From IMG/VR virus record IMGVR_UViG_3300029262_000003, positions 1 to 38,114 of that record: a DNA stretch of 38,114 nt, one strand, 5' to 3'. The position numbers and the translations under genes are program-made. This DNA comes from a virus. Positions 1-38,114 of this stretch are shown here, piece by piece (position 1 is the stretch's first letter; the number at the start of each line of letters is the position of its first letter). The notes under the pieces were generated by a model, which searched no databases, was not told the origin of the DNA, and saw only the letters and a program-made list of their open reading frames with translations.

Positions 1-385
1 TAACATGCAGAAGGTACAGGCTATGGGAACCATCCGTGCAGCGATTGGTGAGGGTATGCTCGAAGGTGAATCCATGAAGCGCATCAAGCGTATCGAAGAA
101 GGCAACTACATTCGGGAGGCAAATAGTGTCACCGAGAATTACCGCCGAGACTACGCGAGTATCTTTGCGCAACAGTTGGGACGCACTCAGTCCACAGCAA
201 GTCAAGTCGATGCAATGTACAAGAGCGAGGCCAAAGGTAAGTCTGGTCTGATGCGTGTACTAGACCCTCTGTCCATTATGGGTCAGGAAGCTGCAAGTCA
301 ATATGCGGCTGGTGGATTTGACAAGAAAGGTGGCAACCAAGCAGCACCTATCAGTGCCGCCAAAGGAACTAAGACCGGGAGGTAA
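1..385 (+). CDS. 14: Internal virion protein gp14, 3' part (gene cut by the contig ends)
   Basis: This is the C-terminal part of gp14, in frame from base 2 to the TAA at 383-385. The 5' part is at 37765-38114. Because bases 1-141 repeat the last 141 bases, joining 37765-37973 to 1-385 gives one 197-residue protein, against 196 in T7. The protein ends in KGTKTGR, as the T7 protein does by my recollection. In the T7 family gp14 belongs to the internal head core with gp15 and gp16 and is ejected first, entering the outer membrane to start the DNA channel. Gene 15 begins 3 bp downstream. Relative to T7 the sequence is clearly diverged, unlike gp15 and gp16 that follow. The break is an assembly cut, not a biological truncation. 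Confidence 0.93.
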   Translation, partial: NMQKVQAMGTIRAAIGEGMLEGESMKRIKRIEEGNYIREANSVTENYRRDYASIFAQQLGRTQSTASQVDAMYKSEAKGKSGLMRVLDPLSIMGQEAASQYAAGGFDKKGGNQAAPISAAKGTKTGR

Positions 386-387
386 TA

Positions 388-2634
388 ATGGCTAGTAAAC
401 TAAATAGTGTTTTAGGCAACATGGCGACTCCCGGTATGGAACGACTCAGGGGAGTCCGGGGGATGGACTACAGGGCAGCAACCATTCAGGCAGAGCAACC
501 TAGAGCGAGTCTTCTGGACTCCATTGGTCGATTCGCTAAGGCTGGTGCCGATATGTATATCGCTAAGGAACAACGAGCACGCGACCTAGCTGACGAACGC
601 TCTAACGAGATTATCCGTAAGCTGACACCTGAGCAACGTCGAGAGGCTCTCAACAATGGGACCCTTCTGTATCAGGATGACCCATACGCTATGGAAGCAC
701 TGCGAGTCAAGACTGGTCGTAACGCTGCGTACCTTGTGGACGACGACGTTATGCAGAAGGTCAAAGAAGGTGTCTTCCGTACTCGTGAGGAGATGGAACA
801 GTATCGCCATAGTCGTCTTCAAGAGGGCGCTAAGGCATACGCTGAGCAGTTCGGTATTGACCCTGAGGACGTTGATTATCAGCGTGGTTTCAATGGGGAC
901 ATTACCGAGCGTAACATCTCACTGTATGGCGCACACGATAACTTCTTGAGCCAGCAAGCTCAGAAGGGTGCCATCATGAACAGCCGAGTGGAACTCAACG
1001 GTGTCCTTCAAGACCCTGATATGCTTCGTCGCCCAGACTCTGCGGACTTCTTTGAGAAGTACATCGACAACGGTCTGGTTACCGGAGCAATCCCGTCTGA
1101 CGCTCAGGCTACACAGCTTATAAGCCAAGCGCTCAGTGACGCTTCTAGCCGTGCTGGTGGTGCTGACTTCCTGATGCGAGTCGGTGACAAGAAGGTAACA
1201 CTTAATGGAGCCACTACGACTTACCGAGAGTTGATGGGTGAAGAACAGTGGAATGCTCTCATGGTCACAGCACAACGTTCTCAGTTTGAGAATGACGCTA
1301 AGCTGAACGAGCAGTACCGCTTGAAGATTAACTCTGCGCTGAACCAAGAGGACCCTCGTACTGCGTGGGAGATGCTTCAAGGTATCAAGGCTGAACTCGA
1401 TAAGGTTCAACCTGATGAGCAGATGACACCGCAACGTGAGTGGCTAATCTCGGCACAGGAACAAGTTCAGAATCAGATGAACGCATGGACGAAGGCTCAA
1501 GCCAAAGCTCTGGATGACTCAATGAAGTCTATGAACAAACTTGACGTAATCGACAAGCAGTTCCAGAAGCGAATCAACGGTGAGTGGGTCTCAACGGACT
1601 TCAAGGATATGCCAACAAACGAGAACACTGGTGAGTTCAAACATAGTGATATGGTTAACTACGCCAATAAGAAGCTCGCGGAGATTGACCGCATGGACAT
1701 CCCAGATAGCGCCAAGGACATGATGAAGTTGAAGTACCTTCAAGCGGACTCTAAGGACGGGGCATTCCGTACAGCAATCGGAACTATGGTGACTGACGCT
1801 GGTCAAGAGTGGTCTGCCGCTGTGATTAACGGTAAGTTGCCAGAACGAACCCCAGCTCTGGATGCTCTACGTAGAATCCGTAATGCCGACCCCCAGTTGA
1901 TTGCTGCGCTATACCCAGACCAAGCTGAGCTATTCCTGACGATGGACATGATGGACAAGCAGGGTATTGACCCTCAGGTTATTCTTGACGCTGACCGACT
2001 GACTGCCAAGCGTTCCAAAGAGCAACGATTCGAGGACGATAAAGCATTCGAGTCTGCATTGAATAGCTCTACGGCCCCTGAGATTGCCCGTATGCCAGCG
2101 TCACTTCGTGAATCTGCACGTAAGATTTATGACTCAGTTAAGTACCGCTCTGGGAACGAAAGCATGGCTATGGAGCAGATGACCAAGTTCCTTAAGGAAT
2201 CTACCTACACGTTCACTGGTGACGATGTTGACGGTGATACCATCGGTGTGATTCCTAAGAACATGATGCAAGTCAACTCTGACCCGAAATCATGGGAGCA
2301 AGGTCGCGATATTCTGGAGGAAGCACGTAAGGGAATCATTGCGAGCAACCAGTGGATAACCAACAAGCAACTGACCATGTATTCTCAAGGTGACTCCATT
2401 TACCTCATGGACACCACTGGTCAAGTCCGCGTCCGTTATGATAAAGAGTTACTCTCGAAGGTCTGGAGTGAGAACCAGAAGAAACTCGAAGAGAAGGCTC
2501 GTGAGAAGGCTCTGGCTGATGTGAACAAGCGGGCACCTATCGTTGCCGCAACGAAGGCCCGTGAATCTGCTGCTAAACGAGTCCGAGAGAAACGTAAACA
2601 GACTCCGAAGTTCATCTATGGACGCAAGGAGTAA
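388..2634 (+). CDS. 15: Internal virion protein gp15 (ejection core protein)
   Basis: This 748-residue protein matches T7 gp15 (747 residues) in length and, as far as I can recall that sequence, almost residue for residue after about position 28. The first 27 residues are different. gp15 forms part of the cylindrical core above the portal and is ejected with gp16 to build the periplasmic DNA-translocation conduit. It is soluble, helix-rich and highly charged, with no membrane segment and a basic C-terminal tail (AKRVREKRKQTPKFIYGRKE). The ATG at 388 has AAGACCGGGAGGT just upstream, inside the end of gene 14. The sharp change in similarity to T7 near nucleotide 465 marks the left edge of a T7-like block. 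Confidence 0.95.
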   Translation: MASKLNSVLGNMATPGMERLRGVRGMDYRAATIQAEQPRASLLDSIGRFAKAGADMYIAKEQRARDLADERSNEIIRKLTPEQRREALNNGTLLYQDDPYAMEALRVKTGRNAAYLVDDDVMQKVKEGVFRTREEMEQYRHSRLQEGAKAYAEQFGIDPEDVDYQRGFNGDITERNISLYGAHDNFLSQQAQKGAIMNSRVELNGVLQDPDMLRRPDSADFFEKYIDNGLVTGAIPSDAQATQLISQALSDASSRAGGADFLMRVGDKKVTLNGATTTYRELMGEEQWNALMVTAQRSQFENDAKLNEQYRLKINSALNQEDPRTAWEMLQGIKAELDKVQPDEQMTPQREWLISAQEQVQNQMNAWTKAQAKALDDSMKSMNKLDVIDKQFQKRINGEWVSTDFKDMPTNENTGEFKHSDMVNYANKKLAEIDRMDIPDSAKDMMKLKYLQADSKDGAFRTAIGTMVTDAGQEWSAAVINGKLPERTPALDALRRIRNADPQLIAALYPDQAELFLTMDMMDKQGIDPQVILDADRLTAKRSKEQRFEDDKAFESALNSSTAPEIARMPASLRESARKIYDSVKYRSGNESMAMEQMTKFLKESTYTFTGDDVDGDTIGVIPKNMMQVNSDPKSWEQGRDILEEARKGIIASNQWITNKQLTMYSQGDSIYLMDTTGQVRVRYDKELLSKVWSENQKKLEEKAREKALADVNKRAPIVAATKARESAAKRVREKRKQTPKFIYGRKE

Positions 2635-2660
2635 CTAAAGGCTACATAAGGAGGCCCTAA

Positions 2661-5600
2661 ATGGATAAGTACGATAAGAACGTACCAAGTGATTATGATG
2701 GTCTGTTCCAAAAGGCGGCTGATGCCAACGGGGTCTCTTATGACCTTTTACGTAAAGTCGCTTGGACAGAGTCACGATTTGTACCCACAGCTAAATCTAA
2801 GACTGGACCATTAGGCATAATGCAATTCACCAAGGCAACCGCTAATGCCCTTGGTCTGCGAGTTACAGATGGTCCAGACGACGACCGACTTAACCCTGAG
2901 TTAGCTATCAACGCTGCCGCTAAGCACCTTGCAGGTCTGGTAGGTAAATTCGACGGTGATGAACTTAAAGCTGCCCTTGCATACAACCAAGGCGAGGGAC
3001 GCTTGGGTAATCCACAACTTGAGGCATACTCTAAGGGAGACTTCGCGTCCATCTCTGAGGAAGGACGTAACTATCTGCGTAACCTTCTGGATGTCGCTAA
3101 GTCACCGATGGCTGGACAGTTGGAAACTTTTGGAGGTATCACCCCAAAGGGTAAAGGCATTCCGGCTGACGTTGGACTAGCTGGAATCGACCACAGTCAG
3201 AAAGTAACACAGGAACTTCCTGAGTCCACAAGTTTTGACGTTAAAGGTATCGAACAGGAGGCTCCGGCGAAACCATTCGCCAAGGACTTTTGGGAGACCC
3301 ACGGAGAAACACTTGATGAGTACAACAGTCGTTCAACCTTCTTCGGATTCAAAAATGCTACCGAAGCTGAACTCTCCAACTCAGTCGCTGGGATGGCTTT
3401 CCGTGCTGGTCGCCTCGATAATGGTTTTGATGTGTTTAAAGACACCATTACGCCGACTCGCTGGAACTCTCACATCTGGACTCCAGAAGAGTTAGAGAAG
3501 ATTCGAACTGAGGTTAAGAACCCTGCGTATATCAACGTGGTAACTGGTGGTTCTCCTGAGAATCTTGACGACCTCATTAAGTTGGCTAACGAGAACTTTG
3601 AGAATGACTCACGCTCTGCCGAAGCTGGACTGGGTGCCAAACTGAGTGCTGGTATTATCGGTGCTGGTGTGGACCCACTCAGCTATGTTCCTATGGTCGG
3701 TGTGACTGGTAAGAGCTTTAAGTTAATCAATAAGGCTCTTGTAGTTGGTGCCGAAAGTGCTGCGCTGAACGTTGCATCCGAAGGTCTACGTACCTCCGTA
3801 GCTGGTGGTGACGCTGACTACTCAGGGGCTGCTTTAGGTGGCTTTGTGTTTGGTGCTGGTATGTCCGCAATCAGTGACGCTATCGCTGCTGGACTGAAAC
3901 GTAGTAAACCCGAAACTGAGTTCGACAATGAGTTCATCGGACCTATGATGCGAATGGAAGCCCGTGAGACCGCACGCAACGCAAACTCTACGGACCTCTC
4001 TCGTATGAACACTGATAACATGAAGTTTGAAGGTGAGCATAACGGAGTACCTTATGAGGACCTTCCTACTGAGAAGGGCGCTGTGGTACTGCACGATGGC
4101 TCCGTTATAAGTGCAAACAACCCAATCAACCCTAAGACCCTCAAAGAGTTCTCTGAGGTTGACCCTGAGAAGGCTGCGCGAGGAATCAAACTTGCTGGGT
4201 TCACCGAGATAGGCTTGAAGACCTTGGGGTCTGACGATGCTGACATCCGCAGAGTGGCTATCGACCTCGTTCGCTCTCCTACTGGTATGCAGTCTGGTGC
4301 CTCAGGGAAGTTCGGTGCAACAGCTTCTGACATCCATGAGAGACTTCACGGTACCGACCAGCGTACTTATAATGACTTGTACAAAGCAATGTCTGACGCT
4401 ATGAAAGACCCTGAGTTCTCTACTGGCGGAGCTAAGATGTCCCGTGAAGAAACTCGCTACACTATCTACCGTAGAGCGGCACTGGCTATTGAGCGTCCAG
4501 AGTTACAGAAGGCACTCACTCCGTCTGAGAGAATAGTTATGGACACTATTAAGCGTCACTTTGACACCAAGCGTGAACTTATGGAGAACCCAGCAATCTT
4601 CGGTAATACGAAGTCTGTTAGTATTTTCCCTGAGAGTCGCCACAAAGGGACTTACGTTCCTCACGTTTACGACCGTCATGCAAAAGCACTGATGATTCAA
4701 CGCTACGGTGCCGAAGGTTTACAGGAAGGTATTGCTCGTTCGTGGATGAACAGCTACGTCTCCAGACCTGGGGTCAAGGTCAGAGTCGATGAGATGCTTA
4801 AGGAATTACACGGGGTGAAGGAAGTAACACCAGAGATGGTAGAGAAGTACGCTATGGATAAGGCTTACGGTATCTCCCACTCAGACCAGTTCACCAACAG
4901 TTCCATAATCGAAGAGAACATTGAGGGCTTAGTAGGTATAGAGAACAACTCATTCCTTGAGGCACGTAACTTGTTTGATTCGGACCTATCCATCACTATG
5001 CCAGACGGACAGCAATTCTCAGTGAACGACCTAAGGGACTTCGATATGTTCCGCATCATGCCAGCGTATGACCGCCGTATCAATGGTGACATCGCTATCA
5101 TGGGGTCTACAGGGAAAACCACTAAGGAACTTAAGGATGAGATTTTGGCTCTCAAAGCGAAAGCTGAGGGAGACGGTAAGAAGACTGGCGAGGTTCATGC
5201 TCTAATGGATACCGTTAAGATTCTTACTGGTCGTGCTCGACGTAATCAGGACACTGTGTGGGAAACCACATTACGTTCCATCAATGACCTAGGGTTCTTC
5301 GCTAAGAACGCCTACATGGGTGCTCAGAACATTACGGAGATTGCTGGGATGATTGTCACTGGTAACGTGCGTGCTCTCGGTCACGGTATCCCAATTCTGC
5401 GTGACACCCTCTACAAGTCTAAACCAGTTTCCGCTAAGGAACTCAAGGAACTCCATGCGTCTCTGTTCGGAAAGGAGGTGGACCAGTTGATTAGACCTCA
5501 ACGTGCTGATATAGTGCAGCGTCTAAGGGAAGCAACTGATACAGGGCCTGTTGTGGCGAACATCGTAGGTACCTTGAAGTATTCCACACAGGAACTGGCT

Positions 5601-6617
5601 GCTCGCTCTCCGTGGACTAAGCTGCTGAACGGAACCACTAACTACCTTCTGGATGCTGCGCGTCAAGGTATGCTTGGGGACGTTATTAGTGCCACCCTAA
5701 CAGGCAAGACTACCCGCTGGGAGAAAGAAGGCTTCCTTCGTGGTGCCTCCGTAACTCCTGAGCAGATGGCTGGCATCAAGTCTCTCATCAAGGAACATAT
5801 GGTACGTGGTGAGGACGGGAAGTTTACAGTTAAGGACAAGCAAGCGTTCTCTATGGACCCACGGGCTATGGACTTATGGCGACTGGCTGACAAGGTAGCT
5901 GATGAGGCAATGCTGCGTCCGCATAAGGTGTCCTTACAGGATTCCCATGCGTTCGGAGCATTAGGTAAGATGGTTATGCAGTTTAAGTCTTTCACTATCA
6001 AGTCCCTTAACTCTAAGTTCCTGCGAACCTTCTATGATGGATACAAGAACAACCGAGCGATTGACGCTGCGCTGAGCATTATCACCTCTATGGGTCTCGC
6101 TGGTGGTTTCTATGCTATGGCTGCACACGTCAAAGCATACGCTCTGCCTAAGGAGAAACGTAAGGAGTACTTGGAGCGTGCACTGGACCCAACCATGATT
6201 GCCCACGCTGCGTTATCTCGTAGTTCTCAATTGGGCGCTCCTTTGGCTATGGCTGACCTAGTTGGCGGTGTCTTAGGGTTCGAATCTTCCAAGATGGCTC
6301 GCTCAACGATTCTGCCTAAGGACACCATGAAGGAACGTGACCCAAACAAACCGTACACCTCTAGAGAGGTAATGGGAGCTATGGGTTCGAACCTTCTGGA
6401 GCAGATGCCTTCCGCTGGCTTTGTGGCTAACGTAGGGGCTACCTTAATGAATGCTGCTGGTGTGGTTAACTCACCTAACAAAGCAACCGAGCAGGACTTC
6501 ATGACTGGATTGATGAACTCTACCAAAGAGTTAGTGCCTAACGACCCTCTTACTCAACAGCTTGTGGTTAAGATTTATGAGGCGAACGGTGTTAACCTGA
6601 GGGAGCGTAAGAAATAA
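2661..6617 (+). CDS. 16: Internal virion protein gp16 with lytic transglycosylase domain
   Basis: At 1,318 residues this equals the length of T7 gp16. Residues about 10-150 form a soluble lytic transglycosylase domain: the catalytic Glu37 sits in AWTESRF, followed by GPLGIMQ and ALAYNQGEG. In the T7 family this activity locally opens peptidoglycan during DNA ejection, and the rest of the protein threads through the cell envelope and pulls in the first part of the genome. Hydrophobic stretches occur near residues 325-405 and 1135-1155. The start ATG follows AAGGAGGCCCTAA. The stop codon TAA (6615-6617) is the first three bases of a T7-type promoter. By recollection the protein is nearly identical to the T7 one, so the gene lies inside the T7-like block. 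Confidence 0.96.
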   Translation: MDKYDKNVPSDYDGLFQKAADANGVSYDLLRKVAWTESRFVPTAKSKTGPLGIMQFTKATANALGLRVTDGPDDDRLNPELAINAAAKHLAGLVGKFDGDELKAALAYNQGEGRLGNPQLEAYSKGDFASISEEGRNYLRNLLDVAKSPMAGQLETFGGITPKGKGIPADVGLAGIDHSQKVTQELPESTSFDVKGIEQEAPAKPFAKDFWETHGETLDEYNSRSTFFGFKNATEAELSNSVAGMAFRAGRLDNGFDVFKDTITPTRWNSHIWTPEELEKIRTEVKNPAYINVVTGGSPENLDDLIKLANENFENDSRSAEAGLGAKLSAGIIGAGVDPLSYVPMVGVTGKSFKLINKALVVGAESAALNVASEGLRTSVAGGDADYSGAALGGFVFGAGMSAISDAIAAGLKRSKPETEFDNEFIGPMMRMEARETARNANSTDLSRMNTDNMKFEGEHNGVPYEDLPTEKGAVVLHDGSVISANNPINPKTLKEFSEVDPEKAARGIKLAGFTEIGLKTLGSDDADIRRVAIDLVRSPTGMQSGASGKFGATASDIHERLHGTDQRTYNDLYKAMSDAMKDPEFSTGGAKMSREETRYTIYRRAALAIERPELQKALTPSERIVMDTIKRHFDTKRELMENPAIFGNTKSVSIFPESRHKGTYVPHVYDRHAKALMIQRYGAEGLQEGIARSWMNSYVSRPGVKVRVDEMLKELHGVKEVTPEMVEKYAMDKAYGISHSDQFTNSSIIEENIEGLVGIENNSFLEARNLFDSDLSITMPDGQQFSVNDLRDFDMFRIMPAYDRRINGDIAIMGSTGKTTKELKDEILALKAKAEGDGKKTGEVHALMDTVKILTGRARRNQDTVWETTLRSINDLGFFAKNAYMGAQNITEIAGMIVTGNVRALGHGIPILRDTLYKSKPVSAKELKELHASLFGKEVDQLIRPQRADIVQRLREATDTGPVVANIVGTLKYSTQELAARSPWTKLLNGTTNYLLDAARQGMLGDVISATLTGKTTRWEKEGFLRGASVTPEQMAGIKSLIKEHMVRGEDGKFTVKDKQAFSMDPRAMDLWRLADKVADEAMLRPHKVSLQDSHAFGALGKMVMQFKSFTIKSLNSKFLRTFYDGYKNNRAIDAALSIITSMGLAGGFYAMAAHVKAYALPKEKRKEYLERALDPTMIAHAALSRSSQLGAPLAMADLVGGVLGFESSKMARSTILPKDTMKERDPNKPYTSREVMGAMGSNLLEQMPSAGFVANVGATLMNAAGVVNSPNKATEQDFMTGLMNSTKELVPNDPLTQQLVVKIYEANGVNLRERKK

Positions 6618-6637
6618 TACGACTCACTATAGGGAGA
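6615..6637 (+). promoter_or_regulatory. phi17 promoter of T7 type (not T3 type)
   Basis: The sequence TAATACGACTCACTATAG, continuing GGAGA, is a perfect T7 class III consensus with predicted +1 at 6632. All 14 other phage promoters here carry the T3 core ACCCTCACTAA or a close variant. The encoded RNA polymerase has Asp749, the T3 specificity residue, so this promoter should be weak for the phage's own enzyme. The transcript 5' end could fold, with GGGAGA (6632-6637) pairing to TCTCCC (6651-6656). It overlaps the gene 16 stop codon. Confidence 0.97.
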
Positions 6638-6689
6638 GGCGAAATAATCTTCTCCCTGTAGTCTCTTAGATTTACTTTAAGGAGGTCAA

Positions 6690-8366
6690 ATGGCTAACGT
6701 AATTAAAACCGTTTTGACTTACCAGTTAGATGGCTCCAATCGTGATTTTAATATCCCGTTTGAGTATCTAGCCCGTAAGTTCGTAGTAGTAACCCTTATT
6801 GGCGTAGACCGCAAGGTCCTTACGATTAATACAGACTACCGTTTTGCTACGCGTACTACCATCTCACTTACCAAGGCTTGGGGTCCAGCGGATGGATACA
6901 CTACCATCGAGTTACGCCGAGTAACCTCCACAACCGACCGATTGGTTGACTTTACGGATGGTTCAATCCTCCGTGCGTATGACCTTAACGTCGCTCAGAT
7001 TCAAACGATGCACGTAGCGGAAGAGGCCCGTGACCTCACTGCTGATACCATAGGTGTCAATAATGATGGTCATTTGGATGCTCGTGGTCGTCGAATTGTT
7101 AACCTAGCGAACGCTGTGGATGACCGCGACGCTGTTCCGTTTGGTCAACTTAAGACCATGAACCAGAACTCGTGGCAGGCGCGTAATGAGGCACTACAGT
7201 TCCGTAATGAGGCTGAGACTTTCAGAAATCAAACGGAGGTTTTTAAGAATGAGTCCGGTACTAACGCTACGAACACAAAGCAGTGGCGAGATGAGGCTAA
7301 TGGGTCCCGAGATGAAGCCGAGCAGTTCAAGAATACGGCTGGTCAATACGCTACATCTGCTGGGAACTCTGCTACTGCTGCGCATCAATCTGAGGTAAAC
7401 GCTGAGAACTCCGCTACAGCAGCAGCGAACTCTGCGAATTTGGCAGAACAACACGCAGACCGTGCGGAACGTGAAGCAGACAAGCTGGGGAATTTTAATG
7501 GACTGGCTGGTGCAATTGACAGGGTGGATGGAACCAATGTGTACTGGAAAGGAGGTATCCATGCGAACGGACGCCTTTACCTTACCTCAGATGGTTTCGA
7601 CTGTGGTCAGTATCAACAGTTCTTTGGTGGTTCTGCTGGTCGTTACTCTGTCATGGAGTGGGGTGATGAGAACGGATGGCTGATGCATGTTCAACGTAGA
7701 GAGTGGACAACAGCGATAGGTGATAACATCCAGCTAGTAGTAAACGGACATATCATCGCCCAAGGTGGAGACATGACTGGTCCGCTGAAATTGCAGAATG
7801 GACATGCCCTTTACTTAGAGTCCGCATCCGACAAGGCGCAATATATTCTATCTAAAGATGGTAACAGAAACAACTGGTACATTGGTAGAGGATCAGATAA
7901 CAACAATGACTGTACCTTCCACTCCTATGTGTATGGTACGAACTTAACACTCAAGCCGGACTATGCAGTAGTTAACAAACGCTTCCACGTAGGTCAGGCA
8001 GTTGTAGCCACTGATGGTAATATTCAAGGTACTAAGTGGGGAGGTAAGTGGCTTGATGCTTACCTAAACGATACTTACGTTAAGAAGACAATGGCCTGGA
8101 CTCAAGTATGGGCTGCTGCTAGTGGTAGTTACATGGGAGGAGGTTCTCAGACTGATACTCTCCCACAGGACTTGCGATTCCGCAACATATGGATTAAGAC
8201 CAGAAACAACTATTGGAACTTCTTCCGAACTGGTCCTGACGGTATCTACTTCCTTTCAGCCGAGGGCGGTTGGCTAAAATTCCAGATACACTCTAATGGC
8301 AGGGTATTTAAGAACATAGCGGATAGAGATGCGCCTCCAACAGCAATAGCCGTAGAGGACGTGTAA
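6690..8366 (+). CDS. 17: Tail fibre protein gp17
   Basis: This 558-residue trimeric fibre is the host-receptor (LPS) binding protein. The N-terminal ~150 residues (MANVIKTVLTYQLDGSNRDF onward) are the conserved tail-attachment domain. An alanine-, asparagine- and glutamate-rich coiled-coil shaft runs over about residues 165-265. The remainder forms the distal knob and tip. By recollection the first ~160 residues are the same as T7, while the tip after about residue 470 (AASGSYMGGGSQ and beyond) is different and longer than in T7, fitting T3-specific adsorption. The start ATG has a strong AAGGAGG. The gene stands between the T7-type promoter and holin 17.5. Confidence 0.95.
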   Translation: MANVIKTVLTYQLDGSNRDFNIPFEYLARKFVVVTLIGVDRKVLTINTDYRFATRTTISLTKAWGPADGYTTIELRRVTSTTDRLVDFTDGSILRAYDLNVAQIQTMHVAEEARDLTADTIGVNNDGHLDARGRRIVNLANAVDDRDAVPFGQLKTMNQNSWQARNEALQFRNEAETFRNQTEVFKNESGTNATNTKQWRDEANGSRDEAEQFKNTAGQYATSAGNSATAAHQSEVNAENSATAAANSANLAEQHADRAEREADKLGNFNGLAGAIDRVDGTNVYWKGGIHANGRLYLTSDGFDCGQYQQFFGGSAGRYSVMEWGDENGWLMHVQRREWTTAIGDNIQLVVNGHIIAQGGDMTGPLKLQNGHALYLESASDKAQYILSKDGNRNNWYIGRGSDNNNDCTFHSYVYGTNLTLKPDYAVVNKRFHVGQAVVATDGNIQGTKWGGKWLDAYLNDTYVKKTMAWTQVWAAASGSYMGGGSQTDTLPQDLRFRNIWIKTRNNYWNFFRTGPDGIYFLSAEGGWLKFQIHSNGRVFKNIADRDAPPTAIAVEDV

Positions 8367-8389
8367 TAAGCATCAAAGGAACTACTTTA

Positions 8390-8405
8390 AGTCCACGGAT
8401 GGACT
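8390..8405 (+). other. Hairpin with CGGA tetraloop before gene 17.5
   Basis: AGTCCA (8390-8395) and TGGACT (8400-8405) form a perfect 6-bp stem around the loop CGGA. No U-run follows, so a terminator is unlikely. A hairpin with the same CCA-CGGA-TGG heart lies after gene 19 at 11242-11255. Confidence 0.5.
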
Positions 8406-8424
8406 ATCACACTAAGGAGGACAC

Positions 8425-8628
8425 ATGTTGTCATTGGATTTTAACAACGAACTAATTAAAGCGGCACCGATTGTAGGTACAGGTGTTGCAGATGTTAGTG
8501 CAAGACTGTTCTTCGGGCTAAGCCTGAATGAATGGTTCTATGTGGCTGCTATCGCCTACACAGTGGTTCAGATTGGTGCCAAGGTAGTCGATAAGATTAT
8601 TGATTGGAAGAAAGCAACTAAGGAGTAA
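8425..8628 (+). CDS. 17.5: Holin gp17.5
   Basis: This 67-residue protein matches T7 gp17.5 in length and almost throughout in sequence by recollection. It carries one strong hydrophobic segment at about residues 36-55 (EWFYVAAIAYTVVQIGAKVV) and a lysine-rich C-terminus (DWKKATKE), the usual holin layout. It permeabilises the inner membrane so that lysozyme gp3.5 reaches the cell wall. The ATG at 8425 follows AAGGAGGACAC. Small terminase gene 18 starts 4 bp after its stop, and the spanins are two genes downstream, forming a lysis-packaging cluster. Confidence 0.93.
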   Translation: MLSLDFNNELIKAAPIVGTGVADVSARLFFGLSLNEWFYVAAIAYTVVQIGAKVVDKIIDWKKATKE

Positions 8629-8632
8629 CTCT

Positions 8633-8902
8633 ATGGAAGTCGATAAGAGCCTGATAGCTTTCTTAGAGATGTTGGATACAGCGATGGCTCAACGTATGCT
8701 GGCAGACCTAGCTAACGACGAGAAGCGCACCCCACAACTCTATAACGCTATCAACAAACTGTTAGACCGTCACAAGTTCCAAATCGGTAAGTTGCAGCCG
8801 GATGTTCACATCTTGGGTGGCCTTGCTGGTGCTCTTGAGGAGTACAAAGAGAAAGTCGGTGACAACGGTCTTACGGATGACGATATTTATACATTACAGT
8901 GA
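8633..8902 (+). CDS. 18: Small terminase subunit gp18
   Basis: The 89-residue product has the T7 gp18 length and its typical C-terminal part (KLQPDVHILGG, DNGLTDDDIYTLQ). It recognises concatemeric DNA and works with gp19 at the procapsid portal to start packaging. I chose the ATG at 8633, after AAGGAGTAACT, over the upstream in-frame ATG at 8600, because 8633 gives the family length and avoids overlapping the holin. The acidic C-terminus is normal for the family. Confidence 0.93.
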   Translation: MEVDKSLIAFLEMLDTAMAQRMLADLANDEKRTPQLYNAINKLLDRHKFQIGKLQPDVHILGGLAGALEEYKEKVGDNGLTDDDIYTLQ

Positions 8903-8905
8903 TAT

Positions 8906-8937
8906 GCTCAAGGTCTCCTACGGGTGGCCTTTATGGA
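8906..8937 (+). promoter_or_regulatory. RNase III processing hairpin (R18.5-like)
   Basis: GCTCAAGGTC...GGGTGGCCTTTATGG is a short stem-loop of the AAGGNC/GGCCTT type that T7-group phages use for RNase III cleavage between cistrons. It lies between genes 18 and 18.5. Confidence 0.7.
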
Positions 8938-8995
8938 TGTCATTGTCTACACGAGATGCTCCTACCGTGAAATCTGAAAGTTAACGGGAGGCATT

Positions 8996-9439
8996 ATGCT
9001 AGAATTTTTACGTAAGCTAATCCCTTGGGTTCTCGCTGGGATGCTATTCGGATTGGGATGGCATCTAGGGTCAGACTCAATGGACGCTAAATGGAAACAG
9101 GAGGTACACAATGAGTACGTTAAGAGAGTTGAGGCTACGGCGAGCACTCAAAGAGCAATCAATGAAATATCGGCTAAGTATCAAGAAGACCTTGCCGCGC
9201 TGGAAGGGAGCACTGATAGGATTATTTCTGATTTGCGTAGCGACAATAAGCGGCTGCGCGTCAGAGTCAAACCTACCGGAACCTCCGAAGGTCAGTGTGG
9301 ATTCGAGCCTGATGATCGAGCCGAACTTGACGACCGAGATGCTAAACGTATTCTCTCAGTGACCCAGAAGGGTGACGCATGGATTCGTGCGTTACAGGAT
9401 ACTATTCGTGAACTGCAACGTAAGCAGGAAATCAAGTAA
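8996..9439 (+). CDS. 18.5: Inner-membrane spanin gp18.5 (Rz-like)
   Basis: The 147-residue protein has an N-terminal membrane anchor at about residues 8-27 (LIPWVLAGMLFGLGWHLG), then a long charged periplasmic coiled coil. This is the Rz (i-spanin) layout. With the lipoprotein gp18.7, encoded inside the same stretch in another frame, it spans the periplasm and fuses the two membranes in the last step of lysis. The ATG at 8996 follows GGGAGGCATT. T7 gp18.5 is 143 residues. Confidence 0.92.
   Translation: MLEFLRKLIPWVLAGMLFGLGWHLGSDSMDAKWKQEVHNEYVKRVEATASTQRAINEISAKYQEDLAALEGSTDRIISDLRSDNKRLRVRVKPTGTSEGQCGFEPDDRAELDDRDAKRILSVTQKGDAWIRALQDTIRELQRKQEIK
9111..9362 (+). CDS. 18.7: Outer-membrane spanin gp18.7 (Rz1-like lipoprotein), nested in 18.5
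   Basis: This 83-residue frame is wholly embedded in gene 18.5 in the +1 frame, the usual Rz/Rz1 arrangement. A basic N-terminus (RRALKEQSMKYRLSIKK) is followed by a hydrophobic stretch and the lipobox ATISGC with Cys49 as the lipidation site. The mature part is proline-containing (SNLPEPPKV) and short, as for o-spanins. The first ATG is preceded by AGGAGGTACACA, which makes 9111 the likely start. A shorter product from Met18 would also keep the signal sequence. Confidence 0.88.
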   Translation: MSTLRELRLRRALKEQSMKYRLSIKKTLPRWKGALIGLFLICVATISGCASESNLPEPPKVSVDSSLMIEPNLTTEMLNVFSQ

Positions 9440-9448
9440 GGAGGCAAC

Positions 9449-11209
9449 GTGTCTACTCAATCCAATCGTAATGCGCTCGTAGTGGCGCAACTGAAAGGAG
9501 ACTTCGTGGCGTTCCTGTTCGTCTTATGGAAGGCGTTAAATCTTCCGGTGCCAACTAAGTGCCAAATAGATATGGCTAAGGTGCTGGCGAATGGAGACAA
9601 CAAGAAGTTCATCCTACAGGCTTTCCGTGGTATCGGTAAGTCGTTCATCACATGTGCGTTCGTTGTGTGGACGTTATGGCGTGACCCTCAGTTGAAGATA
9701 CTGATTGTCTCTGCATCCAAAGAACGTGCGGACGCTAACTCCATCTTCATCAAGAACATCATTGACCTGCTGCCCTTCTTGGCTGAGCTAAAGCCACGCC
9801 CCGGTCAGCGTGACTCTGTGATTAGTTTCGATGTTGGCCCTGCCAAGCCTGACCACTCTCCGTCTGTGAAGTCGGTGGGTATCACTGGTCAGTTGACTGG
9901 TAGCCGTGCTGATATCATCATAGCGGATGACGTTGAGATTCCGTCTAACTCCGCAACTCAAGGTGCCCGTGAGAAGCTGTGGACTCTGGTGCAGGAATTT
10001 GCTGCGCTTCTGAAACCGCTGCCGACCTCTCGCGTTATCTACCTTGGTACGCCTCAAACCGAAATGACCTTGTACAAGGAACTCGAAGATAACCGTGGGT
10101 ACACCACAATCATCTGGCCTGCGCTCTATCCGCGTAGCCGTGAGGAAGACTTGTACTATGGTGAACGTCTGGCCCCTATGCTCCGTGAGGAGTTCAACGA
10201 TGGGTTCGAGATGCTCCAAGGCCAACCAACTGACCCCGTGCGATTCGACATGGAAGACCTACGGGAACGTGAGTTGGAATACGGTAAGGCTGGCTTCACT
10301 TTACAGTTCATGCTTAACCCGAACCTTAGTGATGCCGAGAAGTACCCCTTACGCCTCCGTGACGCTATCGTGTGCGGTCTTGACTTCGAGAAAGCCCCAA
10401 TGCACTACCAGTGGCTTCCGAACCGTCAGAATCGCAATGAGGAGCTGCCTAACGTGGGCCTTAAGGGTGATGACATTCATAGCTATCATTCGTGCAGCCA
10501 GAACACTGGACAGTACCAGCAACGCATCCTCGTGATTGACCCTAGTGGTCGAGGTAAGGATGAGACAGGTTACGCAGTGTTGTTCACCCTGAATGGCTAC
10601 ATCTATCTGATGGAAGCTGGCGGGTTCCGCGATGGTTATTCCGATAAGACCCTTGAGTCCCTCGCTAAGAAAGCGAAGCAGTGGAAGGTTCAGACAGTGG
10701 TCTTCGAGAGTAACTTCGGGGATGGTATGTTTGGTAAGGTATTCAGCCCTGTGCTCCTTAAACACCATGCAGCAGCTCTGGAAGAGATTCGTGCTCGTGG
10801 TATGAAGGAACTACGCATTTGTGATACGCTGGAGCCTGTACTCTCTACGCACCGCCTTGTGATTCGTGATGAGGTGATTCGTGAGGACTACCAGACTGCC
10901 CGTGACGCTGATGGCAAGCATGACGTTCGCTATTCGCTGTTCTACCAGTTGACCCGTATGGCTCGTGAGAAGGGCGCTGTGGCCCATGATGACCGACTTG
11001 ATGCGTTAGCGTTAGGTGTGGAGTTCTTGCGCTCTACGATGGAACTGGACGCCGTGAAGGTGGAAGCCGAGGTGCTTGAGGCATTCTTAGAGGAACACAT
11101 GGAGCACCCAATACATTCGGCTGGTCACGTAGTTACCGCTATGGTTGACGGGATGGAACTCTATTGGGAGGATGACGATGTGAATGGCGATAGGTTCATT
11201 AACTGGTAG
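9449..11209 (+). CDS. 19: Large terminase subunit gp19 (packaging ATPase and nuclease), GTG start
   Basis: The 586-residue terminase powers DNA translocation into the procapsid and cuts concatemers. The Walker A-type loop is AFRGIGKSF (about residues 58-66) and Walker B is ADIIIADD (about 154-161). The RNase H-like nuclease domain begins near [11 protein letters not shown] (Asp364) and ends with HDDRLDAL (about 513-520). The start is GTG after AAGGAGGCAAC. By recollection the N-terminal third closely follows T7 while the rest is more divergent, so the right edge of the T7-like block probably falls near 10.1-10.2 kb. It overlaps no neighbour. phiOR and 19.5 follow. Confidence 0.95.
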
Positions 11210-11241
11210 TTATGCATAATGAGTGCATAAGGAATCATTGA

Positions 11242-11255
11242 GACCACGGATGGTC
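11242..11255 (+). other. Hairpin with CGGA tetraloop after gene 19
   Basis: GACCA (11242-11246) pairs perfectly with TGGTC (11251-11255) around the loop CGGA. It shares the CCACGGATGG heart with the hairpin at 8390-8405. Flanking sequences ATCATTGA and TCAATGAG could extend the pairing at longer range. Function unknown. Confidence 0.45.
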
Positions 11256-11289
11256 ACTTTAAGAAACTCCTTAAGAATCAATGAGTTTG

Positions 11290-11312
11290 CATTAACCCTC
11301 ACTAAAGGGAGA
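11290..11312 (+). promoter_or_regulatory. phiOR promoter (T3 type)
   Basis: ATTAACCCTCACTAAAGGGA followed by GAG matches the T3 consensus, with +1 at 11307. Its position after gene 19 and before the right genome end corresponds to phiOR, which drives 19.5 and is tied to replication and packaging at the right end in T7. Confidence 0.93.
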
Positions 11313-11452
11313 GAGGGGACTTAAAGCTACTATATAGGTTAGTCATTCAGGTTATGCAATGACCCTTTATGCACTTTAAGTCTACCTCTGTGATTGGTGA
11401 TATTATCATTGTATAATCACCCTACCTTAGAGCAACTGAAAGGAGGTAGCTC

Positions 11453-11602
11453 ATGTTACGCTTGCTGATTGCCCTGCTGCGTCATAGAGTCACTTGGCGA
11501 TTTCTTCTGGTACTTACTGCTACCCTTGGGTACGCAGGTCTTAATGACCACCTCGGTCAACTGGAAGTGGCCTTTTGCTCTATACTCTCTTGTGGGGATT
11601 AA
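11453..11602 (+). CDS. 19.5: Small membrane protein gp19.5
   Basis: This 49-residue frame follows a strong AAGGAGGTAGCTC. It begins MLRLLIALLRHRVTWRFLLV and has one membrane-spanning stretch at about residues 15-31. Length and pattern match T7 gp19.5, which is also 49 residues and the last gene before the right terminal repeat. The function of gp19.5 is not established; in T7 it has been linked to recovery of gene 1.3/2 defects only indirectly, so I assign none. It is transcribed from phiOR. Confidence 0.85.
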   Translation: MLRLLIALLRHRVTWRFLLVLTATLGYAGLNDHLGQLEVAFCSILSCGD

Positions 11603-11835
11603 ATTATTGTTGATGACCGACAAGCGGCTCTAGGGATTCGTAGGTATAGTTTCACTACACCAACTCATCCCTGTAGAGTCAACCCTAAAGGTTATACCTA
11701 AAGATGCCCTGTAGTTCTTAATGGCCTTACAGGGTCTTTAAGTGTCTCCTGTGGTCTCACATATGGTGTGGCCTTACCTAAAGTGGTTGCCTAAAGAGAC
11801 CCTTTAAGAATTTACCACAAAAATCTGAATGGGTA
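11603..11835. other. Non-coding right-end region with CCTAAAG repeats
   Basis: No convincing gene is present. The stretch holds four copies of CCTAAAG at 11684, 11697, 11777 and 11790, in two pairs each with 13-bp start spacing. It corresponds to the right-hand short-repeat and packaging region next to the terminal repeat in T7-group phages. A hairpin-prone part, CCCTGTAG(11708)...CTTACAGGG, is also visible. Confidence 0.7.
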
Positions 11836-12065
11836 TCTCATAGTTCAAGAACCCAAAGTACCCCCCCATAGCCCCTCTTAAAGCCACCCAAAGCTGGCCC
11901 TACCCCTAGGGTTTAACCTTCGGTTAACCTTGGGTCTTTCCTCAAGTGGCCTATAGGATAGCCTAAAGTGATGCCTAAAGTCAATACCTAAAGTGATGGC
12001 TGCCTATTGGAGACTTAAAGAGTGTCCTAGTGTACCAGTATGATAGTACATCTCTATGTGTCCCT
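11836..12065. repeat. Terminal direct repeat of the virion genome (collapsed to one copy)
   Basis: The stretch begins TCTCATAGTTCAAG and ends ATGTGTCCCT. T7 repeats begin TCTCACAG and end TGTGTCCCT, and the T3 genome starts, by recollection, with the same TCTCATAGTTC. In the packaged linear genome this ~230-bp sequence would sit at both ends. In a circular assembly the copies merge. It has no gene and contains CCTAAAG at 11962, 11974 and 11987. Base-exact ends are inferred by homology, not visible directly. Confidence 0.88.
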
Positions 12066-12276
12066 ATCTGTTAGCCCCTTAAAGTAAACCCTAAAGCCAC
12101 CACCTAAAGAGCGACGCTATCTTAAAGACAACCAGACCGATAGACCCACTGTTAACCTGTAGTGCTGCCCTGTAGTTGTCTATAATATCCAACGTTGTCT
12201 ATTTACCCTCACTAAAGGGAATAAGGTGGATACTTAAAGAGGGAATAAAGATTTAATAAAAGATTAGAATTAAGTG
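12066..12276. other. Left-end non-coding region after the terminal repeat
   Basis: There is no gene here. CCTAAAG occurs at 12090 and 12103 (13-bp spacing) beside several CTTAAAG variants, mirroring the right-end array. This is the left short-repeat region of a T7-type genome, followed by phiOL and an AT-rich tract (12240-12275). Confidence 0.65.
12200..12222 (+). promoter_or_regulatory. phiOL promoter (T3 type)
   Basis: TTTACCCTCACTAAAGGGAA matches the T3 core with +1 at 12217. It deviates upstream (TTTA for TTAA) and at +5. It sits left of the host promoters, as phiOL does in T7. Confidence 0.9.
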
Positions 12277-12306
12277 TTGACTTTAAGTTACCTTTAAGGC
12301 TATTAT
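12277..12306 (+). promoter_or_regulatory. Host sigma70 promoter A1
   Basis: TTGACT at 12277-12282 and TATTAT at 12301-12306 are 18 bp apart. This is the first of three host promoters before gene 0.3, matching the A1-A3 set of T7-group phages, which start early transcription as the genome enters. Confidence 0.75.
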
Positions 12307-12405
12307 TCATCTCGTCAACGGGACAACGGCCTTAAAGCCACTCCCTGAGATACCGGAGTCAACCGGATAAGTAGACAGCCTGATAAGTCATACGAAAAAC
12401 AGGCA

Positions 12406-12435
12406 TTGACAACGCAAGGTAACAAGTAGTAAGAT
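12406..12435 (+). promoter_or_regulatory. Host sigma70 promoter A2
   Basis: TTGACA (12406-12411) and TAAGAT (12430-12435) are separated by 18 bp. The upstream sequence ACGAAAAACAGGCATTGACA closely resembles T7 promoter A2. Confidence 0.85.
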
Positions 12436-12516
12436 GTACCACATAACGTTAACCACCGCTTCGGTGTCTTCTAGGTGACTTAAGCGCACCACGGCACATA
12501 AAGTTAAACAAAGTGG

Positions 12517-12545
12517 TTGACAACATGAAGTAAGCACGGTACGAT
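12517..12545 (+). promoter_or_regulatory. Host sigma70 promoter A3
   Basis: TTGACA (12517-12522) and TACGAT (12540-12545) are 17 bp apart. The stretch TTGACAACATGAAGTAAGCA is nearly the same as T7 promoter A3. Confidence 0.88.
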
Positions 12546-12614
12546 GTACCACATGAAACGACAGTGAGGCGGGACACTGAAAGCCGCTAGGGTCTAACGA
12601 AACCAGACCGACAC

Positions 12615-12625
12615 GCTCTTTAACA
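12615..12625 (+). promoter_or_regulatory. boxA-like antitermination sequence in the early leader
   Basis: GCTCTTTAACA is identical to the core boxA of E. coli rRNA leaders (TGCTCTTTAACA). It lies 70 bases past promoter A3, within the early transcript. Binding of host NusB/S10 to the RNA is an inference. Confidence 0.55.
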
Positions 12626-12665
12626 ATCTGGATAATAGCTCTTGAGTGTACCATATAAGCGAATA

Positions 12666-12700
12666 ACTCAAGGTCGCACTGAAAGCGTGGCCTTTATGAT
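12666..12700 (+). promoter_or_regulatory. RNase III processing hairpin R0.3
   Basis: ACTCAAGGTCGC...GCGTGGCCTTTATGAT folds into the standard T7-group RNase III stem-loop. It separates the early leader from gene 0.3. Confidence 0.8.
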
Positions 12701-12734
12701 ATTCACTTAACGAACTAACATGAGGTAACACCAA

Positions 12735-13193
12735 ATGATTTTCACTAAAGAGCCTGCGAACGTCTTCTATGTACTGGTTTCCGCTTTCCGTTCTAACCTC
12801 TGCGATGAGGTGAATATGAGCAGACACCGCCACATGGTAAGCACTTTACGTGCCGCACCGGGTCTTTATGGCTCCGTTGAGTCAACCGATTTGACCGGGT
12901 GCTATCGTGAGGCAATCTCAAGCGCACCAACTGAGGAAAAAACTGTTCGTGTACGCTGCAAGGACAAAGCGCAGGCACTCAATGTTGCACGCCTAGCTTG
13001 TAATGAGTGGGAGCAAGATTGCGTACTGGTATACAAATCACAGACTCACACGGCTGGTCTGGTGTACGCTAAAGGTATCGACGGGTATAAGGCTGAACGT
13101 CTGCCGGGTAGTTTCCAAGAGGTTCCTAAAGGCGCACCGCTGCAAGGCTGCTTCACTATTGATGAGTTCGGTCGCCGCTGGCAAGTACAATAA
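12735..13193 (+). CDS. 0.3: S-adenosylmethionine-cleaving enzyme gp0.3 (SAMase), anti-restriction
   Basis: The 152-residue product is recognisable as T3 SAMase, unrelated to the Ocr DNA mimic found at this position in T7. It degrades SAM at the start of infection (long called a hydrolase, more recently shown to act as a lyase). This removes the cofactor needed by type I restriction-modification and BREX systems. Two starts are credible: ATG 12735 after TGAGGTAACACC, and an in-frame ATG at 12816 (Met28) after GATGAGGTGAAT. The second would give a 125-residue form, consistent with the two SAMase polypeptides described for T3. It is the first gene expressed from A1-A3 and is bounded by RNase III sites. 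Confidence 0.95.
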   Translation: MIFTKEPANVFYVLVSAFRSNLCDEVNMSRHRHMVSTLRAAPGLYGSVESTDLTGCYREAISSAPTEEKTVRVRCKDKAQALNVARLACNEWEQDCVLVYKSQTHTAGLVYAKGIDGYKAERLPGSFQEVPKGAPLQGCFTIDEFGRRWQVQ

Positions 13194-13198
13194 GTGTT

Positions 13199-13236
13199 AA
13201 ACTCAAGGTCATGCACGATGCGTGGCCTTTATGATT
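13199..13236 (+). promoter_or_regulatory. RNase III processing hairpin R0.5
   Basis: AACTCAAGGTCATGCACGA...GCGTGGCCTTTATGATT is a second copy of the family stem-loop, directly after the gene 0.3 stop. Confidence 0.8.
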
Positions 13237-13263
13237 AACATTCTCTCCATATGAGGTATTGAA

Positions 13264-13461
13264 ATGCTCACAGCACTAATTGCACTGGTCTATCTGTGCA
13301 TCGCTATGTACTTTATGCGAGACTTCAAGCGCGGTCTGGTAGTCCATAAGGCAACACTGAGTTACTTTAAGTGGGGATTCATCCCACGGTTTACGGTTCG
13401 TGAACGCAATGGACGCTTTAAGGCCAATAAGGTAGGAGTATTCTACATTGCTACGCACTAA
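13264..13461 (+). CDS. Small early membrane protein (0.4-0.5 region)
   Basis: This 65-residue frame starts at ATG 13264 after ATGAGGTATTGAA, shortly after the R0.5 hairpin. Residues 1-18 (MLTALIALVYLCIAMYFM) form a single hydrophobic segment followed by an arginine- and lysine-rich cytoplasmic tail, so an inner-membrane protein with N-out/C-in topology is likely. It occupies the place of T7 genes 0.4-0.5, which are also small and of poorly known function, but I see no clear sequence match. In T3 annotation a gene called 0.45 lies in this area. I cannot assign a function. Confidence 0.75.
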   Translation: MLTALIALVYLCIAMYFMRDFKRGLVVHKATLSYFKWGFIPRFTVRERNGRFKANKVGVFYIATH

Positions 13462-13615
13462 CTCAAAGCACGTAAAGACCGCACTGTATGCGATGGCGTA
13501 TGGTGCATCGAAACGCAAGGTCAAACGCATCTTAACGAGACACCGCAAGATGACCGCACGACAGGCTGCAAGCGCTGTCAAATGGGCTGAATTTACTCTT
13601 TACTCTTACAGATAA
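13448..13615 (+). CDS. Putative small basic protein, TTG start, overlapping the upstream gene (0.6 region)
   Basis: A 55-codon frame runs from TTG 13448 to TAA 13613-13615 and fills the gap before gene 0.7. AGGTAGGAG lies 9 bases before the TTG. It overlaps the upstream ORF by 14 bp in the +1 frame. The product is very basic, with RHRKMTARQAASAVKWAEF near its C-terminus and few acidic residues, suggesting nucleic-acid or ribosome binding. Alternatively it is reached by +1 frameshifting from the upstream gene, or starts at ATG 13493 as a 40-residue protein. T7 has a two-frame gene pair, 0.6A/0.6B, at this location. Coding is likely; the start is uncertain. Confidence 0.55.
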   Translation: MLRTNSKHVKTALYAMAYGASKRKVKRILTRHRKMTARQAASAVKWAEFTLYSYR

Positions 13616-13629
13616 CAGGACACTGAACG

Positions 13630-14739
13630 ATGACTTTCACCGAAGCACAAGCCGCACTCGAAGCTATCCGCAACCTACCGATTGAGCGCCTGAACGAACG
13701 CCAGACTATGCTGGTGGCTCTTGCGGCTGCCATCGTGAACGCTGAGACCCAAGATGGGCAATTGACGCAGGCAGCAGGAAACACGGCGCTAGAACGCATG
13801 GACTACTGGCAGACCCTAGCGGCGCGCATGAGGGATGTTGGTTTCATCAAGCTAGGTAATGGTCACTTTAGCGCAGCGTATCAGCACGAGATGTTGCCGG
13901 GTAAGGTCATCAAGGTAGGCTTTAAGAAAGAGGATTCAGGCGCAGCCTATGCAGCATTCTGCCGTATGAATCAAGGGCGCGAAGGTATCCCTACGGTGTA
14001 CGACATTCAGCGTCATGCAGGCTGTTACACGGTGGTTCTTGACTATCTGAACCCGCTTAACGATTGGTGCTATGGTGAGAGTGACAAGGTGCGTCATCAC
14101 TTCAAAGCCGCACGGGAAATCATTGAGGAGGATTGCTTTGATGCTGCCGAAGAGTACCCAATAAGTGACGGGTTCATTGAGACCTGCAAGGATATCCGTA
14201 AGTTCTTCTTAGGGATCGCATCGTTCGATTGTCACAGCGGTAACATGATGAAAGACCAAATGGGCCGCTTGATTATCACAGACCCGGTATCGTTCAGCGC
14301 AGACGACAAGTTAAAGCCGGGTGAGTTTCACTGTGACCCGGATGAACTAATAGCCGAGATTGAGGCGCTAAGGGCACAGGAAGCCATTGAGCGCTGTGTC
14401 AATCGTAAGGCACGCCGTGACCCTAAAGGAGCCTTTCAGGTAGCGCGTAAAGCACGCGTCAAGTGGCGCAGAAAGGCCGCTAAGCGTGAGAAGTGCAACG
14501 CTAAGGTACTCGCTAGGATGCGCATGGACGCCAATCAGAATCGCAGGGATGAGCCTAGGGCGCGTATGGTGTGGGGCGATAAGCACTGGCGCAACGCTTG
14601 GATGCACCACAACAACCTAAACTTTGCAGAACTGGAGCGCCGCGCTGCTGCGGTAATGATGCTGCATGATGAGGTGCGCATTCAGTGGGGCAAACCGTTA
14701 CACATAGACGCATACCTTGACAAGCGTCTACAAGGCTGA
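13630..14739 (+). CDS. 0.7: Protein kinase and host-transcription shutoff protein gp0.7
   Basis: The 369-residue protein matches T7 gp0.7 (359 residues). Its N-terminal ~230 residues hold the serine/threonine kinase region, with GNGHFSAAY, the presumed ATP-lysine stretch KVIKVGFKKEDSGAAY, and the catalytic-type IASFDCHSGN and ITDPVSF. The C-terminal ~130 residues are extremely arginine/lysine rich, corresponding to the separate host-shutoff domain that acts on E. coli RNA polymerase. It phosphorylates host RNA polymerase beta', RNase III, RNase E and others. The ATG at 13630 follows ACAGGACACTGAACG. It is transcribed with the other early genes. Confidence 0.93.
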   Translation: MTFTEAQAALEAIRNLPIERLNERQTMLVALAAAIVNAETQDGQLTQAAGNTALERMDYWQTLAARMRDVGFIKLGNGHFSAAYQHEMLPGKVIKVGFKKEDSGAAYAAFCRMNQGREGIPTVYDIQRHAGCYTVVLDYLNPLNDWCYGESDKVRHHFKAAREIIEEDCFDAAEEYPISDGFIETCKDIRKFFLGIASFDCHSGNMMKDQMGRLIITDPVSFSADDKLKPGEFHCDPDELIAEIEALRAQEAIERCVNRKARRDPKGAFQVARKARVKWRRKAAKREKCNAKVLARMRMDANQNRRDEPRARMVWGDKHWRNAWMHHNNLNFAELERRAAAVMMLHDEVRIQWGKPLHIDAYLDKRLQG

Positions 14740-14745
14740 TAGAGT
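14717..14745 (+). promoter_or_regulatory. Host sigma70 promoter C before gene 1
   Basis: TTGACA at 14717-14722 and TAGAGT at 14740-14745 have a 17-bp spacer. The layout and flanking GCTGATAGAGTCTTTTCTTACAG resemble the minor T7 promoter C, also inside the end of gene 0.7. The -10 box is a weak match, so activity is probably modest. Confidence 0.5.
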
Positions 14746-14750
14746 CTTTT

Positions 14751-14782
14751 CTTACAGGTCATCATGAGGTGGCCTGAATAGG
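14751..14782 (+). promoter_or_regulatory. RNase III processing hairpin R1
   Basis: CTTACAGGTCATCATGAGGTGGCCTGAAT folds with CAGGTC pairing to GGCCTG. It corresponds to the R1 site that separates gene 0.7 from gene 1 in T7. Confidence 0.7.
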
Positions 14783-14809
14783 AACGATTTATTCACAATG
14801 AGGTAAGCA

Positions 14810-17464
14810 ATGAACATCATCGAAAACATCGAAAAGAATGACTTCTCAGAAATCGAACTGGCTGCTATCCCGTTCAACACACTGGCTGACCACTACGGAA
14901 GCGCCTTGGCTAAAGAGCAGTTGGCTTTAGAACATGAGTCTTATGAGCTAGGCGAGCGCCGCTTCCTCAAGATGCTTGAGCGTCAAGCGAAAGCTGGTGA
15001 GATTGCAGACAACGCAGCCGCTAAGCCGTTACTCGCTACGCTTCTCCCTAAGTTAACCACACGTATCGTCGAGTGGCTCGAAGAGTACGCATCGAAGAAA
15101 GGCCGCAAGCCTAGCGCATACGCACCGCTCCAGTTACTCAAGCCGGAGGCCTCCGCGTTTATCACCCTGAAAGTTATCCTTGCGTCACTAACCAGTACGA
15201 ACATGACAACCATTCAGGCCGCTGCTGGTATGCTGGGGAAAGCCATTGAGGACGAGGCACGATTTGGGCGCATCCGTGACCTAGAAGCGAAGCACTTCAA
15301 GAAGCACGTTGAGGAACAGCTTAACAAGCGCCACGGGCAAGTCTACAAGAAAGCATTTATGCAGGTGGTCGAGGCCGATATGATTGGTCGAGGTCTGCTT
15401 GGTGGCGAGGCGTGGTCTAGCTGGGATAAAGAAACCACGATGCACGTAGGGATTCGCCTGATTGAAATGCTGATTGAATCCACGGGTCTGGTGGAATTAC
15501 AGCGCCACAACGCAGGTAACGCAGGCTCTGACCATGAGGCACTGCAACTGGCCCAAGAGTACGTGGACGTATTAGCGAAGCGTGCAGGCGCTCTGGCGGG
15601 TATCTCTCCGATGTTCCAGCCGTGTGTCGTACCGCCGAAACCTTGGGTAGCAATCACAGGGGGCGGCTATTGGGCTAACGGTCGCAGACCTTTGGCACTC
15701 GTTCGCACTCACTCTAAGAAGGGCTTGATGCGCTACGAAGACGTTTACATGCCAGAAGTCTACAAGGCTGTGAACCTCGCGCAAAACACCGCATGGAAAA
15801 TCAACAAGAAAGTTCTTGCTGTTGTCAATGAGATTGTTAACTGGAAGAATTGCCCGGTAGCAGACATTCCATCGCTGGAGCGCCAAGAGTTACCGCCTAA
15901 GCCTGACGACATTGACACCAACGAGGCAGCGCTCAAGGAGTGGAAGAAAGCCGCTGCTGGTATCTATCGCTTGGACAAGGCACGAGTGTCTCGCCGTATC
16001 AGCTTAGAGTTCATGCTGGAGCAGGCCAACAAGTTCGCAAGTAAGAAAGCAATCTGGTTCCCTTACAACATGGACTGGCGCGGTCGTGTGTACGCTGTGC
16101 CGATGTTCAACCCGCAAGGCAACGACATGACGAAAGGTCTGCTGACCCTTGCTAAAGGCAAGCCAATCGGTGAGGAAGGTTTCTACTGGCTGAAAATCCA
16201 CGGTGCGAACTGTGCGGGTGTTGATAAGGTTCCATTCCCGGAGCGCATCGCGTTCATTGAGAAGCACGTAGACGACATTCTGGCTTGCGCTAAAGACCCA
16301 ATCAATAACACTTGGTGGGCTGAGCAGGATTCACCGTTCTGTTTCCTCGCGTTTTGCTTCGAGTATGCAGGCGTTACGCACCACGGTCTGAGCTACAATT
16401 GCTCTCTGCCGCTGGCGTTCGACGGGTCTTGCTCTGGTATCCAGCACTTCTCCGCGATGCTCCGCGATGAGGTAGGCGGTCGTGCGGTTAACCTGCTGCC
16501 AAGCGAAACCGTGCAGGACATTTACGGCATCGTTGCACAGAAAGTAAACGAGATTCTCAAACAGGATGCAATCAACGGCACGCCTAACGAGATGATTACC
16601 GTGACCGACAAGGACACCGGGGAAATCTCAGAGAAGCTCAAACTTGGAACCTCAACGCTGGCGCAACAGTGGCTGGCATATGGTGTAACCCGTAGCGTAA
16701 CTAAACGTTCGGTCATGACGCTGGCTTACGGTTCCAAGGAGTTCGGCTTTCGTCAACAGGTATTGGATGACACCATTCAGCCTGCAATTGACAGCGGTAA
16801 GGGCTTGATGTTCACCCAACCGAACCAAGCGGCTGGCTATATGGCTAAGCTGATTTGGGATGCGGTAAGCGTGACCGTAGTTGCAGCGGTTGAGGCGATG
16901 AACTGGCTCAAATCTGCCGCTAAGCTGCTGGCTGCTGAGGTCAAGGACAAGAAGACCAAGGAGATTCTGCGCCACCGTTGCGCGGTTCACTGGACTACGC
17001 CGGACGGCTTCCCGGTCTGGCAGGAATACCGCAAGCCACTCCAGAAGCGTCTCGATATGATTTTCTTAGGGCAATTCCGTCTGCAACCGACGATTAATAC
17101 CCTCAAGGATTCAGGCATTGACGCACACAAGCAGGAGTCTGGCATCGCTCCTAACTTTGTTCACTCACAGGACGGTAGCCACCTCCGCATGACAGTCGTT
17201 TATGCTCACGAGAAGTATGGCATTGAGTCCTTTGCGCTCATCCATGACAGCTTTGGGACTATCCCGGCAGACGCTGGTAAGCTCTTTAAGGCTGTGCGTG
17301 AAACGATGGTTATCACCTATGAGAACAACGATGTGCTGGCAGACTTCTACTCTCAGTTTGCCGACCAGCTACACGAGACCCAACTGGACAAGATGCCTCC
17401 GCTTCCGAAGAAAGGAAACCTGAACCTGCAAGACATTCTCAAGTCTGACTTTGCCTTTGCATAA
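14810..17464 (+). CDS. 1: Single-subunit phage RNA polymerase gp1, T3 specificity
   Basis: The 884-residue polymerase has the length of T3 gp1 (T7 is 883). By T7 alignment the catalytic aspartates are Asp538 and Asp813 (in LIHDSFG), with Lys632 in the substrate site, and the protein ends in the conserved DFAFA. In the promoter-recognition loop the sequence is KRLDMIFLGQ, giving Asp749. T7 has Asn748 there, and this residue is the main determinant of T3 versus T7 promoter choice. That agrees with the 14 T3-type promoters in this genome and conflicts with the T7-type phi17. The start ATG follows AATGAGGTAAGCA. Activity would be modulated by lysozyme gp3.5. Confidence 0.98.
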   Translation: MNIIENIEKNDFSEIELAAIPFNTLADHYGSALAKEQLALEHESYELGERRFLKMLERQAKAGEIADNAAAKPLLATLLPKLTTRIVEWLEEYASKKGRKPSAYAPLQLLKPEASAFITLKVILASLTSTNMTTIQAAAGMLGKAIEDEARFGRIRDLEAKHFKKHVEEQLNKRHGQVYKKAFMQVVEADMIGRGLLGGEAWSSWDKETTMHVGIRLIEMLIESTGLVELQRHNAGNAGSDHEALQLAQEYVDVLAKRAGALAGISPMFQPCVVPPKPWVAITGGGYWANGRRPLALVRTHSKKGLMRYEDVYMPEVYKAVNLAQNTAWKINKKVLAVVNEIVNWKNCPVADIPSLERQELPPKPDDIDTNEAALKEWKKAAAGIYRLDKARVSRRISLEFMLEQANKFASKKAIWFPYNMDWRGRVYAVPMFNPQGNDMTKGLLTLAKGKPIGEEGFYWLKIHGANCAGVDKVPFPERIAFIEKHVDDILACAKDPINNTWWAEQDSPFCFLAFCFEYAGVTHHGLSYNCSLPLAFDGSCSGIQHFSAMLRDEVGGRAVNLLPSETVQDIYGIVAQKVNEILKQDAINGTPNEMITVTDKDTGEISEKLKLGTSTLAQQWLAYGVTRSVTKRSVMTLAYGSKEFGFRQQVLDDTIQPAIDSGKGLMFTQPNQAAGYMAKLIWDAVSVTVVAAVEAMNWLKSAAKLLAAEVKDKKTKEILRHRCAVHWTTPDGFPVWQEYRKPLQKRLDMIFLGQFRLQPTINTLKDSGIDAHKQESGIAPNFVHSQDGSHLRMTVVYAHEKYGIESFALIHDSFGTIPADAGKLFKAVRETMVITYENNDVLADFYSQFADQLHETQLDKMPPLPKKGNLNLQDILKSDFAFA

Positions 17465-17475
17465 CAAGCACTTAG

Positions 17476-17498
17476 CATTAACCCTCACTAACGGGAGA
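17476..17498 (+). promoter_or_regulatory. phi1.05 promoter (T3 type)
   Basis: CATTAACCCTCACTAACGGG continues AGA; +1 is G at 17493. The base at -1 is C where the strongest T3 promoters have A. It reads gene 1.05 and probably primes the main replication origin. Confidence 0.92.
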
Positions 17499-17600
17499 CT
17501 ACTTAAGGTCTCCCACTTTAAGACACTTTAGGTACTAAGAGATTAAATTTATGATTAACATTAAGACTTTCTTTAAGAACATCTTTAAGTTAAACCGTTT
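17476..17600. other. Probable primary replication origin
   Basis: In T7 and T3 the primary origin lies just after gene 1 and consists of phage promoters followed by an AT-rich stretch that gp4 primase and gp5 use. Here phi1.05 is followed by AT-rich sequence (about 17515-17600, including TTAAATTTATGATTAACATT). A second promoter, phi1.1, follows at 17818. The location is inferred from gene order and composition. Confidence 0.6.
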
Positions 17601-17823
17601 GACTTCCATTAAGTTCTACGCTTGGATGCCCGGTAGTGATGACCTCCGCAAGACTGAATTTAAGTTAGGCTTAGGGCCGTGCGGTAAGGTGGTCACGAAG
17701 TTGGAATGTTACTCAACGTCCTCCGGGATGGTCATCTTCCAGACCACTGAGGACAACGAAATGAAATCCTTCTACTACCCGAAAGGTTCAACGTGTGGTC
17801 GTATCGAACGGACATACAGTTAA
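17551..17823 (+). CDS. 1.05: gp1.05, conserved T3-group early protein
   Basis: This 90-residue frame lies between the gene 1 stop and gene 1.1, where T3-like phages, but not T7, carry gene 1.05. The N-terminus is lysine and asparagine rich (MINIKTFFKNIFKLNRL). The rest is a mixed, soluble sequence with no motif that I recognise. The ATG has no strong Shine-Dalgarno (AAGAGATTAAATTT). Its stop codon TAA (17821-17823) lies within promoter phi1.1. Function unknown. Confidence 0.8.
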   Translation: MINIKTFFKNIFKLNRLTSIKFYAWMPGSDDLRKTEFKLGLGPCGKVVTKLECYSTSSGMVIFQTTEDNEMKSFYYPKGSTCGRIERTYS

Positions 17824-17840
17824 CCCTCACTAACGGGAGA
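17818..17840 (+). promoter_or_regulatory. phi1.1 promoter (T3 type)
   Basis: GTTAACCCTCACTAACGGGA continues GAG; +1 is G at 17835 and the base at -1 is C. It overlaps the end of gene 1.05 and reads 1.1, 1.2 and 1.3. Confidence 0.92.
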
Positions 17841-17846
17841 GTTAAA

Positions 17847-17881
17847 CTTAAGGTCATCACCAACGGTGGCCTTTGTGATTA
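17847..17881 (+). promoter_or_regulatory. RNase III processing hairpin R1.1
   Basis: CTTAAGGTCATCACC...GGTGGCCTTTGTGATT forms an extended stem, with AAGGTCATCACC facing GGTGGCCTT. It lies before gene 1.1, where T7 has R1.1. Confidence 0.8.
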
Positions 17882-17915
17882 ACTTTCAATACACATCAAC
17901 ATGAGGTAAGATACT

Positions 17916-18056
17916 ATGCGTACCAACTTTGAGAAATTTACCAAGCGCGATTCAGTGGTCAACGAGCAGGGCGAACAGTGGCAAGAGCGCCGTGACCGCA
18001 TGAAGAAACGCCACAAGCAACAGCGCGGTAACTCACAGAAACGGGAGTGGAACTGA
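17916..18056 (+). CDS. 1.1: gp1.1, small basic early protein
   Basis: This 46-residue frame, too short for many gene finders, runs from ATG 17916 (after ATGAGGTAAGATACT) to TGA 18054-18056. The product is almost entirely polar and strongly basic (RDRMKKRHKQQRGNSQKREW), like the 42-residue T7 gp1.1. The stop overlaps the gene 1.2 start (TGATG), which points to translational coupling. The function of gp1.1 is not known; nucleic-acid binding is only suggested by composition. Confidence 0.85.
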   Translation: MRTNFEKFTKRDSVVNEQGEQWQERRDRMKKRHKQQRGNSQKREWN

Positions 18057-18334
18057 TGATGATGGGACGTATTTATAGCGGCAACCTGAACGATTACAAA
18101 GATGCGGTAGCGCGTCTACAGGAAGACCATGATGTGACCGTGAAGATGGAGTCATTCAGCTACGAAAACCCAGCGAAGATGTGCAGGTCATGCGGTGAGG
18201 TTCTCAGTGTGTTCACACGCTCCGGGCATCTGGTGGCATCCAGAACCTTCGAGCATAGCGACAGCGATGTACAAATCAACGCGCAGACTGCATGGCTCCG
18301 TAAGGTTCACAGCGAATTGAAACACTGGAAGTAA
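18056..18334 (+). CDS. 1.2: gp1.2, inhibitor of host dGTP triphosphohydrolase
   Basis: In T7 and T3, gp1.2 binds E. coli dGTPase (Dgt) and stops it from draining dGTP, which permits growth on optA1 hosts; T3 gp1.2 also relates to F-plasmid exclusion in the T7 case. From ATG 18056 the protein is 92 residues. Starts at 18059 and 18062 (MMMGRIYSG) are also possible, and an ATG at 18047 lies inside gene 1.1. I chose 18056 because it overlaps the 1.1 stop as TGATG. The N-terminus MGRIYSGNL and the C-terminus ending HWK match T7 gp1.2, while the middle has diverged and includes a CRSC pair (ENPAKMCRSCGEV). Confidence 0.88.
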   Translation: MMMGRIYSGNLNDYKDAVARLQEDHDVTVKMESFSYENPAKMCRSCGEVLSVFTRSGHLVASRTFEHSDSDVQINAQTAWLRKVHSELKHWK

Positions 18335-18354
18335 TAACCCTCACTAACAGGAGA
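18332..18354 (+). promoter_or_regulatory. phi1.3 promoter (T3 type, +1 A)
   Basis: AATAACCCTCACTAACAGGA continues GAA. Relative to the consensus the -1 base is C and +1 (18349) is A, so initiation with ATP or a shifted start at G is expected. Confidence 0.9.
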
Positions 18355-18356
18355 AT

Positions 18357-18392
18357 CCTTAAGGTCACTTTAACGAGTGGCCTTCGTGATTC
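18357..18392 (+). promoter_or_regulatory. RNase III processing hairpin R1.3
   Basis: CCTTAAGGTCACTTTAACGA...GTGGCCTTCGTGATT forms the family stem (AAGGTCAC facing GTGGCCTT) before gene 1.3. Confidence 0.78.
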
Positions 18393-18428
18393 GAACTGAT
18401 TAACTTTCAAACAATGAGGAACAACCGT

Positions 18429-19469
18429 ATGAACATCTTCAATACCAACCCATTCAAAGCTGTGTCATTCGTAGAGTCTGCCGTTAAGAAAGCGCTGGAG
18501 ACCTCCGGCTATCTTATAGCGGATTGTAAATATGATGGCGTGCGCGGTAACATTGTGGTTGATAACGTGGCTGAGGCTGCGTGGCTGTCCCGTGTGTCCA
18601 AGTTTATCCCGGCGCTGGAACACCTGAACGGTTTCGATAAGCGCTGGCAACAACTGCTGAACGATGACCGATGCATCTTCCCGGATGGCTTCATGCTGGA
18701 TGGCGAACTGATGGTCAAAGGTGTAGACTTCAACACCGGGTCTGGCCTGCTGCGTACCAAGTGGGTGAAGCGTGACAACATGGGGTTCCACCTTACGAAC
18801 GTCCCAACTAAGCTGACCCCGAAAGGCCGCGAAGTTATCGACGGTAAGTTTGAGTTCCACCTTGACCCGAAGCGCCTGAGCGTGCGACTCTACGCTGTCA
18901 TGCCGATTCACATTGCGGAGTCTGGCGAGGACTACGATGTACAGAACCTGCTGATGCCGTATCATGTGGAAGCCATGCGCTCTCTTCTGGTTGAATACTT
19001 CCCGGAAATCGAGTGGCTTATCGCTGAGACCTACGAGGTCTACGATATGGATTCGCTGACTGAACTGTACGAAGAGAAGCGTGCCGAAGGTCACGAGGGT
19101 CTCATTGTGAAAGACCCGCAAGGCATCTACAAGCGAGGCAAGAAGTCTGGCTGGTGGAAGCTCAAGCCTGAGTGTGAAGCTGACGGTATCATTCAGGGTG
19201 TCAATTGGGGAACCGAAGGGTTAGCCAACGAGGGTAAAGTGATAGGCTTTAGTGTGCTTCTTGAGACTGGTCGTTTAGTAGACGCCAACAACATCTCTCG
19301 CGCATTGATGGACGAGTTCACATCCAACGTTAAAGCCCACGGTGAAGACTTCTACAATGGTTGGGCCTGTCAGGTCAACTACATGGAAGCGACCCCGGAC
19401 GGCTCCCTGCGACACCCTAGCTTCGAGAAGTTCCGAGGAACTGAGGACAACCCTCAAGAGAAAATGTAA
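18429..19469 (+). CDS. 1.3: ATP-dependent DNA ligase gp1.3
   Basis: From ATG 18429 the protein is 346 residues, the T3 ligase length. An upstream in-frame ATG at 18414 overlaps the Shine-Dalgarno (AATGAGGAAC), so the later start is preferred. The adenylated lysine is Lys34 in ADCKYDGVRG (motif I). Downstream nucleotidyltransferase motifs include DGELM (III), LIVKDPQGIYKRG (IV) and GWWKLKP (V). An OB-fold domain makes up the C-terminal ~110 residues. It seals Okazaki fragments and nicks. It is the last gene before early terminator TE, so host polymerase makes it early and phage polymerase (phi1.3) later. Confidence 0.96.
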   Translation: MNIFNTNPFKAVSFVESAVKKALETSGYLIADCKYDGVRGNIVVDNVAEAAWLSRVSKFIPALEHLNGFDKRWQQLLNDDRCIFPDGFMLDGELMVKGVDFNTGSGLLRTKWVKRDNMGFHLTNVPTKLTPKGREVIDGKFEFHLDPKRLSVRLYAVMPIHIAESGEDYDVQNLLMPYHVEAMRSLLVEYFPEIEWLIAETYEVYDMDSLTELYEEKRAEGHEGLIVKDPQGIYKRGKKSGWWKLKPECEADGIIQGVNWGTEGLANEGKVIGFSVLLETGRLVDANNISRALMDEFTSNVKAHGEDFYNGWACQVNYMEATPDGSLRHPSFEKFRGTEDNPQEKM

Positions 19470-19479
19470 CCAACTCACT

Positions 19480-19511
19480 GGCTCACCTTCACGGGTGGGC
19501 CTTTCTTCGTT
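19480..19511 (+). terminator. Early terminator TE for host RNA polymerase
   Basis: GGCTCACC and GGTGGGCC pair around TTCACG, followed by TTTCTTCGTT. This is an intrinsic terminator right after gene 1.3, at the position of TE in T7. It ends transcription from A1-A3. Confidence 0.88.
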
Positions 19512-19516
19512 CCGGG

Positions 19517-19539
19517 CATTAACCCTCACTAACAGGAGA
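19517..19539 (+). promoter_or_regulatory. phi1.5 promoter (T3 type, +1 A)
   Basis: CATTAACCCTCACTAACAGG continues AGA. The -1 base is C and +1 (19534) is A, as in phi1.3. It opens the middle region just beyond TE. Confidence 0.9.
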
Positions 19540-19547
19540 CACACACC

Positions 19548-19625
19548 ATGTGGCTTATCCTATTCGCTATCGTCGCAACGCTGGGATTAATGGTTGCCGA
19601 CGACAACATTTGGCCTGATTGTTAA
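19548..19625 (+). CDS. 1.5: Tiny membrane peptide gp1.5
   Basis: A 25-residue frame from ATG 19548 to TAA 19623-19625 encodes a hydrophobic helix (WLILFAIVATLGLMV) with a short acidic tail (ADDNIWPDC). It follows AACAGGAGACACACACC, so the promoter's initially transcribed GGAG doubles as a ribosome-binding site. T7 has a 29-residue gp1.5 of similar character at this place. Function unknown; a single inner-membrane span is the only clear property. Confidence 0.72.
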   Translation: MWLILFAIVATLGLMVADDNIWPDC

Positions 19626-19637
19626 GGAGACAACATC

Positions 19638-19895
19638 ATGCGTTTACACTTCAACACATCAAATGGTATCTTTTCGGTTCGCCGTGAAGACCGCTCTACA
19701 GCAGTGGCCTCTGAGCGCAACGCCAAGCTGCCGCTGATTGGTTCGGTCGTCCCATTGTCACCACGTGTTCACCTACTGATCACTCGTGGAGAGTTCATTA
19801 AGGCGATGAACAAAGAGCGCCCACATCTGGAAGCCGTGGTCACTTACTGGCCTCGCATCCGTCTGTTCGTTAAGTTGATTAAGGAGGTGCTGTAA
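19638..19895 (+). CDS. 1.6: gp1.6, conserved middle-region protein
   Basis: The 85-residue protein starts at ATG 19638 after TAAGGAGACAACATC and matches T7 gp1.6 in position and length (86 residues). It is basic with a conserved body (SPRVHLLITRGEFIKAMNKE) and no membrane segment or known domain. Its stop overlaps the 1.7 start as TAATG, so the two are likely translated together. No function is established. Confidence 0.85.
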   Translation: MRLHFNTSNGIFSVRREDRSTAVASERNAKLPLIGSVVPLSPRVHLLITRGEFIKAMNKERPHLEAVVTYWPRIRLFVKLIKEVL

Positions 19896-20386
19896 TGTTA
19901 CAACATCATTGGAACAAACCAGACTTAGAGGCTCGCTTCCCGGTTAACTCTGTTGTGCGATACTCCGGCGGTGGCCTCAAGCGCATCTTAGGGATGAGCG
20001 GAGTGGTCACTGGTCACTCACACACGGGTCTAGTTAAGGTTCGCTTCGGTACTCAATACGCTGAGGTTCTTCCGAACAACCTGATTCCGCTGCCTAAAGC
20101 TGACGTTAAGACTCCGAACGTGGAAGCACCGAAGACAGAAGTCAAGTCTGACGTAACCCACCCTAACCACTACATGCTGTTCGACAACGTGGAAGCCATT
20201 GAGGTTATCGCCCGGTCAATGACAGTCGAGGCGTTCCGTGGGTACTGCTTAGGGAACATCCTCAAGTATCGCCTGCGTGCTGGCAAGAAGTCCGAACTGG
20301 CAACGATGGATAAAGACCTCAAGAAAGCTGCATTCTATCAGGAACTCTTTGACAAACACCGGGGGCTGTGTTATGACGCTTCGTGA
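19895..20386 (+). CDS. 1.7: Nucleotide kinase gp1.7
   Basis: This 163-residue protein is shorter than T7 gp1.7 (196 residues). The C-terminal half from about residue 89 ([17 protein letters not shown] through [10 protein letters not shown]) is the conserved domain found in many phages (DUF3310 type). T7 gp1.7 phosphorylates dGMP and dTMP without a typical P-loop and sensitises the phage to dideoxythymidine. The N-terminal part contains a small beta-rich KOW/SH3-like stretch ([12 protein letters not shown] to GLVKVRFG) that differs from T7. Gene 1.8 overlaps its 3' end by 14 bp. Nucleotide supply for replication is its probable role. Confidence 0.87.
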
Positions 20387-20504
20387 ATGCTGCGATTGGT
20401 GTGCCGCTAAGTGGAACCAAGCTATTGAGGATGGTGACAAGGCGGCTGCTGACGCTTACCAACAACTGTACGCGCTGTGGGAGCGGCGCTTTAAGGAGGC
20501 TTAA
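20373..20504 (+). CDS. 1.8: gp1.8, small conserved protein
   Basis: A 43-residue frame from ATG 20373, preceded by GGGGGCTGTGTT, overlaps the last 14 bp of 1.7. The upstream ATG at 20277 lies deep in gene 1.7 and is not credible. The peptide ([19 protein letters not shown], then [10 protein letters not shown]) is amphipathic, with CCxxC near the N-terminus. T7 gp1.8 is 48 residues and likewise uncharacterised. The gene 2 Shine-Dalgarno lies in its final codons. Confidence 0.78.
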
Positions 20505-20505
20505 C

Positions 20506-20670
20506 GTGGAGCAACGTGAAATTAAATACCTTCTGACGATGGAAGGTAACACCGAGTCCTTTGAGGTTCCGGTATTCGCCCGGTCTCTCGAAGAGGCAAC
20601 TCTACAGGCTGAACAATATGAGGACGCTGGGTTCGTAGTGACTCGCATCCGTCCAGAAGTGAAAGCCTAA
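20506..20670 (+). CDS. 2: gp2, inhibitor of host RNA polymerase (GTG start)
   Basis: The product is 54 residues from GTG 20506, which follows AAGGAGGCTTAAC at ideal spacing. No usable ATG exists except Met12, too late for the conserved part. T7 gp2 (64 residues) binds the beta' jaw of E. coli RNA polymerase and blocks open-complex formation by sigma70. That stops host transcription, which would otherwise interfere with packaging. The conserved core is visible: [15 protein letters not shown] and [11 protein letters not shown] parallel T7 SFEVPIYAETLDEA and GFEVTRVRPCV. The T3 form is about 10 residues shorter. Confidence 0.9.
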
Positions 20671-20690
20671 TTACCCTCACTAAAGGGAAC
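20668..20690 (+). promoter_or_regulatory. phi2.5 promoter (T3 type)
   Basis: AATTACCCTCACTAAAGGGA continues ACA; +1 is at 20685. The -13 base is T for A and the +5/+6 bases deviate. It overlaps the gene 2 stop and reads the SSB gene. Confidence 0.9.
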
Positions 20691-20721
20691 AACCCAACCT
20701 ATCAACCAAAGGAGAAACAAT

Positions 20722-21420
20722 ATGGCTGGTTTCAAGAAGAAAGTTTACACCTCCGGTCTCGGTACTGCTGAACCTTATGCTTACCTGAGCAAGCCGGACT
20801 ATGGTAACGAAGAGCGTGGCTTCGGCAACCCTCGTGGTGTCTACAAGGTAGACCTGACTCTTTCCAACAAAGACCCGCGCTGTCAGGCAATGGTCGATGA
20901 AATCGTGAAGACTCACGAAGAGGCTTATGCTGCTGCCGTTGAAGAGTTCGAGGCTAATCCGCCACAGGTACAGCGCGGTAAGAAACCACTTACACCTTAC
21001 GAGGGCGACATGCCGTTCTTCGATAATGGTGACGGTACGACTACCTTCAAGTTCAAATGCTATGCGTCTTTCCAAGACAAGAAGACCAAAGAGACCAAGC
21101 ACATCAATCTGGTCGTGGTTGATAGCAAAGGTAAGAAGATTCAGGAAGTGCCGATTATCGGTGGCGGCTCCAAGCTGAAAGTGAAATACTCACTGGTGCC
21201 CTACAAGTGGAACACCGCTGTGGGAGCAAGCGTCAAGCTGCAACTGGAGTCCGTGATGCTGGTCGAACTGGCTACCTTCGGCGGTGGCGGTGAAGATGAG
21301 TGGGCCGATGAAGTCGAAGATGGTGGTTACACTGCGAGTGAATCCCGTCAGTCCCGCGATGAGCAGGAGTGGCAGGAAGACGAGCACGAAGAAACCCCGG
21401 ATGATGACGAGGACTTCTAA
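20722..21420 (+). CDS. 2.5: Single-stranded DNA-binding protein gp2.5
   Basis: The 232-residue protein has the length of T7 gp2.5. An OB-fold occupies about residues 1-190, and the last ~45 residues are strongly acidic, ending DDDEDF. The C-terminal phenylalanine and acidic tail contact the gp5 polymerase and gp4 helicase and coordinate leading and lagging strands. It also anneals complementary strands. The ATG is preceded by AAGGAGAAACAAT. The stop TAA shares its last two bases with the gene 3 start (TAATG), implying coupled translation. Confidence 0.96.
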   Translation: MAGFKKKVYTSGLGTAEPYAYLSKPDYGNEERGFGNPRGVYKVDLTLSNKDPRCQAMVDEIVKTHEEAYAAAVEEFEANPPQVQRGKKPLTPYEGDMPFFDNGDGTTTFKFKCYASFQDKKTKETKHINLVVVDSKGKKIQEVPIIGGGSKLKVKYSLVPYKWNTAVGASVKLQLESVMLVELATFGGGGEDEWADEVEDGGYTASESRQSRDEQEWQEDEHEETPDDDEDF

Positions 21421-21881
21421 TGGCTGGCGCATACGCTGCGCGAGGTGTACGCAAGGTCGGGGCTTTCCGCTCCGGCCTAGAAGATAAAGTCTCAAAGCAG
21501 CTTGAGAGTAAGGGCATTAAGTTCGACTATGAACTTTGGCGAATCCCTTACGTCATCCCTGAGAGTGACCACTTATACACTCCAGACTTCCTGCTACCTA
21601 ACGGTATCTTCATTGAGACCAAAGGGCTGTGGGATTCCGATGACCGCAAGAAACACCTTTTGATTCGTGAGCAACACCCTGAACTGGACATTCGCTTGGT
21701 CTTCTCAAGCAGCCGCTCAAAGCTCTACAAGGGTAGCCCAACAAGCTACGGTGAGTGGTGCGAGAAGCATGGCATTCTGTTTGCTGACAAGCTGATACCA
21801 GTGGCGTGGCTCAAAGAACCCAAGAAGGAGGTTCCGTTCGATAAATTTAAGACTAAGAAAGGAGTAAAGAAAAATGGCTAA
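21420..21881 (+). CDS. 3: Endonuclease I gp3 (Holliday-junction resolvase)
   Basis: At 153 residues it is close to T7 gp3 (149). The PD-(D/E)xK-type active site is visible: Glu21 (SGLED), Asp56 in TPDFLLPNG, Glu66 and Lys68 in FIETKGLW. It cuts branched DNA, degrades host DNA and trims replication intermediates before packaging. The C-terminus is lysine rich (FKTKKGVKKNG). The start overlaps the gene 2.5 stop and its 3' end overlaps gene 3.5 by 8 bp. There is no gene 2.8 between 2.5 and 3, unlike T7. Confidence 0.95.
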   Translation: MAGAYAARGVRKVGAFRSGLEDKVSKQLESKGIKFDYELWRIPYVIPESDHLYTPDFLLPNGIFIETKGLWDSDDRKKHLLIREQHPELDIRLVFSSSRSKLYKGSPTSYGEWCEKHGILFADKLIPVAWLKEPKKEVPFDKFKTKKGVKKNG

Positions 21882-22329
21882 AGTTCAATTCAAACCACGA
21901 GCAACCACGGAGGCAATCTTTGTGCATTGCTCTGCAACCAAACCGAGCCAGAACGTTGGTGTTCGTGAGATTCGTCAGTGGCATAAAGAGCAAGGCTGGC
22001 TGGACGTAGGGTATCACTTCATCATCAAGCGCGATGGTACTGTGGAAGCAGGCCGTGATGAACTGGCTGTAGGTTCCCACGCTAAGGGCTACAATCACAA
22101 CTCTATTGGTGTCTGCCTTGTAGGTGGTATCGACGATAAAGGTAAGTTTGACGCTAACTTTACGCCAGCCCAAATGCAATCTCTTCGCTCACTGCTGGTC
22201 ACACTGCTGGCGAAGTACGAAGGGTCTGTTCTCCGTGCTCACCACGATGTTGCACCTAAAGCCTGCCCGTCCTTCGACTTGAAGCGCTGGTGGGAGAAGA
22301 ACGAACTGGTTACATCTGACCGAGGGTAG
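21874..22329 (+). CDS. 3.5: T7-type lysozyme gp3.5 (amidase and RNA polymerase regulator)
   Basis: This 151-residue zinc amidase cleaves the bond between N-acetylmuramic acid and L-alanine of peptidoglycan and also binds gp1 to restrain transcription. Zinc ligands appear as His18 (FVHCS), His123 (RAHHD) and Cys131 (KACPS), with Tyr47 (DVGYHF) and Lys129 at the catalytic site, each one residue later than in T7. The N-terminal polymerase-binding stretch is kept. The ATG at 21874 has AAGGAGTAAAGAAA inside the end of gene 3. No holin adjoins it; release depends on gp17.5. Confidence 0.95.
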   Translation: MAKVQFKPRATTEAIFVHCSATKPSQNVGVREIRQWHKEQGWLDVGYHFIIKRDGTVEAGRDELAVGSHAKGYNHNSIGVCLVGGIDDKGKFDANFTPAQMQSLRSLLVTLLAKYEGSVLRAHHDVAPKACPSFDLKRWWEKNELVTSDRG

Positions 22330-22333
22330 ACCT

Positions 22334-22441
22334 ATGAGGATGATTTGCATTCGTTGTGACAAGCCTTTGAAGAGTCGCGTACCATCACGTCAGTGTCAGT
22401 GCAAAGACCCGATCAAGGCTGAGGAACACACCGAGAAGTAA
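22334..22441 (+). CDS. Small cysteine-rich protein of unknown function between 3.5 and 4
   Basis: A 35-codon frame runs from ATG 22334 to TAA 22439-22441, with GAGGGTAGACCT as ribosome-binding site 4 bp after gene 3.5. The sequence has CIRC near the N-terminus and CQC near residue 22 (MICIRCDKPLKSR, SRQCQCKDP), suggesting a small zinc knuckle. T7 carries the HNH gene 3.8 in this interval, and it is absent here. T3 annotation includes a tiny gene here (called 3.7, if I recall correctly). Function cannot be assigned. Confidence 0.7.
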   Translation: MRMICIRCDKPLKSRVPSRQCQCKDPIKAEEHTEK

Positions 22442-22462
22442 TTAACACTCACTAAAGGGAGA
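22440..22462 (+). promoter_or_regulatory. phi3.8 promoter (T3 type, variant at -10)
   Basis: AATTAACACTCACTAAAGGG continues AGA; +1 is at 22457. It is the only T3-type promoter here with A instead of C at -10, within the specificity contacts. The transcript start GGGAGA can pair with TTTCCC at 22470-22475, forming a 5' hairpin like an R3.8 site. Confidence 0.88.
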
Positions 22463-22467
22463 CTTAA

Positions 22468-24254
<1,787 letters not shown>

Positions 24255-24256
<2 letters not shown>

Positions 24257-24277
24257 TTAACCCTCACTAACGGGAAC
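24255..24277 (+). promoter_or_regulatory. phi4.3 promoter (T3 type)
   Basis: AATTAACCCTCACTAACGGG continues AAC; +1 is G at 24272 and the -1 base is C. It drives 4.3, 4.5 and the polymerase gene. Confidence 0.92.
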
Positions 24278-24302
24278 AACCTCAAACCATAGGAGACACA
24301 TC

Positions 24303-24515
24303 ATGTTTAAATTCATTAACACTTTAGGTAAGCTGGTAGTCAAACTGTACTTCATCGAAGCCAAGAAGCTGGACAAGAAAGCCAAAGCTGATTCACAGCG
24401 TGCCATTGAGTTGGCGAAACAGTCCCGTGAGAAATCCGATGCGGCTGTTAGTGGCGTCCATAAGTCGGCAGCGATTGCAGCCAAAGCGCAGTCCATGAGC
24501 AAATTCTTTGAGTAA
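24303..24515 (+). CDS. 4.3: gp4.3, small lysine/alanine-rich protein
   Basis: This 70-residue protein starts at ATG 24303 after ATAGGAGACACATC. It matches T7 gp4.3 (70 residues) in position and size. A short hydrophobic N-terminus (MFKFINTLGKLVVKLYF) is followed by a charged amphipathic helix (KLDKKAKADSQRAIELAKQS), so membrane-surface association or a coiled coil is possible. No function has been assigned to this family. Confidence 0.83.
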   Translation: MFKFINTLGKLVVKLYFIEAKKLDKKAKADSQRAIELAKQSREKSDAAVSGVHKSAAIAAKAQSMSKFFE

Positions 24516-24527
24516 TAGGAGCACAAC

Positions 24528-24812
24528 ATGAGTAAATCAATCAAGCACGCAAACACCATCCGTCTGCCGGACACTGCTGACCAGTTCGCTCGTCGGGTAC
24601 ACATTAATGTGCGTGGCGAGAAGGTCACAATGGTCTACCGCTGGAAAGACCACAAGTCTCCGAAGGCACACACTCAGCGTATGACCTTGGACGACAAGCA
24701 GGTAGGCCGCCTGATGGGTGCCCTGACTATGGCTGCTGACAATGTGGTTGGGGATAACCGCGAGCGTCTGGTAGAGTTCGGCGCTGGTATGCAAGAGATT
24801 ATCGAGAAGTGA
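24528..24812 (+). CDS. 4.5: gp4.5, conserved middle protein
   Basis: This 94-residue soluble protein begins at ATG 24528 after AATAGGAGCACAAC, 12 bp past gene 4.3. It corresponds to T7 gp4.5 (89-95 residues). It is basic in the first half (HANTIRLPDTADQFARRVHI) and helical at the C-terminus. No known motif is seen. It lies in the DNA-replication cluster just before the polymerase gene, but a link to replication is only positional. Confidence 0.85.
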   Translation: MSKSIKHANTIRLPDTADQFARRVHINVRGEKVTMVYRWKDHKSPKAHTQRMTLDDKQVGRLMGALTMAADNVVGDNRERLVEFGAGMQEIIEK

Positions 24813-24814
24813 TA

Positions 24815-24850
24815 AACTCAAGGTCGCCCAAGGGTGGCCTTTATGATTAT
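24815..24850 (+). promoter_or_regulatory. RNase III processing hairpin R4.7
   Basis: AACTCAAGGTCGCCC...GGGTGGCCTTTATGATTA forms the standard stem, with AAGGTCGCCC facing GGGTGGCCTT. It lies between genes 4.5 and 5. T7 gene 4.7 is absent. Confidence 0.82.
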
Positions 24851-24879
24851 CATTTAGCACGAAACCAAAGGAGGGCATT

Positions 24880-26994
24880 ATGCTCGTAAGTGACATTGAG
24901 GCCAACAACCTCTTAGAGAAAGTCACCAAGTTTCACTGTGGCGTCATCTATGACTACCGTGATGGTGAGTATCATAGTTATCGTCCGGGCGACTTCGGGG
25001 CGTATCTGGATGCGCTGGAAGCCGAGGTGAAGCGAGGTGGGCTTATTGTTTTCCATAACGGTCACAAGTATGACGTTCCTGCATTGACCAAACTGGCAAA
25101 GCTGCAATTGAACCGAGAGTTCCACCTTCCTCGTGAGAACTGTATCGACACCCTTGTGCTGTCACGCTTGATTCACTCTAACCTAAAGGACACCGATATG
25201 GGTCTTCTGCGTTCCGGTAAACTTCCGGGGAAACGCTTTGGGTCTCACGCTCTGGAGGCGTGGGGTTATCGCTTAGGCGAGATGAAGGGTGAATACAAGG
25301 ATGACTTTAAGCGTATGCTTGAAGAGCAAGGCGAAGAATACGTTGACGGAATGGAGTGGTGGAACTTCAATGAAGAGATGATGGACTATAACGTTCAGGA
25401 CGTTGTGGTCACTAAGGCTCTCCTTGAGAAGCTACTCTCTGACAAACATTACTTCCCTCCTGAGATTGACTTTACGGACGTAGGTTACACTACGTTCTGG
25501 TCAGAATCCCTTGAGGCCGTTGATGTTGAACATCGCGCTGCATGGCTACTCGCTAAGCAAGAGCGCAATGGATTCCCGTTTGACACGAAAGCAATCGAAG
25601 AGTTGTACGTAGAGTTAGCTGCTAGACGCTCTGAGTTGCTACGTAACTTGACCGAAACGTTTGGCTCGTGGTATCAACCTAAAGGTGGAACAGAAATGTT
25701 CTGCCATCCACGAACAGGTAAGCCACTACCTAAATACCCTCGCATTAAGATACCTAAAGTTGGTGGTATCTTTAAGAAGCCTAAGAACAAGGCACAGCGA
25801 GAAGGCCGTGAGCCTTGCGAACTGGATACCCGCGAGTACGTTGCTGGCGCTCCTTATACTCCAGTGGAGCACGTAGTGTTTAACCCTTCGTCTCGTGACC
25901 ACATCCAGAAGAAACTCCAAGAGGCTGGGTGGGTCCCAACTAAGTTCACCGATAAGGGTGCTCCTGTGGTGGACGATGAGGTACTCGAAGGAGTACGCGT
26001 AGATGACCCTGAGAAGCAAGCGGCTATCGACCTCATTAAAGAGTACTTGATGATTCAGAAGCGAATCGGACAGTCTGCTGAGGGAGACAAGGCATGGCTT
26101 CGTTACGTTGCTGAGGACGGTAAGATTCATGGTTCTGTTAACCCTAATGGAGCAGTTACGGGTCGTGCGACCCATGCGTTCCCCAACCTTGCGCAAATTC
26201 CGGGTGTACGTTCTCCTTATGGAGAGCAGTGTCGCGCTGCTTTTGGCGCTGAGCACCATTTGGATGGGATAACTGGTAAGCCTTGGGTTCAGGCAGGTAT
26301 CGACGCATCCGGCCTTGAGTTGCGCTGCTTGGCCCACTTCATGGCTCGCTTTGATAACGGTGAGTATGCTCACGAGATTCTTAATGGTGACATCCACACT
26401 AAGAACCAGATGGCTGCTGAATTACCTACCCGTGATAACGCTAAGACGTTCATCTATGGGTTCCTCTATGGTGCTGGTGATGAGAAGATTGGGCAGATTG
26501 TTGGTGCTGGTAAAGAGCGCGGTAAGGAACTCAAGAAGAAATTCCTTGAGAACACACCTGCGATTGCAGCACTACGTGAGTCTATACAACAGACGCTTGT
26601 CGAATCCTCTCAGTGGGTAGCTGGTGAGCAGCAAGTCAAGTGGAAACGCCGCTGGATTAAAGGTCTGGATGGTCGTAAGGTACACGTTCGTAGTCCTCAC
26701 GCTGCCCTGAATACCCTACTGCAATCCGCTGGTGCTCTCATCTGCAAACTGTGGATTATCAAGACCGAAGAGATGCTCGTAGAGAAAGGCTTGAAGCACG
26801 GCTGGGATGGGGACTTTGCGTACATGGCATGGATACACGACGAAATTCAGGTAGCTTGTCGTACCGAAGAAATCGCTAAGACTGTCATAGAGGTCGCACA
26901 AGAAGCGATGCGTTGGGTTGGAGAGCATTGGAACTTCCGTTGCTTACTCGACACCGAGGGTAAGATGGGAGCCAACTGGAAAGAATGTCACTAA
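24880..26994 (+). CDS. 5: DNA polymerase gp5
   Basis: The 704-residue family A polymerase has exactly the T7 length and ends in the conserved histidine (His704). The 3'-5' exonuclease site starts at [11 protein letters not shown] (Asp5, Glu7). Polymerase motifs are DASGLELRC (A), the O-helix [17 protein letters not shown] (B) and IHDEIQ (C). The thioredoxin-binding loop lies in the thumb at about residues 260-340, where the host TrxA binds and gives processivity. The start follows AAAGGAGGGCATT. It copies phage DNA with gp4, gp2.5 and host thioredoxin. Confidence 0.97.
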
Positions 26995-27004
26995 TGGAGG
27001 TATT

Positions 27005-27310
27005 ATGGGAGGCGTTGCAACATTGCGGTTTCACAAGATGCCTACCGGATGTATCGTGTGCGTTTCCCATAAGAGAAACCAAGATGGATACTTCCGGTAT
27101 AGCATAGGGTCTTCTCGTAAAGGTGAGAAGAAACACTTTATGTTTCATCGATGGGTGTGGGAACAACATAAAGGTCCGATACCAGATGGTTACGAGATAG
27201 ACCACATATGTCTTAATAGAGGTTGTTGTAACGTAGAGCACCTACAGTGTATACCAAAGCGAGACCACATTATTAAGACAAACAAAGAGCGTAAACTTGT
27301 CAAGAAATAA
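27005..27310 (+). CDS. 5.3: HNH endonuclease-like protein gp5.3
   Basis: From ATG 27005, after ATGGAGGTATT, the protein is 101 residues; the in-frame ATG at 26918 is inside gene 5. It shows a typical phage HNH motif: HRWVWEQHKGPIPDGYEIDH, then CLNRGCCNVEHLQ. This type occurs as free-standing homing-like endonucleases in T7-group phages. It is the only HNH gene I find here; the T7 homologues at 2.8, 3.8, 7 and 7.7 are missing. Base composition is more AT-rich than that of gene 5, consistent with a mobile origin. Whether it cuts DNA is not shown. Confidence 0.85.
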   Translation: MGGVATLRFHKMPTGCIVCVSHKRNQDGYFRYSIGSSRKGEKKHFMFHRWVWEQHKGPIPDGYEIDHICLNRGCCNVEHLQCIPKRDHIIKTNKERKLVKK

Positions 27311-27323
27311 AGGAGAAATTATT

Positions 27324-27620
27324 ATGGCTATCACTAAGAAATTTAAAGTGTCCTTTGATGTTACCCTTAAGCTGGACAGCGAGACCGAAGAACTGATGCG
27401 AGAAAAGATTCTGGACTTAGCGCATCGTGCTGGTGCTGGTGAGGAGATTACTCCTATGGACCGAGAGTTGCTCGTTCAGGCCCTAACACGCGGTCCAGAC
27501 GGTGCTGCTGCATTTGCTGTACGCCAAGGTATCCGTAATGCTGTCAAGGAGATGTTCGAAGAGACTAGTGATAAATCACTGTTAAAACTCTCTCCTGCAA
27601 CTGTACGGGAGGTGTTCTGA
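27324..27620 (+). CDS. 5.5: gp5.5, H-NS-binding protein
   Basis: The product is 98 residues from ATG 27324, which follows AAAGGAGAAATTATT; the ORF opening at 27297 is upstream of this site. T7 gp5.5 (99 residues) binds the host nucleoid protein H-NS and relieves its repression, and is also involved in resisting the Rex exclusion system. The start MAITKKFKVSFDVT and the end SPATVREVF match T7, while the centre is diverged. The stop overlaps the 5.7 start region (TGATG), suggesting coupling; T7 also makes a 5.5-5.7 fusion by frameshift. Confidence 0.87.
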   Translation: MAITKKFKVSFDVTLKLDSETEELMREKILDLAHRAGAGEEITPMDRELLVQALTRGPDGAAAFAVRQGIRNAVKEMFEETSDKSLLKLSPATVREVF

Positions 27621-27829
27621 TGTCTGACTACCTGAAAGTGCTACAAGCAATCAAAGGTTGCCCTAAGACTTTCCAGTCCAACTATGTACGGAACAATGCG
27701 AGCCTCGTAGCGGAGGCCGCTTCCCGTGGTCACATCTCGTGCCTGACCACAAGTGGACGTAACGGTGGCGCTTGGGAAATTACTGCTTCTGGTACTCGCT
27801 TTTTGAAACGAATGGGAGGTTGTGTCTAA
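27620..27829 (+). CDS. 5.7: gp5.7, inhibitor of the stationary-phase sigma factor
   Basis: The 69-residue protein is, as I recall it, almost identical to T7 gp5.7, which binds sigma-S RNA polymerase and blocks RpoS-dependent transcription in slow-growing hosts. It has TSGRNGGAWEITASGTRFLK at the C-terminal half and a small helical fold. Its start overlaps the 5.5 stop and its stop overlaps the 5.9 start (TAATG), so 5.5-5.7-5.9-6 form a tightly coupled run. This strong similarity contrasts with the divergent neighbour 5.5. Confidence 0.9.
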   Translation: MSDYLKVLQAIKGCPKTFQSNYVRNNASLVAEAASRGHISCLTTSGRNGGAWEITASGTRFLKRMGGCV

Positions 27830-27987
27830 TGTCTCGTGACCTTGTGACTATTCCGCGCGATGTGTGGAACGATATGCAAGGCTACATCGACTCTCTTGAA
27901 CGTGAGAACGATAGCCTTAAGAATCAACTGATGGAAGCTGACGAATACGTGGCTGAGCTAGAGGAGAAACTTAATGGCACTTCTTGA
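27829..27987 (+). CDS. 5.9: gp5.9, RecBCD inhibitor
   Basis: From ATG 27829 (TAATG overlap with 5.7) the product is 52 residues, as in T7, and by recollection nearly identical. It is a highly acidic parallel coiled coil (YIDSLERENDSLKNQLMEAD) that mimics DNA and blocks the RecBCD nuclease, protecting the linear phage genome. The longer frame from ATG 27772 would run inside 5.7 and is rejected. Its 3' end overlaps gene 6 by 14 bp. Confidence 0.92.
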   Translation: MSRDLVTIPRDVWNDMQGYIDSLERENDSLKNQLMEADEYVAELEEKLNGTS

Positions 27988-28882
27988 CCTTAAACAATTC
28001 TACGAGTTACGTGAAGGCTGTGACGACAAAGGTATCCTTGTGATGGATGGAGACTGGCTGGTCTTCCAAGCGATGAGTGCTGCTGAGTTTGATGCCTCAT
28101 GGGAGGAAGAGATTTGGCACCGCTGCTGCGACCACGCTAAGGCCCGTCAGATTCTTGAGGATTCCATTAAGTCCTACGAGACCCGCAAGAAGGCTTGGGT
28201 AGGTGCTCCGATTGTCCTTGCGTTCACCGATAGTGTTAACTGGCGTAAAGAACTGGTTGACCCGAACTACAAGGCTAACCGCAAGGCAACCAAGAAACCT
28301 GTAGGTTACTTTGAGTTCCTTGAGGCTCTCTTTGAGCGTGAAGAGTTCTATTGCATCCGTGAGCCTATGCTTGAAGGTGATGACGTTATGGGAGTTATCG
28401 CTTCCAACCCGTCTGCATTCGGTGCTCGTAAGGCTGTAATCATCTCGTGCGATAAGGACTTTAAGACCATCCCTAACTGTGACTTCCTGTGGTGTACCAC
28501 TGGTAACATCCTGACTCAGACCAAAGAGACCGCTGATTGGTGGCATCTCTTCCAGACCATCAAGGGTGATATGACCGATGGCTACTCCGGGATTCCCGGC
28601 TGGGGCGATACGGCAGAAGGTTTCCTGAATGACCCGTTCATTGTGGAGCCTGTAGAGTCCGTGTTGAAGTCTGGTAAGAACAAGGGGCAGACAGTAACCA
28701 AGTGGGTGAAGCGTGCTCCTGATGCGACTGAGACTCTGTGGGACTGCATTAAATCCATTGGTGCAAAGGCTGGGATGACCGAGCAGGAAATCATCAAGCA
28801 AGGCCAGATGGCTCGCATTCTTCGCTTCGAGGAATACAATTACATTGACAAGGAGATCTACTTATGGACGCCGCGAAGCTGA
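27974..28882 (+). CDS. 6: 5'-3' exonuclease gp6
   Basis: The 302-residue enzyme (T7 has 300) belongs to the FEN/5'-nuclease family. Metal-binding acidic residues are seen in [38 protein letters not shown] and the helix-hairpin stretch [19 protein letters not shown]. It degrades host DNA to nucleotides, removes RNA primers and supports recombination and concatemer formation. The start ATG follows AGAGGAGAAACTTA within the end of 5.9, and its 3' end overlaps gene 6.3 by 19 bp. Confidence 0.95.
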
Positions 28883-28977
28883 TTACCGTCGCTGTGCTGG
28901 TAGGTATGCTGGCGCGTGGTCTCTGGATGTTCGCTCTCATAGTCCGAGACGTGAAGCGAGACTCAGAGATTAAGTGA
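28864..28977 (+). CDS. 6.3: gp6.3, small membrane protein
   Basis: The 37-residue frame from ATG 28864 (after AAGGAGATCTACTT) overlaps the end of gene 6 and stops at TGA 28975-28977. The sequence is one hydrophobic helix ([20 protein letters not shown]) with a basic-acidic tail ([11 protein letters not shown]). T7 gp6.3 is also 37 residues. Its function is unknown. An inner-membrane location is likely. Confidence 0.8.
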
Positions 28978-28979
28978 TA

Positions 28980-29037
28980 AACTCAAGGCTCTCTACAATT
29001 AACCCTCACTAAAGGGAAGAGGGAGCCTTTATGATTA
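28980..29037 (+). promoter_or_regulatory. RNase III hairpin R6.5 enclosing promoter phi6.5
   Basis: AACTCAAGGCTCTC at the left pairs with GAGGGAGCCTTTATGATT at the right (AAGGCTC facing GAGCCTT). phi6.5 forms the loop. Only transcripts read through from upstream carry the full hairpin; those starting at phi6.5 have just the right arm. Confidence 0.78.
28997..29019 (+). promoter_or_regulatory. phi6.5 promoter (T3 type)
   Basis: AATTAACCCTCACTAAAGGG continues AAG; +1 is at 29014. It is a strong consensus apart from +5/+6 and opens the late region. Confidence 0.94.
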
Positions 29038-29070
29038 TTACTTTAAGACTTAACCCTAAGAGGTGAAATT

Positions 29071-29316
29071 ATGTTACAACCAATTAATCATGTTTTAACT
29101 CATCCCGATGATATTCCTAGTATGCCTCGTGCAGCTAAAGAGTATCTACAGGTGCGCTTCAATCAGGCTTATGTGATGGAGTCCGGGGAGTACCGTGCGC
29201 TCCGCGCTGCTGGATACTCTGAGTCTTTCATTGCGGGTGTGATGCATGGTCTGTACCTTGCCTCTCGTACACTTGATGAGATTGAGGTGCGTAAAGAGCA
29301 ACTGAGACAGGAGTAA
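29071..29316 (+). CDS. 6.5: gp6.5, conserved late-region protein
   Basis: The 81-residue protein begins at ATG 29071 after AAGAGGTGAAATT, 94 bp from the phi6.5 start. It matches T7 gp6.5 (84 residues) in location and length. The sequence is soluble and helix-rich (DDIPSMPRAAKEYLQVRF; AAGYSESFIAGVMHGLYLAS) without a recognised domain. It is the first gene read from phi6.5. Function unknown. Confidence 0.85.
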   Translation: MLQPINHVLTHPDDIPSMPRAAKEYLQVRFNQAYVMESGEYRALRAAGYSESFIAGVMHGLYLASRTLDEIEVRKEQLRQE

Positions 29317-29320
29317 TTAT

Positions 29321-29572
29321 ATGTGCTGGAAACCGAAGGTGAAAGTCCCTAAGATGGACACTAACCAGATTCGCGCTGCCGAACCAGCACCTTTGACTGA
29401 ACCACCGAAATCTGTGGTATGGGGAGGCGATGACGATGAGGACACCAGCGTGTCTTCCTCTGAGGTGCCAACCACACCGAGCAGCGGTAAGAGCAGTCTA
29501 AAGGTAAAGCTGGACGACAGCGCAGCCAAGAACAAGAGTAAATCCTCCATTCGCTCCAAGGCGTTTGGGTAA
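29321..29572 (+). CDS. 6.7: gp6.7, virion-associated protein
   Basis: The 83-residue protein starts at ATG 29321 after CAGGAGTAATT, 4 bp past gene 6.5. T7 gp6.7 (88 residues) is a low-copy virion protein ejected into the cell, needed for stable assembly of the tail and core. The product is low-complexity and disordered: proline-rich at the start, with an acidic patch (GGDDDEDTSVSSSEVPTT) and a serine/lysine-rich end (KNKSKSSIRSKAFG). The start MCWKPKVKVPKMD resembles gp14's MCW start, a feature shared within T7 virion proteins. Confidence 0.87.
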   Translation: MCWKPKVKVPKMDTNQIRAAEPAPLTEPPKSVVWGGDDDEDTSVSSSEVPTTPSSGKSSLKVKLDDSAAKNKSKSSIRSKAFG

Positions 29573-29598
29573 TTGTGACATAACATAGGGGACACATT

Positions 29599-29919
29599 AT
29601 GGGATTCTTCAAGAAAATCAAGAAAGCTGTTAAGAAAGTAGTTAAGGAAGTTGGTAAACCGATCGAGAAGGCTGGTAAGGAAGTCGGTAAAGCCGTTGGT
29701 GGGGCGCTGGGTGCTGGTAAGCAGGAGATTATCCAACAAGAGGCTCCGGCACCAGTAGTAGCTGCACCACCACCAGCACAGGTTGTAGATGTACCTGAAC
29801 AGGATAAGGCTGAGGGTGAGGATGAGGCGCAAACCGAGAGCGCACGTAAGAAGGCCCGCGCTGGTGGTAAGAAGGCACTTAGCGTAGCTCGCAGTTCCGG
29901 CGGTGGAATCAATATCTGA
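29599..29919 (+). CDS. 7.3: gp7.3, tail/virion protein
   Basis: The 106-residue protein (T7 has 99) begins at ATG 29599 after ATAGGGGACACATT. Its N-terminal part is a run of lysine/valine/glycine repeats (KKIKKAVKKVVKEVGKPIEK) likely to form an amphipathic helix. A glycine/alanine segment, a proline-rich stretch (APAPVVAAPPPAQV) and a basic C-terminus follow. T7 gp7.3 is a tail-associated virion protein required for adsorption and ejected into the outer membrane. Gene 8 follows after 10 bp. Confidence 0.87.
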   Translation: MGFFKKIKKAVKKVVKEVGKPIEKAGKEVGKAVGGALGAGKQEIIQQEAPAPVVAAPPPAQVVDVPEQDKAEGEDEAQTESARKKARAGGKKALSVARSSGGGINI

Positions 29920-29929
29920 GGAGGACTGA

Positions 29930-31537
29930 ATGGCTGATTCAAAACGTACAGGATTGGGCGAAGACGGTGCTAAAGCTACCTATGACCGCCTAACAAACGA
30001 CCGTAGAGCCTATGAGACTCGTGCGGAGAACTGTGCGCAATACACCATTCCGTCCTTGTTCCCGAAGGAGTCCGATAACGAATCTACCGACTACACGACT
30101 CCGTGGCAGGCTGTAGGTGCGCGGGGTCTCAACAATCTAGCCTCTAAGTTAATGCTTGCGTTATTCCCGATGCAGTCGTGGATGAAGCTGACCATTAGCG
30201 AATATGAGGCGAAGCAGCTTGTTGGAGACCCTGATGGACTCGCTAAGGTGGACGAAGGTCTGTCAATGGTTGAGCGCATAATCATGAACTATATCGAATC
30301 CAACAGTTACCGCGTAACACTCTTTGAGTGCCTCAAGCAGTTGATCGTGGCTGGTAACGCCCTGCTTTACTTACCGGAACCAGAAGGTAGCTACAATCCG
30401 ATGAAGCTGTACCGATTGTCTTCTTATGTTGTCCAAAGAGACGCATACGGCAATGTGTTACAGATTGTCACTCGTGACCAGATAGCCTTTGGTGCTCTCC
30501 CGGAAGACGTTAGGTCTGCGGTAGAGAAATCTGGTGGTGAGAAGAAGATGGACGAAATGGTCGATGTGTACACCCATGTGTATCTCGATGAAGAGTCCGG
30601 CGATTACCTCAAGTACGAGGAAGTAGAGGACGTTGAGATTGATGGTTCCGATGCCACCTATCCGACTGACGCGATGCCCTACATTCCGGTTCGCATGGTT
30701 CGCATTGATGGCGAGTCTTACGGTCGCTCCTACTGTGAAGAATACTTAGGTGACTTAAGGTCGCTTGAGAATCTCCAAGAGGCTATCGTTAAGATGAGTA
30801 TGATTAGCGCGAAGGTCATTGGTCTGGTGAACCCGGCTGGCATTACGCAGCCCCGTAGATTAACCAAAGCTCAGACTGGTGACTTCGTTCCAGGCCGTCG
30901 AGAAGATATTGACTTCCTGCAACTGGAGAAGCAAGCTGACTTTACCGTAGCGAAAGCTGTGAGTGACCAGATAGAAGCACGCTTATCGTATGCCTTTATG
31001 TTGAACTCTGCGGTACAGCGCACAGGCGAACGTGTGACCGCCGAAGAGATTCGATACGTTGCGTCAGAACTGGAAGATACGCTTGGTGGCGTCTACTCGA
31101 TTCTGTCTCAAGAATTGCAATTGCCTCTGGTACGTGTGCTCTTGAAGCAACTCCAAGCAACCTCGCAGATTCCTGAGCTACCGAAAGAAGCCGTTGAGCC
31201 TACTATCAGTACAGGTCTGGAAGCAATTGGTCGTGGTCAAGACCTCGATAAGCTGGAGCGTTGCATCTCAGCGTGGGCGGCTCTTGCCCCTATGCAGGGA
31301 GACCCGGACATTAATCTTGCTGTCATTAAGCTACGCATTGCTAACGCTATAGGTATTGATACTTCTGGTATCCTACTGACGGATGAACAGAAGCAAGCCC
31401 TTATGATGCAGGATGCGGCACAAACAGGCGTCGAGAATGCTGCGGCTGCTGGTGGTGCTGGTGTTGGTGCTTTGGCTACCTCAAGTCCAGAAGCCATGCA
31501 AGGTGCTGCTGCACAGGCTGGCCTCAACGCCACCTAA
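29930..31537 (+). CDS. 8: Portal (head-tail connector) protein gp8
   Basis: The 535-residue protein (T7 has 536) forms the dodecameric ring through which DNA enters and leaves the head. Characteristic stretches are NLASKLMLALFPMQSWMKL near residue 70, VGARGLNN and ESYGRSYCEEYLGDL in the middle, and AQTGVENAAAAGGAGVGA in the alanine-rich C-terminal tail. The ATG follows GAGGAGGACTGA. It is expressed from phi6.5 and read-through, and its stop overlaps promoter phi9. Confidence 0.96.
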   Translation: MADSKRTGLGEDGAKATYDRLTNDRRAYETRAENCAQYTIPSLFPKESDNESTDYTTPWQAVGARGLNNLASKLMLALFPMQSWMKLTISEYEAKQLVGDPDGLAKVDEGLSMVERIIMNYIESNSYRVTLFECLKQLIVAGNALLYLPEPEGSYNPMKLYRLSSYVVQRDAYGNVLQIVTRDQIAFGALPEDVRSAVEKSGGEKKMDEMVDVYTHVYLDEESGDYLKYEEVEDVEIDGSDATYPTDAMPYIPVRMVRIDGESYGRSYCEEYLGDLRSLENLQEAIVKMSMISAKVIGLVNPAGITQPRRLTKAQTGDFVPGRREDIDFLQLEKQADFTVAKAVSDQIEARLSYAFMLNSAVQRTGERVTAEEIRYVASELEDTLGGVYSILSQELQLPLVRVLLKQLQATSQIPELPKEAVEPTISTGLEAIGRGQDLDKLERCISAWAALAPMQGDPDINLAVIKLRIANAIGIDTSGILLTDEQKQALMMQDAAQTGVENAAAAGGAGVGALATSSPEAMQGAAAQAGLNAT

Positions 31538-31557
31538 TTACCCTCACTAAAGGGAGA
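31535..31557 (+). promoter_or_regulatory. phi9 promoter (T3 type)
   Basis: AATTACCCTCACTAAAGGGA continues GAC; +1 is at 31552. The only deviation is at -13. The transcript start GGGAGACC (31552-31559) can pair with GGTTTCCC (31601-31608), placing a hairpin at the mRNA 5' end and forming an R8.5-like site. Confidence 0.93.
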
Positions 31558-31638
31558 CCTCATCTTTGAAATGAGCGATGACTAAAGGTTGGAGTCCTTT
31601 GGTTTCCCTTTATCTTTAATAACTTAGGAGATTTAATA

Positions 31639-32571
31639 ATGGCTGAATCTAATGCAGACGTTTATGCGTCCTTCGGTGTGAACAACGCGGTAATGACCGG
31701 AAGCACACCTACTGAACACGAACAGAATATGCTGAGTCTCGACGTTGCTGCCCGTGATGGCGATGATGCAATCGTGCTTAGCGATGAACCGACTTCCCAT
31801 AACGATGACCCCTATGCGGCAGGTGTAGACCCGTTCGCTGATGGTGAAGATGATGAGGGCCGCATTCAGGTTCGTATCAGTGAAGATGGCAATGAAGCCG
31901 GGTTCGACACTGATGGCGATAACTCTGAGGTGGAGACCGAAGGTGAGGACGTTGAGTTTGAACCGCTGGGTGACACCCCAGAAGAACTAAGCCAAGTGAC
32001 TGAGCAATTAGGTCAGCACGAAGAAGGCTTTCAGGCGATGGTCGAGCAGGCAGTTGAGCGTGGACTGAGCGCAGACTCTGTGAGTCGAATCTACGAAGAG
32101 TATGAAGCCGATGGCATCTCCGAGAAATCCTATGCTGAACTAGAAGCTGCTGGCTATAGTCGTGCCTTTGTGGACTCATACATCTCAGGTCAGGAAGCTC
32201 TGGTAGACCAGTACGTCAATCAGGTAGTTGCCTTTGCTGGTGGTCAGGAGCGCTTTAGTGCAATCCATACTCACCTCGAAGCGACAAACCCTGCTGCTGC
32301 TGAGTCCCTTGAGTCTGCCATGATGAACCGAGACTTGGCGACCGTCAAAGCGATTATCAATCTGGCTGGTGAGAGCTACACGAAGAAATTCGGTAAGCCT
32401 GCCAACCGTAGTGTTACCAAGCGTGCTACTCCGGTTAAACCCGTAGCTCGTCAGAAAGAGGGCTTTACGAATCAGGCTGAGATGATTAAAGCTATGAGCG
32501 ACCCGCGCTATCGTAGCGATTCTGCCTACCGCCAAATGGTAGAACAGAAGGTTATCGACTCCAGTTTCTAA
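31639..32571 (+). CDS. 9: Capsid assembly (scaffolding) protein gp9
   Basis: The 310-residue protein (T7 has 307) is very acidic in the first ~110 residues (DDDPYAAG, GEDDEGRIQV, SEVETEGEDVEFEPLG) and basic at the C-terminus (SVTKRATPVKPVARQKEG), the usual scaffold pattern with a positive coat-binding tail. It guides gp10 into procapsids and leaves when DNA enters. The start ATG follows TAGGAGATTTAATA, about 85 bp from the phi9 start. Its stop overlaps phi10. Confidence 0.95.
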   Translation: MAESNADVYASFGVNNAVMTGSTPTEHEQNMLSLDVAARDGDDAIVLSDEPTSHNDDPYAAGVDPFADGEDDEGRIQVRISEDGNEAGFDTDGDNSEVETEGEDVEFEPLGDTPEELSQVTEQLGQHEEGFQAMVEQAVERGLSADSVSRIYEEYEADGISEKSYAELEAAGYSRAFVDSYISGQEALVDQYVNQVVAFAGGQERFSAIHTHLEATNPAAAESLESAMMNRDLATVKAIINLAGESYTKKFGKPANRSVTKRATPVKPVARQKEGFTNQAEMIKAMSDPRYRSDSAYRQMVEQKVIDSSF

Positions 32572-32592
32572 TTAACCCTCACTAAAGGGAGA
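32570..32592 (+). promoter_or_regulatory. phi10 promoter (T3 type)
   Basis: AATTAACCCTCACTAAAGGG continues AGA, a perfect T3 class III consensus with +1 at 32587. GGGAGAGACC (32587-32596) can pair with GGTCACTCCC (32640-32649) at nine of ten positions, giving a stable 5' leader hairpin for the capsid message. Confidence 0.97.
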
Positions 32593-32727
32593 GACCATAG
32601 ATGCCTACAATGGTTGAATCACCTGAGCACAGAACTTTGTGGTCACTCCCATAGGTGAAACATTGAGAACCAACTCGATTCAAGTAGTAACCAAACTTTT
32701 CTTTAAATTAACATAAGGAGATTCAAC

Positions 32728-33771
32728 ATGGCTAACATTCAAGGCGGACAGCAAATTGGTACTAATCAGGGTAAGGGTCAGTCCGCAGCGGACAAATTGG
32801 CGCTGTTCCTGAAAGTGTTCGGCGGTGAAGTCCTGACGGCTTTCGCTCGCACCTCCGTGACCATGCCTCGTCACATGCTGCGCTCTATTGCTTCTGGTAA
32901 GTCCGCACAGTTCCCTGTGATTGGTCGCACCAAAGCTGCTTACCTGAAACCGGGTGAGAACCTCGATGACAAACGTAAAGATATCAAACACACCGAGAAG
33001 GTAATCCACATTGATGGCCTGCTGACTGCGGATGTGCTGATTTACGACATTGAGGACGCGATGAACCACTATGACGTTCGCGCTGAGTACACCGCCCAGT
33101 TGGGTGAATCTCTGGCGATGGCGGCTGACGGTGCTGTACTGGCAGAACTGGCTGGTCTTGTTAATCTGCCGGACGGCTCTAACGAGAACATTGAGGGTCT
33201 CGGTAAGCCAACCGTACTGACTCTGGTTAAGCCTACCACTGGCAGCCTGACTGACCCGGTTGAGTTGGGTAAAGCGATTATTGCTCAGTTGACTATCGCT
33301 CGTGCATCCCTGACCAAGAACTACGTTCCGGCTGCTGATCGCACCTTCTACACCACTCCTGACAACTACTCTGCGATTCTGGCTGCTCTGATGCCGAACG
33401 CAGCAAACTATCAGGCACTGCTCGACCCTGAGCGCGGTACTATCCGTAACGTGATGGGCTTCGAGGTGGTTGAGGTTCCGCACCTGACCGCTGGTGGTGC
33501 AGGCGATACCCGTGAGGATGCCCCGGCTGACCAGAAGCACGCTTTCCCGGCTACTTCCAGCACTACCGTTAAGGTTGCTCTGGATAACGTTGTGGGCCTG
33601 TTCCAGCACCGCTCTGCGGTTGGTACGGTCAAACTGAAAGACTTGGCTCTGGAGCGTGCTCGTCGTGCGAACTATCAGGCTGACCAGATTATCGCTAAAT
33701 ATGCGATGGGTCACGGCGGTCTGCGTCCAGAAGCTGCTGGCGCTATCGTGCTCCCAAAGGTGTCGGAGTAA
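32728..33771 (+). CDS. 10A: Major capsid protein gp10A
   Basis: The 347-residue protein is the HK97-fold major capsid protein, of the T3 10A length (T7 has 344). The start MANIQGGQQIGTNQGKGQS is the same type as T7, and the ATG follows ATAAGGAGATTCAAC. Codon use is markedly biased to preferred E. coli codons, as expected of the most abundant late protein; this also explains a long spurious antisense frame. The stop is TAA 33769-33771. A small share of ribosomes shift frame at 33753-33759 to give 10B. Confidence 0.97.
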   Translation: MANIQGGQQIGTNQGKGQSAADKLALFLKVFGGEVLTAFARTSVTMPRHMLRSIASGKSAQFPVIGRTKAAYLKPGENLDDKRKDIKHTEKVIHIDGLLTADVLIYDIEDAMNHYDVRAEYTAQLGESLAMAADGAVLAELAGLVNLPDGSNENIEGLGKPTVLTLVKPTTGSLTDPVELGKAIIAQLTIARASLTKNYVPAADRTFYTTPDNYSAILAALMPNAANYQALLDPERGTIRNVMGFEVVEVPHLTAGGAGDTREDAPADQKHAFPATSSTTVKVALDNVVGLFQHRSAVGTVKLKDLALERARRANYQADQIIAKYAMGHGGLRPEAAGAIVLPKVSE

Positions 33772-34028
33772 TTCCCGACCCCACTGGAGTTACGTTAAGT
33801 CAAAAGACCATGACGCTTGTTGAGGGTGCATCCCGTGCCCTCACAGGAACAGTCCAGCCTTCCGATGCGAATCAGTCGTTAAGCTGGTCGTCTTCTGCGG
33901 AAGATGTGGCTGTATGGGAAGCTGGAAAGGTTGTAGCCAAAGGTGTGGGAACGGCGGACATTACAGCTACTACCTCCAATGGCCTGACCGCTTCCTGTAA
34001 AGTGACTGTTAACGCCGCAACGTCTTAA
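32728..34028 (+). CDS. 10B: Minor capsid protein gp10B (frameshift product)
   Basis: The first 344 residues are those of 10A. A -1 slip at 33753-33759 adds 89 residues from 33759 to the TAA at 34026-34028, giving about 433 residues. The extension begins GVGVIPDPTGVTLS and forms a bacterial Ig-like (BIG2) domain: LSWSSSAEDVAVWEAGKVVA, then GVGTADITATTSNGL. Such domains decorate the capsid surface and may bind weakly to cell-surface sugars. The extension is longer than in T7 10B (398 residues in all). It is not needed for capsid formation in T7. Confidence 0.85.
33753..33759 (+). promoter_or_regulatory. Minus-one frameshift site for gp10B
   Basis: C-CCA-AAG is an X-XXY-YYZ type heptamer. After codons 343 (CCA) and 344 (AAG) a slip of -1 re-pairs as CCC-AAA and continues GGT-GTC-GGA in the frame that stays open to 34028. 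The zero frame stops four codons later. T7 and T3 are both known to make 10B by frameshifting about 10% of the time. The stimulating structure downstream is not resolved here. Confidence 0.82.
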
Positions 34029-34188
34029 AACACGTAGTGCCCAATTAGGGCATCATGTGGCGTGAAGCACTCTCAAGCCGCGAAGTGGCACATACGTCTG
34101 ACTATGGGGACTACCAAGAGCTACGACTATCATGTGGGCAACCACCCTGAAAGCTCGTTGTGATTGGGATAACAATCTACTAATATGC

Positions 34189-34231
34189 AAACCCCTTGGG
34201 TTCCCTCTTTGGGAGTCTGAGGGGTTTTTTG
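34189..34231 (+). terminator. Late terminator Tphi for phage RNA polymerase
   Basis: AAACCCCTTGGGTTCCC...TGAGGGGTTTTTTG forms a strong stem (ACCCCTT facing GAGGGGT) followed by T6. Position after gene 10 and sequence correspond to the T7 Tphi terminator. It reduces, but does not abolish, transcription into genes 11-19. The 34029-34188 interval before it has no gene, only small hairpins such as TGCCCAATTAGGGCA. Confidence 0.95.
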
Positions 34232-34254
34232 CTTTAACCCTCACTAACAGGAGG
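34232..34254 (+). promoter_or_regulatory. phi11 promoter (T3 type, +1 A)
   Basis: CTTTAACCCTCACTAACAGG continues AGG. -1 is C and +1 (34249) is A. It sits directly on the T-run of Tphi, so genes 11 and 12 are re-started immediately after termination. Its AGGAGG also serves as the Shine-Dalgarno of gene 11. Confidence 0.88.
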
Positions 34255-34261
34255 TAACATC

Positions 34262-34852
34262 ATGCGCTCTTATGAGATGAACATTGAGACCGCAGAAGAG
34301 CTATCAGCCGTCAACGACATTCTGGCTTCCATCGGTGAGCCACCAGTATCGACCCTTGAGGGTGATGCAAACGCTGATGTTGCAAATGCTCGACGTGTAC
34401 TCAACAAGATTAACCGACAGATTCAGTCACGAGGATGGACATTCAACATCGAAGAGGGCGTGACTCTTCTACCAGATGCATTCTCTGGCATGATACCGTT
34501 TAGCTCTGACTATCTGTCAGTAATGGCTACAAGCGGTCAGACCCAATATGTCAACCGTGGTGGCTATCTCTATGACCGCTCTGCGAAGACTGACCGATTT
34601 CCTTCTGGTGTTCAGGTCAACCTGATTCGTCTGAGAGAGTTCGATGAGATGCCTGAGTGCTTCCGAAACTATATCGTTACCAAGGCTTCCCGCCAGTTTA
34701 ACAACCGCTTCTTTGGTGCGCCGGAGGTAGACGGAGTGTTGCAGGAAGAGGAACAGGAAGCATGGAGTGCGTGCTTCGAGTACGAGCTAGACTACGGCAA
34801 CTATAACATGCTGGATGGTGACGCATTCACCTCTGGTCTACTTAACCGCTAA
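34262..34852 (+). CDS. 11: Tail tubular protein A, gp11
   Basis: At 196 residues it equals T7 gp11 in length and strongly resembles it ([41 protein letters not shown], and ending [12 protein letters not shown]). Twelve copies form the upper tail ring that links the portal to gp12 and carries the fibres. The start ATG 34262 follows ACAGGAGGTAACATC, which lies in the transcribed start of phi11. Gene 12 begins after 15 bp. Confidence 0.95.
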
Positions 34853-34867
34853 TCATAAGGAGGCTCT

Positions 34868-37273
34868 ATGGCTCTCATTAGTCAATCAATCAAGAACCTC
34901 AAGGGTGGTATCAGTCAACAACCAGATATTCTCAGGTTCGCTGAACAGGGTAGCGTACAGATTAATGGCTGGTCTTCTGAGTCAGAGGGTCTCCAGAAGC
35001 GCCCACCGATGATTCACCTTAAGACCCTTGGCACTGCTGGGTATGTGGGTGCGCAACCTTACGTTCACCTCATCAACCGGGATGAGTTCGAGCAGTATTT
35101 CGTTGTGTTCACTGGTGAAGATATTAAGGTATTCGACCTCGATGGTAAGGAGTACCAAGTCCGTGGAGACCGCTCATATGTTCGTACAGCAAACCCACGG
35201 GAAGACCTTCGGATGGTAACGGTGGCTGATTATACCTTTGTGACTAACCGCAAGGTGGTTGTGCAGAGTAACGACCAATCTGTCAACCTTCCGGGATTTA
35301 AAGACCAAGGCGATGCGCTAATTAACGTTCGAGGTGGACAATATGGGCGTAGACTCTCAATCGAGTTCAACGGGGCTGAGCGTGCTGCTGTGCAACTACC
35401 AGACGGTTCACAACCAGCACACGTCAATGAGGTTGACGGTCAGGCCATCGCTGAGAAGCTGGCGGCTCAGTTGCGGAATAACCTAGGGAACCCCAACAAT
35501 GACCAAGACCCAAATAAGTGGCGGTTCAATGTTGGCCCCGGATTCATCCATATCCTTGCGCCAAATAACGATAACGTTTGGGGACTACAGACTAAGGATG
35601 GTTACGCAGACCAGCTAATCAACCCTGTAACCCATTACACTCAGTCGTTCCAGAAGCTGCCTATTAACGCGCCAGATGGGTACATTGTGAAGATTGTAGG
35701 TGACACCTCCAAGACTGCCGACCAGTATTACGTTAGGTTCGACCTCAACCGTAAGGTGTGGGTAGAAACAATCGGCTGGAACACAAGGACTCACCTGCAC
35801 TACCACACGATGCCTTGGGCGCTGGTACGCGCTTCTGACGGGAACTTTGACTTCAAGTACCTTGAGTGGGGTGCTCGTACTGTTGGCGATGATACAACTA
35901 ACCCATACCCTTCCTTTACCGGACAGACAATCAACGATATTTTCTTCTTTCGTAACCGTTTAGGATTCCTTAGCGGGGAGAACATCATCTTGTCTCGCAC
36001 CTCGAAATACTTCAACTTCTTCCCGGCCTCCGTGTCAAACTACTCCGACGATGACCCAATCGACGTTGCGGTTAGCCATAACCGGGTGTCAACCTTGAAG
36101 TATGCCGTTCCGTTCTCCGAAGAGTTGCTCCTGTGGTCTGACCAAGCGCAGTTCGTTCTGACAGCCTCTGATATCCTTTCGAGTCGCTCCGTAGGGTTGA
36201 ACCTTACGACTCAGTTCGACGTGCAGGACAGGGCACGCCCACATGGTGTAGGGCGGAATGTATACTTTTCGTCACCTCGCGCTTCCTTCACATCCATTAA
36301 CCGATACTATGCGGTACAGGATGTAAGCTCTGTGAAGAACGCAGAGGACATGACGGCTCACGTTCCGAACTACATACCGAATGGGGTATTTAGTATCTCA
36401 GGAACAACTGCTGAGAACTTCGTGGCTATCCTTACGAGCGGTGCGCCGAACCGAGTGTATATCTACAAGTTCCTCTACATTGACGAGGAAATCGGGCAGC
36501 AGTCGTGGTCTCATTGGGACTTTGGGGACAACGTTACGGTGTTCGCAGCACAGGTCATAAACTCAACAATGACAGTATTGATGAGCAATGAACATGCTGT
36601 GTGGATGGGGCGCTTACACTTCACGAAGGACTCCATAGACCTTCCGGGAGAACCTTATAGGTTGTATATCGACGCTAAGAGAAAGTACACCATCCCTGCT
36701 GGGACGTACAACGATGATACCTACCAGACGTCAATAAGCCTCTCAACGATTTACGGGATGAACTTCACGAAGGGTAGGGTTTCGGTGGTCTTTCCTGATG
36801 GGAAGATTGTAGAGATAGACCAGCCAATCAACGGGTGGAGTAGCGACCCAATGCTGAGACTTGATGGGAACCAAGAGGGACAAGTAGTCTACATTGGGTT
36901 CAACATCCCATTCACGTATACGTTCTCGAAGTTCCTCATCAAGAAGACCGCTGAGGACGGCTCGACGGCTACTGAGGATATCGGTCGCTTACAGCTTCGG
37001 CGTGCATGGGTAAACTATGAGGACTCTGGAGCGTTCATCATCCGTGTGAACAACCTGTCCCGTGAGTTCATCTACACAATGGCGGGTGCACGATTGGGGT
37101 CTGACAACCTCCGTGTTGGAGGCTCAAACATTGGTACAGGGCAGTACCGCTTCCCGGTGGTAGGCAATGCTCAGACTAACACAGTAACCATCGAGTCAGA
37201 TGCGTCAACCCCATTGAACATCATTGGGTGCGGATGGGAGGGTAACTACCTGAGACGTTCTTCTGGTATTTAA
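34868..37273 (+). CDS. 12: Tail tubular protein B, gp12 (nozzle)
   Basis: The 801-residue protein (T7 has 794) forms the hexameric conical nozzle at the tail end and, with gp11, the fibre-attachment sites. It begins MALISQSIKNLKGGISQQPD, typical of this family, and contains a beta-propeller-type body (FVVFTGEDIKVFDLDGKEY; FFFRNRLGFLSGENIILSRT; VRADYTF-type repeats). The start ATG follows TAAGGAGGCTCT. At its end there is an RNase III-type stem around phi13. Confidence 0.96.
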   Translation: MALISQSIKNLKGGISQQPDILRFAEQGSVQINGWSSESEGLQKRPPMIHLKTLGTAGYVGAQPYVHLINRDEFEQYFVVFTGEDIKVFDLDGKEYQVRGDRSYVRTANPREDLRMVTVADYTFVTNRKVVVQSNDQSVNLPGFKDQGDALINVRGGQYGRRLSIEFNGAERAAVQLPDGSQPAHVNEVDGQAIAEKLAAQLRNNLGNPNNDQDPNKWRFNVGPGFIHILAPNNDNVWGLQTKDGYADQLINPVTHYTQSFQKLPINAPDGYIVKIVGDTSKTADQYYVRFDLNRKVWVETIGWNTRTHLHYHTMPWALVRASDGNFDFKYLEWGARTVGDDTTNPYPSFTGQTINDIFFFRNRLGFLSGENIILSRTSKYFNFFPASVSNYSDDDPIDVAVSHNRVSTLKYAVPFSEELLLWSDQAQFVLTASDILSSRSVGLNLTTQFDVQDRARPHGVGRNVYFSSPRASFTSINRYYAVQDVSSVKNAEDMTAHVPNYIPNGVFSISGTTAENFVAILTSGAPNRVYIYKFLYIDEEIGQQSWSHWDFGDNVTVFAAQVINSTMTVLMSNEHAVWMGRLHFTKDSIDLPGEPYRLYIDAKRKYTIPAGTYNDDTYQTSISLSTIYGMNFTKGRVSVVFPDGKIVEIDQPINGWSSDPMLRLDGNQEGQVVYIGFNIPFTYTFSKFLIKKTAEDGSTATEDIGRLQLRRAWVNYEDSGAFIIRVNNLSREFIYTMAGARLGSDNLRVGGSNIGTGQYRFPVVGNAQTNTVTIESDASTPLNIIGCGWEGNYLRRSSGI

Positions 37274-37279
37274 CTCAAA

Positions 37280-37317
37280 GTCTCCCTGCGGTGAATTAAC
37301 CCTCACTAAAGGGAGAC
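37280..37317 (+). promoter_or_regulatory. RNase III-type hairpin R13 enclosing promoter phi13
   Basis: GTCTCCC (37280-37286) pairs perfectly with GGGAGAC (37311-37317). The loop holds most of promoter phi13. Read-through mRNA can fold this way, whereas mRNA started at phi13 cannot. Confidence 0.72.
37294..37316 (+). promoter_or_regulatory. phi13 promoter (T3 type)
   Basis: AATTAACCCTCACTAAAGGG continues AGA, the full T3 class III consensus, with +1 at 37311. Confidence 0.97.
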
Positions 37318-37330
37318 ACTAATAGATACG

Positions 37331-37341
37331 AGGGGGGGGGG
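37331..37341 (+). repeat. G10 homopolymer tract before gene 13
   Basis: A run of ten G (37332-37341), preceded by A, lies 10 bases before the gene 13 ATG. It stands in the Shine-Dalgarno position, and no AGGAGG-type site is seen beyond GAGGGG at its left edge. It is the longest G run in the window and prone to slippage in replication or sequencing. Confidence 0.85.
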
Positions 37342-37351
37342 TTAAAGCATT

Positions 37352-37762
37352 ATGTATATTACAAAGTGTTTACAAAGCCACGCTGACAGCTTTAAGCCGT
37401 CCATAGAGGACATTCTGGAAGCTGAGGCATTGGGTGTCGAACCTAAAGTAATTCCTGATGAGAACACTGTGGCGATGCTAAGCGATAGCGCTGTGCTGTC
37501 CATTGGTGGAAATCAGGGAGACCGAGTATGGTTCCTTACCTCTAAGTACGTCCCGCTGTTTACCTTGAAGGAGCGCTTAGAGTTTCGTAGACTTATCATT
37601 GAATATCGTGATATGATGCTGAGCCAGTACGAGTCCATTTGGAATTTCGTTTGGGTAGGCAATAAGTCACACATTCGTTTCCTAAAGACCATAGGTGCGG
37701 TATTCCATAATGAGTTTACCGCTGATGGTCAATTTCAATTATTTACTATCAGTAGGAGGTAA
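37352..37762 (+). CDS. 13: gp13, virion assembly protein
   Basis: The 136-residue protein (T7 has 138) starts at ATG 37352, 10 bases after a G10 tract that must act as its ribosome-binding site. The C-terminal half is well conserved with T7 (LIIEYRDMMLSQYESIWNFV, then KSHIRFLKTIGAVFHNEFT and GQFQLFTI), while the N-terminus is diverged. T7 gp13 is needed for efficient head morphogenesis and incorporation of internal protein gp6.7. It has a GNAT-like look in its central region, but I would not claim acetyltransferase activity. Gene 14 follows 2 bp after its stop. Confidence 0.92.
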   Translation: MYITKCLQSHADSFKPSIEDILEAEALGVEPKVIPDENTVAMLSDSAVLSIGGNQGDRVWFLTSKYVPLFTLKERLEFRRLIIEYRDMMLSQYESIWNFVWVGNKSHIRFLKTIGAVFHNEFTADGQFQLFTISRR

Positions 37763-37764
37763 CT

Positions 37765-38114
37765 ATGTGCTGGATGGCAGCGATTCCTATTGCTATGGCG
37801 GGTGCCCAAGCTCTAAGTAGCCAGAACAGTGCTGACAAGGCGCGCGTGGCACAGACAGAAGCTGGACGCCGACAGGCAATTGAGATGGTAAAAGAGATGA
37901 ATATCCAAAATGCCAACGCCTCATTGGAACAACGGGACGCCCTTGAAGCTGCATCCTCTGAGTTGACTTCACGTAACATGCAGAAGGTACAGGCTATGGG
38001 AACCATCCGTGCAGCGATTGGTGAGGGTATGCTCGAAGGTGAATCCATGAAGCGCATCAAGCGTATCGAAGAAGGCAACTACATTCGGGAGGCAAATAGT
38101 GTCACCGAGAATTA
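37765..38114 (+). CDS. 14: Internal virion protein gp14, 5' part (gene cut by the contig ends)
   Basis: The gene starts at ATG 37765 after GTAGGAGGTAACT and stays open to the window end. It begins MCWMAAIPIAMAGAQAL, a hydrophobic N-terminus as in T7 gp14, followed by a long charged helix. Bases 37974-38114 are the same as 1-141, so the rest of the gene is at 1-385 and the full product is 197 residues. It is a component of the internal core ejected into the host outer membrane. Only 37765-37973 is unique sequence. Confidence 0.94.
   Translation, partial: MCWMAAIPIAMAGAQALSSQNSADKARVAQTEAGRRQAIEMVKEMNIQNANASLEQRDALEAASSELTSRNMQKVQAMGTIRAAIGEGMLEGESMKRIKRIEEGNYIREANSVTEN
37974..38114. repeat. 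Assembly overlap identical to bases 1-141
   Basis: The last 141 bases repeat the first 141 exactly and split gene 14 without any loss of frame. This marks a circularised contig rather than a biological terminal repeat, which belongs at 11836-12065. The length equals the largest default k-mer of a common metagenome assembler (MEGAHIT), which is a plausible source. Confidence 0.93.

What the first reader, a model, noticed from the sequence alone, without database searches (positions are those of the whole stretch)
6615..6637. Perfect T7 promoter before the fibre gene in a phage with a T3-type RNA polymerase
Seen: TAATACGACTCACTATAG plus GGAGA here, against 14 promoters with the T3 core; gp1 has Asp749 in KRLDMIFLG. 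Known: residue 748/749 and promoter bases near -11 separate T7 from T3 specificity. Inference: phi17 is nearly silent for the phage's own polymerase, so fibre, holin, terminase and spanins depend on read-through from phi13 and phi11. In mixed infection with a T7 relative, the foreign polymerase could boost exactly the host-range and lysis genes. The promoter is probably a relic of the recombination that imported the fibre region and may also be present in reference T3.
Basis: partly seen in the sequence, partly recalled or inferred. Interest (0 to 1): 0.72.

Follow-up and report, generated by a model that had tools for sequence, protein, structure and literature searches.

The report
Known silent T7 promoter in T3
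This is the classic laboratory phage T3, and the odd promoter before its tail-fibre gene is a leftover from a long-known swap of about 9 kb of DNA with a T7 relative; the T3 genome record already lists it as a T7 promoter that T3's own polymerase does not use, so the finding is real but not new.

Summary
Window 6615-6637 is an exact 23-bp T7 class III promoter (phi17) between genes 16 and 17. The same genome carries 14 T3-class promoters and a polymerase with Asp749 where T7 has Asn748. The window is phage T3 itself, circularly permuted (over 99.9% identical to the reference). The reference record AJ318471 annotates exactly this site as [quoted passage not shown]. The site sits inside a tract (window 558-9652) that is 99.84% identical to a 37,555-bp phage contig (very probably Yersinia phage phiA1122), 92.5% to T7 and 65.6% to phiYeO3-12. 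Outside the tract T3 follows phiYeO3-12. These borders match the published ones. Of 51 listed non-T3 records with T3-type polymerase, 49 have T3-class phi17 regions; the mismatch was seen only in T3/T7M. No T3-class promoter lies between phi13 and phiOR (about 12 kb), so fibre, holin, terminase and spanin genes must be transcribed by read-through. The mixed-infection boost is untested. The promoter's intact state is not evidence of selection, because the whole tract has hardly diverged. Already known; low interest.

The parts
6615..6637 (+). T7-class III promoter phi17 (23-bp consensus); its first three bases are the gene 16 stop codon; start site would be 6632
   Evidence: annotated at the same place in AJ318471 (32757-32779) and in T7M
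558..9652 (.). imported T7-type tract (gene 15 to start of gene 19) that contains the promoter
   Evidence: 99.84% identical to L092 (15 differences in 9095), 92.5% to T7, 65.6% to phiYeO3-12; same borders (T3 nt 26700-35794) in PMC4956903
6690..8366 (+). gene 17, tail fibre
   Evidence: ORF, annotation of T3
8425..8628 (+). gene 17.5, holin, downstream of phi17
8633..8902 (+). gene 18, small terminase subunit, downstream of phi17
8996..9439 (+). gene 18.5 spanin (Rz-like), with 18.7 (9111-9362) inside it
9449..11209 (+). gene 19, large terminase subunit
14810..17464 (+). gene 1, T3-type RNA polymerase, Asp749
   Evidence: identical to the T3 gene
37294..37316 (+). phi13, nearest T3-class promoter upstream of gene 17 in the phage genome
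34232..34254 (+). phi11, T3-class promoter
11290..11312 (+). phiOR, next T3-class promoter downstream of gene 17

Best explanation
The site is an orphan T7 phi17 promoter carried into the T3 lineage on a tract of about 9.1 kb (gene 15 to the start of gene 19) by recombination between a phiYeO3-12-like phage and a phiA1122-like T7 relative. The ancestor's own T3-class phi17 was replaced by the T7-class one, which the T3 polymerase (Asp749) does not read. Genes 17-19 are transcribed by T3 polymerase molecules that started at phi13, phi11 and earlier promoters leaking past Tphi. Shown: the sequence, the tract, its borders, the polymerase residue and the lack of another T3-class promoter. Stated by the depositors: no use by T3 RNA polymerase in vivo or in vitro. 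Inferred: read-through as the source of these transcripts, and no present function of the site.
For: Exact T7 promoter, with 14 T3 promoters elsewhere. Annotation in AJ318471 and T7M. phiYeO3-12 has a T3-class phi17 (AATAAACCCTCACTAAAGGGAGA) at the homologous place. Sharp identity switches at window about 558 and 9652-9671, matching PMC4956903. The leader and promoter of L092 are identical to T3. No other site in the window outside the 14 T3 promoters and phi17 scores above 9.3 on the T3 matrix. The Sxt1 authors also infer that T3 acquired its gp15/gp16 locus from a Teseptimavirus (PMC11680406).
Against: None found. I did not see the primary data behind the 'not used in vivo or in vitro' note, and no transcript map of T3 was available to measure read-through. 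The name phiA1122 for L092 rests on its length (37,555 bp) and my knowledge; the contig carries no name and NC_004777 is not in the collection.
Confidence: 0.96

Rival explanations
1. Conditional promoter: kept by selection because a T7 relative's polymerase uses it in mixed infections and raises fibre and lysis gene expression.
For: The site is a perfect T7 promoter with an intact leader, so T7 RNA polymerase should use it.
Against: No sign of selection: the whole tract differs from L092 at only 0.16% of sites, so an unselected 23-mer would survive unchanged with probability 0.96. T3 and T7 are reported to exclude each other and recombine rarely (PMC3276506). 49 of the 51 listed non-T3 records with T3-type polymerase have a T3-class phi17 region.
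Confidence: 0.03
2. The promoter DNA is retained for another reason: as gene 16's stop codon and as the 5' arm of a leader hairpin (GGGAGAGG/CUUCUCCC) in the read-through RNA.
For: TAA of the promoter is the gene 16 stop codon. The RNA from 6632 folds into an 8-bp 5' hairpin, -15.7 kcal/mol for the 61-nt leader.
Against: The fold is not better than shuffles (z -1.13, 25 of 200 shuffles as good). phiYeO3-12 has a different leader.
Confidence: 0.08
3. Sequence artefact: the T7 promoter was introduced by assembly or vector contamination.
For: T7 promoters are common in vectors, and perfect copies can be mishandled in assemblies (AH67C600_Q5).
Against: Identical in every deposited T3/T7M genome found (AJ318471, KC960671, JX421753, LC730324 and RefSeq copies) and embedded in 9 kb of T7-type sequence.
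Confidence: 0.005

Closest known systems
Enterobacteria phage T3 (AJ318471 / NC_003298), misc_feature 32757-32779
   Same: Same phage, same site, same sequence; annotated as an unused T7 promoter
   Different: Nothing at the site; the window is a circularly permuted assembly with a few single-base differences elsewhere
Phage T7 phi17 (NC_001604, start site 34566)
   Same: Identical 23-bp promoter and leader up to gene 17
   Different: In T7 it matches the phage's own polymerase; the surrounding tract is 92.5% identical, not the direct donor
L092 (IMGVR_UViG_638277131, 37,555 bp; very probably Yersinia phage phiA1122)
   Same: 99.84% identical over the whole tract, promoter and leader identical
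   Different: T7-class promoter also at phi13, so a T7-type system; differs strongly from T3 outside the tract
Yersinia phage phiYeO3-12 phi17 (NC_001271, 33896-33918)
   Same: Same map position; same backbone as T3 outside the imported tracts
   Different: T3-class sequence that matches its polymerase

Membership tests
T7-class phage promoter (phi17 type) | 23-bp consensus -17 to +6 | tested here: met
   23 of 23 bases, T7 matrix score 38.8 = maximum
T7-class phage promoter (phi17 type) | CGA at -12 to -10, the specificity bases | tested here: met
   TAATAcgaCTCACTATAGGG
T7-class phage promoter (phi17 type) | position between gene 16 and gene 17 | tested here: met
   gene 16 stop at 6617, gene 17 start at 6690
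T7-class phage promoter (phi17 type) | used by T7 RNA polymerase | not testable with these tools
   expected from identity with T7 phi17; needs in vitro transcription
T3-class phage promoter | ACC (or ACA) at -12 to -10 and match to the T3 consensus | tested here: not met
   T3 matrix score 18.0 against 31.0-38.1 for the 14 T3 promoters
Phage T3 (Teetrevirus) | genome identity to the reference | tested here: met
   over 99.9% along the whole window
T3-type RNA polymerase | Asp at the position of T7 Asn748 | tested here: met
   Asp749

The most novel reading that the evidence does not exclude
The orphan T7 promoter in T3 acts as a conditional switch that a T7 relative's polymerase throws in mixed infection, raising host-range and lysis gene expression, and has been retained for that.
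Probability: 0.03. Interest if true: 0.45.

Novelty: already known. Interest (0 to 1): 0.1.

Why it matters
It is a neat textbook case of a promoter orphaned by recombination between phages with different polymerase specificities, and it suggests that a strong late promoter before the fibre gene is dispensable. It may also matter in practice: T3 grown in strains that make T7 RNA polymerase (DE3 hosts) could express genes 17-19 abnormally (inference). All of this follows from what is already recorded for T3.

Tried and rejected
Looked for a cryptic T3-class promoter near gene 17 that would replace phi17: none; after the 14 promoters and phi17 itself, the next best site anywhere scores 9.3 against 31 or more for real promoters. 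Asked whether the promoter's perfect state shows selection: no, the tract is too recent (probability of chance survival 0.96 against L092, 0.17 against T7). Asked whether other T3-type phages share the mismatch: of 51 listed non-T3 records with a T3-type gene 1, 49 have a T3-class phi17 region (one of these only through its GenBank twin); the two phiCFP-1 records were not among the rows shown. A T7-like phage seemingly lacking phi17 (AH67C600_Q5) looked like natural proof that it is dispensable, but that record lacks the promoter at all five places checked and keeps only imperfect copies, so it is probably an assembly or trimming artefact. Papers likely to discuss the site are not held: Garcia et al. 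2003, PMC181008, and Chen and Schneider 2005, PMC1275584; the 2002 T3 genome paper (Pajunen et al.) did not come up in the paper searches and was not looked up by id. I therefore rely on the sequence record's note and on PMC4956903.

Full report
What the sequence shows. TAATACGACTCACTATAGGGAGA stands at 6615-6637, + strand, 52 bases before the gene 17 start codon; its first three bases are the gene 16 stop codon. It is the only T7-core match in the window, even at 3 mismatches. The 14 T3-core matches are the 14 known T3 promoters, phiOL to phiOR. gp1 has Asp749 where T7 has Asn748.

What the window is. It aligns over its whole length to phage T3 (AJ318471, NC_047864), T7M and T3_AGU at 99.9% or more. 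It starts at T3 nt 26143, runs through the end and the start of the genome, and ends at nt 26283, with 141 identical bases at its two ends: a circularised assembly through the terminal repeat.

The site is already on record. AJ318471 lists 32757-32779 as 'T7 promoter sequence, which is not used by T3 RNA polymerase either in vivo or in vitro'. The T7M record lists it as 'similar to T7 promoter phi17'.

Where it came from. In 250-base steps T3 follows phiYeO3-12 up to the start of gene 15, then a T7-type sequence, then phiYeO3-12 again from the start of gene 19. The tract, T3 nt 26700-35794 (window 558-9652), is 99.84% identical to L092 (15 differences in 9095), 92.5% to T7 and 65.6% to phiYeO3-12. 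[quoted passage not shown] PMC11680406 reaches the same view for gp15 and gp16. L092 is a 37,555-bp contig; from my own knowledge this is the length of Yersinia phage phiA1122, whose published title (Garcia et al. [quoted passage not shown] A second T7-type tract (about window 25078-28520, genes 5 to 6) holds no T7-core match, so phi17 is the only orphaned promoter.

How it works, or does not. A matrix from the 14 T3 promoters scores phi17 at 18.0 against 31.0-38.1; no further site in the window scores above 9.3. Between phi13 and phiOR, about 12 kb, there is thus no T3-class promoter, and genes 17-19 must be served by read-through. This is inference from anatomy plus the record's note; no transcript map was available.

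Is it kept by selection? An unselected 23-mer would be unchanged with probability 0.96 given the divergence from L092, and 0.17 given that from T7. Its intact state is therefore no evidence of function. The hairpin at the start of the leader is no better than chance (z -1.13). T3 and T7 are reported to exclude each other and recombine rarely (PMC3276506), which weakens the mixed-infection idea without refuting it.

How general. Of 51 listed non-T3 records with a T3-type gene 1, 49 have a T3-class phi17 region, one of them counted through its GenBank twin. Two viral contigs with T3-class promoters (L106, L107) also have a T3-class phi17, and every contig with a T7-class promoter at phi13 has a T7-class one at phi17. 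The mismatch was seen only in T3/T7M.

Verdict: real, correctly described, correctly suspected to be a relic and to be present in reference T3, and already known.

Noticed in passing
L114 (MZ833439.1, phage AH67C600_Q5), upstream of genes 6.5, 9, 10, 13 and 17: Perfect 23-bp T7 promoters are missing from all five places checked while imperfect ones remain, and gene 10A is broken: probably exact-repeat collapse or trimming of the T7 promoter as vector sequence. Such records can mislead promoter surveys.
   Followed up: partly
window 1-141 and 37974-38114: The two ends are identical over 141 bases: the record is a circularly permuted T3 assembly joined through the terminal repeat, not a natural genome end.
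   Followed up: yes
window about 25078-28520: Second T7-type tract (genes 5 to 6) as published for T3; within it, about 26836-27586 (gene 5.3 region) is close to neither T7 nor phiYeO3-12.
   Followed up: partly
L092, whole tract: The donor-type tract differs from T3 at only 15 of 9095 sites, so the recombination that made T3 looks recent.
   Followed up: partly
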